Shown here in pieces: positions 1 through 64,000 of a stretch of DNA of 64,000 nucleotides (the first letter of the stretch is position 1; each line of letters begins with the position of its first letter). The position numbers were made by a program, and so were the translations under genes. Origin of the DNA: Thuidium tamariscinum (lineage: Eukaryota; Streptophyta; Bryopsida; Hypnales; Thuidiaceae); contig OZ019759.1 in assembly GCA_947034885.2 (NCBI GenBank), positions 14,572,501 to 14,636,500 on the forward strand. The letters run 5' to 3'. Below the pieces are notes generated by a model. That model did no database searches and was not told the origin of the DNA. It worked only from the letters and a program-made list of their open reading frames with translations.

Positions 1-479
1 TGCACTGTTAAAGAAAGGAAATTTTTAACTTGAAATGCTAATACGTTGCAATCTATATGGTGGAAAATTCTGAAATTTTTTTCTACATCTTTTCAAACAA
101 GATTACTACAAGATCTTATGGTTATATGTGTTAAAAAATGCTTTTTTCCTAAATTTCAGTACATGTACTAGAAATGGTAATTTTGGAACAATTTTGGTGA
201 AAAAATAGTCCAAACCATTTACGGGTTAAAATGAGACCCTTTATAAGTTACCAACATATATCCTTCATCCACAAAAGATAAAATGCAAAAGATTGCTTAA
301 ACAAAAAATTATGTAGCTAATAAAAAGGCCCAAAAATGTGAGGTTTATAGGAAGTAAACTTCTAAGTCTAAAAGAAACCTCAGATGACATTGCCTAATAG
401 TTTATGAAAACAAAATTATAGATATGGGATTTGTAAGAAATTACAACTGTAATGTTTTCTATCCTATATTTGGATGAGT
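1..479. other. AT-rich stretch without recognised feature
   Basis: No open frame, RNA gene or repeat was recognised here. The sequence is AT-rich with many short homopolymers, like the other intergenic parts of the window. Confidence 0.5.
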
Positions 480-715
480 TACCTTAATCGCCACCCTAAA
501 CCCGCAATCGCCCTTCACCCGAATTCGCATTCCTCTAAGACCCTTGGTCACTAAGGACCTGCGGTCACCCACGGGAACCCACAACCGTGGTTGCCTATAG
601 GAATCCAAACCCGCGGTCACCTACAAGAATTTGAAGCCACGATCGCCTACAAGAATCCGAACCTGCAATCACCACCCAAGCCGCAGTCACCCTTTTACAC
701 GAAGTCACCTTGGAT
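480..715. repeat. degenerate ~26-bp tandem repeat
   Basis: Variants of a unit like CGGTCACCTACAAGAATCC recur about every 23-28 bases (near 545, 570, 610, 640 and 665), and the stretch is clearly richer in C than its surroundings. It looks like an old minisatellite. No coding role is suggested; the small open frames across it are by-products of the repeat. Confidence 0.45.
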
Positions 716-965
716 TTACTCCCCACATTTGCCCTGTTTTCACCCGCATGCGCTTATATTGGCTTTCCATGTCATTGTCCAAAGTCTGCTACGTATGCCA
801 AATCCATTTATTATAGGATAAAAATTTTTACCCTTACTCACTAGGCTGCAATGGGGTAGCAACATGTTGTCACCAGCGACACGCGACGTCAAATGTCCTA
901 CACAACATCCAAACCCAAAAATATGTCCAACAAAAGAACCTTGATTCGTTGCCACGACTGTTGAC

Positions 966-1651
966 GTGCCGCTTGTCTTCTTCTTCAAAAAAAGGAACAT
1001 GTTTGCTTCTTCTACCCATGTTTACGTGAAAATGCGTTACAACGTTCTGATCGATGTGCCATACTACTTGGAGTTCAAGTGGAACATCGAGGCAAAATGG
1101 CGCATCAATGCCACTAAACTTTGCATGGAGTTTTATTTCAAAATCCTTTAGGACTTCGCAAAGCCAGAAGATAACGTCTTGGAAATTTACTATGGCACCA
1201 AGTTCCTATTGGCTTCCAAGGTGCATTTCTAGTTTCTTTGGGATATCTTCAACACAAACATATCTCTAATGTATTCCCCTAAGGATTTATTTACTTGAAT
1301 GATATCTCTTTCTATGTTTCTAGGCGCTTAGTAAATAACATTATCTTCAAGTCAAAGATGGTGATGGCTAACCATCACATTAAAAAGGTGGATAATAGTA
1401 GAACTCATTCTAATCATTGTGTTGTTGACTTACAAGTGTTTGGAGTATACTATTACGGGTTTGTACACCACGGAGATGATAAAGGCTTTTGCGAGATAGC
1501 ATATCTTGTTGACAAGATGGACAAAAATGATTATATGTTTGCAAATTCTTTGTATTTGCTCACATACGAACGTCTAGCTAGTATAGGCCCCCTAATACTG
1601 AACTCCAACTCTCCACCGTCTCCACCAATGGATTTAGTCTCGCTGCCTTAG
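966..1651 (+). pseudogene. decayed coding remnant, possibly an amino-methyltransferase
   Basis: One frame from 966 encodes a stretch containing NVLIDVPYYLEF, then a TAG at 1149-1151, then in the same frame KPEDNVLEIYYGTKFLLAS and further stops near 1230 and 1294; another frame is open at 1295-1651. The order DxPYY, about 25 residues, K-P-x-D-x-V-L-x-I-x-x-G resembles motif IV and the following strand of beta-class DNA amino-methyltransferases, where the DPPY tetrad is catalytic. This is a weak match seen by eye. The 1295-1651 frame (KMVMANHHIKKVDNS, FGVYYYGFVHHGDDKGFCE) is unrecognised. Whatever it was, it is broken. It lies outside the large nested elements and may be a relic of an older copy of similar cargo. 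Confidence 0.35.
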
Positions 1652-2055
1652 TCCATGGGCTTGGCCAACTATGAGCGCAAAAATGTGGGTCCTCAAACCA
1701 CTAATGACCCTGGCATACAAGGGATAGATTAATTTGGAACAAACATCTTCCAAATTCATGGCTAGATAGTGGCCTTGACATCTTAGCTAATTCCTCCTCC
1801 CATTGATTTGGAAGGAGAGCATGCTCTTGTAGTTGATGCAAATCTCCTCAAACTAATGCATTAGTTGAGGACATTAAGACAGATGACGAGTGTGAGCAAC
1901 AACAACGAGAATTCATTCATCAAAGTGGAAAATTACTCGAGGCGCAGCCGTCCCCGCATTTGATGCCATGCGATGCAATGGATGAAGACCTTCTTGTGGT
2001 ATAGGAAACCCAACCAAGGCCTTGGGGTCCTATAAATCCAAAAGACCTCATAATT

Positions 2056-3014
2056 ATGGATGGTCTGGACTCACCCGGTAATCATCGGTGCAAATCAGAT
2101 GATGATGAGGGCGCTGATGGACCACCTAAGGTGGTGGAGCTAAAACCTGTGATTGCGCCTTCAAAAATTAACGTCAAGGTGGAGAAAGAATGGTGGGAGA
2201 TGGACAAAGAAAAGTGGAGGAAATGGATCACTCTAGAAACCAAGCAAAAAAACAAGCAAATTGCTCTAGGAAAAAAATGAATAGAGAAGGATAAGCAACT
2301 CGCAGAAGCCATTGCAAATTCCCAAGCTATACAGAATGAGCTCAAGAAAGTGCAAGCAAAGTCCGACGCCCAATTTTCCAACCTCAATATGCAGATTAAA
2401 CAACTAATGGCAATGATGTAGTCGCAACACTCCACTCCGACTCAGAGTATGCAGATTGCTCCCTCACAGTTAGTTCAAAATCAACCTACAACTCCTACAA
2501 TTTCAACTCCAATGTTGCACCAAGTGCAATATTTTGTCTCTGTCCTAGGACATCCTTGACTCGAAGATATTGAAGAGGTGGTTTCTCTGGCCTATGTTGA
2601 TGTCGTTTCATTAACCTCCGCTTCTCAATTGCCCAGTTTGTTTGGATCCACTGACTAGCTGATGTTTGAGGAAAACCAGACCAAACCTTAGAGCAGTGTA
2701 GAAGTGGGATCTACGAAGAGGGGGTATCTTCAATTCAAGGATGCACCCAATACCAAAGTTGGGCCTTCTACTATGGTTGCACATGAAGTGCACCGCTTTG
2801 GTGCAGAGGGTGAGGGAGAAGAGTGTTGGACATCTCAACAAGTTGCAGATGATCTTGACTAAGAGATGGTGGATTACGACAAAGGAGAAGAGGAGACCTT
2901 GGAGGCGATAGAGGGAGAGAATGTCGCCATGGAGACAACTGTGGAGGGCGCGGTTGAAACACCAATAGAGAGTCTCGCTCAAGTACCAACACTGGATCTA
3001 TATAAGTTTGATTG
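2056..3014 (+). pseudogene. decayed acidic/coiled-coil gene fragment
   Basis: A frame from ATG 2056 gives an acidic start (KSDDDEGADGPP) and then a long K/E/Q-rich heptad-like stretch (EKDKQLAEAIANSQAIQNEL) that continues in the same frame through a TGA at 2278-2280. After it come a Q/S/T/P-rich part and an acidic tail (DYDKGEEETLEAIEGENVA) with several in-frame stops before about 3014. It looks like the carboxy part of a coiled-coil protein that has lost its function. It shares strand with the remnants on either side and could be part of one ancestral gene. The protein family is not recognised. Confidence 0.4.
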
Positions 3015-3347
3015 AGACATAGTATAGTTGTAAATTATGAAATTGGCTCTAGATGAACAAAATTTTGAATGTATCCTCCAATCTATGGAAATAAAATATA
3101 CGCATTTCAATATACAAATGGATTCCACTCTATTTGTATTTTTACTCTCTATGTCTTTTTTTATCAGCCCAAAAAAAAAAGGGTGTGCCATTCGTTGCCA
3201 TTAAAAGCAAGTCCTAATAGGAGCCCACAGTCCATTAGAGGAATGTAATGTATGCTCCCACTATCTGGCTCCCCTACCTCTGCATTCAATCAGGTAACTC
3301 TTTTATTGTTTTGCATTTATTAGGTAGAGTTTAAGGAATGGAGAGAG

Positions 3348-4100
3348 AGTGTGCCGAAGGATGTCTTGCATGTTGTACTTGTGTTGTGGAGGAAGTGGCT
3401 GAACATTGTCTTTGACTTGAACAACATATTGTATCAATACACCTTGAAGACGTATGTCGTTAAAATAAAGACGTATAGGATCGAAGACAATGTTCTCCGC
3501 TACAGAGTATTCACGATCCTCGGGCCCAAAGCGGTCTTTGTTTGCCAGAATATGGCAGAGTTCTTGCAAGAGGTGTCCAAGTTTGCGGATAGGATCATAG
3601 TTTGGACCTCGATGTACAAGTCCAATGCAGAACCAATCGCAAGACACATTTTCAACCAATCCAAGGCCTCCTTTGATATCCTAGGATAAGAACAAAGTAT
3701 AAAGATAGAGGTGTCCAAGGGGAATTTCCTCTGGCACAAGGGAAAATATTGCCTCCTAAAGGATTCTTTTAAACAACTCTTCACTAATCCTAGTAGAGAC
3801 ACATCCTTTGATTTGGACAACACCCTATTCATTGACGACACTCTTGAAAAGAGTGTCTGCAATGAAAGGAGGAATGCCATTTTCCTTGACACTTGGAGCT
3901 ACGGGCAGCAGAGGGACAATTTCCTCTTAGAAAAGTTGTTGCCCTAGCTCCAACGTCTAGACATGGAGTGATGTTGAGGGGGGATGCAGGAATTCATTCA
4001 GGCCAATCACATTGGCATGAAACCGTTGGAAGCCTCGGATTACTATGTCTAAAATATGTTGGAGGGGATGAAAGATTTTGCCAATAACCTTGCATCCGGT
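3348..4100 (+). pseudogene. FCP1/NIF-like (HAD) phosphatase pseudogene
   Basis: Two frame-matched segments, 3351-3689 and 3711-3947, are separated by a single in-frame TAA. The first holds NIVFDLNNILYQY, the place of the D-x-D-x-(T/V)-L/I nucleophile motif of HAD phosphatases, and then EFLQEVSKFADRIIVWTSM with N-A-E-P-I, matching the F-x-V-x-V-W-T-S element of FCP1/SCP-type CTD phosphatases. The second holds LLKDSFKQLF and DLDNTLFIDDTLEKSVCN, matching the conserved I-I-D-D-S-P-x-x family block, followed by a W-S motif. Known family members remove phosphate from serine in the RNA polymerase II tail. The second aspartate of the nucleophile motif is replaced by asparagine and the frame is broken, so it is called a pseudogene. 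The remnant continues to about 4100 with one frame change. Confidence 0.6.
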
Positions 4101-5480
4101 TTTGACTTGCGTGGACTAGGTATAGTCATAGAGCCAGCCAGGCATAGGACCCACATATCTTAGTCTTAGTGGCTAGGTGCTTGATGAACTCTGTAATTTG
4201 TATATGCTCCATTCATTTATATATAAAATTTTGACTTGCAAACCTAAATTCTCTTTTGTAAAATAATTTTACATACTCAATGCATATTTTGGATTTTTGT
4301 ACATTGTCTTTTTAAGCCAACCAACCTCTCTTTGGCAGGTTGTTGTTAAACCACTTGCAAGGCATAAACTCATGAAGAGTCTTTTCTCCAAATCCGAGAA
4401 GTTTGTCTTGAACGCCTCCACTTCCATTGAAGGGAGTTGAGGGACAGTACTAGTGTCCAAACGATACATGATGTGCTCCACTGCAGACACGGTGTTTGTG
4501 GCGCTCAACTTCTCAAAGGAAGATGTAGAAGACAACATCGTCGACAGCCCCCCCAATCAAGGACCCTCGCAGACACCCATTTGCTCATTGTTGCCCCTAA
4601 AATGGACATCTTTGAATCAAGAACACTCTTTTTCTCCGTCTCCGTAGATGGAGGTGGCGACCAAACGAAAACTGGACCTCACCATTGTAGAAGTTGCTCC
4701 TATCCTCGAGGCGAAGATGGGGATACAAAGACCGTCAAAGTCACTGGCCTGGACTTATCCGATTCATGGACTCTTTTGTCAAAGAACAAGCGATGGACTT
4801 GTCCCTTATAGGAAAGCAACGTCAACTCAAGGATAAGTGTTCTATGTCATCGCTCTCCGTTGGTGCTAAGCGAACACCTTTCGTCAACACCCTTTTTTGT
4901 CAAAGAATTCTTAGGGATCATCAACAATCCTTTGATGCTAAGTCCATCGAATCTGGTCATTCGTACATAAACAATGTGAATATGCCGATGCCTAAGCTGC
5001 CTCATAGGTGCAAGTTTCTTTCAAAGTTGGAAGTTCCTCCAAACACCCGAAAGCCAAAGCGGAAAGAGAGTGGATTGTAGAGCCTTTGTGTGTACAGTAG
5101 AGGTGGCTTTGAAAGTGAACCTCACTATCCTTTTCAACGCAAGGATATCTTCCGAGCACTTGCTAAACTTAAAGAGTTGGAAAGTACAAAGACAAAGTGT
5201 ATAGCCAATACCATTGGTTAGGCGACAACCCTTAAACCCTAAAACCATTTTTTCCTTTAGTCTTGAATATTTAGGCATTGTACACTATATTTAGGAAAAA
5301 AAAAAGTTTCATGTACAGTGAGCCTCTTCATTTCTAAGCTTACACATACAAAAGCAAAGTAGTAGGTAGTTCATTTGCTCTAGGTGGAAACGTAAGTAAC
5401 TATAGGCACAATTCTTTTTTAGACTTGAAGTTTTGAGCTCATAAAGTGTATGGAATGTAAATTCAATCGCTCCTCAATCT
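4101..5480. other. decayed sequence, no assignable gene
   Basis: Open frames of 60-128 codons lie on both strands (for example + 4694-5080), but none shows a recognisable domain and they overlap in competing frames. Base composition is more coding-like between about 4430 and 5090 than in the flanks, so this may be the 3' part of a dead gene. No RNA gene was seen. Confidence 0.35.
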
Positions 5481-5488
5481 TTAGATCC

Positions 5489-5703
5489 ACTAGTATAAAC
5501 CCCTGTTTAATGTGACAAGACCTAATTTTTCTTGACGGATTTTGTTAAACATCAAATATAACAATTCACGTTTTTATGTCAACAAAAACGTTCAACATAA
5601 CATCAATGTTCACATAAGAAAAACAGGTTGTTACATTTGATATCTAGCAAAATCCATCAAGAAAAATTAGGTCTTGTCACATTAAATGGGGGTTTCTACG
5701 AGT
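5489..5703. mobile_element. small inverted-repeat element (MITE-like)
   Basis: The left half (from 5489, TAAACCCCTGTTTAATGTGA, then a run to about 5575) reappears as reverse complement in the right half ending at 5703, with roughly 80-90 bases per arm and few mismatches, around a short AT-rich middle. There is no open frame. This is the layout of a foldback MITE or a hairpin small-RNA source. A target duplication could not be fixed. Confidence 0.65.
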
Positions 5704-6429
5704 AATCTTTCACTTAGCACTTTGTTTGTGTGGCTATCAAAATACTTTTTCTTGCTTCTATGATGTCATTAAAGACAACATGTTCTATTCACTCCATCTC
5801 TTTTGTAGTTCAAACATCATGTATCTTTGATTTCAACAACTATGAAACTTGTGGACATTTGCATTCACTTCTTCATAGTCTCATATTGACCATTTTGTCT
5901 CAATTTAACAAATAAGGCCTTTTATAGTCTTTTAGAGCGAAGGTCTTGTACAAATGTCAAAGCAATCGCAAAGGCATGTGCAATTTGTTCCTTTCAAGTG
6001 CATTGCCACATTCCACATTGTATTCAATGCAACTTTGATTTCTATCATTTCTTGATGGCACTTAAGACAATAAAAATTGAAATCCTTCAACTTGATACAA
6101 AGTAAGGCTTCAAGTTTTCGAAAGCTTGGAGATCCACATTCATAGTTAGATGAATACCTACAAAGTGTGTGTAGAAGTCCAATTGTCAATATGAAACGAG
6201 ATATGAGAAAACACAAAATTAAATGTATATGTAAGTGAGACAATTCCACATGAAAGAGCATAGGAAATAGATGGCTAATTCCCTCTATTAATTAGAAGTA
6301 ATTCTTTGTATTTAGAATGCAATAATTTCCAATAGTATTGTATACATTCAAAGTAATTCCTATAGATATGCTTGTGAAGTCCAACTTCCATGCAAACCAA
6401 TAGTTTCAAGACTTCCTCAAAAAGAAGAT
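5704..6429. other. AT-rich stretch without recognised gene
   Basis: No open frame with recognisable content and no clear repeat. Short frames on the minus strand (5932-6261) look random. Confidence 0.45.
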
Positions 6430-6690
6430 ACTTTAGGACTTTTTTAAAATTTATCATTTTTAAGACTTCCTTGAAAACTACTACTTTTAGGACTTCCTTT
6501 AGAAATAGTTATCTTTAGGAATTTCTTGAAATTTATCATTTTTAAGACTCCTTTGTAAACTACTACTTTGACAACTTCCTTGATAAGTAGGTATTTTTAG
6601 GAATTCCTTGAAATTTATCATTTTTAGGACTTTTTAGTAAGTCCTTTTGAAAAGGACTTCTTTAATAAACACTAACTTTAGGACTTCTAG
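6430..6690. repeat. ~82-bp tandem repeat, three degenerate copies
   Basis: The phrase AAATTTATCATTTTTAAGAC recurs at about 6447, 6529 and 6611, each time followed by variants of ACTTCCTTGAAAACTACTAC. The spacing of about 82 bases identifies three to four degenerate tandem copies. Non-coding. Confidence 0.6.
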
Positions 6691-7169
6691 CATTTTTAGT
6701 TGAAGGACTTTTTGCACCTACAATAGGAAGAAAGGAATTTGAAGACATTTACTTGTATAAGAGTTCCTAGTCAAGAATGGAACAAAGGACTAGCAATATG
6801 TTTTGTAAAATGAGAAACCTAGAACAACATTCTAACTAGCACAAGATATGAAGATTCAATATAGTAAAGCTAAGGATGTTGACTAAAGAAAAATAATAAC
6901 ATTCTAAAATTATTTCTAAATTTATTATAGATTAAAGATATGCAATTTTGAATTCAATTAACAAAAACTAATCCAAAATAAGCACATATACAAGGCCGTT
7001 GAACAATTGAACTTACTCTTTTTAATCTCATGAAGTGATTGTAATAGAAAAAAAATTATGAAGTTATTATGATTAAGTAGTTATATATTAGGAAGTTATT
7101 AGTTTTAGAATAATGAAGAGTAAAACAAAAGTTCAATTGTACAATTAAGAAAATATATAGACTAATTTT
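6691..7169. other. AT-rich stretch, nothing recognised
   Basis: Very AT-rich with long A and T runs; no gene, RNA or clear repeat seen. Confidence 0.45.
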
Positions 7170-7892
7170 GGGTGATTGCAAGAAACACTTGTCCTATTTT
7201 GTGTCACACTACGTGTGCTGATCTGTTTTTTGGTCATAACTTTTGTGTTTTGGCTCCGATTGACTCAAGATTTGTAGGGAAGGTACTCATAACTATCTTA
7301 AACCTTCCCTAATTTTTTAATAATTTTCAAAAATAATTTACTATCCAAAAATAGACCCCAATTGGATGTCACACTTTGTAGTTTAGGGATTTTTAGTACT
7401 ATGGAGTACCTTTTTTTAATGATTTTAAGATGAAATTTGGATGAGATGGTCTTATAATAGACTTCTAGCTCTCCATGGAAGGATTTTTAAAAATAGTTAA
7501 TTTTATGTGGTGTGGAGGTCTACAAAGTGAGCTCCCTTCTGCTTGTATTTTGAAACATATAAAATATTATTTTGGTGGGTTCTTTTGTGAATTACCATCT
7601 CCATAAAGTTGTTGCAAATTGACACTTTTTATTTTTTGAAAATATCTATTTTTACTATTTTTCCCTAATTAAAACATGAAAGTATGTATTTTCTGGAGGT
7701 TTGGCACTTTTCAAGTTCTCCTACTTAGAGAATTTTTCTATCCATTTCCTTCGGTGAAAACCTTCATCTTAAAGGCATATACACTATTCATATTTTTCAA
7801 ATTTTTTAAAAATTAATTTTCTAATTTTAGAGTACTCCCGAAAAAATCAGCGAAACGCAACAAAATCGGCAGGTGTTCTCTTGCAATCACCC
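7170..7892. mobile_element. 723-bp non-autonomous element with ~22-bp terminal inverted repeats
   Basis: The left end starts GGGTGATTGCAAGAAACACT at 7170. The reverse complement of the right end, read from 7892, starts GGGTGATTGCAAGAGAACAC, and the agreement continues for a few more bases. No open frame lies between. TTTT adjoins both ends, so the target duplication is not resolved. The insert interrupts a decayed minus-strand coding remnant at 7893-8667. Confidence 0.65.
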
Positions 7893-8667
7893 TTTTGTGC
7901 ATTAGATGCAATACTTGGCTTTCTTCTAGAAGGTGTCAAGTATGTGTCTCCGATTGCTTTTGTCTAGTTCTTTTGAAGACAACATCCTTGCGGTTGGGGC
8001 TTATTCCGGTTTGGTCAATCCACCATTGCACTATCAAAGATGTAACTTCTGGAGATAGACTATCAAATCGTCATCTGCGATCACACTTGGTCCAAATGAC
8101 ACCTGATGCAGTACTTATCAAGTGCCTCTTGTGAAATCCCCTTCTCACATTTTTTTCATTGATATCTAAACATCTAGCTATTCCTCAAGCTAAAATATGG
8201 CTACAATCATTAACAACTACAACTTCTATAGCATTTCTTGCTCTATGGTGGTCAGCTCCCCAAGAATATTTCAATGTATTCTATGTCTCTTTTAAATTCT
8301 TACAAACTTGAGTTCATTGTCAGAATCTCTTTTCATTTCCTATAACTTCTGGAAGAGCAGGTTGCAAGATAAGTTGTTGTAAAAAACTCCTTAAAATGAT
8401 AGTTTGGTAAAGCAAACCCTTCCCTAAAGTGCTAGCAACAAAATTGAAGCTAAGCTTTCGAGTGTGCTTCGAGGCCATCCTTTGTAGTGCTTGTGCTTCA
8501 TGATTCGTCTGCATTTGCTCTGTCGCTTATAACAATTGGATCTTTTTTCTCTCTGCAACTCTCTATTTTCTTTTCCTCTCAATTGTTCCAACATGGACAC
8601 TTATCATGTCTTTCAAGCTATGTTGTGTATCTTCCCCTAACACTTTTCTATTTTGTACATTAGCCAT
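7893..8667 (-). pseudogene. decayed minus-strand coding remnant
   Basis: Reading down from an ATG at 8665-8667, one frame gives long readable blocks broken by stops: MANVQNRKVLGEDTQHSL, then EAQALQRMASKHTRKLSF, then a block with W-I-D-Q-T-x-x-S-P-N-x-K-D-V-V near 8020-7970. The last block resembles the C-terminal part of unclassified plant transposon-associated proteins, but I cannot name a family. At least six stops make it a pseudogene. It is truncated by the inverted-repeat element at 7170-7892. Confidence 0.35.
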
Positions 8668-9309
8668 GACAATGTTTAATAGCAATTGTCAACTCATCTG
8701 TACAATCTAGGTATCACATGTACAAATATAAGATTGTCTATACAAAAAAATGTCATAATGATAAGTACAAGTTCAGTTTTGTAGTTGGGAAAAAATATCA
8801 AATCAAATGTCTTCTATTATGTATTCTAGTTTTTGAATGCCTTCAATGTCCTAACATTCAACAAGAGACAAAAAATTATGCCAACTATTAAGAAAATTAA
8901 ACATGTAATTTCACACATCTATCAAAAATTTAATTGTACAAGTAGAATTGTCAATAGAGAACATTGATGAACAAGTTAGTACTAACAACTAAACCCTAAA
9001 TTCCAAAAATTAGAGTGTACAATCCAAACTTGAATATGACCAACAAAGTGTTGCAAAATGGTGAGGAAAAGAGGCAGCAAATCCAAAAAGAAGGAAGACA
9101 AAGAAAATAACATTGTCACCACACAATATGAAAATCAAAATGGATAGTCTTGATCTACTACTTTCTAGCGGTTTTTCCTCCACTTTCCCAAGATATAAGC
9201 TATCGGTGCACACTATTTCTCACCCTTGTTTTAGCGGCTCATTAAGAAGCTGGCTTCTTAATTGCCTCTAGTCCCGTGCTAGTCTGCTGCAGGCCACCTC
9301 GTGCCTCAC
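8668..9309. other. AT-rich flank of the large Mutator-like element
   Basis: No recognisable gene. This is the sequence immediately outside (or just inside) the left end of the large inverted-repeat element that begins at or before 9310. Confidence 0.4.
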
Positions 9310-9640
9310 GCTTGACATGGCTTCCGATACACCAACTTGACATGCCTTAAGCCCTCCAAGAACTGCCTGCTGAAATTCTCGCAGTGTTTCGGCAGCAGTG
9401 TTTCAGTAGCAGGGTGTCCCGCTGTTCTGCGTTGGTGTGTCAGAGTTGACATTTCGTGTTCCACTGACGTCAGATGCTGTCAGGGGCAACAATTTCAGGC
9501 TCAGATGGCTAGGACTTTCTGCATAAAATATCAATACAATTCCATAATAATGTTTTGGTTTATTGTTGTAGGCCCCTTACTTACTATTTCCTAATTATTT
9601 AACCATTTTTTTTTCATACAGTTTTTGGAAAAAGAAACAA
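9310..9640. repeat. left terminal inverted repeat of the Mutator-like element
   Basis: Pairs with 63670-64000 in inverted orientation with scattered mismatches and a few small indels. It contains GTTTCGGCAGCAGTGTTTCA and CTGACGTCAGATGCTGTCAG and ends in an AT-rich stretch (TGCATAAAATATCA...). Confidence 0.8.
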
Positions 9641-9699
9641 AATAAAACAAACCTATGCAAAATTGAAGTGCAAAATTGCTTCTATTTGAATACATGTTT

Positions 9700-10620
9700 T
9701 TATTTATTATTCATTTGCAACGATGTTTGTGCTTCTAGCCACCTCATGTTTTGGCCTCCACAACAATTTCCTAAATTAAAAAAAAAGTGTTTCTAATACA
9801 CACACCATTTTATTTCCACAGTCAATTTGCCTTGTGCAATGTTTAGGGGTTTGGAATCTTTTTCTTGTTTTTGGCCACCTCATGTTTTGTTCCTTAAAAC
9901 ATTTTTCTAAATTAAAAAAGAAGTGTTTCTAATACACACACCATTTCTTTTTCCATAGTCAATTTGCCTTGTGCAATGTTTAGGGGTTTGGAATCTTTTT
10001 CTTGTTTTTGGCCACTTCATGTTTTGTTCCTTAAAACATTTTTCTAAATTAAAAAAGAAGTGTTTCTAATACAAACCCCATTTTTTTTTCCACAGTCAAT
10101 TTGCCTTGTGCAATGTTTAGGGGTTTGGAATTTTTTTCTTGTTTTTGGCCACCTTATGTTTTGGCCGCCACAAAAATTTCCTAAATTAAAAAAGAAGTGT
10201 TTCTAATATACCCCCCATTTTTTTCCACAGTCAATTTGAAGCATGCAATGCTTAGGGGTTTGGAATTTTTTTCTTGTTTTTGGCCACCTCATGTTTTGGC
10301 CGCCACAAAAATTTCCTAAATTAAAAAAGAAGTGTTTCTAATATACCCCCCATTTTTTTTCCACAATCAATTTGAAGCATGCAATGCTTAGGGGTTTGGA
10401 ATTTTTTTCTTGTTTTTGGCCACCTTATGTTTTGGCCGCCACAAAAATTTCCTAAATTAAAAAAGAAGTGTTTCTAATATACCCCCCATTTTTTTTTCCA
10501 CAGTCAATTTGAAGCATGCAATGCTTAGGGGTTTGGAATTTTTTTCTTGTTTTCAGCCATCTTATGTTTTGGCCGCCACAAAAATTCCTAAATTAAAAAA
10601 GAAGTGTTTCTAATACACAC
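9700..10620. repeat. left subterminal tandem array, ~127-146-bp units
   Basis: About seven units share the order: GGCCACCTCATGTTTTGG, CCACAAAAATTTCCTAAATT, AAAAAAGAAGTGTTTCTAAT, ACACCCCATTTTTTTTCCAC, AGTCAATTTGCCTTGTGCAA, TGTTTAGGGGTTTGGAAT. Successive CATG positions (9745, 9891, 10018, ~10155, 10290) give the spacing. The same units occur in reverse complement at 58.9-63.6 kb, so the array is part of the inverted end of the Mutator-like element. Degenerate units extend to about 10950. Confidence 0.85.
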
Positions 10621-10950
10621 CCCATTTTTTTGTCTACAGTCTATTTTTTCCACATTCAAACCTAAGAGAAAATATTTTGGTGTACACTCCTATTTTTTGG
10701 ATGATTCCTTTTTCTTTGTACAAGGTTTGGGGGTAGGGGCCTTTCTTTTGTTTTTTGGCACTTCAAAAGTGAATACCTCATGTTCTGTCCATCATAAGAT
10801 TTTGGTAAATCTGGAACAAAATGTTTGAGTACATACCCCATTCTTTTAGGTGATACCTTTTGCTTTGTGCAAGGATTGAGGGTGATTGTAGGGAACTTTC
10901 TTCTTCTTTGACACTTCATGTTTTCGCCTCAAAACATTTTGCTATGTACC

Positions 10951-12230
10951 TTGATGTGTGTGTATGTGGAAGGGGGGGGGGCTCTCTATTTTGTTTCATT
11001 TAGGCATTTATTTCCAACTTTGGGGATTTAGTGAAGTGGATATTCTTTTTCACCTAGGCTTTCCATTTTTTTGTTGCCCACTTTTTCTAAACTTTGATGT
11101 TCTAGGTGAAGGTCACTATTTTTTTCTCCAAGCTATTATTCAACACTTTTGGGAATTGGCAACGTTTAATTGGAGTTTTATTTTGGATGCCTTAGATTTT
11201 CAAAATCACTAGGTAAGCAATGCTTGACAAGTATTCTTCTGCTTTATATCATCTTTACCTCTTTTACTTTACAAACTATTTATGAATATAAGAGGTGCAT
11301 ATGTAGAAAAGAAAAATGATATACACTTGCACATAGCCTTTCCTAATAAATTATAGAACCCACGAGTTCATCAACTTAGAAATTTTTAAATTTCCTTTAT
11401 ATATAACACTTTTATGGAATGGTCTTGCGCAAAGTAACTATTCCTTGCTTCATCCCATTTTCTTTGTCCAAAAAAAATTTTTTAAGAAAGATTTCAACAA
11501 TCCACTAGAAATTGTCTATGTGACATTTGGTCTCAACGTAGCTTTGGACATTTAGAACAATGACAATTGACAGTGTTTTGTATCATAGTGTTTCATGATT
11601 TTATAAATTTGGAGACCACCAATATACAGGGGTTGCTGCATGCATGTACATTTTGAAGACCAATCTATGTCCAAGCAGGATGATCTCTGTGTTTCACGTT
11701 ATTTCAATGTTGCGGCCTCGTATTTTGTGCCGCTTTAAATATATGCCGTCTTGTTCCGCTGTGGGATAGGGTGACCACCGGTTAGGGTTTGTTTTTTAAT
11801 CTTTCTGTTTGTTCTAGTTCGTGCCAAAGTCTTGCTTCTTGTTTTGCAATGATTCTTGCTTCAAGCTTGTAGAGGTGTAATTTCAGTTGGAGACATGAAT
11901 TTTCTAGTTTCTATTCGTGTTTCATTGCTTCCACATGTTTCACAGCGATTGTAGTATGCATTTTTTACAGTTCTGAATACATACGTAGTGTTGTATTGCA
12001 AGGTTCAAAGTGAGGGTCCGCTTGAGCGTAATTCACGGAATTCTCTTGTCTATTGCATAGGAGCGATTCAATAGGCTCTTTCAATTACTATTTGTTGTTA
12101 TAAGGTTTAGGGTTTTGGCGTCCTGCCTTCCGTTGAAAGTGTTTCTAACTCTAATGGGAGAGTCGTTAGAGAAGGTGATATCTGATTTGTTCCACGTTGA
12201 TTTGAGTAAAGGTTCGACAACCTCCATTCC
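10951..12230. other. leader region of the MULE transposase gene
   Basis: Between the tandem array and the first transposase codon I see no coding sequence. A TTTAAATATATGCC stretch near 11735 could serve as a TATA element, and GGTTAGGGTTT and GGTTTAGGGTTTT occur near 11780 and 12105. Promoter function is inference from position. Confidence 0.35.
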
Positions 12231-12839
12231 ATGGCTGGACTTGTGCAAGGAACAGTTCAAAGAGCAGCTACGGTTCAAACTCCCCCGGAAGGACCTATAA
12301 GGAAGTCCGATTTGTTATGGGAACTGAGGGAGACAGAAGTAGTCCGTGGACACCACGAAAATTGGAGGAAAAATCATGTAGTCGCTCAACTATGTTTTGT
12401 CCCTACAGTGAGGGTGGAGGACTTCATAAACGAGATGCAAAACGCTGAGGGGGGTTTGCTCTGCAGGTATGTCAAGATCCGCACCAAACCAGAGAAGGAG
12501 GGTGCATCAGGTAGGGCTACTCCTACTGCAGCAAAAGACATTTCACGGTAAGCTTTTTTGTTGCACACTTTGTATGGGAGCATTATCTTCAATGTTCTAA
12601 AACTATCACGAAATTGTATTGTTTTGGACTCAATTACTGTTTTGCGAATTTCTATGTAGGTACCATTGCCAATACGGTCCGGAGGATCATACTGGAAAGG
12701 TAAAGACATTGACATCGTCTTTGCTTCCAATGACAAGACGTAAGGTGTTGTTGGCAAACACAATTAGTACACGACGTTCACAAAAGAAGCCTGAAGAAGA
12801 TGCGACAATAGTTGGGAATGTGCAGCCTGAAACAGTACA

Positions 12840-12990
12840 GAAGAAAAGGGGTAGGAAGAAGAAAGTCCCCTCAGAAACTACAAGGTTGGAGACATGCAAG
12901 CCAAAGCGCACGTATAAGAAGAAAGCCTCCTCAGAAACTACAGGGTCGGAGACATGCAAGCCGAAGCGCACGTATAGGAAGAAAGCCCAA
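12840..12990 (+). repeat. in-frame duplicated ~60-bp units in the MULE transposase
   Basis: The segment around 12855-12985 contains three related units encoding K-K-x-x-S-E-T-T-x-x-E-T-C-K-P-K-R-T-Y. The bases AAGAAAGCCTCCTCAGAAAC and CATGCAAGCCGAAGCGCACG recur with few changes. The repeat lengthens a basic, probably DNA-binding or nuclear-targeting, segment. Confidence 0.6.
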
Positions 12991-14552
12991 GTGGATCCTA
13001 GTCAAAGTGAGGGCAATTCAGGCCCTCTTGGAGATGGCGCTCTGGAATCGGAGAGGCAACGAAGAAAACGTAACACTGGAGTAACGGGGACATGCAATAC
13101 AAAGGAGCCACATTGGCGTAACGTCAAGGATAAAGAAGTTAACTCTGGCATCTCAACTTCAGCTCACTCTACTCTCAAGGCAATAGAAATAGACCTTAAT
13201 TCACCTGCAAAAGAGTTGTTGGCAGAAGACTTCACTCTTCTTTGCAGCACAAAAGGCGTTTCAAAAGACAAGACCAAGACATCAGCGTCTAAGCAAACCA
13301 AGAGGTCTGTCCCATGCAAGCGCGCTCAAAGACCCAAACATACTGCCAAAGTATTACCGACTAGCATACTCGAAATCGACCTCAATGTCACTCTCCAAGA
13401 CTTTGACCTCAATGTCACGGCAGCGTCAACAGACGATGCGTGTGATACTATTGAAGTGGTTACAAGTGTAGGATCCATGCCTCCTTCCACGATGGCATCA
13501 ATCACCGATGTTGGTAGTAGCAGGCCATCCGTAGAGAAACATGTTGCCGAAGCAAGCAATGGGGCTGCGCAAGACAATGAGGTACTGGAACAAAGTTCGG
13601 AGCTTTTAGGAAATGACATGCCATGCAACACAGAAGTTACGCAAGACAGTACTAGAGTCGTGGACAATGGTGGTGGTCAGAATGGAGCTAGTTCGGGCAA
13701 TACAAAGAATACGAGGAAAGCCACTTCTACAACCTCCCAGACCAAAAAGACGCGTGATTCCTCAAAGCAGTGGGGGGGCTCCTTGAAGCGAGGTTGTCTC
13801 GCTACGTTTTCTGTGAGGACTCTTCTCTTGTTACCCCATGTGTCTCAGATTTGCATCTATGAAGCTGAGCATGTCAACCAAGATGGTGTATAATGTCACG
13901 GATTATCCCATGCTAGAGACCGCAGTTCTTTTGCATGACAACTTTCGCCTGAATTGAAGGAATTTGTATTCACACAACTTAGGAGTGGACTGAGTGTTTT
14001 TCAGATTATGGCAAAACTTATTGCTGTTGTGAAAGAAGCACGCTGAGATAAGAAGGAGCTTACCAGGGACATGTTCCTTCATGAACGTGACATACGCAAT
14101 TGGACAACAAAGGTAGCACGCGAAACATACATGTTGCACACTGAGGATGCTAAAAGTGTGCAATTGTGGGTGCAAGAAAATCCAGATAGTGTATTTTTCT
14201 ATCAAGAAACAGGTACAGCTATTGAAGGAGGGCTCACGGCGTTGAACATACCTTTCACTCTAGGGATTCAGACGACATGGCAACGTAAAATGATGCTCAC
14301 ATTTGGCCAAGAGAGTGCGGTTTCAATTGATGTCACATTTGGCACAAATGAAAAGAAGGTTTGTTTGTTGTCCTCAATCTTTGCAACTATGGGAAATCAT
14401 GATGCTTGTCCAATTATTTGAAGTTGGCTTTTTTGTCACATCGTTATACTATTGCATTTCCTCATTAATGGTTTCTACTTTGTAGTTCCCTCTATATACA
14501 GTCGTGGTTTTTGATGAATGGCATAATGACATACCCGTTGCCTTCATTGTCA

Positions 14553-14560
14553 CATCACGT
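14553..14560. repeat. target site duplication (left), CATCACGT
   Basis: The eight bases CATCACGT directly precede the CAGGG end of the small hAT element and recur exactly at 15278-15285 after its CCCTG end. Eight bases is the hAT-typical length. Confidence 0.95.
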
Positions 14561-14699
14561 CAGGGTTGTCTATCCCGACGTGACGTGGGCTTTTCCCGTC
14601 CGGATGTCATGACGCGTCAGTCGTGACGAGTCAGGACGCGTCAGAGGCCGTCCCGAATGCTGACGGCGTTGTCGACGGCCTGGATGAAGTCCGTCGACC

Positions 14700-14902
14700 G
14701 TCGACAAGGCCGTCCACCATCGACAGGGCCGTCGAGGAGGCCGTCCACCGTCGACAGGGCCGTCCACGAGGCCGTCGACCGTTAACAGGGCCGTCGAGGA
14801 GGTCGTCGACCGTCGACAGGGCCGTCGAGGAGGCCGTCCACTGTCGACAGGGCCGTCCATGAGGCCGTCGACCGTTAACAGGGCCGTCGAGGAGGTCGTC
14901 GA
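14700..14902. repeat. 31-bp GC-rich tandem repeats within the small hAT element
   Basis: CGACAGGGCCGTC or TAACAGGGCCGTC recurs at about 14721, 14752, 14783, 14814 and onward, a 31-base period of about six units; a block of three units is itself duplicated. Units carry GTCGAC and GGCCGTC motifs like those near the ends and genes of the large hAT element, so they may be transposase-binding subterminal repeats (inference). Confidence 0.8.
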
Positions 14903-15095
14903 CCGATTAGGGCTGGCCGGCTGCAAACTTCAGAGCCTTGTAACTTTTGCAAAAAGTCTTCAAATTGGGCAAATGAGATGTTTTTCGGCATCTACAGTTT
15001 CTGTAGATGCCGAAAAACATCTCATTTGCCCAATTTGAAAACTTTTTGCAAAAGTTACAAGGCTCTGAAGTTTACAGCCGGCTAGCCCTAATCGG
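14903..15095. repeat. 193-bp near-perfect hairpin
   Basis: The arm 14903-14997 is reverse-complementary to 15001-15095 with few mismatches, around a three-base loop TTT (…CATCTACAG TTT CTGTAGATG…). A transcript would fold into a ~95-bp duplex, a typical substrate for plant small-RNA processing. Small-RNA production is inference. Confidence 0.9.
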
Positions 15096-15277
15096 TTCGA
15101 TTCTATCCTGGACGGTCCGGTCGACGGTGGACGGCCTCGTTGACGGCCCTGTCGACGATTTTTCATCCTCTGTCGCGGATTTTGTCATGAATTTCAACCT
15201 GACGGACGCTCGGCTCCCCGTCACGTCAGCGGACGGACATCTTGACGCACGGACGTGACGCGACGGAAGCAACCCTG

Positions 15278-15285
15278 CATCACGT
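15278..15285. repeat. target site duplication (right), CATCACGT
   Basis: Second copy of the perfect 8-bp duplication of the small hAT element. Confidence 0.95.
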
Positions 15286-17243
15286 ACTTTACAAGAGGAT
15301 CTCACTTCTTGGATGTGGGCACTAGACGACACTATAAAAAAACTGAACCCTGCTTAGAAGCCCAATGCGTTCATCGTCGATTGTGCATAAAGGGAGATAA
15401 ATAGTCTTCGGTAAGTTATTTCCAGTGCCTTTCTTTTCCTACATGGTCATACATCAATTTTTCAACAAAAGTGCAAAATGATATTCACAGTTCCTATCAT
15501 ACAAAACATACATGAACATTTGAAATTCAAAATGTGCCACTCTTGTATGGATTCAACCAATGCTTTTATACAAAACATACGTGATGAGGGTGCATTGCTT
15601 CTTTTGAAATGTTCTAGACCCATAATTTCATTGTCCTCACATACATAATACCATTAATCACAAAACATGATGTCCTCAAGTCTGTTTTCTTGAACTAAGT
15701 CGGCAGTCTTGTTGTACGGAACATAAGTTAGCATGAAACATGGAATTTATAATGAAGTCCTGCACAAATTGTCAATTTTGGGCAGGAAAATTCCATCATC
15801 ACTAGCCACCTTGTTTAAGAAAGCATCCCCTTCAATTTTACTTCAAATTTTGAAACATAGAACACATATGACTACATACAAAATATTTGGTCAGGTTCAA
15901 TGTCCATTGCTAATTCAATTTCTTTGCACATAACCTTGACTCTGTTTAGACTGATCTTGAAGTCCCCTTTAGGAGACTTGTGAAACTAACTAGTTCTATT
16001 GTTGTAATCGAGGCTCACAATATACTAAATGACAGAATGTGGTCTTTTGTAGGTTGGTATGGCCGCTTACTGCTATCTTTCTATGCCTTTGGCATGTTCA
16101 TAGGGCCTGGTAAAAGCAAGCTTGCATTAAGATTGCAGATGTACTCTTGCTTGCGGAGGTCATTCGGGGACTTAGATCTATCATGTACAATCAGGAAGGA
16201 CCAGCAGGAGATGATGCCACTAGTTGGGCAATAAGAAAACTACAGCAGCTTCAGAATTCTTTCCCTGTAGCAAATGAATTTTGGGATTATGTGATGAAGC
16301 AGTGGTTACCAAAAGTTCATATGTGGGTGGTTGGCTATATGAATCTTCCGTATGCCGGCCAAGATACGAATGCTGCTGTGGAGAATTACCACGGCTATAT
16401 GAAGTTTGTCCTAAGGTCCGAGAGAAGTCGAATGACTAGTCGACGAGTGGATTGGTGCATCCATATGCTCACCGGAGATGTATTAACCCACTACTGGTAT
16501 GTGCAATTGCGGAAGCAGTATGGGTTTGTGGACAATTGAAAGGAACGAAACACTGTTGTCTCAGCTCTTCTTCGAGCGCGTGACATTCCTGACAGCAACA
16601 TGACACTACCTCAATATGATGGGGGCCCTGCCTTCGTCACATCTACAAGCCACCGGCACTTACAATATGCTGTGTACAATCCAGGTGAATTGTGGGCGTC
16701 CTGCAATCGCAGAAGGGAAATACATGCAAGCATAAGGTTAAAGTCTTGTGTCTTTTGCATCCTGAATTAGCTGAAGGGATTGTGGCTAGATTTTGTGGTG
16801 CTCAGAAGGATACAACAGCGGTCGCAAAGCATTATGGAGTAACACCTACAAGACACTTCCCGTAGCCATCTACATCAAGCCCTATTTCATCCTGCCAGAA
16901 TTCACCATTTCAATCCGAAACACTGCCCTAGTTCCCACGCCCACCGGTGGATCCGCATTATAACTTGCAGGTTAAAGCAGAAGAGCTCCTTCGGTTTGTT
17001 GATGGAAATTCAACATTGATGGAACACTTAGATGCTGACTTCAACAGATCATTGGGGAAACTGAAGTTGTTAGGAGAGGAGATCCAATTTGGAAATATTA
17101 ATCCAACTAGATCAACTCCAGTGTTTCATAGAGTAGAAGATGGTCTGGGTATTGGTTTGGCACGTCTGAAGGATATTTTGGAGCGGGGCAATAGACCACA
17201 TGCATCCAGGAGGTTGTGGAAGGGGGGAGAGTTGCCTGCCTAA

Positions 17244-18364
17244 CTCAATAGTGAAGGTTCCAGGCAAATGACTTCACAGTCAATGTTTTGTCAAGCAGTT
17301 TATGGCTTCAATGTTTGAGGTTCATTGTTTTTTCCTAAGTTGACGTCAATTTAGGCTAAGGACTTCTTACATTGTGGTTTACATCATTGGCTTCAGTAAA
17401 CGATGTTTCACTACAATGTTTCATCCATTCAAAGTGAATTCATTTTGTATTTTGGGTGCCCAAACATTGTTACCGCTATTTTTGAAAGCTATTTTGGGGA
17501 GGAAATGCTAGACAACAACTTCCTTGCAAAATTGTCATACTTCCTAACAAATTGCCTCCATTTTTTTCTATACCCTTCATACACGCAAGTCACACATGTA
17601 ACAAGTCATCCTAATCAACATTAAAAAATCATTATGCTATCCAATTTTATAACGTATGTAGTACTATCAAGTCTTAGTGGATGGAAGAGATATGTCCACT
17701 GCATAGGACTCAAATTCATGAAGCAAATAGAAGAAGTCTTACAAGGAACATGAGATACATAGCATTGGACCTAGTGTACACAAGAATGAAGCGTGCAAGC
17801 GTGCAGTGAATTGTATATTTTCTTTAACGTATGTTATCTAATTCACTTTGGAATAACCAATGGTATCTCATGTCAAAAACTCTAAATGGACCATTTATTT
17901 GTCCCCTCAAAATGTTCTAAAATTAAAGGCATTGCTACTTCTCTTTTTTACAGTGTTTCATAAAACAAGAACGAGGTCTATAAAAAGAAACAAATGTTGC
18001 ATTCCAGAAGCTACAATTTTAAGTACTGAAATATTTAGCATCATTACAACATAGGCACCGTATACATACTCATAGTATCCAGTTTTTTTACGAGGTGATC
18101 CAAACCATTCCTGTAGTTTCTCTGCCCTCTCAAAAATAGTGTCTTATGAAACACTGTGTGTGGTTTTTTAGAAAAATCCCCCCAATAACAACAGAGCCTC
18201 ACAAGTGCAAGGTCCCCATAGCAAAAAAATGTCCTACCATGGCATCATCATGAAAGAATGTAGGTTCTATACAATGAAGAAACAAACCATATGGTAGAAA
18301 ATAGGGCGTTCTCTAGATACAAAAAAGAAACACTCAAATCCTAACTAAAATCATCCTCCTACAG
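17244..18364. other. spacer between convergent MULE transposase and Ulp1 genes
   Basis: AT-rich spacer between the 3' ends of two convergent pseudogenes. No further gene, RNA or clear repeat was recognised. Confidence 0.5.
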
Positions 18365-19503
18365 TCACTCCTTTACAGGGTTATATACTTCCACATTGGG
18401 CTCAGTTGCTAATGCTGCATACAATACTCGGAATGGGGGCTCATATGCTTCAGACACTAAAGTGCAACCCAACTCATCTGCTACAACGGATATCAAATGT
18501 TTTTGCATTGTGGCCAGCTTGTCCCCTGCTAGAAGCTCAGCTTAAAATAAGTCTTCTGTTTTTTATGCATCCAATCCTGCCATACTTGAGTCCGCGCCAT
18601 GAAAGAAACGAATGTACAACTCGATGAAGCGCAAAACATAAAACCCGCACTCATAGTTTCCTCGCTGGAGAAACACTAGTACATCTTTTCTGACAGGTTG
18701 TTTGGGCAGAGGAGAGTCATGCAGCAGCTGCCACACCTTCCACAAGCAGCTTGCATACTCTTTGTCATCCGAATGATGGTGAAGGTTTGTACTATTAAGG
18801 TGCAACAATGAGGTCTCAGTCAAAATGAAAAGAGACCAGTGCAGACTATCAACATACGGCACTAATACTTCTATTTTGGGAGGGCATTGGGTGTACAATC
18901 TTGAAGGTACGAGATACTGCCACCCCCATTTCTTCAATGCTTCGTCATTCTGTAAGTTCCACGCTGGATCTAAAGGACCTTGCATAAACGAAGAAGCAAT
19001 GTAAACCCGTTCTCTGGCCTCTGCAGACAAGCTCCACCACAAGCAACGACATAGAACTTCAAGCACATTCTGGCCCAGCATTATCCTACACCGTTGCAGT
19101 TGGCATATTTCAACCATGGGAACTGACAAGGACTCCCACTTTGACCCGTAGAAGTTTATTGTGCCGGCATCTTCAACACCTGTACCCTTCCTGACATCTC
19201 AAATTGAACCACCGTTAGAATTCCCATCTTCTGAAACTCAATGTTTTGCATAATCAAGAAACAAGGCGGGGTAGCAGTAGCGTTACCTTGGTAAGGCTTT
19301 CATGAGCTCCTCTATCTTGAAGTACAAATAGGTCTTCGATACAGAGAGTCTAGCCCACTGTGTGTCACTGAAGAACTTCGAGGGAGGGGGGAGAAATGTG
19401 ACACATCTAGGATTACTTAGTCTATGCGCGCTGTCTTGGTCTTTTGTTACCGAAGGATCTTGTTCGGCTAAACCCTCATCACTCTCGTCATCCGTGAGCA
19501 TGT

Positions 19504-19511
19504 AGGACTCT
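19504..19511. repeat. target duplication (left) of the large hAT element, AGGACTCT
   Basis: These eight bases precede the CAGGG end at 19512 and match AGGGCTCT at 52974-52981 in seven of eight positions, hAT-typical in length. Dropping the element and one copy restores the Ulp1 gene frame. Confidence 0.8.
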
Positions 19512-19599
19512 CAGGGTTGTCTATCCCGACGTGACGTGGGCTTTTCCCGTCCGGATGTCATGACGCGTCAGTCGTGACGAGTCAAGACGCGTCAGAGGC

Positions 19600-20030
19600 C
19601 GTCCCGAATGTTGACGGCGTCGTCGACAGCGCGGATGAAGTCCGTCGACAGCGCGCAGATGGCCTGTCGGCCGCCTCGACGACTGGCCGTCGTGTGGACG
19701 GCCAGAGCGTCCGCGGCTTTAGGGTTTAGGTGCGACGGCCAGGCCGTCGCCTCGACAGTTTTCTGTTCAGCGGACGGTCACGGCGTCCAGAGTCCGTCCA
19801 CGCTGCGGGGACGGCCAGGCCGTCGCCTCGACAGTTTTCCGTTCAACGGACGGTCACGGCGTCTAGAGTCCGTCCACGCTGCGGGGACGGCCAGGCCGTC
19901 GTCTGGACAGCGGGACGTCCGTTGGATGGCCAGAGCGTCTGCGGGGACGGCCACGACGTCCCGTCCGCGGCTGTCCACAGTGCGCCAACGGACAGGCCGT
20001 CGACTGGACGACTGCTACTAGGCCTTCACA
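19600..20030. promoter_or_regulatory. GC-rich subterminal repeat cluster upstream of hAT transposase
   Basis: Repeats such as GACGGCCAGGCCGTCGCCTC, TCGACAGTTTTCCGTTCA and CGGACGGTCACGGCGTC recur in direct order (a ~84-bp unit at about 19735 and 19819). The cluster is far more GC-rich than the surrounding DNA. It sits between the element end and the TATA box at 20032, so it may hold both transposase-binding sites and promoter elements (inference). Confidence 0.65.
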
Positions 20031-20031
20031 G

Positions 20032-20037
20032 TATATA
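20032..20037 (+). promoter_or_regulatory. TATA box of the hAT transposase gene
   Basis: TATATA within GTATATAGCA lies about 220 bp upstream of the first sensible ATG (20252), directly after the GC-rich cluster. A candidate intron in the leader runs from GTAAGTG at 20168 to the AG at 20224-20225. Confidence 0.5.
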
Positions 20038-20251
20038 GCACAAGCCGTGTATTTGAAGGTCACTTTTCCTTGTTGATCTTTGCTCTTATGACCTGGTTGG
20101 CACACAGCCATTACACTAGAATGAAGTCCAAGAAGAGTGTGTGGGAGGAACACTTGCTGTGAAAGCAGTAAGTGTTATTTCCACATCACATCCAAACAGA
20201 ATACTAACCTGTTTTGTTTGTGCAGTTTCAAGTGAAGAACCAGTGGGAGCA

Positions 20252-22744
20252 ATGGGAGGGGGGAGGACACAATGGGAATCCTGGTACAGGCTACAAGAGG
20301 ATGGGAAAGTGGAATGCAAGTTCTGCAAAACGAAGATTAGTTACCGCAAGGATCGCTTGCTTTTCCACTTGGGTTATAGACGAAATGACACCCTCCCCGG
20401 AGTGAGAATGTGCAACAAGGCCAGTGCAGCAGTGAAGGCTATGTTTTTCAATTGTGGGGGGAATGTTCCTACAGTCTCCGAAGACGAAGAGGAACATGAT
20501 GTGGAAGTGACATCACCGTCATCGAATCCAACGAGGGTGGTACGTGATCAAGAACTACCCAATGCTTCAATCTCAATTAGTGGAGGGGGAGGAAATACTT
20601 TGGGCCAAAATTCTCAAGTTCGATCATCAGAGGCGCCTGTCCCTTCTTCGACCCATAGTCGACCGCTGAGGCAATTATCCGTACAAGAAGGGATGGACAC
20701 ATCCAAAAAGCAAGTACTAGACAAGAAGTGGACAAAATTTTTCTACGAAGCAAATATCCCATTCAATGTGGTGAGACACCCCGCTTTTGTGGATGCCGTG
20801 AAATCAACCTCCGAGTCCAGAGTTCTTTACAAACCTCCACCTTACAATGCCATACGTACGAAGCTCATGACATCAACAAAGGAGGAAGTGGCTGCACTGG
20901 TAGCGGAGAAGACAAGGGGGCCTATCCACAAGTACGGTGTCACTATATGTTCTGACGGATGGGACAATGTCACCCATCGGCCATTAATCAATGTAATGTT
21001 GTCGTGTACGAGTGGAGAAGTATTTTTGGGATCGGTGGACACTACAGGCGAAAGCAAAGACGCTGTTTATGTGGCTAATCGCATGATCGATTACATTGAC
21101 GCGGTGGGGGGACATAATGTGGTGCAAGTTTGCACGGACAATGCGCCAAACATGCGTTTGGCTGGTACTCAAATTACTCGCGAATTCCCTCACCTATATT
21201 TCCAAGGTTGTTCCGCGCATGCACTTGACCTTCTACTTGAAGATTGGGGCAAGCAACTTTGGGTGGTCAAAATGGTGAAGAAAGCAAAATCAATCGTGAA
21301 ATTCATTCGCACGCATCACATGCCACTCGCCATTTTCCGACGACATTCTCCTAATCTCATGTTGAAGAATCCCATTGAGACACGTTTTGCGACCATGTTC
21401 CTCATGATCGAGCGTTTGGCCGAGGTCAAGGAAGCCGTGGAATCTACAGTCCATGATCCGCAGTGGAACAAATATGTGAGGTCCTCGAACGCTGCAATAC
21501 ACAATAAGGCAGAAAAGGTTCGATGTAGGGTTCGAAAGGACGAGTTCTGGAGGAGGTGTCTCAACTTCGTGCATATGGTAGAGCCTGTGTTGGTGGCTCT
21601 TCGAGAGTTTGATGGAAAACATCCGGTCATGGGCAAAGCATGGATCGTGATGAAGAAGCTAGAAAAGCATGTTTTGGCTTTGAGGAATCGACCATTTTCA
21701 TTGGAGGCAAATTATGCGAACCGTGCTGAATATGCGTTTTACGAACGATGGGATTTGATGAAGACCGATTTGCACTACGCAGCTGCCCTGCTCAATCCAT
21801 TCTTCCTTGATGAAATTGTACTAATAGACGATAACGAGGCAAAGGAGGCCATTCTTAGAGTACTACGCAAATTGGCAGTTGGAGGGTTGGGATATGCAGC
21901 CGCTTTGTTTGAGTACCAATCCTTTCAAGACCGCCGAGGCATGTTCGCTGGACTTCCCGATGTGAATACTTTGAATTTGGAACCGCATGAATAGTGGGAT
22001 CTTCTCGGAGTTGGTGCTCATACGCTTGCACCTATTGCAAGAAGGATCCTCGCACAAGTATGTTCCGCATCATCATGCGAACGCAATTGGAGCATGTATT
22101 CATTTGTCCACAGCAAGTCTCGCAACAGATTGACATCTGAGCGCGCGGAGGAATTGGTTTACATTTATACCAATTCGAGGACTCTCAGGGAAAGGGGTGC
22201 GGCGGATGCAGCACGATGGTACACTGAGAACACGTTGTCTGAAGATTCCATGACAACCGAATCAGATGGCTTCGATCGTGGTTCGGTTATGTCAGATGCT
22301 AACAACGATGACTCAGACGACAGTTCCAATGGCGATGATGATCCACCATTTCGGCCTTTGGGTGAAAGGCAAGAAAGGGGTCCCCTAATTGACGAGTCCG
22401 TATTTGACTTTGATGGCGCGGATAATGATGGAAATGACCACGGGGGAGATGAGGATGGAAATGACAACGGGGGAGACGAGGGTGGAAATGACAACGGGGG
22501 AAATGATGGCAGTCCGTCATGGATGCCACGTACATCGATTGCGGGGTCAAGTGGTGGAAATCAAAACGAAGGGGTTGAAGCCCCACCTTCACCGGTTATA
22601 AGGCCGATTGAAGAAGAAATGCGTACCCAGAGACATAAACATGTCGTTGTGGTAGAAAGACAAGGCGAAGATGAGGTCGTGCCACAGATCCCCCAGTGGC
22701 GCGGAACACTCGTAGCCACAGATCCCCCATTGGTGTTGAGATAG
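20252..22744 (+). pseudogene. hAT transposase (BED finger, DUF659, hAT C-terminal dimerisation), one in-frame TAG
   Basis: Start ATG 20252 (MGGGRTQWESWYR) begins a BED-type zinc finger: VECKFC, then the H-rich part ending at the C of MCNKAS. An acidic S/T-rich linker follows, then a DUF659/RNase-H-like core with TICSDGWDNVTHRPL, VCTDNAPNMR and GCSAHALDLLLEDWGK, and the hAT C-terminal block (VCSSSSCERNWSMYSFVHSK, NRLTSERAEELVYI). This is the catalytic protein that would move the 33-kb element. A TAG at 21992-21994 stands where the W-W of the family is expected (EWWDLL), probably a TGG-to-TAG change; the frame then stays open to 22744. After the hAT domain comes an acidic tail with 9-residue G/N/D repeats. 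The tail may continue, through a frameshift, in the open frame at 22675-23412. Confidence 0.9.
22431..22510 (+). repeat. 27-bp in-frame repeats in the transposase tail
   Basis: GGAAATGACAACGGGGGAGA recurs with a 27-base period about three times and encodes N-D-N-G-G-D-E-G-G repeats in the acidic tail after the hAT domain. Such repeats change copy number easily without breaking the frame. Confidence 0.7.
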
Positions 22745-23412
22745 ACTTTCGCACATTGCGTCGAGACACGATCGGCGTGCGACCACAAGCGCCTAGCTTG
22801 GATGATCCACCCGTCCAAAATTCAGCAGGGCCTTCATCTTCTAGAGCCCGCCCCAACCAAGAAACTCCATCAGTCGGTACACGATTGGCCGGTCTCTTTC
22901 CAACTCTAAATATGACCGAGCGAAGGAATGCACCTCCATCCTCAGAACAACCCGTTGCACCGCCTACACGCACTACTAATCGACGGCCGCGGCCACGTGA
23001 AGAAGGCCCTACCAACGAACGTGTGACTAGAAGAACACGTAGAAGGCTAAGAAGGGAAGAAGTAGCGAGTATACCATTTCTCCGCGAAGGTCTTCTCCCT
23101 GGACCGACGGGGCCCAGTGTGGATACCGCTAGAGATAGAGTAGAGGGGCGAACAATCCGCAGATTGGCTTCTATAGTAGGTGAAGGCTCAAACAGCCCTG
23201 ACAACTCACCAAGCGAAGTCGGTAGGGCAACGTCCAATCATGATGATGAATCCATGGGTCCTAGTATAGGTGAAGATGGTGAAGTTCCGGGAGATAGTGA
23301 TTATAGAGGGACTCGTAGAGGTCCTCCACCTGCACCTCAAGACAATCAAGCAACCACGCGAGAGGCTGCTGCAAGGAGCATGGCTCTTAATCGTATACGT
23401 GCAAGACGTTGA
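22675..23412 (+). CDS. Arg/Pro-rich open frame overlapping the transposase tail, probably its frameshifted C-terminus
   Basis: This frame is open from 22675 to a TGA at 23410-23412 and differs from the transposase frame by one step. There is no ATG near its start; the first usable codon would be GTG 22696. The product is low-complexity and basic (RRTRRRLRREEV, ending MALNRIRARR) with acidic stretches; no known domain is recognised. Because its reading begins exactly where the transposase tail ends, loss of one base (for example in the C-runs at 22690-22694 or 22724-22728) is the simplest explanation. The two copies of GCCACAGATCCCCCA at 22681 and 22715 are 34 bases apart; removing one unit would not restore the frame. 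A separate gene cannot be excluded. Confidence 0.5.
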   Translation, partial: GRATDPPVARNTRSHRSPIGVEIDFRTLRRDTIGVRPQAPSLDDPPVQNSAGPSSSRARPNQETPSVGTRLAGLFPTLNMTERRNAPPSSEQPVAPPTRTTNRRPRPREEGPTNERVTRRTRRRLRREEVASIPFLREGLLPGPTGPSVDTARDRVEGRTIRRLASIVGEGSNSPDNSPSEVGRATSNHDDESMGPSIGEDGEVPGDSDYRGTRRGPPPAPQDNQATTREAAARSMALNRIRARR

Positions 23413-23793
23413 GAGCATCTAAGGAAAAAAATGTCTCCATGTCATCTTATGTAATATTGTGTAAGGTTGAATACCTTGCATGTGAAATTCGGCATTAATT
23501 ATAAATACTACCCATGCTTCCTGTGCTCATGTAAGGCGCATGGGTAGAAATTTTTTATCTTCACATGTCACAAATTCTACAACGCAACAACGGATCCATT
23601 TATGGATATTTGTCCCAAGAAATGGAAATATTTGCTTTGTCGTTTGCCATGTGTTCTATACTCTTAAATTTGGATTCATTCTTCGAAGCTGGTTACCTAC
23701 ATGCTTGGATATTTTGAGATCATTATGGATTTTGCCCTGTACAAGAAAACAAATGTAATCTGGAATATGGAGAAAATGATTGAAAGTACTGAA
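23413..23793. other. 3' flank of the transposase gene
   Basis: AT-rich, no recognised gene. It probably contains the polyadenylation region of the hAT transposase transcript (ATAAATACTACC near 23500). The TTAA-bordered nested element begins at its right edge. Confidence 0.4.
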
Positions 23794-24731
23794 TTAACCC
23801 CTAAAGGACCAAGAGTCCCCTCGGGGAACTTTAAGAATTAGGGCAGGTACTTGTGACTTCAATTTTCAATGAATTTTATTGAAATTTTCACATAAGATAA
23901 AAAAACTGATTAGCTCCGTGGAAATATTAATTTTTTTTCAATTGGTGACCAGGAGCAAAAGTTATGCCATCGTAAACATAATTTTCATGTTGCCGGGTAG
24001 AAAAAAAAATCTACAAAAACTTCAAAATTAAAAAAATAAATTTTTTTTCTTATAGATTATATTTTTGTCTACAAGTAAAGCTTTGATTCATTCCATTTGG
24101 ATTAGTAATGTGAAAGTTATGAACAATCTTGTTTTTCGGGCAATCTAAGCATCTTCTTGAAAAAATAACTTATAGGATTCATTTGTGAATGCAATTTTCA
24201 CAATTTTTCAAAAAAAATTGTTGGACAAGGTTGATTTTGTTTTCTAGAACAATATCACCATTGGGATTATTGTGTTTCAATTCCATCTATGAGATATTTG
24301 CAATTTAGTTTTTCTTTCAATCTTGGACCTACATCTACTTGACAATTTTTTAAAGAATGAAAAAAAGTCTTTATTTTGTGAATTTTTTTTCCTAAGCTCT
24401 TAGCTCAATTTCTCAATTAAAAAAAAATTTAATTCAAGGTCTGTAGTGCAAAAAAATTACATAAATGGAGGACAAAGTCATTTGAAGTTGCAAACTAGAG
24501 TTTAAGAAAACTTTGTTTTCCAACTTTGAATGCTCATATCTTCCTATCTATACGGTCAAACTTCATGAAATTTTCACCACATCATCTTAGTTAAGTAAAG
24601 TTCAAGATCCTATGGTTAGATTCTAAAAATTTAGTTTTTTTGTTTTTCATGGATGAATGGAACAAAAATGGCAGTTTTGAGTGGTTTTGGGTTGAAAAAC
24701 GGTCGTGGTCCTTTCAGGGTTGCTAGCAGGC

Positions 24732-24776
24732 GAGCCTGGGAGCGTGAGCCTGTGAGCCTGTGAGCCTGTGAGCGGG
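24732..24776. repeat. 8-bp GTGAGCCT tandem repeats
   Basis: GTGAGCCT is repeated about four times within a G-rich stretch that ends in GAGCGGG. A comparable GTGAGC-rich stretch lies inverted near 40308-40362, so these may be subterminal repeats of the TTAA-bordered element (inference). Confidence 0.6.
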
Positions 24777-24807
24777 AAAAAAAAATTCACAAAAATTGAT
24801 GAAGGAT

Positions 24808-24860
24808 CTATGACCGTAGATGGTCCTATGACCGTAGATGGTCCTATGACCGTGGTTGCC
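24808..24860. repeat. 18-bp tandem repeats
   Basis: CTATGACCGTAGATGGTC occurs at 24808 and 24826 and, diverged, at 24844. Each unit contains a short inverted repeat. Confidence 0.8.
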
Positions 24861-25179
24861 AAAATATACATTATCTGTCACTTATTTGTTCATTGTTTAG
24901 GAAATTGTTTTAGAACAATTTAAATTCATGGTAAGAGTATAGGGTTTAGGGTTTAGGGGAATACCTTTGTCCAATAAGACAACTAATTGATTATTCTTTA
25001 TATGATTTTCTACAAGACAAAGATTAAATATTATTTAAATAAATATAAATGAAGCAATAAACATTTTTATGCAAGAAAATGAAATACATCAAAGAAGTAG
25101 CCATAAAACACACAAATCCAATCATAATAAAAATCAATACACAAAAGTTTGATCCAAGAGATTTATCAATCTTCTGAAT

Positions 25180-28100
25180 CTAAATCGCTGTAGACTCTGT
25201 TGCAGAATCTGAACCTGTAGATGACTCTGAGGACTCTCTACCCTCAGATGCAGACACATCTACAAACTGCAAGACATTTAGAGCATAAGTATCTTTACGG
25301 TGCTTTGGTTTGGAACAACCAAACTCCGCAAAGGCACTTGCCAATTGCTCAGCATAGATAGGGAGCTCAAAAGTCTTCTCTGGGCTGATGAGAAGACTTT
25401 GTTTTGGAATGATGAAAGAAGTTGGCATCAATCTACGACCTCTGCAAAAAAATAAGACATGGTATTAGGTTTCTGGAACACAAAAGAGAATCAAACATGT
25501 GAAAAAATAATTTAAATATTGCCAACTTACTTACTAGATTTCCCCTTGCGAACAAACTTGCGAGGCACCACAGGCATGTCCTCCAAATCCTGTGAAGGCT
25601 CCACCACCGGCGTTGACTGCACTGTTTCTACTACACGCTCGAGTGACTTCTTCATCGGCTTGAGGATAGCATTATAAATGTCTTTGTTGCCCTCTAAAGC
25701 CACAATGTGGCGTCCAGTGGCACGGCAAGCTGTAATGCATGCACCTATTGCGAATGAAATAAAATGTATTAGTGCTTTGATTGAATTTGTGAAATACAAT
25801 TATAGTGTAAAAGATTTGAATTAAACACTGACCTGTAGATGCGGTGCAATCCAATATCAAATCTCCTTCAATGCTTGTAGCTTCGAGGAGGATGGTAAAA
25901 AACCTTGGATCTTTTTCACGCCCACCTCGCCAAGGCCACTCCCCATTCATGGCCATGTCATATGGATGGGTGTAGTTCATGAGCATGTCATCCTCTGCAA
26001 CATCAACACCTGCCTTTGCCATAATATTGGTTTTCTTGAAGGAAAATTTGGATGGTCCCTTGGAGCCAAGCTTCTTCACAAGCAAGGTGACTCCAAACTT
26101 CTGTGTCTGCACATTTAGGCCAAATGTACATTAGAACGCTTAAAATGTAGGGAAATATACAATTTTGATGAAAGACACTAAAAGTCAATTGAAATTACCG
26201 TCTTGGTCTTCTCTGCAGCCGAGGTAAGGTGCATGCGGTTCATCCCCATCCACTCCTTCTTGTGCACCAAGTCATACGCCTCACAAACTCCAGCAATGTC
26301 TTGCCTGGACTTCATACTGTATGAGTGAAACACTATGATGCATCCATGGTCTTGTAGATGCTCCATGGCAAAGCTACAAGCTGATTGTAGTGCTTCCGCC
26401 TCTACATCTGCGTTCCACTCTGGCACATCGTTTGGTGATGAAGAAAGCCCTGGCACGGGTAAATTCTCAGGGCAATCAATGAAAATGACATCCACCCCTA
26501 CTCGCACGTTTGGCACACCTTCAAACATGCGAGTCTTCCCATTTGACATCTGCAAATATGTAATACAACTCCGAATTAGTTAAAAAATAAAACAAGAATC
26601 AAATGACTTGAAATAAAACAATGAAGTTCAAAAATGACAATAAACATTGGTACCTTCTCTAGAAATTGTACCACGTCCTTGTACAAAGTCGGTTTGTCTT
26701 CCTCCATGTCGTCTGCAAGGTCTTGAATGGAGAAGTTGAGGATTAAATCCTCACTCTTCACCGCATCATCTTCAGTGAGGACCATACCTTGTGTAACATG
26801 TGTGATGACTTCTTCGGTGAGCTGGGAGAGAGTGACCTTTCTCACCACTTTGGATTCCATCTGTGAACCTTGATCCACTGTAGAAGATGGCACCCCTTGT
26901 GCCCCTGCTTCCTCCTTCTTCTTACCTTTGCCTTTGCCCTTTTCTTCCTTGTCCTTGTCTTCCTGGTCTTTCTGTGCTTTCTTTGCTGCTCGCTCAGCAT
27001 TTTTTTTCTCCTTGTTTTCAAGGTGAAGTTGGACTCGAGCTGCTTTCTTTCTGTCAACAGCATCCCTCCTTGCAATGGCCCTCCTTCTTGCGTTCTGATC
27101 AAGTCCAACAAACTCATCGACGTCACAGTCCACGACCCCTTTTCCATCCAAAGACCTCCTCAGCTCAATCTCTGATGGTGGAGTGAACTCGAGTGTACAA
27201 TCAAGGTACCACCCTCCTGAAGTAAGATGCGCCGTAGTATAAGTTCGGAGTTGGTGTGCACTAAACATGCAAGCTGAAGAACCACGATCAAGGAATGCTG
27301 GCAGAAACGGAGGGAGGTCTAAGCGTGCGATTGCCCCTTTTCCTTCAAGCTCAAATTTAAAATACCTGCAACACAAGGATAAACATTTTAAAGGGACATT
27401 TTTGATCATGCCAATATAACTAGGAGAATAATATTATATTTGAAAATTCCATTAATGGATAGGTCAACAATTTTGAGAATAATAGAAGCAAATAAAAGTT
27501 TAAAAAGTAGAATACACTTTCTTCAAGACAGTACATTATAATTCATAACTGAAGTCCTCATCTTCTAGAATTCAGTGATATTCGATTCAAAATGTAGACA
27601 TGCTTGCATGTCAATTTAGCCTTAACAAATGAACCTCATATAAAAAATTAATAATTTAGAAACACAAAAAATGAATCACTTTAATTTCTAAGTCATGAAA
27701 GACACATAACTGAATATTATCCATAATTGGTATAAAAAAATAGAATAGTACATACCGGAAAAGCACTCTCCGAACTGCAGTAGCTGAACCTTCGTGCGCC
27801 ATGAAGGAGTCACCCTTCTTAAAGTAATTTTGGCCCTTGAAATAATTCATAAAGCCATGATCCCATATAATGACCCTCCACTTCTCAATGTACTCTACCA
27901 AGTACTGTGGTTGTGTTGGGATCTTGTAATTGATCATGATGTTATCTTGCTTCACCACCGAATCAAAGTATTCCAAAGCCGCATCTTCAATCTAAAAACA
28001 TATTGCAAACCAAAATGCACACTTCAATATTTCATTAAGTGAATATAAAGGCTAAAATGCCATATTGAGAACAAATAATGAAAAGCTACAAACCAATGTA

Positions 28101-29687
28101 CACAACCAATTCATTACTTACCCCTGCATACCAAACGCATTTGGCAAGAAATTGAGGAAGGAGAAGCTCGGAAACAGGTTTCGGTGGGAACTTTCGTGCT
28201 TCACGAGATGGAACAGAAGAATTCCACCAGCTCAAGATCTTGATCTTGTGCGCTGAAGTCATACTACACGTGGCCACAAGTTGCAGTTTCTCCAATGTCA
28301 TCTCGAGCACTTCATTGGTGCTCCAATGCCTCTCCACCTATATAAGAAATCTTCAGATTTTTAGTTCCAAATCCATTTATTGAAAGACCAACACATAATC
28401 ATGCACCACATTTATACATTACTCACCTCCTCAAGAAAGCCAGGTCCATTGTAAGGGTTAGCCACTACTAGCAGTTTGCCCATCTTCCCCATCAAAACCT
28501 TGGTTTTCTCCCTAGCTCCTTCCCGCATAGCCTGGGCAGCCAGTTCTGCCTTCCTATCGCATTCTGCTGTAACATCATTATACTTTCTCACTGCAGAATC
28601 TGCAGCTTGAGAAATCTCTTGCTGCATAATAAACCAATTTTGGAAATTAGTAAATCCCAGAGTTCAAACGTTTGTCAATTTGAACAATATATAATTTCTA
28701 TAGGAAATAAATTCTTACCCTGAAAATGAAGGACGTGAAAACCTCCACGGGTATGCTGTACCACTTTCGAGAAACCTTGTTTTCAAGACACTTCTTCTTC
28801 TCTGAGGGCCTTAGAAGATCTGCAAACCTTTCAATTGGTAGAAGTCCATACTTTTGCACTTGGTACAAAGTATGTACCAAGTTAGTCTTGACATGAGAGT
28901 CCTCCACCGATCTGTACGTCATCAATGACAATGAAATCAAAGTAAGTCTTATTTTCTACTAAAGAAACATAAAATAAAATTGTAAACAACTGAAATCTTG
29001 AAAACATTTGAATTGGAGAACTTACTTGTTGATATCATGCATCACTTGCATAATAAGCTCCGTTCTCCCTTTAGTATCCAATAGAATGCTATCCACAACA
29101 TAGTGCCACTTTGGGATCAAAGTATAACACCTATCTATGAGATTCATCCAGGCAATTCTTCTGTGATTCCCATCGCAAATGAAGAACTTCAAGTTCTTCA
29201 GGGACTTGAGTTTGACCGTGGACTCTAGATACCGCTCAAATACCTCATTCTTTTCTCTCCAAATGGGGTCCCATTCACTCATCTCAGCCTCAGTGAACTC
29301 TGAGCTGTATCCTTCCTCATTCGTGGTAGACACGTAGAAAGCAGCCGCTCCATCCTGATATCCCCCAGCAAATTCTTGCTCCAACTTGACAATATCAAAA
29401 GCTAGAGTAGGCCTTACCATGGGCATGGCTACTAGCCTGCAAAGGGGAATGCGAAGCCGATAAAGCTCTTCGGGCTTTATGCGAAGTTGGGAGAGAATGT
29501 CCACTGAATCGCCCTTTTGAATACGCCTCAAGTCGTCCTCCAACATTTTCTTCTCCTCTTCATCGTAAATCATTTCCATTGGAAGGTCTTCCTCTCCTCC
29601 GACAATATGTGGTTGTCTTGCCTCATCTATTTTTGGAGTCTCATAGATGGTTTCCGCTTGAGTTTCTTTGACAGGTGAGACATCCAT
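25180..29687 (-). CDS. ParB-like / beta-class N4/N6 DNA amino-methyltransferase, 10 exons, 1102 residues
   Basis: Ten minus-strand exons with GT-AG borders and matching phases: 29687-29026, 28911-28719, 28621-28427, 28337-28122, 27991-27756, 27365-26654, 26549-26199, 26106-25833, 25744-25535, 25439-25180. They total 3309 bases with no stop before 25180. Residues ~60-220 include FFICDGNHRRIAW, the D-G-N-H-R block of ParB/sulfiredoxin-fold domains. Residues ~600-670 are a K/E-rich coil (EDKDKEEKGKGKGKKKEE). VDVIFIDCPE (~763) stands at motif IV, the place of catalytic (D/S)PP(Y/W). LDCTASTG plus ACITACRATGRHIVALE across the exon 8/9 junction is motif I, the SAM-binding D-x-F-x-G-x-G plus G-R-x-x-x-x-x-E. 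Motif IV before motif I is the beta-class order. ParB-methylase fusions are known in bacteria and phages; a spliced form in a plant transposon is unusual. Catalysis is uncertain because motif IV reads DCPE. Confidence 0.75.
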
Positions 29688-29922
29688 CTGGAAGTACAAG
29701 TTCAAAGATATTATTGATTGAGAGCAAAGTCAACAAAAAAAATGTACTAATCGTGTAAGCACGTAACAAAATTTGCAATGTTAATTGCTTTACTAATATA
29801 ATGATATTTCTCAATTGAAAAATGCTCAGGTGAGATTGAGACAAAATGAGCCTTTACAAGGCTTTGTTTATGGGCCATACAAAGAAATATTGCTAGGATG
29901 ATTGAACCTAAGGAAACCAAAT

Positions 29923-32815
29923 CTACCCTATGATGTCAACATCATCATCCTCAGAGTCAGAACTGAGGATGATGACCTTGTAAGTATAAAATTTACCAGC
30001 GTGGTTTGATTCATAGGCTTCCTCAAACGGAGGACTAGAACTAGCATTGGAGAGTTCTATAGCAGAGGAATACTCTGTTTCTGAGCTCTCTGAAGAAAAC
30101 CAAGGACCGGGGCCACGGTTCCAACTCAATCTATCTCCCTCAAAATCATTGGCAGCTCGCTCAGCAGCATCCATTATATCTGCAAAACTCACCAGAGTTT
30201 GTTCTTCGTCACTAGAATCACTTGAGAGTGGTACGCCAGGCTGTGGCCACTTCTTTGGCTCCGATGGTCCTCCAATGTCAAGAGCTGGAAAAGATTGCTC
30301 TAGGGGGGGTTGCTTCTCTGTAAAGGAAGTCTTCAAACGTTTACCTCTTCGTTGACCATCCTGCAAAAAATGAAAAAAAAAATATAAATGAATATTTACA
30401 ACTATTCAATGACAAATGAAATTAGGCATTTGTGAAGAATGAAATAGCAAAGAAGCATGTTCATAAGGTTATCTATCTTTATTCCAACAAGAATATAGTA
30501 ATATGACATCAAAATAATATCAATAGAATCCTTTATGAAAACTTTCAAGGACGTTAAAGACTTAGAGAATTTTAATTTTACAAAATCTTTTCTCTTACTT
30601 TTTTATTGCGTTTCCACCAATTGTCCCTAAACCCTTAGGAATGCTTATGAAGAAAAAATAGTTTGACCCTTTCAACAAATGAAAATCTAGGGTACCATGA
30701 GGTAACATGGAAAGGACCGTCGGATCCGACGGTCCTCCCCGTGGCACCTCGTGGTACCCTAGATTTCCATACTTCAAGAAAATTTATTGACTTCATAGAT
30801 TAAGGATTTTGTATGAAAAAATTCATCACCATCTTTATACACATCAATAATCATCCGGACTTGTAATAAACATTCCAAATATTAAAAAATATCTTTGATT
30901 CATGGGGAAGGTGCAAGATTCAAGGGGATGAATAATAATAAATTGAAACAAAAATTAAAACACAATATCAAATTATATAAACTTTGACATGGAGAATACT
31001 TCAACAAATACGAATGAAAGTGAAATGTCAGGAGGACTCACCTTCTCAGAATTCTTCATCACATCATCAGATGAGGTCGTACAAGGCTGAGGTACCTGAG
31101 AGAGAAAAAAATATCATGACCCCGAAACCAACGGTCACCTGGATGAAACCAAATTCTGGGTACCTTGACTCTCTCGAGATCTTACCGTCGGATCCGACGG
31201 TAGTCTGGCCGGTACCTCGCGGTACTCTGACTTCGATGCCCGATATTCAAAAATGAAATCAAAAACCAAATTCCCGAAGTACAGTCTGACTATATGGATG
31301 GAATTCCGTTCAATTTTCCATGAACAACACCTGCTAAGGTTTCACTCCACGAAGATTGGAGAGCTCGAAAACTAAGTCCGAATGAACCAGCCAGCATCCT
31401 CATGAACTTTAAAACTCAATCCTGAATCAGGTGCCTTCTTTGAAGTCAAGGGCGCCTTCTTGCTGTGCCGAAATGGGGGGTAGTAGGAGCTACCCCACGA
31501 ATCACCGTCGGATCCGACGGTGTTTCCTGGGGTAGCTCCTGCTACCCCCAATTCCGGCACAGCGACGAAAAATATCAGACATTTCGGCTCAGCGAGGAGA
31601 AAAGACAAGTCGTAGACTACCTGGAGATCAATTCCGAAGTACCTGCGAGATCAAACTAAAGAAAACAGCACCTGCAGGTACTGAGATGATACCAAAACAA
31701 AATTTCACATTAATATGCATGAAGTTTAGCGTACCTCTTCTTCAACCTGTGAATGAAGCTTGGCATTTGAATTTCGTTTTTATCTTCTCTGAGAAGCTAG
31801 ACTTCATTGTCAATTCCGTAGATATTGAAAACGAGGGGTACCCCCAAATCCTCCTAACTGAGAGAAACAATCGCAAATAACACCTGTAGAATATTGGGCA
31901 CCATCTCCGGGGCCTAGCATCCGCATGCCGTGACTCTGGTTTTCGGCGTGGGGAGCATCTCCGGCAACGTTGGATCCAAGTGCCGGGAGTGAGGTTTCTT
32001 CCGGAGCGACCTTGGCTCGAGGCAGCCTGGACGAGCCTCAGCGGCTTGGATGCCTGAAATTGTGAACATCTGCGGCGCTAAGACGGCTCCCCCCACTCCC
32101 CGTGATTCACTAAATTGAAGCAGAATGTTTGGAACGTTCAGATTCTGGGGTACTCGGACTCGCCCCTGAAGGTCACGTCGGATTCGACGGAGATTTCTGC
32201 CGAGGGTTGGGGTACTCACAGAATTGAGAATTCGAGACTACATTGGGAAAAAAAAATCCTGTCAAGGCGCCACGACCGGCACGCGCTGGGGCGGGGGAGC
32301 ATCTGCGCGAGGACCTCGGGGATAGGGTGCGCCACGACTAGCGCGTGTCGTGGCGGGAGAGCATCCGCGCCTCCACCGCGGGGAGCGCTCGCGCCACGAC
32401 CAACGCGCGCTGTGGCGGGGGAGCAGCCGCGCCACCACCGGCGCAAGGAGATTCGTGGCGAGGGAGCGTGAAATTCGTTGGAGTCGCGCAATCTGGAGGC
32501 AACAGGCTGGTGGCGCGCGCTCGCTGCTGGAGCGCGCAACAGGGTGGTGGCGCGCAGGCTGGTGGCGCACGCTCTGACGTCCAAGCTCGTGTGCGGACTA
32601 AGGTTGCACACGTTGGGTCCTGGGCTGCTGGTACTCAGGATGCCGTGACGGGCTACCACTAACAAGAAGATCCACACTTTGCATTCCATTTCACTTAGAG
32701 AGTCCATTAAGCTGCTTACCTGAGGAGCGGGGGTCGTTTGCGGCCTTCTTGGATTCCTCACTTCAGCTCCCGTCGCCTCCCCTTGTTTGGAGCGACTCCG
32801 CGTGGCGCGCGTCAT
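29923..32815 (-). CDS. small acidic nuclear-type protein, three exons
   Basis: The exons are 32815-32720 (ATG, MTRATRSRSKQ, ending at CAG|GTAAGC), 31095-31042 and 30360-29923, all in phase 0 with GT-AG borders, for about 195 residues. The product starts basic and continues with KRLKTS and serine/acidic clusters (SSDSSDEEQT, SSDSEDDDVD); no known domain is recognised. It lies 235 bp upstream of the methyltransferase on the same strand and may be its partner, or extra upstream exons of it. I found no good splice donor in the right phase to join them. A possible micro-exon near 31650-31740 is unproven. Introns 1 and 2 carry the palindromic hairpins and a GC-rich 62-bp repeat. Confidence 0.5.
30683..30766. 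repeat. foldback hairpin 1, core CCGTCGGATCCGACGG
   Basis: The palindromic core is at 30717-30732. The arms 30683-30724 and 30725-30766 are reverse-complementary with a handful of mismatches and no loop (TCTAGGGTACCATGAGGT against the complement of ACCTCGTGGTACCCTAGA). It lies in an intron of the small acidic gene. Confidence 0.85.
31155..31237. repeat. foldback hairpin 2, core CCGTCGGATCCGACGG
   Basis: Core at 31185-31200, flanked by more diverged arms (TCTGGGTACCTT on the left, GGTACTCTGA on the right). Located in an intron of the small acidic gene. Confidence 0.7.
31462..31564. repeat. foldback hairpin 3, core CCGTCGGATCCGACGG
   Basis: Core at 31505-31520. Arms of about 50 bases pair well: GTAGTAGGAGCTACCCC on the left with GGGGTAGCTCCTGCTACCCC on the right, and GCTGTGCCG with CGGCACAGC further out. 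The arm sequence differs from hairpin 1 although the core is the same. Confidence 0.85.
32144..32222. repeat. foldback hairpin 4, diverged core
   Basis: The core reads ACGTCGGATTCGACGG (32175-32190), two changes from the shared palindrome. The outer arms TTCTGGGGTACTC and GGGTACTCACAGAA are partly complementary. It looks like an older copy. Confidence 0.6.
32267..32452. repeat. 62-bp GC-rich tandem repeat in intron 1
   Basis: GCGCCACGAC recurs at 32267, 32329, 32391 and (variant) 32429. The first three are exactly 62 bases apart and carry GTGGCGGGGGAGCA-type blocks. Strongly CpG-rich; it lies in the first intron of the small acidic gene and could act as a CpG-island-like control region (inference). 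Confidence 0.75.
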
Positions 32816-34369
32816 CGTTGAAGGGCTCTGCAAGAGAAACGAAACTTCTTGAGGTACAGGAAGACCTACTAAGGAATGACACTCGCCATGGGAGCTGTGC
32901 ACAAGCGCACACAGATGGAGAAACTCTCTAGCGCAGGTGATCTGCACTGAGCAGGTGTGAGGAGGTCGTTGCGAATGCTGGACGCGGGGGCAAATGCAGC
33001 CCAAAGTTGGACACGGTGAGTGAAAGATCCGAATTCCATTTCCGAATAGAGACAAGAGAATTCAGAGGATCCGCAGGTGGAAGGTGCGCTCTGAACTCCC
33101 GATCCTTGCTTTTCGGGACAAGTGGGATTCTGCAGGCTTGTAGGAGCTGGCACGACTCGGCATTCGAGACACGTTTCAGTCACCGGAGCAGTCCTGATTC
33201 TAGGACGTTGCAGCCTTGCAAGTGATCAAGGAATTTTGGAAAGTGAACCCGTTGAGCAATAAATCAGGTCCTGGACATGCACGTCATTCAAGGTACACGC
33301 ATAGCAATCTGCATTCTTCTCATACATGGTTTTGGACGAGGTTAGACCGACTACTGTTCCTTTTTCTGGGAGAAATGTAGCCTGAATTATGACAAGGACC
33401 AAGACAGTTTTCATTTGTCCATTTAACGCTTAGTGTTGATGATACAGGATTCGAAATCACGGAGTGAACTTTTGTATTCAGAATTCTTGAGATTTACTAG
33501 TAATGCTAGAAAGGGTAAACCAGGCGCACTACTTCCCACCCAAATATTTCGGTGTGCTTTGGAAGCATAAATCATTACATTTGATTCACTGCCTCAGGTT
33601 CTTGAATCAGTCATTTGTCTTTGTTGCGTTTAGGGTTTAGCTTACATTGATAGACTACAGAATAAGCCGTGAACAATATAACAATCTATCATTATTGTCC
33701 TAATTAAATTTTAAGTATTTGAAATGAATTTTGTTTAAGACTCATCATGCATGCCAAAAATTTCATTCAAGAAGAAAATTGAGAACACCTAAAGCTTTTC
33801 TAAACCTAAAGAATGACATAGTCAAAACAATTATTTACAATTTACTCCATTAATGATCAAGAGGCCTTGTAGATGTGGAAATGAGTAGGAAGACAATCAT
33901 TGTAAAAGAGAGTGACTTCCAGAAAATTCTTTTTGGTACCGTCTATAGTTTCCCTCCCTCTGAAATTGAGTACCCTATTTCTTTCACTGTATGAGTACTT
34001 GGTCTAACCCTCTTACATCTAAATTGAAGTCTACGATTAGTCTATAATGTCTCCTCTTACATGAACGCACTGTAAACTATAACTTCTACTTATGTATTTC
34101 ATTTTAGTTTAGAGAAACTTGGAAGTGCACCCTCATTTCCTATGGAGCTTTCTCACTGTAATCTTAGATCTATATATCCTAGTTTCGTAGAAGGTTTAGA
34201 TGTATACTCTACTCTTTCAATTAAAAGCATATCGTTGTTATCGATTCTAATGCCAATGAAGAATTCTGGAGAGATGAGCCTTTGTCTATCATGGCTCCTA
34301 TTTTAATCTTTACATAAAGTAAATGTCCAATAGATGGAAGGCAGTGAAGGGTGAAGGAGTTGGAATAGA
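32816..34369. other. upstream region between divergent genes, no clear gene
   Basis: Contains the presumed promoter of the minus-strand small acidic gene just above 32815. Open frames here (for example minus 32869-33183) overlap in several frames and show no domain. From 33.4 to 34.3 kb the sequence is AT-rich with nothing recognised. Confidence 0.35.
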
Positions 34370-34690
34370 CTACAAGTTTCTTACATTCTCAACTTCATCT
34401 GGAGGTGCAGGTTCGTAAGCCTCCAAATTGGGGTTGAAATCGCCATGCCCTGCCTCCACATCCTTGTGCACAGCAATCACAGACTCGCCGCTTGCTCCAC
34501 CTTCAAAACGTAGAGTCTTCCGAGTTTCAACAGCTCCTGAGTCACTCGACTTAGAGAGAGCCCTCTTAGCCCGTGTCATCCTAGCCCTACGGAGATCTCT
34601 ATTGGAAGAAAAAAGAAACAATCTTCGCTTTCTCCTCTTTCTAACAGGCTGTGAGTTATCAACAATAGAAGTCTGGCCCTCTAAGAGCAT
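34370..34690 (-). CDS. small basic hypothetical protein, 106 residues
   Basis: The ATG at 34690 opens a frame ending TAA/TAG at 34370, preceded by an in-frame TGA about a dozen bases upstream. The product has a strong nuclear-localisation-like cluster (RKRRKRRLFLF, RDLRRARMTRAKR) and an acidic C-terminal part. No family is recognised. It lies between the small acidic gene and the SWIM gene within the TTAA-bordered interval. It could be a real small nuclear protein, an exon of a longer gene, or chance. Confidence 0.35.
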   Translation of the reverse strand: MLLEGQTSIVDNSQPVRKRRKRRLFLFSSNRDLRRARMTRAKRALSKSSDSGAVETRKTLRFEGGASGESVIAVHKDVEAGHGDFNPNLEAYEPAPPDEVENVRNL

Positions 34691-34699
34691 ACGCGTAAA

Positions 34700-35461
34700 G
34701 CATCAAGGTCCTGAACTATGTAAGAAAAAAACCTCTGAGACAACGAACAAGACAATCTGAAATGAGCATTGTTTCTGAAGGGGAGGATCTAAATAGTCTT
34801 CAAATGTGGAAGTTTGCCTTAACTATGCAGTCGGCGGTACTACGTTTCTTTGTCCAACACTATGCCCAATACTCATAAACGTGCCGTCTTAGCCAACGTC
34901 CTTCCGTTGCCGTCATTTCGCATGCCGTCAGAGATTCCCGCACATCAATGATATCCAAGAATGATATTTCCGGGTGCCGCCAAATCTTGAATGAATCAAC
35001 TACGCATGTATTTGCTGTCATAGAATCCAAAGAATTTAATTAGTTCATCTAAGTACTATTTCAGAACTGAATGTGGCACACTCAAAAGGTACAAGAAGCA
35101 TACAAGTACTATAGTAGTAGATAATATTTAGAATTTCAATGTAATTACTATATGAAAATTTCAACATTTCAAAATTGAAAGCATTAATAGAATGTCCCAT
35201 AAATTAGTAATTAAGAACAATACCATTTCAAATTTTCACTAAGCGGCGGCTTCAATAAAGGACGTTAACAATGAGAAAGCAGGTCCTACCATCATTGAAC
35301 TTCATAGTGAAATTAATGAGCTCCGTTGTTCTTGCCACATAAATCATTTGTGGTGACTGCTGTAACCCCTTCATTCCCAAAACTCTTCCTTATGAATTCT
35401 AAATACTCTTACCAGAGTCTCCCTTTTTAGTATTGGATTGGATTGGTCTATTGCTAGAAAT
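34700..35461. other. leader region of the SWIM gene
   Basis: AT-rich with a short GC-richer stretch near 34830-34960 (GCCGTC and CCGTTGCCGTCA motifs) that may be promoter sequence for the gene starting at 35462. No TATA box stands out. Confidence 0.3.
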
Positions 35462-38400
35462 ATGGCTTCTATACGTGTAGATGGTCACGAGGTCCCCTTA
35501 GTCTTCCCACTTGATGAAAAAGGGTATGCTACTGTTTTCAACCACTTTCTTCATGTGAGGTTCAAGTTCATTGAGTCATCTGTCTATATTGAGGAAGAGA
35601 GAAAGTCTGAGGCAGGTGAACTACTACAATCTATTCCTCTCATGAAGTCACTATGTGAAGAAGGACATTGTTGGTCTTTGGGTTCTGGAAATTATAGAGT
35701 GTATGGTCTCCCTCTACCGATGCATCCTGTGTCAACTGAAATAGGAAGTCGCCAGTCGGCCAACTCAACAGTGGACATGCCCTTCGCGGCTAAGGCAACT
35801 ATACCATGTCCTAATACTCGCAGTCCTCTCCCAATGTTTGCTACAAATGAAAATGATGTTCTTGTGAAGGTAGAGAAGTTGGATACTATTGTAGATTTAT
35901 CTAGCGATTCGGAAGGAGAGTTCGTACCCTCGTCTCTTACCCCTAAACCCTCCATGATTATAATTGATTCAAGTGAAAAGGCCACCCCTCACTCAAACAG
36001 GAAAATGGAAGGTAGTTCTATTTCTCAGTCTTTGCTTTCTAGTCCTTTGCCACAAGCAAATACTGTGAGATCCGTCAGTATAATGGATTGTCTACATAGA
36101 CTTGCTACTCTTCATCGTTCTAGGAGTGAATTGTCTACAGTAGACCTGAATATCATGAAACATCATCGGGTAGCGTTTCTACCACCTGCATACAATGGAG
36201 ACTCTATTTTTGAGTTACCACCTTGTCAATCCTCATCTTCTTCATCGGCTGCCAAGAATCTGGAGGGAATGGATAAGCGTTATGACGGACATCCTTGGTG
36301 CAAACTGGTGACAACAAACATCCACAACACAGACAATCTTAAGTTTCGTAAGTCATACTGCGCTGGTCATCTTGTTTGTAAGAATACTGAGTGTGAGTAC
36401 TTGAAGAGGGCTTCTAGAAAGAATGAAACAGAGTGGATAGGGTCTACTATTTTCCCTTTTGTAGTAGGAGAAGGTCCTCCTAAAGATTGTAGGCTTATTT
36501 GCAAAGTGTGCAAAAATATACCTACTTGCATTGGCATGTGTGACGCTAGGATATACTATTGCTACAGTGATAATCCCGAAATGACTAGAGCCGCTATTCA
36601 CTTTGGAAGTCATACTCACCCGGTAGCTAAAGGCATGTATAGAGACTCCGCCAAAGAAATTAGCGAACTCATTGCAGAACAAGTGGCCAAAACTCCAACG
36701 GCTACAAACTCTGCTATTGCGTTGTCTGCTAGCAAAGACTTCTTGACGAATCATTTATTTCACTACGGAACCGGAGAGAAGGAGTTGCTTAAGGGAGAAG
36801 AGATGGAAGAGGTTATGGACCGCTTCCAAGTTCTAAGCAGTCCTAGTATACGGAATGTCATCTCTTCTTTCCGCACAAACAATCGAGGAGGTGTTATCGA
36901 CAACATTATGACTATGAAGAAAGAATCCAAATTTGAATTCATCCACGACAGCGTTTTCCCAGGCCAAGGCAAGGAGAAAGTGTATATATTCAAAATGCTT
37001 ACCGAAGGACCTGGAAGTGGAGTCGACCTCGTCAAGCGCATGCAACCCCAAAGAGATCTTCACAATGCGTGGATGATGTTTGACCACGTGAAGCGCGTGA
37101 AGGACTGGACCACGATGGCTTGCCACGTGTATGACGCACAGTACAAGAAAGTGATGACCATTGCAGTATGTGACATGCAGTCTGAAGATACAGAAGTTCA
37201 AGTACAATTCTGGAGGAGTTTGAAGGCTGTCATGACTAATCATGGTGTGTCTGACACAAACTTTAAGGGCTTCATGGCAGACAGTGCAATGGCAAATTGG
37301 AATGCAGTACGTATTGTCTTTGGCAGTGTTTCTCCGAATGAGGTCATGGAAAACCGAGAGAGGACATGCTTGTTGCATTGGACTTCTTCTCTTATCAAGC
37401 ACACTCAGAAACATATCAAGCAAGCATTCCAACACCAACACAATATGCTGTGCAAGCAATACAAAGAATCCAAGACCATGGATGAAGCAGAGACACGATA
37501 TCTTGCAATCCGGTCATGGTGGTTGTCATCTGGAGCTGCAAGCGAAGAGTCTCTTCATCACTTAGAGCATTGGCTGGCATTTTGGCATTTTCGGTATTTA
37601 CAATGGGGAGGCTTTATGACAATGGTACGCAAAATAATGATTTGTTTGTAGTTTTTTCTTATATTTGCTAGAAAATGTGGAAGGTATATAATTAAATTTA
37701 CAAATAGAAGGACTAAGTCTTTGTATTCTAGTATTTGTTGTGTGAGTATAGAGAACTAGAAATCCTATCTTGGTATCCTTGTATGTGAAATGGGATTGCT
37801 CTGAGGCCACACATGTGGTTCCGTCGGATCCGACGGAATCATATTGGTTGCCTCAAAATAATACCATTCTGGATATTTATCACTTGTAAAGAATTCTGTA
37901 CGTTTGTCCATTAGGATTTTCATTCTTCATTTATCTTGCAAACTATCCTACACCCACATTTAGATTATTTGGAAGGGAAGGATGCAATCTTGAATCTAAA
38001 TTTTGGCAAATATTGTGTCTCTAACCAATATCATTAAATTTTCAAGGTTTGAGTTTGGAAGAGATGACAGATCTACCTTTCTGTAATTTATCTGAAACGA
38101 TTCATAACAAGTGGCTACAAATGTCCGGTAAACGTGGAAACAATTTGTTTGACGCTACTTGTGATGATAGTATTCGCGCTTGGATGCAAATGACGAACTA
38201 CCGTGCATATCTCAAAGGACACGCATCTGGTTCAGGCCCATCAAAGGGGGAATTGAAGTTGAGAGCTGCAAGACGTAGCGGATGCCCTAAGAAAATAGCG
38301 GAAGCGTTGAACACATTGCCAGAAGCTCATGGTGTGGGAACTCGAGTACCACATTTAGAAGGAGAAGAAATATTTGGAAGCACTAAGCGAAAGTTGGATG

Positions 38401-39434
38401 TGCCTATTGGTGATGATGGAGATTCGCATAGACCAGACAAAATGAACTTCTCCCAACCCCGTGTTCGAACAAGGTCAACTAAGATAGTACAAGAGCCATT
38501 GGAGGTCAATGCATCACAAAGTGAGGTAAATCCCTTTCAATTTGTGAGTGTAGCATTTGAAAGTGATTGTGACACATCAAAGTGGCACATTGCTAGGATC
38601 AATCAAAAATCAAATGCTAGATGTTCAGCTCAACAACGAACATCCAACATCAAATGTACTTGTAGGATTTCGAAGGGGAAAAAGGGAACCCCTGCTCCTA
38701 CGTATCGTGGTAGAAAAGAAGAGTATGGCACTAAATGGGAGGTCGTGGTAGACTTCTGGTTTTGTTGGGATGATATTGAACGATGCGTCAAAGGTACCAA
38801 GCGGAAGTGGGTCATTGATTGGCCAGAGGTGCCAGAGGTTTGGCCTATTTTGAGTGGAACAAACCTCAATCGAGAAGAGACTTTGTTGTTGCAGCATGCA
38901 GGCTTCCATCTTCAAGAGAAGCCGATATTGTCACCACGTAAGCTCTTTACCATGTCTAAGATTTTCACGCCTTTCCTTCTTGACCAACCATCTCCACCTA
39001 ATGCGGATGTACATCCAACAGTGAGAAACAACCGAACTATTAGGAGACTTGCAAATGCCCCAATTGTAGAGCAACGAAACAAATGGGAGAGTGCTGGGAA
39101 TATTAGAGGACAAATAGTAGAAGTGATCCTTCTCCCTTTTCCAGGACTTGGTGCAATAGTAGTTTTGGAAACTGGGATGGAATCTACAAAAAACGTTTAT
39201 CGAGTGACAATGGGTATGTTCCCTACATGTACATGCCCAGACTTCGTGAACATGGTTGTATCTGCTATTGGAGGGCGAGCACAATACGTGAACTGCAAGC
39301 ACTTGTACTATTTGTACAGGTATTTCTGCAAGATGGATATTCATGATGATAAATTCATTCATACACCTAGTTATAGCTTCAATGAGTTGAAGGTACTCCT
39401 AGTCCGTGCAGGGATCATTATAGTCTCGAAATAG
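35462..39434 (+). CDS. GCM-like zinc / DDE-like / SWIM protein, candidate transposase
   Basis: Two exons: 35462-37624 (ATG, MASIRVDGHEVP) and 38064-39434 (the acceptor AG at 38062-38063 keeps the frame; the AG at 38045-38046 would shift it). About 720 plus 456 residues with no internal stop. After an acidic/serine linker, KSYCAGHLVCKNTECEY, CRLICKVCKNIPTC and IHFGSHTHPV form a GCM1/FLYWCH-like zinc block. HVYDAQYKKVMTIAVCD and GFMADSAMANWNAVR are candidate catalytic-aspartate strands of an RNase-H fold, and CNLSETIHNKW a candidate glutamate site. A SWIM finger follows near the end (TCTCPDF ... NCKHLYYLY). This order is typical of MULE-related transposases. It lies within the TTAA-bordered element and is the only transposase-like gene there. 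The intron carries hairpin 5. Confidence 0.65.
37795..37860. repeat. foldback hairpin 5, core CCGTCGGATCCGACGG
   Basis: Core at 37821-37836 with short, partly matching arms (TGAGGCCAC...GGTT on the left, GGTTGCCTCA on the right). It lies in the single intron of the SWIM gene. Confidence 0.7.
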
Positions 39435-39436
39435 GC

Positions 39437-40381
39437 ATAGCTTCTTATTTTCAATGTACCTCATCCATATTGTATCATTGGACATTTTCAGTGCATGAAA
39501 TCATATGAAAATCATGGAATAGAAGGAAATATATGCATGACATGAATACATGACCCTTAACCCTCAAAAGTAAGGGAAATGTGGGATAATTTTTCAAATG
39601 CATATGTACAAGTTCAAATTGTATATCTCATCATGATAATGCACATGTGAATATGAAACACATTTTTCTTTTCTGAATCATTTCCTAAACCATTGTAGTC
39701 CATTTTATAAAAAGCCAAAATTCCTTTTCTCTTGTCTTTCCTAAACCCTCCTCCATCATTATTTGGTTTTAATTTGGGAGATGCATTTGTTAAGTATTTT
39801 CTTTTAAATTTTCTTCGATTGTTTCCATTTATCTTCCATTTTCACAAAATATCTCCCCATTTTTCCCATTTTAAACTCATTTCTATACCTTAGCCTTTTT
39901 TTTTGCTTTACATCTACACTTGTACCAACACATGTCCCAAATCCCTATTTGTATAGGATAGTTATATGCCTCAATTTTGCTTATTTGTTTTATATACCCT
40001 CCCACAAATACTAGTGACTATTCCAAAAGTGACATGATGAGTTCATAATACCTGAAGCAGTCTGAAAGTTCTTAACTGTAAATCAAGTTTTGGATTTGAT
40101 ACTTTGCACAAAACTTTGGAACCCTACACCTAAACCCTAAACAATGTATGGCTACTCAATATAATTTTTCATGACAATCCACGGTTATAGGGGGGCACGG
40201 TAATAGGTCACAGAACTTCATACAAATAGTAAATTCAGAAATATTTTTGAATAATTCTGGCCCAATTCCTTTTTTCACCAACTTCTTCAACAATTAAGTC
40301 TTGTTGAGGCTCACCGCTCACAAGATTCCCGCTCGCAACTCACGAGCTCACCGCTCCAAACTCGAACGCTAGCGTCGTTGG
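39437..40381. other. 3' flank of the SWIM gene and right subterminal part of the TTAA element
   Basis: AT-rich with no gene seen. CTCACCGCTC and GCTCGCAACT repeats at 40308-40362 correspond, inverted, to the GTGAGC-rich stretch near 24.75 kb. The 3' end of the minus-strand kinase lies at 40612. Confidence 0.4.
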
Positions 40382-40611
40382 TGGTCCTTTAGGGGTTAAC
40401 ATGGCATTAAGTCCAAAATTTGCGAAGGGACAGAACTACTCACAAATCCACTCACCGGAATCGTACTCGAATGGAACAAAAAGATTTACATATATTTATT
40501 TCAAAAAGGAGTTAGTACAAAATTCAGTGAGGCAAAGTTCGTGGACTATACTGTGGTAAAAGCAAGTACTAAGGTACGTCTACGATTACATTGCCACTAA
40601 AATACTATTCT

Positions 40612-42315
40612 CTAATCTTCATTCCTTGCTTGTTCTTGTAGAAGTGCTTGCTCCTTGCGGGCCTCGCGGTAGCAATCCACGGGTGGAGTCCAAAATAAGG
40701 GGGCGCCACTAATTCGTCCCACGGCGTACGTAACCGTGCGTCGTTGTAGTGGGTCCTCTTTGCACAATTCGCCCAATGTGGCTTGAAATGTACCAAACGT
40801 TGTATGGTCGGGAAGCATTTCCGTATTTTCGCGATCTTTCTTCCATATCCTCTCCGCAAGCTTCCCAACAGCAAATCCGTCCGTATGTATACTGACACAT
40901 GGTGCCCCATCTACGCGAGTAGGGGATACCGAAGTGCCCGCCTCTCCAGTCACATACATCAATTCAGGGGCCACCCACCAACGTTTCTTACGTGTAGCCC
41001 GCATTTGGTTTCCACATTGAAACTGGTACAAAGAATGGGTTTCTTCATTGATACGACTAGCCATTCCCCAATCACATAGCCCAATCCACACTATTCGCCC
41101 ATCATCATTCGGAAAATGCAACATGATGTTTTCTGGCGTGATGTCGTTGTGGAGCACCGAAGATTGTTGCACCGCATCCACGATGCAAATTAACGCCCAT
41201 GCAAGCTCAGTGCGGTTTCTACGATAAGCCAAGAGTCTTTTGGCTTCTTGCATCGTCTGTGGAGTTGCATGGTAGGCAAGCTCCCCGATCTCAACATAAT
41301 CTCGGTTTTTGTGGTCCAAGGCAAACATGGCTCCCAATGTTCCTCCATTCCACCATTGAGAATAACACTCCATGGTCATGTCATTTATAGAAAAAAATTT
41401 TATGACCCCTGGATGATTACATGGACAAACCAAAGCCTCGATGGACAACTTCTCCCGCGACTTCTTCAATTGATCCACATATAGGGCTGTCTTGCCTGCC
41501 AATTCCATCGTGGGGGGAATGTGCCTTGAATTTTGGAGGCTCACTTTACGCACCCTCCCGTGCCCCCCTTGTTTGTTGTGGCCTGACAATGGAACCACCA
41601 CCACTCCTCGTTCGAGAAATACCACTCCTCGTTCGAGAAATACCACTCCTCGTTCGAGAAATACCACTCCTCCTGCACCCGCTTGGCCTAGGGACAAGCT
41701 TTGGCTTTGCTGAAACCATGGGGCAGAGCGGATATTGCTGGAAGACTGCGCTCGCATTGCGTCATGCCACCAATACACCTTTTTGTGCAACAAATGCAAT
41801 GCTTGTTGCTTCGGCGCTACATCTCGTTTGAAGCCCTTTACCGATGCGGCGACTTGGGCGATGTTGAAAACACAAGTTTGCACTTGTTCGTCAAGCCAAC
41901 GACGGAAGTGTTCCTTTGTGCGATCTTCAAGCCACTCATCCTCACCCATTGTTGTCCAAAACATGTAGGTGAATTTGTTTTTTATTGTCTCCACCCCTTG
42001 CAATCCACGCGAGACATAGGTCGTATTCAATTGAGCAATCGTATATTGCTCCAGAAAATCCAATGCCACTTCCTGCACTTTCCTGGTCGCAGCCTTCCTT
42101 GGCCAGTCGTCTGTATTCGCAGCCTTGTGCCTCCGCCTGTTCTTTTTTTTCTTGGCCCCCGAAGATTCTCCTCCAACCACACCACCGACCCCTTCTCCGG
42201 CCAATATTGCCTCTGATACGCAGTCAATGGATTCTGGAGACTGTTCACCAACAGAATCTCCGATGCCTGAAAACCACGCATCAACCTTGCGCTTCGACGC
42301 ACCTCGCCCGTCCAT
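40612..42315 (-). CDS. protein kinase-domain protein, single exon, 567 residues
   Basis: An uninterrupted frame from ATG 42315 to the stop at 40612. Residues 1-200 are unrelated to kinases and basic near 55-75 (KKKKNRRRHKAA); this part may bind DNA or partners. A kinase-like domain follows: glycine-rich loop QGGHGRVRKV (~249-258), a possible ATP lysine in ELAGKTALYV (K275), catalytic loop VLHNDITPENIML (H389-N-D391; family HRDLKPEN), metal-binding CDWG (415-417, family DFG) and VAPEL (family APE). Catalytic Asp, loop Asn and DxG Asp are kept, but the lysine of the HRDLKPEN loop is Thr, so activity is plausible but not certain. Three VVFLERG repeats precede the glycine loop. The gene is inside the hAT element and outside the nested TTAA element, with a hAT-type GC-rich cluster upstream; this suggests long-term cargo. 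Confidence 0.8.
   Translation of the reverse strand: MDGRGASKRKVDAWFSGIGDSVGEQSPESIDCVSEAILAGEGVGGVVGGESSGAKKKKNRRRHKAANTDDWPRKAATRKVQEVALDFLEQYTIAQLNTTYVSRGLQGVETIKNKFTYMFWTTMGEDEWLEDRTKEHFRRWLDEQVQTCVFNIAQVAASVKGFKRDVAPKQQALHLLHKKVYWWHDAMRAQSSSNIRSAPWFQQSQSLSLGQAGAGGVVFLERGVVFLERGVVFLERGVVVVPLSGHNKQGGHGRVRKVSLQNSRHIPPTMELAGKTALYVDQLKKSREKLSIEALVCPCNHPGVIKFFSINDMTMECYSQWWNGGTLGAMFALDHKNRDYVEIGELAYHATPQTMQEAKRLLAYRRNRTELAWALICIVDAVQQSSVLHNDITPENIMLHFPNDDGRIVWIGLCDWGMASRINEETHSLYQFQCGNQMRATRKKRWWVAPELMYVTGEAGTSVSPTRVDGAPCVSIHTDGFAVGKLAERIWKKDRENTEMLPDHTTFGTFQATLGELCKEDPLQRRTVTYAVGRISGAPLFWTPPVDCYREARKEQALLQEQARNED
41600..41662 (-). repeat. 21-bp in-frame tandem repeat in the kinase gene
   Basis: ACCACTCCTCGTTCGAGAAA plus one T is repeated exactly three times (41600, 41621, 41642). 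It encodes V-V-F-L-E-R-G three times just before the kinase glycine loop. The exact identity points to a recent or ongoing copy-number change. Confidence 0.9.
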
Positions 42316-42510
42316 TCTGAAAAATAATATGCGATGGTAAAACCAAGGAATTAGGGTTCAGTACTCACAAATGTGAAAACTATCCCCCCTTCCTCAGCCG
42401 AGCCTCCTCGCAAGCACCCGCGCTCCCAAGCAAGGACTGCAACCAATCCAGGGCAAGAGAGCACCGTCAGAGCAGGAGAGACTCGTGCAGAGTGGGGGAA
42501 CTAGCCCACC

Positions 42511-42518
42511 TTATATAG
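42511..42518 (-). promoter_or_regulatory. TATA box of the kinase gene
   Basis: TATATAAGG on the minus strand, about 195 bases upstream of the kinase ATG at 42315, with the GC-rich cluster (42520-42870) immediately further upstream. Confidence 0.6.
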
Positions 42519-42519
42519 C

Positions 42520-42870
42520 CGTTGGCGAACCGTCGCATGGACGGCCGATCCGTCCAGGGAACTCGAAAGCCGTTGAGGGGTGTCGGGAACTCAAAGACCG
42601 TCGAGGGGACGCGTTGGGCCGCTGGCCGTCCTCAGAATTCGGAAGCCGTCAAGGGGAATGTCGAGGACGATGAGGCCGTCGACGGGACGCCCCATCCGTC
42701 CCGGGAATTTCAAAGCCGTCGTGGGGACCGTCGAGGAACTGCGAGACCGTCGAGGGGACGCACAAGCTGTCCTGGGAATTCGGGGGTCCGTTGTGGAACG
42801 AGGCCGTCCACGCGACCCCACAGGGCGTCCCGGGAATTCTGAACCATTAAGGGGATCGTCGGGGAAGCAC
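42520..42870. promoter_or_regulatory. GC-rich CCGTCGAGGGGAC repeat cluster upstream of the kinase
   Basis: Units like CCGTCGAGGGGACGC, GGGAACTCGAAAGCCGTC and GTCCCGGGAATTC recur every 30-45 bases. Composition and motifs resemble the clusters at both hAT ends and upstream of the RING gene. Their position directly behind a TATA box suggests a shared control element (inference). Confidence 0.6.
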
Positions 42871-42879
42871 AGGGCGGTG

Positions 42880-44281
42880 AAGATGCCAACGAAGACTTAA
42901 TGGCAAGCCTCGTGCAACTGAAATTCCTCTACAAGGTAATAAGGTAACAGGCCAGAAATCGCCCATCTAAGGGTTGACACTGAATTTTGAGAAGGTCAAA
43001 AACCCAGCCTAAAGCCCTTGCCCAACCGAAGGTTTAGGATTTAGGGTTTAGGGTTTAAGTTCCTTTTTACTTTTGCGTAAATGAAGGTAAAATGTCTAAT
43101 TTAGTAATTTAATAACTTAAGAAGTGCATTATAATTTGTATTCGGTAATTGATCTTTCTTTTCCTAGCGTCAATCTAATTTTGCAAATTTTGAAGTAAAT
43201 AAAAGAAATAACATGAAATGATTAAACTTATTGGTTCTAGTCTAAACACATACCTCTTCGGTTGATGCGTATCCGTTCTCAGTTGTGTCGTCAAAAAGCT
43301 CTACTTCCTCCCTTTCCATCTTATTTCATTTTCCCCCGCAAATTTAGGAAATAGGAGCTAATTTTAATAATTTAATCCGGCTTAATTAGCATTTGCTATT
43401 TGATGGTCACACTATAACTCCTTGAGGAACTTAAATCATTTCCGTACAATGACTTTGCCTAAATCTAATTCAAGCGTACATACATCTATTTTACAAAATG
43501 GGGTCATATAAAATGCCTAATTGAATTCTTCAACCCAATTATATTGTTGTAACTTACTAGGAATCTAGGATGTTTTTTGGTATGAAAGATGTGCATATGG
43601 ATGTTTCCTACATATCTCCTCTTTGCAAATTAATGCTAATTCATCACCAATGTTTTATAATCAATTATCATGCTAAACCATGAGTTTTGAATGAAACAAT
43701 TCACCAAAAACTGAATTTGACTTATGTGAAATCCACATTTGGTATGCTTGATTATATTATGCAAAATTCGTTTCAATGGCAGAATTGGATGATCCTAAAC
43801 TTGTTGGTGGGTAGTGTGTAATGTACACGGCTAAAATTTTACATTGCCTTCCAGTGCTTCAGCTCATATCGAGAATGGCTGAAGTGATGGACCCTAAATT
43901 TTAGAAGTTGCCCTACGGATATGTAGGGATTTAAACTTCTCAATTTTAAATTCGGGAGCCATCCGACTAGGCATATATTTTTTAGGAAATTAGATTAGTA
44001 CTACATGTACATATTAGTATATTACTATATTGCATAATATTCTGGTCATGTAGTCATGTATTCTACTTATGAGTTATGAAACTATGAGTTATGAAAGTAT
44101 AAGTGAACTAAAGCACTAATTAGGAGTTTAGGACGGGGGCACTGGCAAGCAAGACTCCGTTAGTGGGCACCAACCAATTTTCAGAATTTAGACTCTTCTC
44201 CGGAACCCTAAACCGCTCTAATCCTCTCTTTGCCGAAGTATATGATAAACCCTAGAAGAAAGAGTTAGAATTCCGCAAGTG
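42880..44281. other. AT-rich spacer with a short telomere-like run
   Basis: No gene recognised. Near 43030-43050 the run GGTTTAGGATTTAGGGTTTAG and following TTTAGGG copies resemble plant telomere repeats but are too few to be more than interstitial remnants. Confidence 0.4.
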
Positions 44282-44645
44282 TGTTAATGGTTTGAACCAA
44301 AAAAACACGTCAAAGGGTTTAAAAAGTTACCCCAAAAAAATATAGAAGGGTTTGGAAAGAAATTGTCGAGCCCGGTTTGAATAAAAAAAATGTGGAAATG
44401 GGTTGGAAAAAAATGTGTTAATGGTTCGATTAAAAAAAATAGGGAAATGGTTTGAATCCCAAAAATGGAAGTGGTGTGAATAAAGCAAAACGTTAATGGT
44501 TTCGGGTGTTGGGCAAAAATATATAGAAGGGATTTGGACCAAAAAATGGGTTAATGGTTCGACTAAAAAAATATAGAAATGGTTCGGTTTGGAAAAAAAT
44601 GTGGAAATGGTTTGAATAAAAAAAATGGGAATGGTTTGAATAACA
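44282..44645. repeat. AT-rich tandem array, inverted relative to 50930-52260
   Basis: Units such as GTTAATGGTTTGAA, ATATAGAAATGGTTCGG and GGAAATGGTTTGAATAAAAA repeat every ~30-60 bases. Their reverse complements (TTCAAACCATTAAC, CCATTTCCATATTTTT) build the array at 50930-52260. The two arrays thus form an inverted pair around the RING gene and its promoter. Confidence 0.7.
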
Positions 44646-46760
44646 GACTCGGGGGGTTCACACCCCTTATCTTTTGGTAACCACGTGCGATAATGGGGTA
44701 TTTAATGGGGGGGTATTTATGCCCTTCTCATGTTTTTTTCCCTCCATATTAGTAGAAATAAAGCTACCGGAGTGTATTTTAGAGTACCCTATTTTCTTTT
44801 GTAAATTCTTTGAAGGACTATTTTTGAACACCCTATTTTTTTTCTACATTTCATAATTACAAAATACTGAGAAGATCAAAAACATTGTATACAAGGAAAC
44901 ATGTCAGCTTCAAGGATTTTGATGAACTAAGAACATGGTGAAACGCACAGCATATGCTATCTTTGTGCCACTAAAGAGTTTGAAAATAAAAAATCAAAGC
45001 TACAACTATTTATATTTCACCATTTATAAGAAAACAAAGCACACAATAGAGAAATTAAACTATAGTATACAATCCTAATGCAATATTTAAAACCAATTTA
45101 AAGGCACAAGAGCATATTCACATTCATTTATATAATAAGAAAACTTAGGGAATTTAATAAGCCGATTGTGTTTAAAAACACAAGTATCAATAAGTCTGCA
45201 AATCCATTCTAACATCTAAAATGAAGAATTTCAAGGACCTCTTGCTCTCAAATCAACTATTATGGTAGGAAGCTCACACGGAGGTTCATAAACTATGCAG
45301 GCTTTTTTATCTGCCTAATAGGAGGGTCTGAATTGGATAGCTCATTGTGAGAAAACTAATTGTGGATTATATTGAAGCATGCTAAGATTTGATTTTTACT
45401 ATATGAATGGATGGTTTTAGAGTTACAATGGATTCAATCCTAACTAAGTGTACTTATAGGTGTCTACTAATTTTATTCAAAATAAAAAAATGGTTGTTAA
45501 ACTACCTTCTTTCAAATGTTAAATTGTTTTGAAATAATGATTAATTGAAGAATTCATTTCAGTTTTTGAAAGGGACACATTTAGAAACCATTTCTAGTGT
45601 TTTTTACATGTTGCATTACTAGTTTTTGAACCAAACCAGATTTTTTTAGAAACTGTGCATGTATAGGTTTTCAAGGCTTACTGATCACAAATAGGGTCCT
45701 ATGACAAATTGTGTTTGAAAATTCATAATTAATTCAATTTTGCTTCAAAAAAATATGAAACAACTTGTATTAGATTCCTCATCTATTTCTCCTTGACTAA
45801 AAACTACGCTATTTTAGGTCCTACTTATTAATTTACAATTCCTTTTTAAAATTTTGAAATATGATATTAAAAAAATCTTAAATTCTGAATTCATTTTTGA
45901 CATAGTTGTTCTTTTGATTGGATAAGATGATTTCAAAAAACCCTAAACCCTAAACCCTAAACTCTGGAACGGAGTTACAAAAACTAATTTAACAACTTCA
46001 ATCAAGGAATGGACAAGGTAGCACAAATGACAAGGGTTCTCAAATATTTTGAAATAGACAAAGTTTTATAGTCACTTTAATTTTATTGACAAATACAGGC
46101 TCAAGAATCTACCATTGGATATTTAAGGTGATTAAGCATCCTACAAAAGATGATCAATCTACTTTTTCTTATACTTTAATACTATTTCATTATTTGAATG
46201 CTAAATTCTTCCTAGAATTTTTTGTATTTCTAAATTGTTGTTTAATTTTGCTAATACCTTTATATCGGCCATAACAATCGTAGTCTCATTAAATGCAAAT
46301 AATTTTATATAGAACTTTTCTCTTAGAAAAATGAATTTCAGTGTTACATGTTTACTTTACAAAAATCATTTATGCCATTGTATAAGAATATTTCAAAATA
46401 AACGCATGGCCACTTACATATTTTCTTTCACTATATACTTTTAATAAAAAAAAATAACTATAGAATTTGTATTCTTCTTTGTTAAAAATTTTGTCTACTA
46501 TTTGGTGGCATTGAGATCAGATTTCGGAATTTTTTTGATAGGTGAAAATTTAAGGAAGAGTGGTACAAATAAATTAAAGACAAGAGTTCACATGAATTCC
46601 ATTTCGTTTTGTAATTTCATTTAAAAAATCACCTCGCTTAGGACATTGTATAACCAAAATATGTTTTTTTAGCCTATGTTGATAAATGAAGATATAATGC
46701 TTAATAGTTTGTTAGATACTTGTTGAGACGACCTTATCAGTTAATCTTTGAATGTCCCAT
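44646..46760. other. AT-rich spacer, short CCCTAAA run
   Basis: No gene seen. At 45939-45962 AAACCCTAAACCCTAAACCC is a short telomere-type run. The rest is AT-rich with many homopolymers. Confidence 0.4.
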
Positions 46761-46764
46761 AAAA

Positions 46765-47255
46765 TTGAAAATCAATTTGAATGGAGAACTAAAAAAAATA
46801 GTAGAAATTTAAATGTCATAGAAAATTCATGTTCTATGACAAGGTCCCATTCCAAATTTGAAATTGAATATGTTTTGTTGAATTTCAAAAAATAGGCTAC
46901 ACTGTCATTTCTTGGGTTCAATTCAAAATCGCCTATAAAAATGAAAATCACAGTAAAGAGGGGAAGTAAAAAAATAGGAATAAGTTCGAATGTCATAGAA
47001 CATGAGTGTTGTATGACAACTTCTCATTCCAAATTTCAAATAGACTATGTTTTGTTGAATTTCAAGAAATAGGCTACCCTGCCATTTTTTCGGTTAAATT
47101 CAAAATGGCCTATAAAATTGAAAATCAACGTAAAGGGGGGAACAAAAAAAATAGGAATAAGTTGGAATGTCATAGAATATTCATGTTCTATGAGAAATTC
47201 CCATTCCAAATTTCAAATTGATTATGTTTTGTTGAATTTCAAGAAATAGGCTAAT
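46765..47255. repeat. 177-bp tandem repeat, ~2.8 copies
   Basis: TGTTTTGTTGAATTTCAA recurs at 46871, 47048 and 47225, 177 bases apart, within units that also share ATTCATGTTCTATGACAA and AAGTAAAAAAATAGGAATAA variants. Each unit contains a short inverted repeat around CATAGAA...TTCTATG. Non-coding. Confidence 0.8.
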
Positions 47256-47298
47256 TAAATAAGTGGAATCTCAGCCTCCTACCATGCATACATGGCTA

Positions 47299-47430
47299 AC
47301 ACACTTGTCACAATCATGAATCCCAAAAAAATTTAAAAAGAAATACAAGATCTGAATGAGTCACACACTTGTCACAATCATGAATGAATCCCAAAATTTT
47401 TTAAAAAGAAATGCAAGCTGTGAATGTTAA
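47299..47430. repeat. 68-bp direct duplication
   Basis: ACACTTGTCACAATCATGAA occurs at about 47299 and 47367, each followed by a similar stretch with TTTAAAAAGAAATRCAAG. A small tandem duplication. Confidence 0.7.
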
Positions 47431-47634
47431 CTCACTGAGCTCCAATAAAAATTACAGTATACAGGTACTGCATTGGCAATCTTCACCAGTTCACCGTCAT
47501 TAAAATTCAGCTGTCTTACAGCTTATTGCATCTCAACTGCCTCACTGAATACCAATTGCGTAATTGGATCCTGGCTGTCTAATTGGATTCCATCTGCCTA
47601 ATTGAAATTGAGGGTATATATTGTAGCCACCTAT

Positions 47635-47960
47635 TGGGCTCGTCCAGGACCTGGGCAGGCCGTCCGAAATCCGTCCGCGGACCTGGGCAGGCCGTCCGCA
47701 ACGAATTTGGGCCATCCAGGACCTCGGGCCGGAGCCGGGCAGGCCGTCACGAAGAGCCATTTTGGGCCATCGAATTTGTAATTCGGCGGAGTAATTATGG
47801 ATTTTCGAACTCATGATGTTTTTCGCCCTCGTTGACGGCGCCGGACCTGTGGACAGCCTCTGTGACGTCATCCCGAACTTGTCGACGGCCTCCCGAACCA
47901 GAGTCGACACTCCGTGGACGCCCCAACCGTCGATGGCCGTCTGCATCAACGGCTCCAGGT
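47635..47960. promoter_or_regulatory. GC-rich cluster upstream of the RING gene
   Basis: GGACCTGGGCAGGCCGTCCG occurs twice in direct order, with GGGCCATCCAGGACCT and later GTTGACGGCGCCGGACC and CTTGTCGACGGCCTCCCG. Composition and motifs match the other hAT-type clusters. The RING gene TATA box lies 62 bases beyond its right edge. Confidence 0.6.
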
Positions 47961-48021
47961 GGTGCATGGCGATGTGATTAGACACAAATTAACACTCCTA
48001 ATGAGCCTTGGTAATGGGGAG

Positions 48022-48027
48022 TATAAA
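48022..48027 (+). promoter_or_regulatory. TATA box of the RING gene
   Basis: TATAAA in GAGTATAAATCCC, about 200 bases before the ATG at 48229. A GTGCAG|GT context just before the ATG (48219-48225) may mark the acceptor of a leader intron. Confidence 0.6.
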
Positions 48028-48228
48028 TCCCAAATTCAGCCGCAATGAACCTTGCTTTCTCTCTTGAGTTGCTCTGTCCTAGCTTGAAAAAAGCTTTGCA
48101 TTGCAATTCGGGAGGAAGTCAAGCATTTGGCTATTGCTTTGCCACATTCCAGTTGCCCTCACGCAACAGGAGGCAGAGCATAGTCATCTGTACATACATA
48201 CCGTGTTGTGGCATTGTGTGCAGGTACT

Positions 48229-50592
48229 ATGGCCTTAAACCCTGAAGAGATGGTACTACATGTAGAGAACCCCCCCATGGCAGAGAACCAGGAGGTGGTA
48301 ATTGCTGCAAATCACCCCCCAGTGGTAGAAAACCAGGCGATGGTGACCCATGAAGGTGAACCCCCACACAGGAGGCGTCGTGGGAACAGGAGCATTGTAA
48401 ATTGGGCGACTTTCAACACTAGTGAAGTTTTGGCCGCACCCGGGTGGGAACATGTGCTTGAGCCATGGACCCGCACCACATGTCGGGCATACGTGGACTG
48501 GGCCCACATCAACCGCCATTTTCCACGGGAGAGAAATGAGACGCAAGTGCGATCTGGCGTTGCATTGATAAAGTACTGCATACACCCGGCGTTCAAGAAG
48601 CGGTTGACCGAGGTGGCATTGGCACTTTGTGGGACCCTCTCGAAGAAGGATGGGACCCTCGCATTGTGTCAAATGGCGTATGCGGAGGTTTTTTTGGGCA
48701 AGGACGTGGATTGGAACACGTATACGGCAAAACAATGGGGTGGCCGTTTCCCTACCAAAAGCCGTAGAATTCCACCAAATCCTACAGTGCAGTTGGAGGG
48801 CGAAGGAGTGGCTTGGGCACAACGGGACGAAGCGACGGACGCGGACCCCATGGAGGTCGACAATGCACTACAAGGCGCCAACGAACAAAACCTGGTGGCT
48901 CCCGAATTGGAGGCGCCCATTGCCGGTCCAAGCGAGCCCATGCCACTCACCATTCACCCAATTCCCCCGTCCACGACAATTAATGAAGTATTTGGAGGTA
49001 ATGGGGAATTAGAGGCATTACGTGCATTGGTGATTCAGCTGCGTGAGGATGGTGCAGAAGCTGGGCGAAGGCACGAGATGGAGGTACAAGCCCACAATGC
49101 ACGGGTGAAGGCTTTGGAGGAAACGAATGCTAAGTTACTAGCAAGTAACATTGACTTGCTTGAACGTGTACGTCGCCAAAGCATGGATGGCACTCCACCA
49201 TTGGATGAGGTCGTGGACCGGGCCACATATGGTCTAATTGAGCTAGCTGACCCGTTGACGGTGCACCAGGTGCGGCCTCGTGGTATATTCCCAACACCAC
49301 ATTTTCGTGGTGAGAATTCAAATGCGGCAAACCAATCAACAGATGCGTTGGGCCAAGAGTTCATTAGCGTTGAGCGGGTGGCGTACGATGCCATTGTGGC
49401 ACAAGCGGAGCGTGCAAAGGGCGAGTGCAATGAGGCCAAGGCCAACATAGAGGCTGTATCAGCGGCTTTGGAGGGACTACAGGACGAGTTGGCATTTGTA
49501 AATGCCATGAAGGATAGAATGTTGCTCCAAACGGCAACTGACCGGGAGCAAAAGTTGCTTGCCATGAGCAACATGAGATTGGCATGCACTTTGGCTATGA
49601 ACAAGGTCGCGCAACTGCAGCGTGAGGTCAGGAGAGTAGCTGCAGAATTTAGAGATGGTAGCCAACGTTATTTTGGCTTGACATTGTGGGCCCGACTAGA
49701 GGACATGTTTCCAATTACATTGCCCACAAATCGTGATAATGCAAGCATTGATTGGGACGGGCATCCGCATCTAGACTTCCAATTCAACACCGCGAGACAC
49801 CGATACGGGCCCGTGGATAGAGAAGGCAATACCTCCTTACTGTGGCCCACAGTTCCCGTGTTTGTGAAGGATGGAACGACGTGCATGATTTGCATGGAAC
49901 CGTTTGGGCCCGAGGGTAGATGGAGCCTTGGAACGTGTGGACATATGTACCACCCCGGATGTCTCATTCCGCACATGGTCACAAGAAAGCGGTGCGCGCA
50001 ATGCAAGGCTCCTTTGCACCGGCGGTTGTACGCCCAATTTGGGTTGGAGCATCACATGCCCCCGCACTTCAAGTTAAACGAAGAGAACTTGCCTGGCAAT
50101 GAGAATAGAGGGAGTTGGGGTAATGACATGATATGGATGTGGAAGTGGGGCCATGACAGTAGACACCTCACCATGTGCAGTGTGCAAGACGTTCCATGGA
50201 TCGATGATGCAGAGATTACGGAGGTGTGCAAGAAGCTGATTGGTGCGGGCGATCCAGGGCAGCGAGTATTTTTTGGCCAACTTGCTGGTGGCCATTGGGA
50301 CTTGGACCGAGAGGAGTTCGTGCGCCGACCACATCCAGAGAATGTGGTTTAGGACTCCAGCGGAAACCCTATCGGAATACTCCAAGACCTGGATCATGAG
50401 GCACAAATGAGGTTAATCGAAGACACCACGTTCAATGAGGTGCAAATGTTGTCATCCATTTCTTCCTACTTGCACGATCGATATGATCGGACCGTAGTGG
50501 CTACGTTGAACAGTTTGCAATCTAGAGAAGGATTGCAAGATTTTTTGAGAAATAGTATAGCCAGAGGCATTGTAGAACCAGAACAAGGTTGA
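48229..50592 (+). CDS. coiled-coil RING-H2 protein, with an in-frame TAG before an 80-codon extension
   Basis: From ATG 48229 (MALNPEEMVLHVEN) the frame runs to TAG 50350-50352, then stays open in the same frame to 50592. The N-terminal part has HRRRRGNRSIVNWATFNTSE, a basic, possibly DNA-contacting segment. The middle (~residues 270-470) is a long heptad-like coil (AERAKGECNEAKANIEAVSA). The RING-H2 finger (~552-592) reads C-M-I-C, then C-G-H-M-Y-H-P-G-C, then C-A-Q-C. RING proteins usually transfer ubiquitin or SUMO with E2 partners. The extension (LDHEAQMRLIEDTTFNEVQ...) looks coding, so the TAG is either a disabling change or a leaky stop. The gene is inside the hAT element and has a hAT-type upstream cluster. 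Confidence 0.75.
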
Positions 50593-50929
50593 ATACCTTC
50601 TGGTGATGAGTTAGGCCATTAGACGGATGTATAGTATATTAGTATTGTAAATAGTATTTGGCTATGACAACCATTTACGAGCGTTTATTGCTCATGTTGC
50701 AAAAGTACATTTTTTGGGCAATGAAGCATTTTCATTTTTCTCGTACAACTGTATTGTCTGTTAAACACTTAAACAGAAAACTTAACCATGAACAAATGAA
50801 AAGAATACTCAATACATTTGCTTGAAATGTATGTGCAACAAGTTCATTTAAATCCAATGCCATACTTTCACTTAAAGTATATTTTCTAAGTTTACTTTTA
50901 AAAAATGCCAAAATTCTATTTTTTACATA
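50593..50929. other. 3' flank of the RING gene
   Basis: AT-rich; no gene. It probably contains the polyadenylation region; the inverted AT-rich array begins at its right edge. Confidence 0.4.
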
Positions 50930-52260
50930 TGCCACAAGTATATATGCTTTTGTTTTTTATTCCCACCATTTTGAATTTTTTTAATCAAACCATTAACCCA
51001 ATTTTTTCCCACCGCATTTTTCCACATTTTTTTTCCACATGTCAAACCATAACCATTTTTTTTACCCTAACCCATTTCCATTTTTTAGATTCAACCCCTT
51101 TCCATATTTTAGATTGAACCCATTTCCATATTTTTATTAGTCGAACCATGAACACATTTTTCTAAACCATTTCTATATTTTTTTGTCGTCCACATTTCAA
51201 ACCATCAACGTTCTTTTTTATTCAAACCATTCCCATTTTATTGATTCAAACTATTTCTAATTTGAGCTTTAACCATTAAGGCATTAACATTTTTTTTCCA
51301 AACCATTTCTAAATGTTTTTTATTCAACATTTCAAACCATGAAAGTTTTTTTTTTCAAAGCATTTCCATATTATTTTTAATCAAACCCTGAATACATTTT
51401 CTTTCCAACTTATTTCCATATTTTTTTTAGTCGAACCATTAACACATTTTTTTTCACGACCCTTTCTATATATTTTTTTCCAACCTTTCCAACCATTGCC
51501 TTTTTTTTAATTTAAACCATTCCCAATTTTTTTTATTCAACCCATTTCCATATTTTTTTTATTCGAAGCATTTTCATATTTTTTTTAGTCGAAACATGAA
51601 CACATTTTTTTTCCAAACCATTTCTATATTTTTTTGTATTCAACATTTCAAATTATTAACTTTTTTTTTATTCAAAGCATTTCCTTTTTCTTTTTCTTTG
51701 ATTCAAACCATTTCCATATTTTTTTTGAGTCGAACCATTAACCCATCTTTTTTCCAAACCATTTCTATATTTTTATTTCCAACACCCTAAACCATTACCG
51801 TTTTTCTTTACTCAAAACTTGGCCATTTTTTTCACCCTAAACCATTTCCATATTTATTCTAGTCAAACAATTAACACATTTTTTTTCCAAACCATTTCTA
51901 AATTTGTTTTTCCAACATTTCAACCCATTTCCATATTTTTTTTAGTCAAACCCTAATCACATTTTTTTCCCAACCCATTTCCAAATTTTTTGGGTTGAGC
52001 CATTAACACATTTTTTTCCAAACCCTTTCTATATTTTTTTTCATTCAACATTTCAAACCATTAACGTTTTTTTTTAATTCAAACCATTTCCATTTGTTTG
52101 ATTCAAACCATTTCCATAATTTTTTTATTCGAACAATTAACACATTTTTTTTCAAAATTAGTTTTACATTTTTTTTTATTCACAATTCCAAACCATTAAC
52201 GTTATTTTCATTCAAACCATTTCCATTTTTTTGATTCAAACCATTAACACTCTTTTTTTA
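50930..52260. repeat. AT-rich tandem array, ~45-100-bp units
   Basis: Units built from AACCATTTCCATATTTTTTT, AGTCGAACCATTAACACATT, TTTTTCCAAACCATTTCTAT and ATTCAACATTTCAAACCATT repeat through more than 1.3 kb with frequent rearrangement. Short frames inside are by-products. The array is the inverted counterpart of 44282-44645. Confidence 0.85.
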
Positions 52261-52429
52261 AATACAGAATATATATTATATTTAGACTATGGAACTAATG
52301 GAAGGCCTAAAATACAAAACTTTCGAAATTATTTTTTTAGAGATGGTTAAACCACATAGACTAGTGAGAAAATTTTGATTGCGAATATGAACTCAGACTT
52401 TTAAGTCTTACAAATAAAGAGTTCCAGTC

Positions 52430-52850
52430 CACGGAGCCCAGGCCGTCCATCCTGACCGTCGACGGCACGGCCAGGCCATCCATAGAGCCCATGCCGTCCA
52501 TCCTGACCGTCGACGGCACGGCCAAGCCGTCCATCGAACCCAGGCCGTCCAACGTTCCTTTCAATCCAAGCTGTCCTTCCCAAGCGTAGACCGTACCCAG
52601 ACTGTCGATCTGGAAGCGTCCGTCCGGGCTGTCCACTGGACAGCCTGTCCATCGGGGCCGTCCATACCCCGCGGATCGTCTGAGCGGGCCGTCCCCTAAA
52701 ACCGTCCACCGGATCCGGACCGTCCGCAGAATCCAGAGTGTCCATCCAAGCCGTCCAGTCAGCTAGGACCGTCCATCGGAACTGTCCACTGAGCACGTCC
52801 TTCCAGGCCGTCCACGGAGGTCGTCCGTGAGGGCGTCCACGACCGCTGTC
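52430..52850. promoter_or_regulatory. GC-rich right subterminal repeats of the hAT element
   Basis: GCCGTCCATCCTGACCGTCG plus ACGGCACGGCCA is repeated at about 52440 and 52493 (57-bp spacing), followed by many GGxCxGTCC units. This mirrors the left-end cluster at 19600-20030, consistent with subterminal transposase-binding repeats (inference). Confidence 0.65.
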
Positions 52851-52973
52851 ACGATTTTTCATCCTCTGTCGCGGATTCTGTCGTGAATTTCATCCTGACG
52901 GACGCTCGGCTCCCCATCACATCAACGGACGGACATCCTGACGGACGGACGTGACGCGACGGAAGCAACCCTG

Positions 52974-52981
52974 AGGGCTCT
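52974..52981. repeat. target duplication (right) of the large hAT element, AGGGCTCT
   Basis: Matches AGGACTCT at 19504-19511 in seven of eight bases. On the minus strand the codons run ...NAEP here and continue YMLTDD after 19511. Confidence 0.8.
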
Positions 52982-55900
52982 GCATTTGTATCTGGGAGCA
53001 TTGTAAAGTCTGGAAGCAGGTTTCTTGGAGTACTGTACAGAACATTGAATTGTTCATCAACAACAATAACGTCCTTACAAACGAGGTCTACCAGTGTTGG
53101 CAGCGTACCACACTGAGGAAGGGCTTGCACGTCCAAGTCTTGTGTGCAAATGTCATCAATAACCAACGTCCCCTCTATCTGAGAAAGCATGCAGGGGTTG
53201 AAAGTTGGTGGAGGGCCTTCAGCCTCTAAAGGCACCTGCAGTGTTTTGAGGGGCTCACCGGGCTGTGCCTCCAGGGTTGGCACGGCAGACAATGTTTGAA
53301 TGTCTGCCTGACATGTGCCCTCCAATGTTTCATAGAGCTGTAGTTCAGCATCGCGGGTAGTGAAAGAAAGATCCACGTTTGCCTGTGTAGTAGGCCGTTG
53401 TGTTTCATCTGACTCCGAGGTGACTTGCACTCCCTTGTTTGCCCCCAAATCAGCTTGTAGTGTCACGTGTGTCCCCGAGGTGATTTGCACTCCTTCAGCT
53501 GCCCCGAAACCGGCCTGCAGTGTTTCAGGTGCCTCCAAAGTGACCTGCACTCCCTTATCTACCTCCAAGCCAGCCCGCGATGTTTTGGGTGACTGCGAGG
53601 TCATCGGCACTATGTCGTCCATCTCCAAAACCGCCCGCATTGTTTCATCGTGTTGCGATTACGAACCTTGCGTTCCACGATCATGGAAGAAGGTCCACGC
53701 AGCCGCCTCATCCTCCATAAATGCTATCTCCATGGAATTCACAAGCTCTGTTATTTTTGCACGCATTTCTTTCACCCTGGAAGCCCATGTAGGCGTGTTC
53801 TCATCTGTCACACATCCCAAGTCAAAGTTTTCATGCATGCAAAGGCACTTTGTCCAAATTTTTGCCAGCCCTCCCCAACGTTCATGCAATGTTGTGGTCC
53901 AGCACCGCCGAAACATAGTCGGATAATTTCTAGCCAAGTCCTGCAGTGCGCGCATACGGACAGTCTGCACCCACTTCATGAGGTTGTCCATGACTCGATC
54001 TTCCTTCCCCTCGCAAACCAGCTATGCATCTTTCATGACGGAAGTGTGCACCACATCCCACTCAAATGAGGCCATGCTAGAAAATCAGAAAGGCGCTTCA
54101 AATGTGAAGATTGAAAGAGCAATCATGATATCCCTCTACCTTTTGCACAACGTCCTCACCAATGAGCGACTAAGTCCAAAAATAGGAGAACATAGCTGCC
54201 TCCATCTGCCAAAAATGTTGTGGAGGGCAATTTGAAGGACTTGGAGAAACGGAGGCGGCCTAAGACGCTGTAGGGGTTCAGCAAGTACGATGCGCCAGAC
54301 TGATAGTGCCTCCTCTTCTACAAACACCCCCAAAAGATCTTTTAGCATGACTTTAGAATACTTGACAACCAATGAAAACAGTAGGGCCTCTACCTCACCC
54401 TGAAACAATTAATTTGCAATGTTGAAACATTGAAACACTGAAACCTCGAAGCACTGATACACTAAAAGTCCTCGTACTGCAATAATAGGACGAAGTCTTA
54501 GACAAAACATAGTGCATTGAAAGAAGTTCAATAATAGAAAAATAGAAGACATGAGGAGAGAGCTTACCATCGTGATGCCACGGTAGTGTAGGCAACATTT
54601 CCAAGAGGTTCTTGTGTTCTGCTATTACCAACCAAATTGGACACCAATCCCACAATAATGCCTCTCGCCTAACTCGTGTCTCCTATCGAAATTTTGACAC
54701 AACTTCTGCTACTATGCGCTCTTGATCAGCTTTCAATTTAGTGCTATAAGTGTTGCATCTTGTCTTGTAGTCAGCAAGGTCTCTTGTATACTGCAAATAA
54801 GTAGCAAGGAGTGAAATGTCCGGAGGCTGTTTCCCATACTTCACATGATGACAGATGGAATTCACGGCGCGTCCAACTTGAAGAAAAATGTTGGTATAAT
54901 CCTCCTCCTAGCATATAAAGTACCAGAGAAAATTGTTAATCCAATGAACAATAGACTTTTGCTGACAACTTGAAGCCTTCACGAATACGGTGGACACTCA
55001 AGTATTGTCTGTAGCACAACACTCACACAGCATACTACAATGTAAAACCTGCAGTACAAAAGACACTGATCTGTAGCAATTGCACATTCATTTATGACAC
55101 CAAAGATTATAAGTAGTATAAAAATGAAAGTGAAAAGACATAAGACAAAAGATTGATATTACCTTAGCCTCGCATGACCACCATGCAACGCATTCCTTCG
55201 TGGTAGCTTGGAAAATCCCTGTAGCCCAAGACTGAGCAAACTGGTCTTTAAATTGTTCTCCATCTTGCCCCTCCCACGACTAATCAAATAGTTGCGGTCT
55301 AATTTTTGCTAAGTGGTAAAGTCCTGGAGCCTCCCGCACAATTGGCACTTTCGAAGGGGAACGTGACACTGCTAGAGCATCTGCCTCTATGCGTGCCACC
55401 ACTCTCACCTCCCGCTCCTCTCGATTGAGCCACTCCATTCGATCAGATATAGAATACGCCAAAGCAAGATGATACATTTCGGGAGGAGGAATTCCAATCC
55501 CACAAAGCCAATAGCGATGAAGCATGTGGTTACCATCATAATTACTTGTCCATGAAACAATGGCCAGACGGTCTGCCTTCCTAGTACTCTTCTTCAGCTT
55601 CGGTACAATGGGGGCACAAGGAATTGGTTGTGCAGTTGAAAGCGAGCCTTTCGTGCAGTGTTTCTGAACTACGGTGTTTTCTGGTGCAGCACATTCCTCG
55701 ACAAGGTCCGTGACCACATCTGATTCGATTACTGTTTCGCGGGCAGTGTCATGCGACGTGTGATCGTGAACCTCAAAAAAGTCAGGGTCCGCTCCTCTAT
55801 CTTTCAATTCCATCCCGATTGCCGTGTTGTCAAGAGAAGCAGCGGGGATAAGATAGTCACTATCTTTGTCGGGGGAAAGAGATATACTCGCTTTAGCTTT

Positions 55901-57239
55901 CTTACTTGCCTTTGCTACTACTCCCTTTGGATTTGCAGCAGGGGCCCTTGATCCTGAACCTACTGCTTCAAGACTCTTGGAGGTTTGCTTTCGTTTCTGC
56001 ACAGGTAATTCATTCAATGCTTTCACTTCAGCCTTATCCCCCTACAATGGATCATTCCTAAGTTCTATGAGCCCTTTCAAGACTTCAAACATACAATAAA
56101 AAAAAACACTTTTGGTAGTTGAAAAAACCGCCTTGCCTTCCTTACCTCGAATTGAGGAGCTGCAGTCCGCATGTTGGAGCGTGATGAATGCAACGGCACT
56201 TCACTCCCAGACTTGCTCTTCTTGGCAGGGGCCGGCTCTTGGAAGTCCCTATCGCTTTCCTTAGCACCTAAGTGTTCCGTGTCGCCAATGTTTTGAAGCT
56301 CCACTGGAGTGCTCTCTACGAACCGCACCTTCTTTCGCTTCTTCTTTGGATCACTTGGATTTGTGTTCAGTAGGGACCCCTCCCTTCCATCGTCGCTTGC
56401 TTCCACGCGTTGCTTTCCATGTTAAGCACCGTCAGGGGCCTCAGAACACTGCTGTTGGTCAATGTTTTTTCCTTTCTTTGCGACCTCGGCATTAGTCGTT
56501 GCGTTTGGTGTGTATTTCATTCCCTGGGACGCCCCCTCCTCATCCGGGCCCTTTGATGCTTGTACTCGTGCCTTTGCAGGTGTAGGTGTGTCTCTTTTGC
56601 CTCTGTTTTGCAGTGCCTTCGCCTGAATGTCCACGAGCTTCCCCTTCCGGATCATCTCCGTTACCTTGCCCTGTCCTCTGAGCATATCAGGATAGGGCAA
56701 CAATTGCACTGAATTACCCATGTTGTCTTTTGCACCTGGGCAAAGCGATATGAAGCGATGGAAATTCAACCTTTTTTTGCTTGTGAATGTCTGATTTCCG
56801 CAGTGAATACATTGGAAAAAAAACCGAACGGGGTCCACACTGCAAGGTATATCTGTAACTGCGTCAACCGCACACTCGTGTAACAACCTTTTGAACTCTT
56901 CTAGAGAGCCGTAGTTCACTCTGTAAGACTTACTATCTATTGTCACATCTTGATAGAATCCCAAATTTGCATTGGCAGCTTGTCCCCCTCCCTCAGCTTT
57001 TGCCCCTCCCCTAGATTCCGTTTGCTCCTACACAAAGGCAGCATGAGGTAAATATTATGGCAATGTCTACAAATAAACTGAATCCCAAATCCCTAAAATG
57101 CTCCCTAACTTGAAGAAAAAAGGTTTGTAACATTGCCTACCTGAGTTGTCTCAGTTGGAGCTTCAGCACTTGTACGCACAGTCCCACGGCTTGGTGTAGA
57201 GTCCGTCATAGATATGTTGGCATTCTTGGTCCTCGCCAT

Positions 57240-58700
57240 TTCACAACAAAATCGGACGTTATATCCGATATTAGCGGTAGTGAACCAGTTCCTCCAAGCT
57301 ATTTGTTCCCCCCAGCAGAACACTGGATGGTAGTAGTAGTACTTATTTGGGTACCAAAAGCTAACCTTGCACAGGATTTCCCCAATTTGAAGTGAGACGC
57401 TTTATAGTAAATCCTACCCAGCCATTTCTTTTCTGTTGCATGGGTTTGTCTACTCTAAACCCACCTACATTGAAAGCTTCACAAAGAAGCCTTGCTCCAA
57501 GTGATGCCATGGACCTTTCGCTCAAGAAAAAAATGAAGAATGTACTATAACATGTTGGGGGAGGCCATGGGAGCCTGCGGCGTACTTGCACCAGCTTGTA
57601 TGCAACCAATACTACCAAACTAAGGGAGCATTCCTCTAAACATACAGCAGCATTGCGATGCCCAAAGAAGGCAACACCACTACATCTACGGCAACAAGAC
57701 AAAACAAGGTCCAGCGGCATACAAAAAGCCACACATTGCCTTGCAGCTCAATAGCAATGCCGTAAACCCTGGGAATTAAGAAACAAGGATTGAAGAAGGC
57801 GCATGAGGCTGCAGAAATTGCGTCTCAATAGAACAAAAGAGAAGAAAACTCAAACCTGTGACGAAGAAGACAATGCCGCCTGCTTCTCCAAATGTCAAGC
57901 TTCAATCCACCAATTTCTCGTGGGTGATGCGATGTCTTGCAAAACCCTCGCAGCTGTTGTAAATTCCATCATTGAAGCTCACAATTACACGCACATTAAT
58001 TTCTCAGCAATAGGCATGACGAGAAATCAAGTGCGTCACTACATTAGTGTAGAACCCTACAAAATGACAAGTACCCTCGATCAGTGAAAGCCTAAATCTT
58101 AGACCTGGCACCCTAGCGGAGAAGGAACAAGCTCATATAAAACAACAATTTTTGAACAATCGCGAAGACCTTAAACCCCACGCATGCACAAAAACTGCAA
58201 CGTCGAAACATTGCGAGGGAAACACGGCAAAAAGCGGGGTCGACCCACGCAACTACAGAGCTGCCATGTGCGACTCGGCCGAGGTTTAACCTGAACCAAG
58301 CCTCGCTCCGAAGCTAAAACCAAACCAAGCGAGGACCGGTCCCGTGGCTAACCAAAACACTAATATATGCTCCTTTAGTTAGTGTCACAACTTAATGTAT
58401 TCAGGTTTTTATATGACAACTTTAAGTGCAAAAGAAAACAAAGTATACAATTATTACACAATTATAGAATTATGTTTGAATGTGTTGCCTAAATCGTAAA
58501 TGTACATGACTATGTTAAGAAGAAGTGTCATGATGTCCATGATATCCAATGTAATGTTCTACTTTTCTAGAAAATTCGAATTTATGGACAAACAAAATGA
58601 AATTAAGTCTGAAGAACATAACGCAAGACCATTCTATGAAAGTATTATGTATAAGGGAATTTTAAGAACTTATGAGGTGAAGAGTTAGTAAGTAATAAAT
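57240..58700. other. upstream region of the MULE Ulp1 gene
   Basis: Open frames on both strands (minus 57361-57732, plus 57803-58087) show no domain and look accidental or like remnants of the gene's first exon and promoter. The 58150-58340 stretch is GC-richer (AGGACCGGTCCCGTGGC) and may be promoter sequence. No RNA gene seen. Confidence 0.35.
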
Positions 58701-59832
58701 GCCTTAAGGAAACAAAATAGGGAGATTCACACACCAACTACCTCTATCCACCGCACCTCATATATATAAAAACATGTCAAAAGCACTTTAAAAAATGAGG
58801 TGTCCAAGAACATTAGAATTCCCACACATCCCAAACCTGCAGAACCTAAACTGACAAACCCAAAAAAATGAGGTTGGTAATAAAACAATTTTTTCAAAAA
58901 CGTGCTAAGTGTTATGTTGTACAAAAGACAAGGTGGCCAAAAACAAGAAATTTTTTTGAAACCCCTAGCCGTTGCATAAAGGAAAATAAGTTTGGAACAT
59001 AAAATGGGGTGGATGTTGAAATTTTAGTTTTTTTCCTAAATATTTTTGAAGGCCAAAACATGAAGTGGCTAAGAACAAGAAAACTTTACCAAACCCCTAA
59101 GCTTAGCACAATGCAAAATGGCTCTAGAAAAAAAATATGGTGTGTGTATTGACACCTTTTTTTTATCTAAGAAAATATTTTGTAGTCCAAAACATGAGGT
59201 GGCTAAATACAAGAAATTTTTTTGAAACCCCTAGCCGTTGCACAAAGGAAAATAAGTTTGGAACATAAAATGGGGTGGATGTTGAAATTTTATTTTATTT
59301 CCTAAATATTTTTGGAGGCCAAAACATGAAGTGGCCAAGAACAAGAAATCTTTACCAAACCCCTAAGTCTAGCACAATGCAAAATGACTCTGGAAAAAAA
59401 ATGGGATGTGTATTGAGACCTTTTCTTTTTTATCTAAGAAATTATTTTGTAGTTCAAAACATGAGGTGGCCAAAAACAAGAATTTTTTTTGAAACCCCTA
59501 GCCGTTGCATAAAGGAAAATAAGTTTAGAAAATAAAATGGGGTAGATGTTGAAATTTTAGTTCTTTTCCTAAATATTTTTGAAGGACAAAACATGAAGTG
59601 GCCAAGAACAAGAAATCTTTACCTAACCCCTAAACCTAGCACAATGCAAAATGACTCTGGAAAAAAAAATGGTGTGTGTATTGAGACCTTTTTTTTTATC
59701 TAAGAAATTATTTTGTAGTTCAAAACATGAGGTGGCTAAATACAAGAAAATCTTTTGAAACCCCTAGCCGTTGCATAAAGGAAAATAAGTTTGGAACATA
59801 AAATGGGGTGGATGTTGAAATTTTAGTTTTTT

Positions 59833-61031
59833 CCCGGGGAGATCACTCCTTGTAATTTTAAGCATACACCTGAGTTAAGAAGGTATTTAACATAGGGCTA
59901 TTTACCTTCATTTTAGTAATTAAAATGACCGTATTTTTACATATAAATTCAATCATTTGATTTTTATAGTTAGGCTATCTTATATACAAAATTTATATAT
60001 CTAATTTTTTCATATCTATTTACAACACACTATAAAAGTAGTGTCTTACATATACACTATTTTTTTAATATATGCACTACTTGTATTGTAGTACAATTTC
60101 AAATGAAAAATGAAAAATGTAAAATGCAAAAATAGTTTTAAATATTCTAAATTCTATGCCATGTATTCTAAACAACCTAATATGGTGAATAATAAACATC
60201 ATAGAAACATTAAATATAGTTATGATACTAAAACTAAGAAAAACACCAATACTAGCAATATAACATGAACAACATGAGAAATTGACACTCTAAAAACATT
60301 GTAGATTAATCCAGAAATATGACCTCTACTGTAATATAGAGACTATACATTTTATTTTTACATATGCATTTACAATGGTTTTAAATTTAGAATCAAAAAA
60401 TAAAAGAGTGTTTATTAAACACTAGTAAAAAGAAGCTGATTCCAAACATTTACAAGTATATGTTCAAGTAGTTGAAGCAAATCTAGAGTTTGTAGTGTCA
60501 AAGTATAGAAAAGATTCCATGCAAATGTTGCACACTCTACATCAATTTCTTAATGGGTACTTTGTGTGAACACAAATCTCCATAGTACAACCTCATTGTA
60601 AATTTACAGCTCAATTCTTTTGTCTTGGAACAATAGATTCTTACATGTTGTTACATAATTGGTATACTCAAAGAAAGATTTGTATGTACAGGCTAAAATT
60701 ATTTGATGATAACAACAAATCTCCTAAAAAACATCCTTAGATTTACTAAATTGTGTAAGTTTTATCATTCAATTTAAAAAGGTTGTTTACATCTATACTC
60801 ATTGTACTACAAACTTTTTATATGAACCCTATTTGTAAAAGCTAATTTATTAATAAAAATTCCTACTAAATGATGTTTATACATAGCCTAATTTATATAT
60901 AATAGGATATGTGACATTTCAAGAACCCTATAGTAGTTCTACATATATATAAAATTTATCCCCTTTGAATTAAATAGACCCTATCTTTTAACTCACGTAG
61001 TTTTCTAAAAATTGCGAGTAATCTCCCCGGG
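59833..61031. mobile_element. 1.2-kb AT-rich element with CCCGGGGAGAT ends and 8-bp duplication
   Basis: Left end CCCGGGGAGATCACTC (59833); the right end, reverse complement from 61031, reads CCCGGGGAGATTACTCGCAA. The inverted match is strong for about 16 bases and patchy beyond. AGTTTTTT flanks both ends (59825-59832 and 61032-61039), and the tandem array resumes in register afterwards. The interior is AT-rich with no open frame, so it is non-autonomous; end sequence and duplication length allow hAT or a MULE-like origin. Confidence 0.8.
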
Positions 61032-62017
61032 AGTTTTTTTCCTAAATATTTTTGAAGGACAAAACATGAAGTGGCCAAGAACAAGAAAACTTTACCAAAC
61101 CTCTAAACCTAGCACAAAGCAAAATGACTCTACAAAAAAAATGGTGTGTGTATTGAGACCTTTTCTTTTTTATCTAAGAAATTATTTTGTAGTTCAAAAC
61201 ATGAGGTGGCCAAAAACAAGACAAATTTTAGAAACCCCTAGCCGTTGCACAAAGGAAAATAAATTTGGAACATAAAATGGGGTGGATGTTGAAATTTTAT
61301 TTTATTTCCTAAATATTTTTTGAGGCCAAAACATGAAGTGGCCAAGAACAAGAAAACTTTTCCAAACCCCTAAGCCTAGCACAATGCAAAATGGCTCTAG
61401 AAAAAAAATATGGGGTGTGTATTGACACCTTTTTTTTATCTAAGAAAATGTTTTGTAGTCCAAAACATGAGGTGGCCAAAAACAAGAAATTCTTTTGAAA
61501 CCCCTAGCCGTTGCATAAAGGAAAATAAGTTTGGAACATAAAATGGGGTGGATGTTGAAATTTTATTTTATTTCCTAAATATTTTTGGAGGCCAAAACAT
61601 GAAGTGGCCAAGAACAAGAAAACTTTACCAAACCCCTAAGCCTAGCACAATGCAAAATGACTGGAAAAAAAAATGGGGTGTGTATTGACACCTTCTTTTT
61701 CTTATCTAAGAAAATATTTTGTAGTACAAAACATGAGGTGGCCAAAAAGAAGAAAAATATTTGAAACCCCTAGGCAATGCACGAAGCATATTGACTGTGA
61801 AAAAGAAATGGGGTTGGCATTGAAGCATTTGGTTTTTTATTTCAAAAATATTTTTGAAGGACAAAACATGAAGTGGCCAAGAACAAGAAAACATTTCCAA
61901 ACCCCTAAACCTAGTTTAATGCAAAATGACTCTGGAAAAAAAATGGTGTGTGTATTGAGACCTTTTTTTAATCTAAGAAAATGTTTTGTAGTACAAAACA
62001 TGAGGTGGCCAAAAACA

Positions 62018-62330
62018 TTAGATGAAATTTGAGGGCATTACAGGACCGTTTCGGGTCTGTTCCCGAAACGGCTCCCAATGCTGTAGAACCCTGTCAGGCC
62101 GACTTTTATCGAAGAAAAAAAAAAAAAAAAATTTTTTTTTTTTTTTGGGTCCTGAAATATGAAAATAATTCCAAATTTTTTTTTGTTTTTGGAGAAAAAA
62201 TATATATATTACGTGGCAGTGTCCCGACCACATAGGATTCGGGTTCACAGGGCAGAAACTGCGTTCCCGCAGTCCGGGAACCCACAGTCCGGGAACCCGC
62301 AGTCTCCTAATGCCCTCAAATTTCTTCTAA
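62018..62330. mobile_element. 313-bp element with 23-bp inverted ends
   Basis: The left end starts TTAGATGAAATTTGAGGGCA (62018). The reverse complement of the right end, from 62330, starts TTAGAAGAAATTTGAGGGCA; 22 of 23 bases agree. The interior has an A-run/T-run stretch and GGGAACCCRCAGTCC repeats, and no coding frame. It interrupts an array unit between ...CCAAAAACA and AGAAAAATATTTG. The target duplication is unclear. Confidence 0.75.
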
Positions 62331-63669
62331 TGCAAGAAAAATATTTGAAACCCCTAGCCGTTGCACAAAGCATATTGACTGTGAAAAAGAAATGGGGTTG
62401 GTATTGAAGTATTTGGTTTTTTATTTCAAAAATATTTTTGAAGGCCAAAATATGAAGTGGCCAAGAACAAGAAAACATTTCCAAGCCTCTAAACCTAGCA
62501 CAATGCAAAATGACTCCGGAAAAAAAAATGGAGTGTGTATTGAGACCTTTTTTCTTTTATATAAGAAAAAGTTTTGTAGTACAAAACATGAGGTGGCCAA
62601 AAACAAGAATTTTTTTTGAAACCCCTAGCCGTTGCACAAAGGAAAATAACTTTGGAAAATAAAATGGGGTAGATATTGAAATTTTATTTTTCTTCCAAAA
62701 TATTTTTGAAGGACAAAACATGAAGTGGCCAAGCATAGGAAAACTTTTCTAAACCTCTAGCCTTCGCGTAAAGAAAAATGACTACAGAAAAAAAAATGGT
62801 GTATGTATTGAGATCGTTTTTGCTCTTTGTCAAAAAAAATTTGGTCCACCAAAACATGAGGTGGCCAAAAACAAGAAAAAAATTCCAAACCCCTAAGCAT
62901 TGTACAAGGCAAATTGACTGTGGAAAAAAAAATGGGATGTGTATTAGAAACTATTCTTTTTTAATTTAGAAAAATGTTTTGAAGAACAAAACATGAGGTG
63001 GCCTAAAACAAGAAAAAAACTCCAAACCACTAAACATTGCCGAAGACAAATTGACTGTGGAAAAAAATGGGGTGTGCATTAGAAACACTTCTTTTTTAAT
63101 TTAGGAAATTGTTGTGGAGGCCAAAACATAAGGTGGCCAAAAACAAGAAAAAAATTCAAAACCCCTAACATTGCACAAGGCAAATTCTTAGTGGAAAAAA
63201 AAATGGGGTGTGTATTAGAAACATTTATTTTTTTATTTAGGAAATTGTTGTGGAGGCCAAAACATAAGGTGGCCAAAAACAAGAAAAAAATTCCAAACCC
63301 CCAAACATTGCAAAAGACAAATTGACTGTGGAAAAAAAAATGGTGTGTGTATTAGAAACATTAATTATTTAATTTAGGAAATTGTTGTGGAGACCAAAAT
63401 ATAAGGTGGCCAAAAACAAGAAAAAAATTCGAAACCCCTAAACATTGCACAAGGCAAATTCTTAGTGGAAAAAAAAATGGGATGTGTATTAGGAAACATT
63501 AATTTTTTTAATTTAGGAAATTGTTGTGGAGGCCAAAACATGAGGTGCCTAAAAGTACAAACATCGTTGCAAATGAAAAATAAATAAAAACATGTGTTCA
63601 ATTACAAGGAATTTTGCACTTCAATTTTGCATAGGTTCGTTTTATTTTGTTTGTTTTTCCAAAAACTAT

Positions 63670-64000
63670 ATGCAAAAAAAATGGTTAAATAATTAGGAAA
63701 TAGTAGGTGAGGGTCCTAAAACAATAAACCAAAACATTATTATAGAATTGCACTGATATTTTATGCAGAAAGTCATAGCCATCTGAGCCAGAAATTGTTG
63801 CCCCTGACAGCATCTGACGTCAGTGGAACAGTGGAATACAAAATGTCAACTCTGACACACCAACGCAGAACAGCGGGACACCCTGCTACTGAAACACAGT
63901 TGTTGAAACACTGTTGCCGAAACACTGCGAGAATTTTCAACGGGCAGTTTTTGGGGGACTGAAGGCATATCAGGTTGGCGTACCGAAAGCCATGTCAGGC
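63670..64000. repeat. right terminal inverted repeat of the Mutator-like element (cut by window end)
   Basis: Reverse complement of 9310-9640; contains AACGCAGAACAGCGGGACAC and CTGACAGCATCTGACGTCAG. It runs off the window, so the true element end is not visible. Confidence 0.8.

Follow-up and report, generated by a model that had tools for sequence, protein, structure and literature searches.

A DNA transposon of Thuidium tamariscinum carries a conserved gene for a protein with an altered, methylase-related domain

A complete transposon and its boundaries

The window, i.e. the whole stretch of 64,000 nucleotides that was analysed, contains a DNA transposon of 15,666 bp (24715..40380). The sequence common to its copies runs to these ends, and the termini read CAGGGTTGCTAGC... 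on the left and ...GCTAGCGTCGTTG on the right. The element is flanked by two identical copies of a 10 bp target-site duplication, GTGGTCCTTT (24705..24714 on the left, 40381..40390 on the right). A perfect 10 bp duplication is found in all five element copies for which both ends could be read, each of the four copies outside the window having its own. The inverted ends are short and imperfect, with GCTAGC in common. Close to the left terminus there is an 8 bp tandem repeat (GAGCCTGT, 5.5 units, 24732..24773), which is possibly a protein-binding array, and an 18 bp tandem repeat with 2.6 units is found in subterminal position (24808..24853). The unit number of the terminal repeat differs among copies; in the 15 left ends, between one and four GTGAGC units are present.

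Several copies of the element are about 98.5-99% identical and two of these, besides the window copy, have perfect duplications with both ends read. The near-identity of the copies, along with their clean duplications, suggests that the system was mobile recently. A diverged element (about 76-80% identical) has the same layout as the window element.

Two transposase ORFs are encoded on the forward strand. ORF 1 (35396..37651, 751 aa from stop to stop) is common to the copies and shows a DDE region when inspected by eye, while ORF 2 (38025..39434, 469 aa) codes for a SWIM-like zinc finger, for which the Pfam SWIM match is below the cut-off (E 0.19). Pfam searches did not return a MULE family match for either of these ORFs, nor any match for ORF 1. 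Mutator-like elements (MULEs) have a target-site duplication of 8-11 bp and terminal inverted repeats, as is seen here with 10 bp in five of five copies and with imperfect inverted ends. From the sub-threshold SWIM match and the motifs seen by eye we infer that the transposase is Mutator-like, so that the element is best called MULE-like rather than a proven MULE.

The reverse strand carries the spliced gene described below and, adjoining it, an acidic element ORF (ORF-B, 29923..30405, minus strand). ORF-B is conserved in diverged copies, with about 77-78% DNA identity to those at three other loci (L021, L022, L024). In 33 of the 40 gene copies, a copy of transposase ORF 2 (40 in total) is located upstream on the opposite strand within at most 25 kb; about 0.001 such pairings per copy are expected by chance.

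A conserved gene with ten exons

The gene (29687..25180, minus strand) consists of ten exons which join in phase and code for 1104 residues, with GT-AG borders at all nine introns. Exon 1 (29026..29687) contains the start codon and a D-G-N-H-R block (residues 172-176), and is followed by exons 2 (28719..28911), 3 (28427..28621), 4 (28122..28337) and 5 (27756..27991). Exon 6 (26654..27365) codes for the central region with a charged coil, which by eye extends over residues 606-665 approximately. The motif IV region (VDVIFIDCPENLPVPG) is found on exon 7 (26199..26549). Exon 8 (25833..26106) carries a motif X-like region and the first half of motif I (GDLILDCTAST), the second half of which (GACITACRATGRHIVALEGN) is on exon 9 (25531..25744). 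Exon 10 (25180..25441) codes for an acidic, serine-rich C-terminal tail and ends with the stop codon. The coordinates and phase of this chain had been given correctly in the initial annotation, as the intron borders and the copies indicate, and the charged coil had also been recognized; the length had been given as 1102 residues and is corrected here.

When the ten-exon frame is projected onto 16 copies, it is fully open in seven of them (L009-L014, L022), one of which (L013) shows AA where a single acceptor should read AG. All ten exons are thus open in L022, which has only about 76% DNA identity to the window gene. The remaining nine copies are truncated, shifted or contain stops in this simple projection. 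Spliced alignment, with the window protein as the sole query, placed introns 7 and 8 in the same phases in eight of nine sequences (window, L021-L023, L032-L035), the acceptor of intron 7 being shifted by two codons in L021; in L019, which is truncated in this region, neither intron was obtained. Intron 1 has the same phase in eight of eight sequences, and matches to deeply diverged families stop at the same exon borders. Judged from these comparisons, the exon chain is more than chance and the gene is real. Artefact or contamination was rejected because the gene has introns, the scored copies are distributed over ten numbered contigs and the genome has 49 matches to chlorophyll-binding proteins.

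Comparison of the window gene with the copy of about 76% identity gave a dN/dS of 0.124 (0.155 for the methylase part), and the corresponding values for the same two elements are 0.158 for transposase ORF 1 and 0.108 for ORF 2. By these ratios, purifying selection acts on the gene to a similar degree as on the transposase ORFs. Together with the 10 bp duplications and the identical layout of the diverged element, this bears out the proposal that the gene is transposon cargo.

Relationship of the C-terminal domain to beta-class DNA methylases

Sequence comparisons reveal a relationship between the C-terminal domain and the beta class of N6/N4 DNA methylases. The Pfam profile PF01555 matches all six diverged domains, the best of them at E 1.6e-4 with 22.1 bits, and a family-B domain (E 1.3e-5, 25.7 bits); these scores are below the cut-off of 26.7 bits, and the matches shown are confined to motif X-I. 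The best match in PHROGs has a value of 1.1e-6. An hhalign comparison to 11 phage methylases gave Prob 95.7 and P 8.9e-9, again for motif X-I, with 27% identity over 66 columns. The occurrence of motif IV before motif I is the defining order of beta-class N6/N4 methyltransferases, and here motif IV (D763) precedes motif I (D941), 178 residues apart, in one domain. Both this order, which is confirmed, and the relationship to amino-methyltransferases, which is supported by the Pfam, PHROGs and hhalign results, had been proposed initially. When the motif IV half alone is compared to the phage methylases, DCPE is set on D-L-P-Y, an alignment which is weak (Prob 4.2) and the score of which is reached by two of 200 shuffles.

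When the methylase part was used as a tblastn query against phages and plasmids, the matches were weak, with best E values of 4e-3, 9e-3 and 3e-4. Most of the matches listed are annotated methylases; among the few others there are unannotated and hypothetical entries as well as an aldolase/kinase and an FkbM methyltransferase. Two scans of viral contigs yielded relatives neither of the complete protein nor of its methylase part. In the host genome, the PF01555 search resulted in one weak match (L028, E 0.54), obtained by exon-by-exon reading, which may miss split genes. L028 resembles an RNA methylase of the TRM-G10 type and was rejected as a relevant relative.

The active site is altered

The canonical motif IV, [D/S/N]PP[Y/F/W], is replaced by D-[C/M]-P-E and occurs in none of 26 readings. 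These comprise 24 readings from 23 of 24 sequences (none from L020, two from L016) and two from further families. D-C-P-E is found in 19 of the 24 readings. The exceptions are D-M-P-E in the second element of L016, Y-C-P-E in L034, and D-C-L-E, D-Y-P-K and N-Y-P-K in three stop-rich copies (L029-L031). The two further diverged families have D-M-P-E and D-C-P-E. When the motif is read by eye, D-[P/L]-P-Y is seen in each of the 11 phage relatives, six of which have leucine at the second position. This position is thus naturally variable, and therefore it is the change from Y to E alone that provides the strong argument.

Motif I reads DCTA[S/A]TG as compared to DxxxGSG in all but one of the 11 phage enzymes, the exception being TenJQ with DTFAGSC. 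The first glycine of the loop is changed to serine or alanine, while the aspartate and the last glycine are kept; as the motif is only partly changed, SAM binding and some activity are possible. An altered active site is, at the level of these motif readings, conserved across deeply diverged families. The substitution of D-C-P-E for D/S/N-P-P-Y/F/W had gone unmentioned in the initial annotation. The role suggested there, DNA modification by which DNA would be marked or protected, is weakened, because the aromatic residue of motif IV is replaced and a glycine of motif I is changed.

The N-terminal part

G-x-x-R / D-G-x-H-R motifs are typical of the ParB/sulfiredoxin superfamily, and this feature is present in the protein. 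The D-G-N-H-R block is intact in 15 of 18 readings and also occurs in three more diverged sequences, which are about 47 to 62% identical there. This part of the claim for a ParB-like domain stands. Membership in the ParB family found no support, as no ParB match was obtained in Pfam, NCBIfam, PHROGs or PDB profiles; there were only weak matches to unrelated or unnamed profiles (e.g. phrog_33395 at 0.034, in two of five members). PF02195 did not match at E 10 in a six-frame search of the genome. Of the profile searches suggested along with the initial annotation, the one for N6_N4_Mtase (PF01555) gave matches below the cut-off, and the one for ParB gave no match.

Profile-profile comparison to plasmid and viral-contig ParB sequences gave a score which was reached by eight of 150 shuffles for the whole region and by 142 of 150 when only the part starting with the GNHR block was used, a weak comparison in which L053, one of three templates, was in the wrong frame. 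In a larger comparison, 81 of 120 shuffles reached the score. The set used for it comprised 80 of 90 matched stretches and L062, with an ORF in 78 of 81 and with cuts of up to 150 residues dropped before alignment. Its top hhalign register puts DGNHR on AGERR with a score that is not significant. None of the 78 viral ParB ORFs combines ParB with canonical methylase motifs, as judged by regular expressions. With the N-terminal part, tblastn found only six phage records and one plasmid record, none with an E value below 3, and an AlphaFold2 model of exon 1 alone from a single sequence has a mean pLDDT of 33.6, too low for the model to be of use. For ParB identity, neither profile searches nor profile-profile comparisons gave a significant result. 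The ParB half is unproven, its conserved feature being the D-G-N-H-R block, and nothing beyond a motif speaks for the ParB-methylase fusion that had been assumed. Overall, the initial observation is partly confirmed and its interpretation partly supported.

Possible functions of the protein

In our view, the protein is most likely a DNA-binding helper encoded by the element, e.g. for anti-silencing, with a methylase fold as its framework. Its task may lie in how the transposon deals with its own DNA, and not in methylation of the usual kind. From a methylase it would have retained the shell that binds DNA and perhaps also SAM, with conventional methylation lost. It could bind the repeat-rich ends of its own element and, from there, might aid transposition or counter host silencing, as VANC serves VANDAL elements in Arabidopsis. 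We tentatively propose, at slightly less than an even chance, an autonomous Mutator-like transposon of a green plant which combines a SWIM-type transposase with a conserved accessory protein (D-G-N-H-R block and altered methylase-related domain) that binds the element's ends.

Captured gene pieces are frequent in plant Mutator-like elements, and the gene might be such a passenger without a role for the element. This reading is already disfavoured and we consider it highly improbable, since the gene is full-length and under selection like that on the transposase, the same layout occurs in the element of about 76-80% identity and the matches of diverged families break at the same exon borders. 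The protein might instead be an active N4-cytosine or N6-adenine methyltransferase that marks element DNA by means of an unusual, working D-x-P-E motif. Its clear relation to N6/N4 methylases, a dN/dS of 0.155 that indicates purifying selection on the methylase part, and the precedent of active transposon-encoded C5 methylases (PMC5890265) agree with this. We nevertheless regard it as unlikely: the aromatic residue of motif IV is absent from 26 of 26 readings, the first glycine of the motif I loop is serine or alanine, and a change from SPPY to APPA, with two residues replaced together, is described to kill the activity of the rotifer enzyme N4CMT (PMC8885841).

If the D-G-N-H-R domain were a ParB/sulfiredoxin-type nuclease or nucleotide switch, it could nick or clamp element DNA for transposition or replication, leaving only targeting to the methylase domain. 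The block is intact in 15 of 18 readings and in the three more diverged sequences, and nicking activity is reported for bacterial proteins in which a ParB domain is joined to an adenine methylase (PMC5512222), but the absence of a ParB profile match and profile-profile scores within those of shuffles make this quite unlikely. Repression or regulation of its own element by the protein, a copy control that would cut the cost to the host, is one option proposed for transposon-encoded methylases (PMC5890265); against it, several copies of about 98.5-99% identity, two of them with perfect duplications, show recent success, and we give this option a low probability.

A bolder version of the helper reading is possible, if doubtful. 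In a large, old and still mobile family of DNA transposons in plants, a bacterial-type ParB-methylase fusion would have become a protein dedicated to the element, its active site rebuilt to D-x-P-E. This protein would recognize the end repeats of its own element and either introduce a modification other than 4mC/6mA or act as a shield from host silencing. If this is true, the D-x-P-E protein stands for a novel type of epigenetic system encoded by a transposon. If the system is recently mobile, as the copies suggest, it is open to study in a living plant.

Comparison to known systems

To our knowledge, the transposons known to code for DNA-methylation-type proteins are methylase-bearing retrotransposons and VANDAL elements with VANC. 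Such transposons are a way to ask how mobile elements fight or use silencing. Among the matches listed from the open-licence literature, covered by titles and the openings of abstracts, none describes a DNA transposon of plants that carries a gene for ParB or for an amino-methylase.

As in VANDAL elements, an accessory protein is encoded beside the transposase, and there are short non-coding tandem repeats with a unit number that differs among copies; tandem repeats with short motifs are described as the targets of VANC (PMC5735166; PMC10398659). In the present element, the accessory protein has a methylase-related domain, and the likeness to VANC is one by analogy. With phage and bacterial beta-class N6/N4 methylases (PF01555) the protein shares the motif X-I similarity and the order of motif IV and motif I; it differs from them by D-[C/M]-P-E, by DCTA[S/A]TG and by being embedded in a spliced protein of 1104 residues. 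Examples of this class are found in Lactococcus phage LP1502b and Streptococcus phage Javan505, in CcrM from NCBIfam and in PDB 5hek/5hfj, which is named adenine specific DNA methyltransferase (DpnA). With bacterial ParB-methylase fusions and phage polyvalent proteins (PMC5512222) the protein possibly shares its domain order, a D-G-N-H-R block followed by a methylase, but its block matched no ParB profile.

Another bacterial-type amino-methylase in a eukaryote is N4CMT from bdelloid rotifers, which differs in being described as a captured host gene, with canonical SPPY and a chromodomain, rather than as transposon cargo (PMC8885841). Retrotransposons with cytosine methyltransferases share with the present element a methyltransferase-type domain under purifying selection, and DIRS elements with adenine methyltransferases are mentioned in the same source (PMC5890265). 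In contrast to the elements described there, which are retrotransposons with C5 enzymes, some of them active, we are dealing with a DNA transposon and a beta-class amino-methylase relative with an altered site. As this site is kept in deeply diverged families, the element offers a case in which the possible reuse of a methylase fold for another task can be tested.

Gene structure

The gene runs on the minus strand from 29687 to 25180 and consists of ten exons in phase. All nine introns are bounded by GT-AG, and the product has 1104 residues plus stop; the initial annotation had proposed the same ten in-phase exons with a count of 1102 residues. Exon 6, with 712 bases, is the longest and codes for a charged coil; exon 1, which contains ICDGNHRRIAW, comes next with 662 bases. 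The methylase-like part is encoded by exons 7 to 9.

The exon coordinates were projected onto 16 fetched copies, and the whole frame is open in seven of them (loci L009-L014 and L022). Loci L009-L014 are all close copies of the window gene, with L013 having one acceptor AA instead of AG. L022 is only about 76% identical at the DNA level, yet all splice sites are kept and the protein is 81% identical. Under this simple coordinate projection, the remaining nine copies are truncated, shifted or stop-bearing. When a spliced aligner was used with the window protein as sole query, introns 7 and 8 were recovered with unchanged phases in eight of nine sequences including the window; the acceptor is displaced by two codons in L021, and L019 is the one failure. 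Intron 1 was recovered by the spliced aligner in all eight sequences. The exon chain is real.

The gene is carried by a transposon

Copies of the element align from 24715 to about 40380. The window copy is flanked on both sides by GTGGTCCTTT, and four other copies for which both ends were read are flanked, each on both sides, by GACTCTGGAT, GTTCTAAAAG, TAAAATTTAC and GGTGTCAAAG, respectively, so that perfect duplications are found in all five. Both ends have GCTAGC and GAGC-rich repeats in common. The left end carries an 8-bp array of 5.5 units and an 18-bp array of 2.6 units, and 15 left ends contain between 1 and 4 GTGAGC units.

Two plus-strand ORFs, ORF 1 (35396-37651) and ORF 2 (38025-39434), resemble a transposase of the Mutator type with a SWIM finger at its C-terminus; the class is inferred, as Pfam reports nothing on these ORFs except SWIM at E 0.19, below the cut-off. 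For at least 33 of the 40 scored gene copies, an ORF-2 copy lies on the opposite strand no more than 25 kb upstream, at a median distance of 10.7 kb, and seven have no partner among the 40 ORF-2 matches listed; as 40 matches of each were listed, these pairing counts are lower bounds. A diverged element (L022 together with L039) has gene and transposase in the same order and a duplication of its own. Copy boundaries, duplications, pairing with ORF 2 and this diverged element thus all bear out the earlier proposal that the gene is transposon cargo.

An acidic ORF adjoining the gene (ORF-B, 29923-30405, minus strand) is conserved in diverged copies, where its DNA is about 77-78% identical. The element also contains three self-complementary stretches, each about 80-100 bp long (30679-30770, 31462-31563 and 37789-37868), which are perhaps palindromes or small nested elements.

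Several other ORFs occur in the window. A protein-kinase ORF (40612-42357, minus strand, E 5.4e-9) lies just beyond the right end of the element and belongs to a separate repeat family with at least 40 scored genomic matches, 39 besides the window copy. A plus-strand transposase-like ORF with DUF659 (20120-22744; Pfam E 1.4e-36 for 20120-21994, one stop before 21995) is one which we take to be hAT. A minus-strand ORF for an Ulp1-type protease (18563-19198) matches Peptidase_C48 at E 5.7e-4, just below the cut-off, and a long plus-strand ORF (48184-50352) has a RING finger (E 1e-6).

Copy number and families

The window lies in a 363-Mb genome, which 49 matches to chlorophyll-binding proteins mark as that of a green plant. 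Exon-6 DNA as query gave at least 40 genomic matches (40 of 40 scored, out of 232 first-look candidates), at least 31 of which, counting the window copy, are at least 95% identical. A search with the methylase part, in which 150 of 1413 candidates were scored, gave at least 270 matches to exons, and a query from family B, a diverged family of the same gene, at least 150 (150 of 576 scored), with about 40 at 64-100% identity to B. On contig C4 (L016, L058) a family-B element with similar terminal sequence is nested inside an element of family A, to which the window element belongs. Contig C11 (17.5 Mb) holds 12 of the 31 scored copies at 95% identity or more, where 1.5 are expected (binomial 9e-9); this contig may be a sex chromosome or some other chromosome rich in transposons.

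Selection

Comparison of the window element with L022/L039 gives a dN/dS of 0.124 for the gene, 0.158 for ORF 1 and 0.108 for ORF 2. From N- to C-terminus of the gene the ratio is 0.059 (residues 1-220), 0.098, 0.097, 0.067, 0.194, 0.155 (739-985) and 0.286 (tail), values which are rough because dS against L022 drops along the gene, with 2.46 at the N-terminus and only 0.33 in the tail, a gradient that suggests exchange or recombination between element families. The ratio is 0.19 against L015, which has one stop; the near-identical L009, L012 and L014 gave 0.69-0.89 from very few changes and are little informative.

A methylase-related domain with an altered active site

The methyltransferase relationship claimed in the initial annotation is supported by Pfam, PHROGs, NCBIfam and hhalign profile matches. 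With the whole protein as query, the PF01555 match (E 0.034) is confined to residues 928-973; with the domain alone, six of six diverged members match (best 1.6e-4), and a family-B member reaches 1.3e-5 and 25.7 bits (cut-off 26.7). PHROGs returned six families for the window domain and seven for L033; every one of them carries the description DNA methyltransferase or methyltransferase, and the best match is at 1.1e-6. NCBIfam returned CcrM (0.0011 for the window, 0.0018 for L033) and PRK11524 (0.075). The PDB profile search gave an adenine methyltransferase (5hek/5hfj) at 0.033, with two of the four hits unrelated, and a single-sequence PDB search gave nothing useful. Aligned by hhalign to 11 phage methylases, motif X-I scored Prob 95.7 (P 8.9e-9); for the motif IV half alone, DCPE was set on D-L-P-Y of the first phage row, at a Prob of only 4.2 and a score reached by 2 of 200 shuffles. 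On these scores, the relationship to amino-methylases appears well supported for motif X-I and moderately supported for motif IV.

Motif IV reads D-C-P-E in 19 of 24 readings. The other five are D-M-P-E (second element in L016), Y-C-P-E (L034) and, in the many-stop copies L029-L031, D-C-L-E, D-Y-P-K and N-Y-P-K. Two further families have D-C-P-E (L060) and D-M-P-E (L059), so that a canonical motif occurs in none of the 26 readings across gene copies and families. The phage motif, read by eye, is D-[P/L]-P-Y in all 11 relatives; six of them carry L, so that a change at the second position is tolerated and the missing aromatic residue is the telling difference. At motif I, 10 of the 11 phage enzymes have DxxxGSG, where the element proteins have DCTA[S/A]TG. 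In family B, with an identity of about 37 to 58% from exon to exon, D-M-P-E and DCTAATG are retained despite this divergence, which indicates an old, conserved alteration of the site rather than decay.

The genome also contains a host gene (L028) with canonical DPPYG and DPFVGTG motifs, presumably a TRM-G10-type RNA methylase.

The N-terminal half

The D-G-N-H-R block, described initially as ParB-like, is present and conserved: it is unchanged in 15 of 18 readings (exceptions DGNYR, DENHR and NENHR) and also kept in families B, B2 and A3. The ParB identity itself was not recovered. The N-terminal half has no ParB profile match in Pfam, PHROGs, NCBIfam or PDB, which gave weak unrelated or unnamed hits (e.g. 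phrog_33395 at 0.034). In a profile comparison with weak ParB templates, the score was reached by 8 of 150 shuffles for the whole region and by 142 of 150 for the part that begins with the GNHR block; another stayed within shuffles (81 of 120), its best register placing DGNHR on AGERR. Given these negatives, the shuffle-level scores and a useless exon-1 structure model, we treat ParB as a lead, not a result.

Possible role of the protein

The gene is a real, mobile and conserved transposon cargo, and its product is, by its motifs and profile matches, related to amino-methylases with a non-canonical active site. An active methylation writer would have a precedent in retrotransposons with active C5 methylases (PMC5890265). 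In rotifer N4CMT, changing SPPY to APPA abolished activity (PMC8885841); taken with the conserved non-canonical site, this makes us lean, short of proof, against conventional methylation by the element protein. A methylase-related protein that is under selection beside a transposase, in an element with variable end repeats, might instead act as a VANC-like helper or help to build the transposition complex. Arabidopsis VANC proteins bind short motifs within tandem repeats that lie in non-coding stretches of the elements encoding them, and silencing marks are lost as a result (PMC5735166, PMC10398659). Like VANDAL elements, the window element has an accessory protein beside its transposase and tandem repeats that differ in number from copy to copy.
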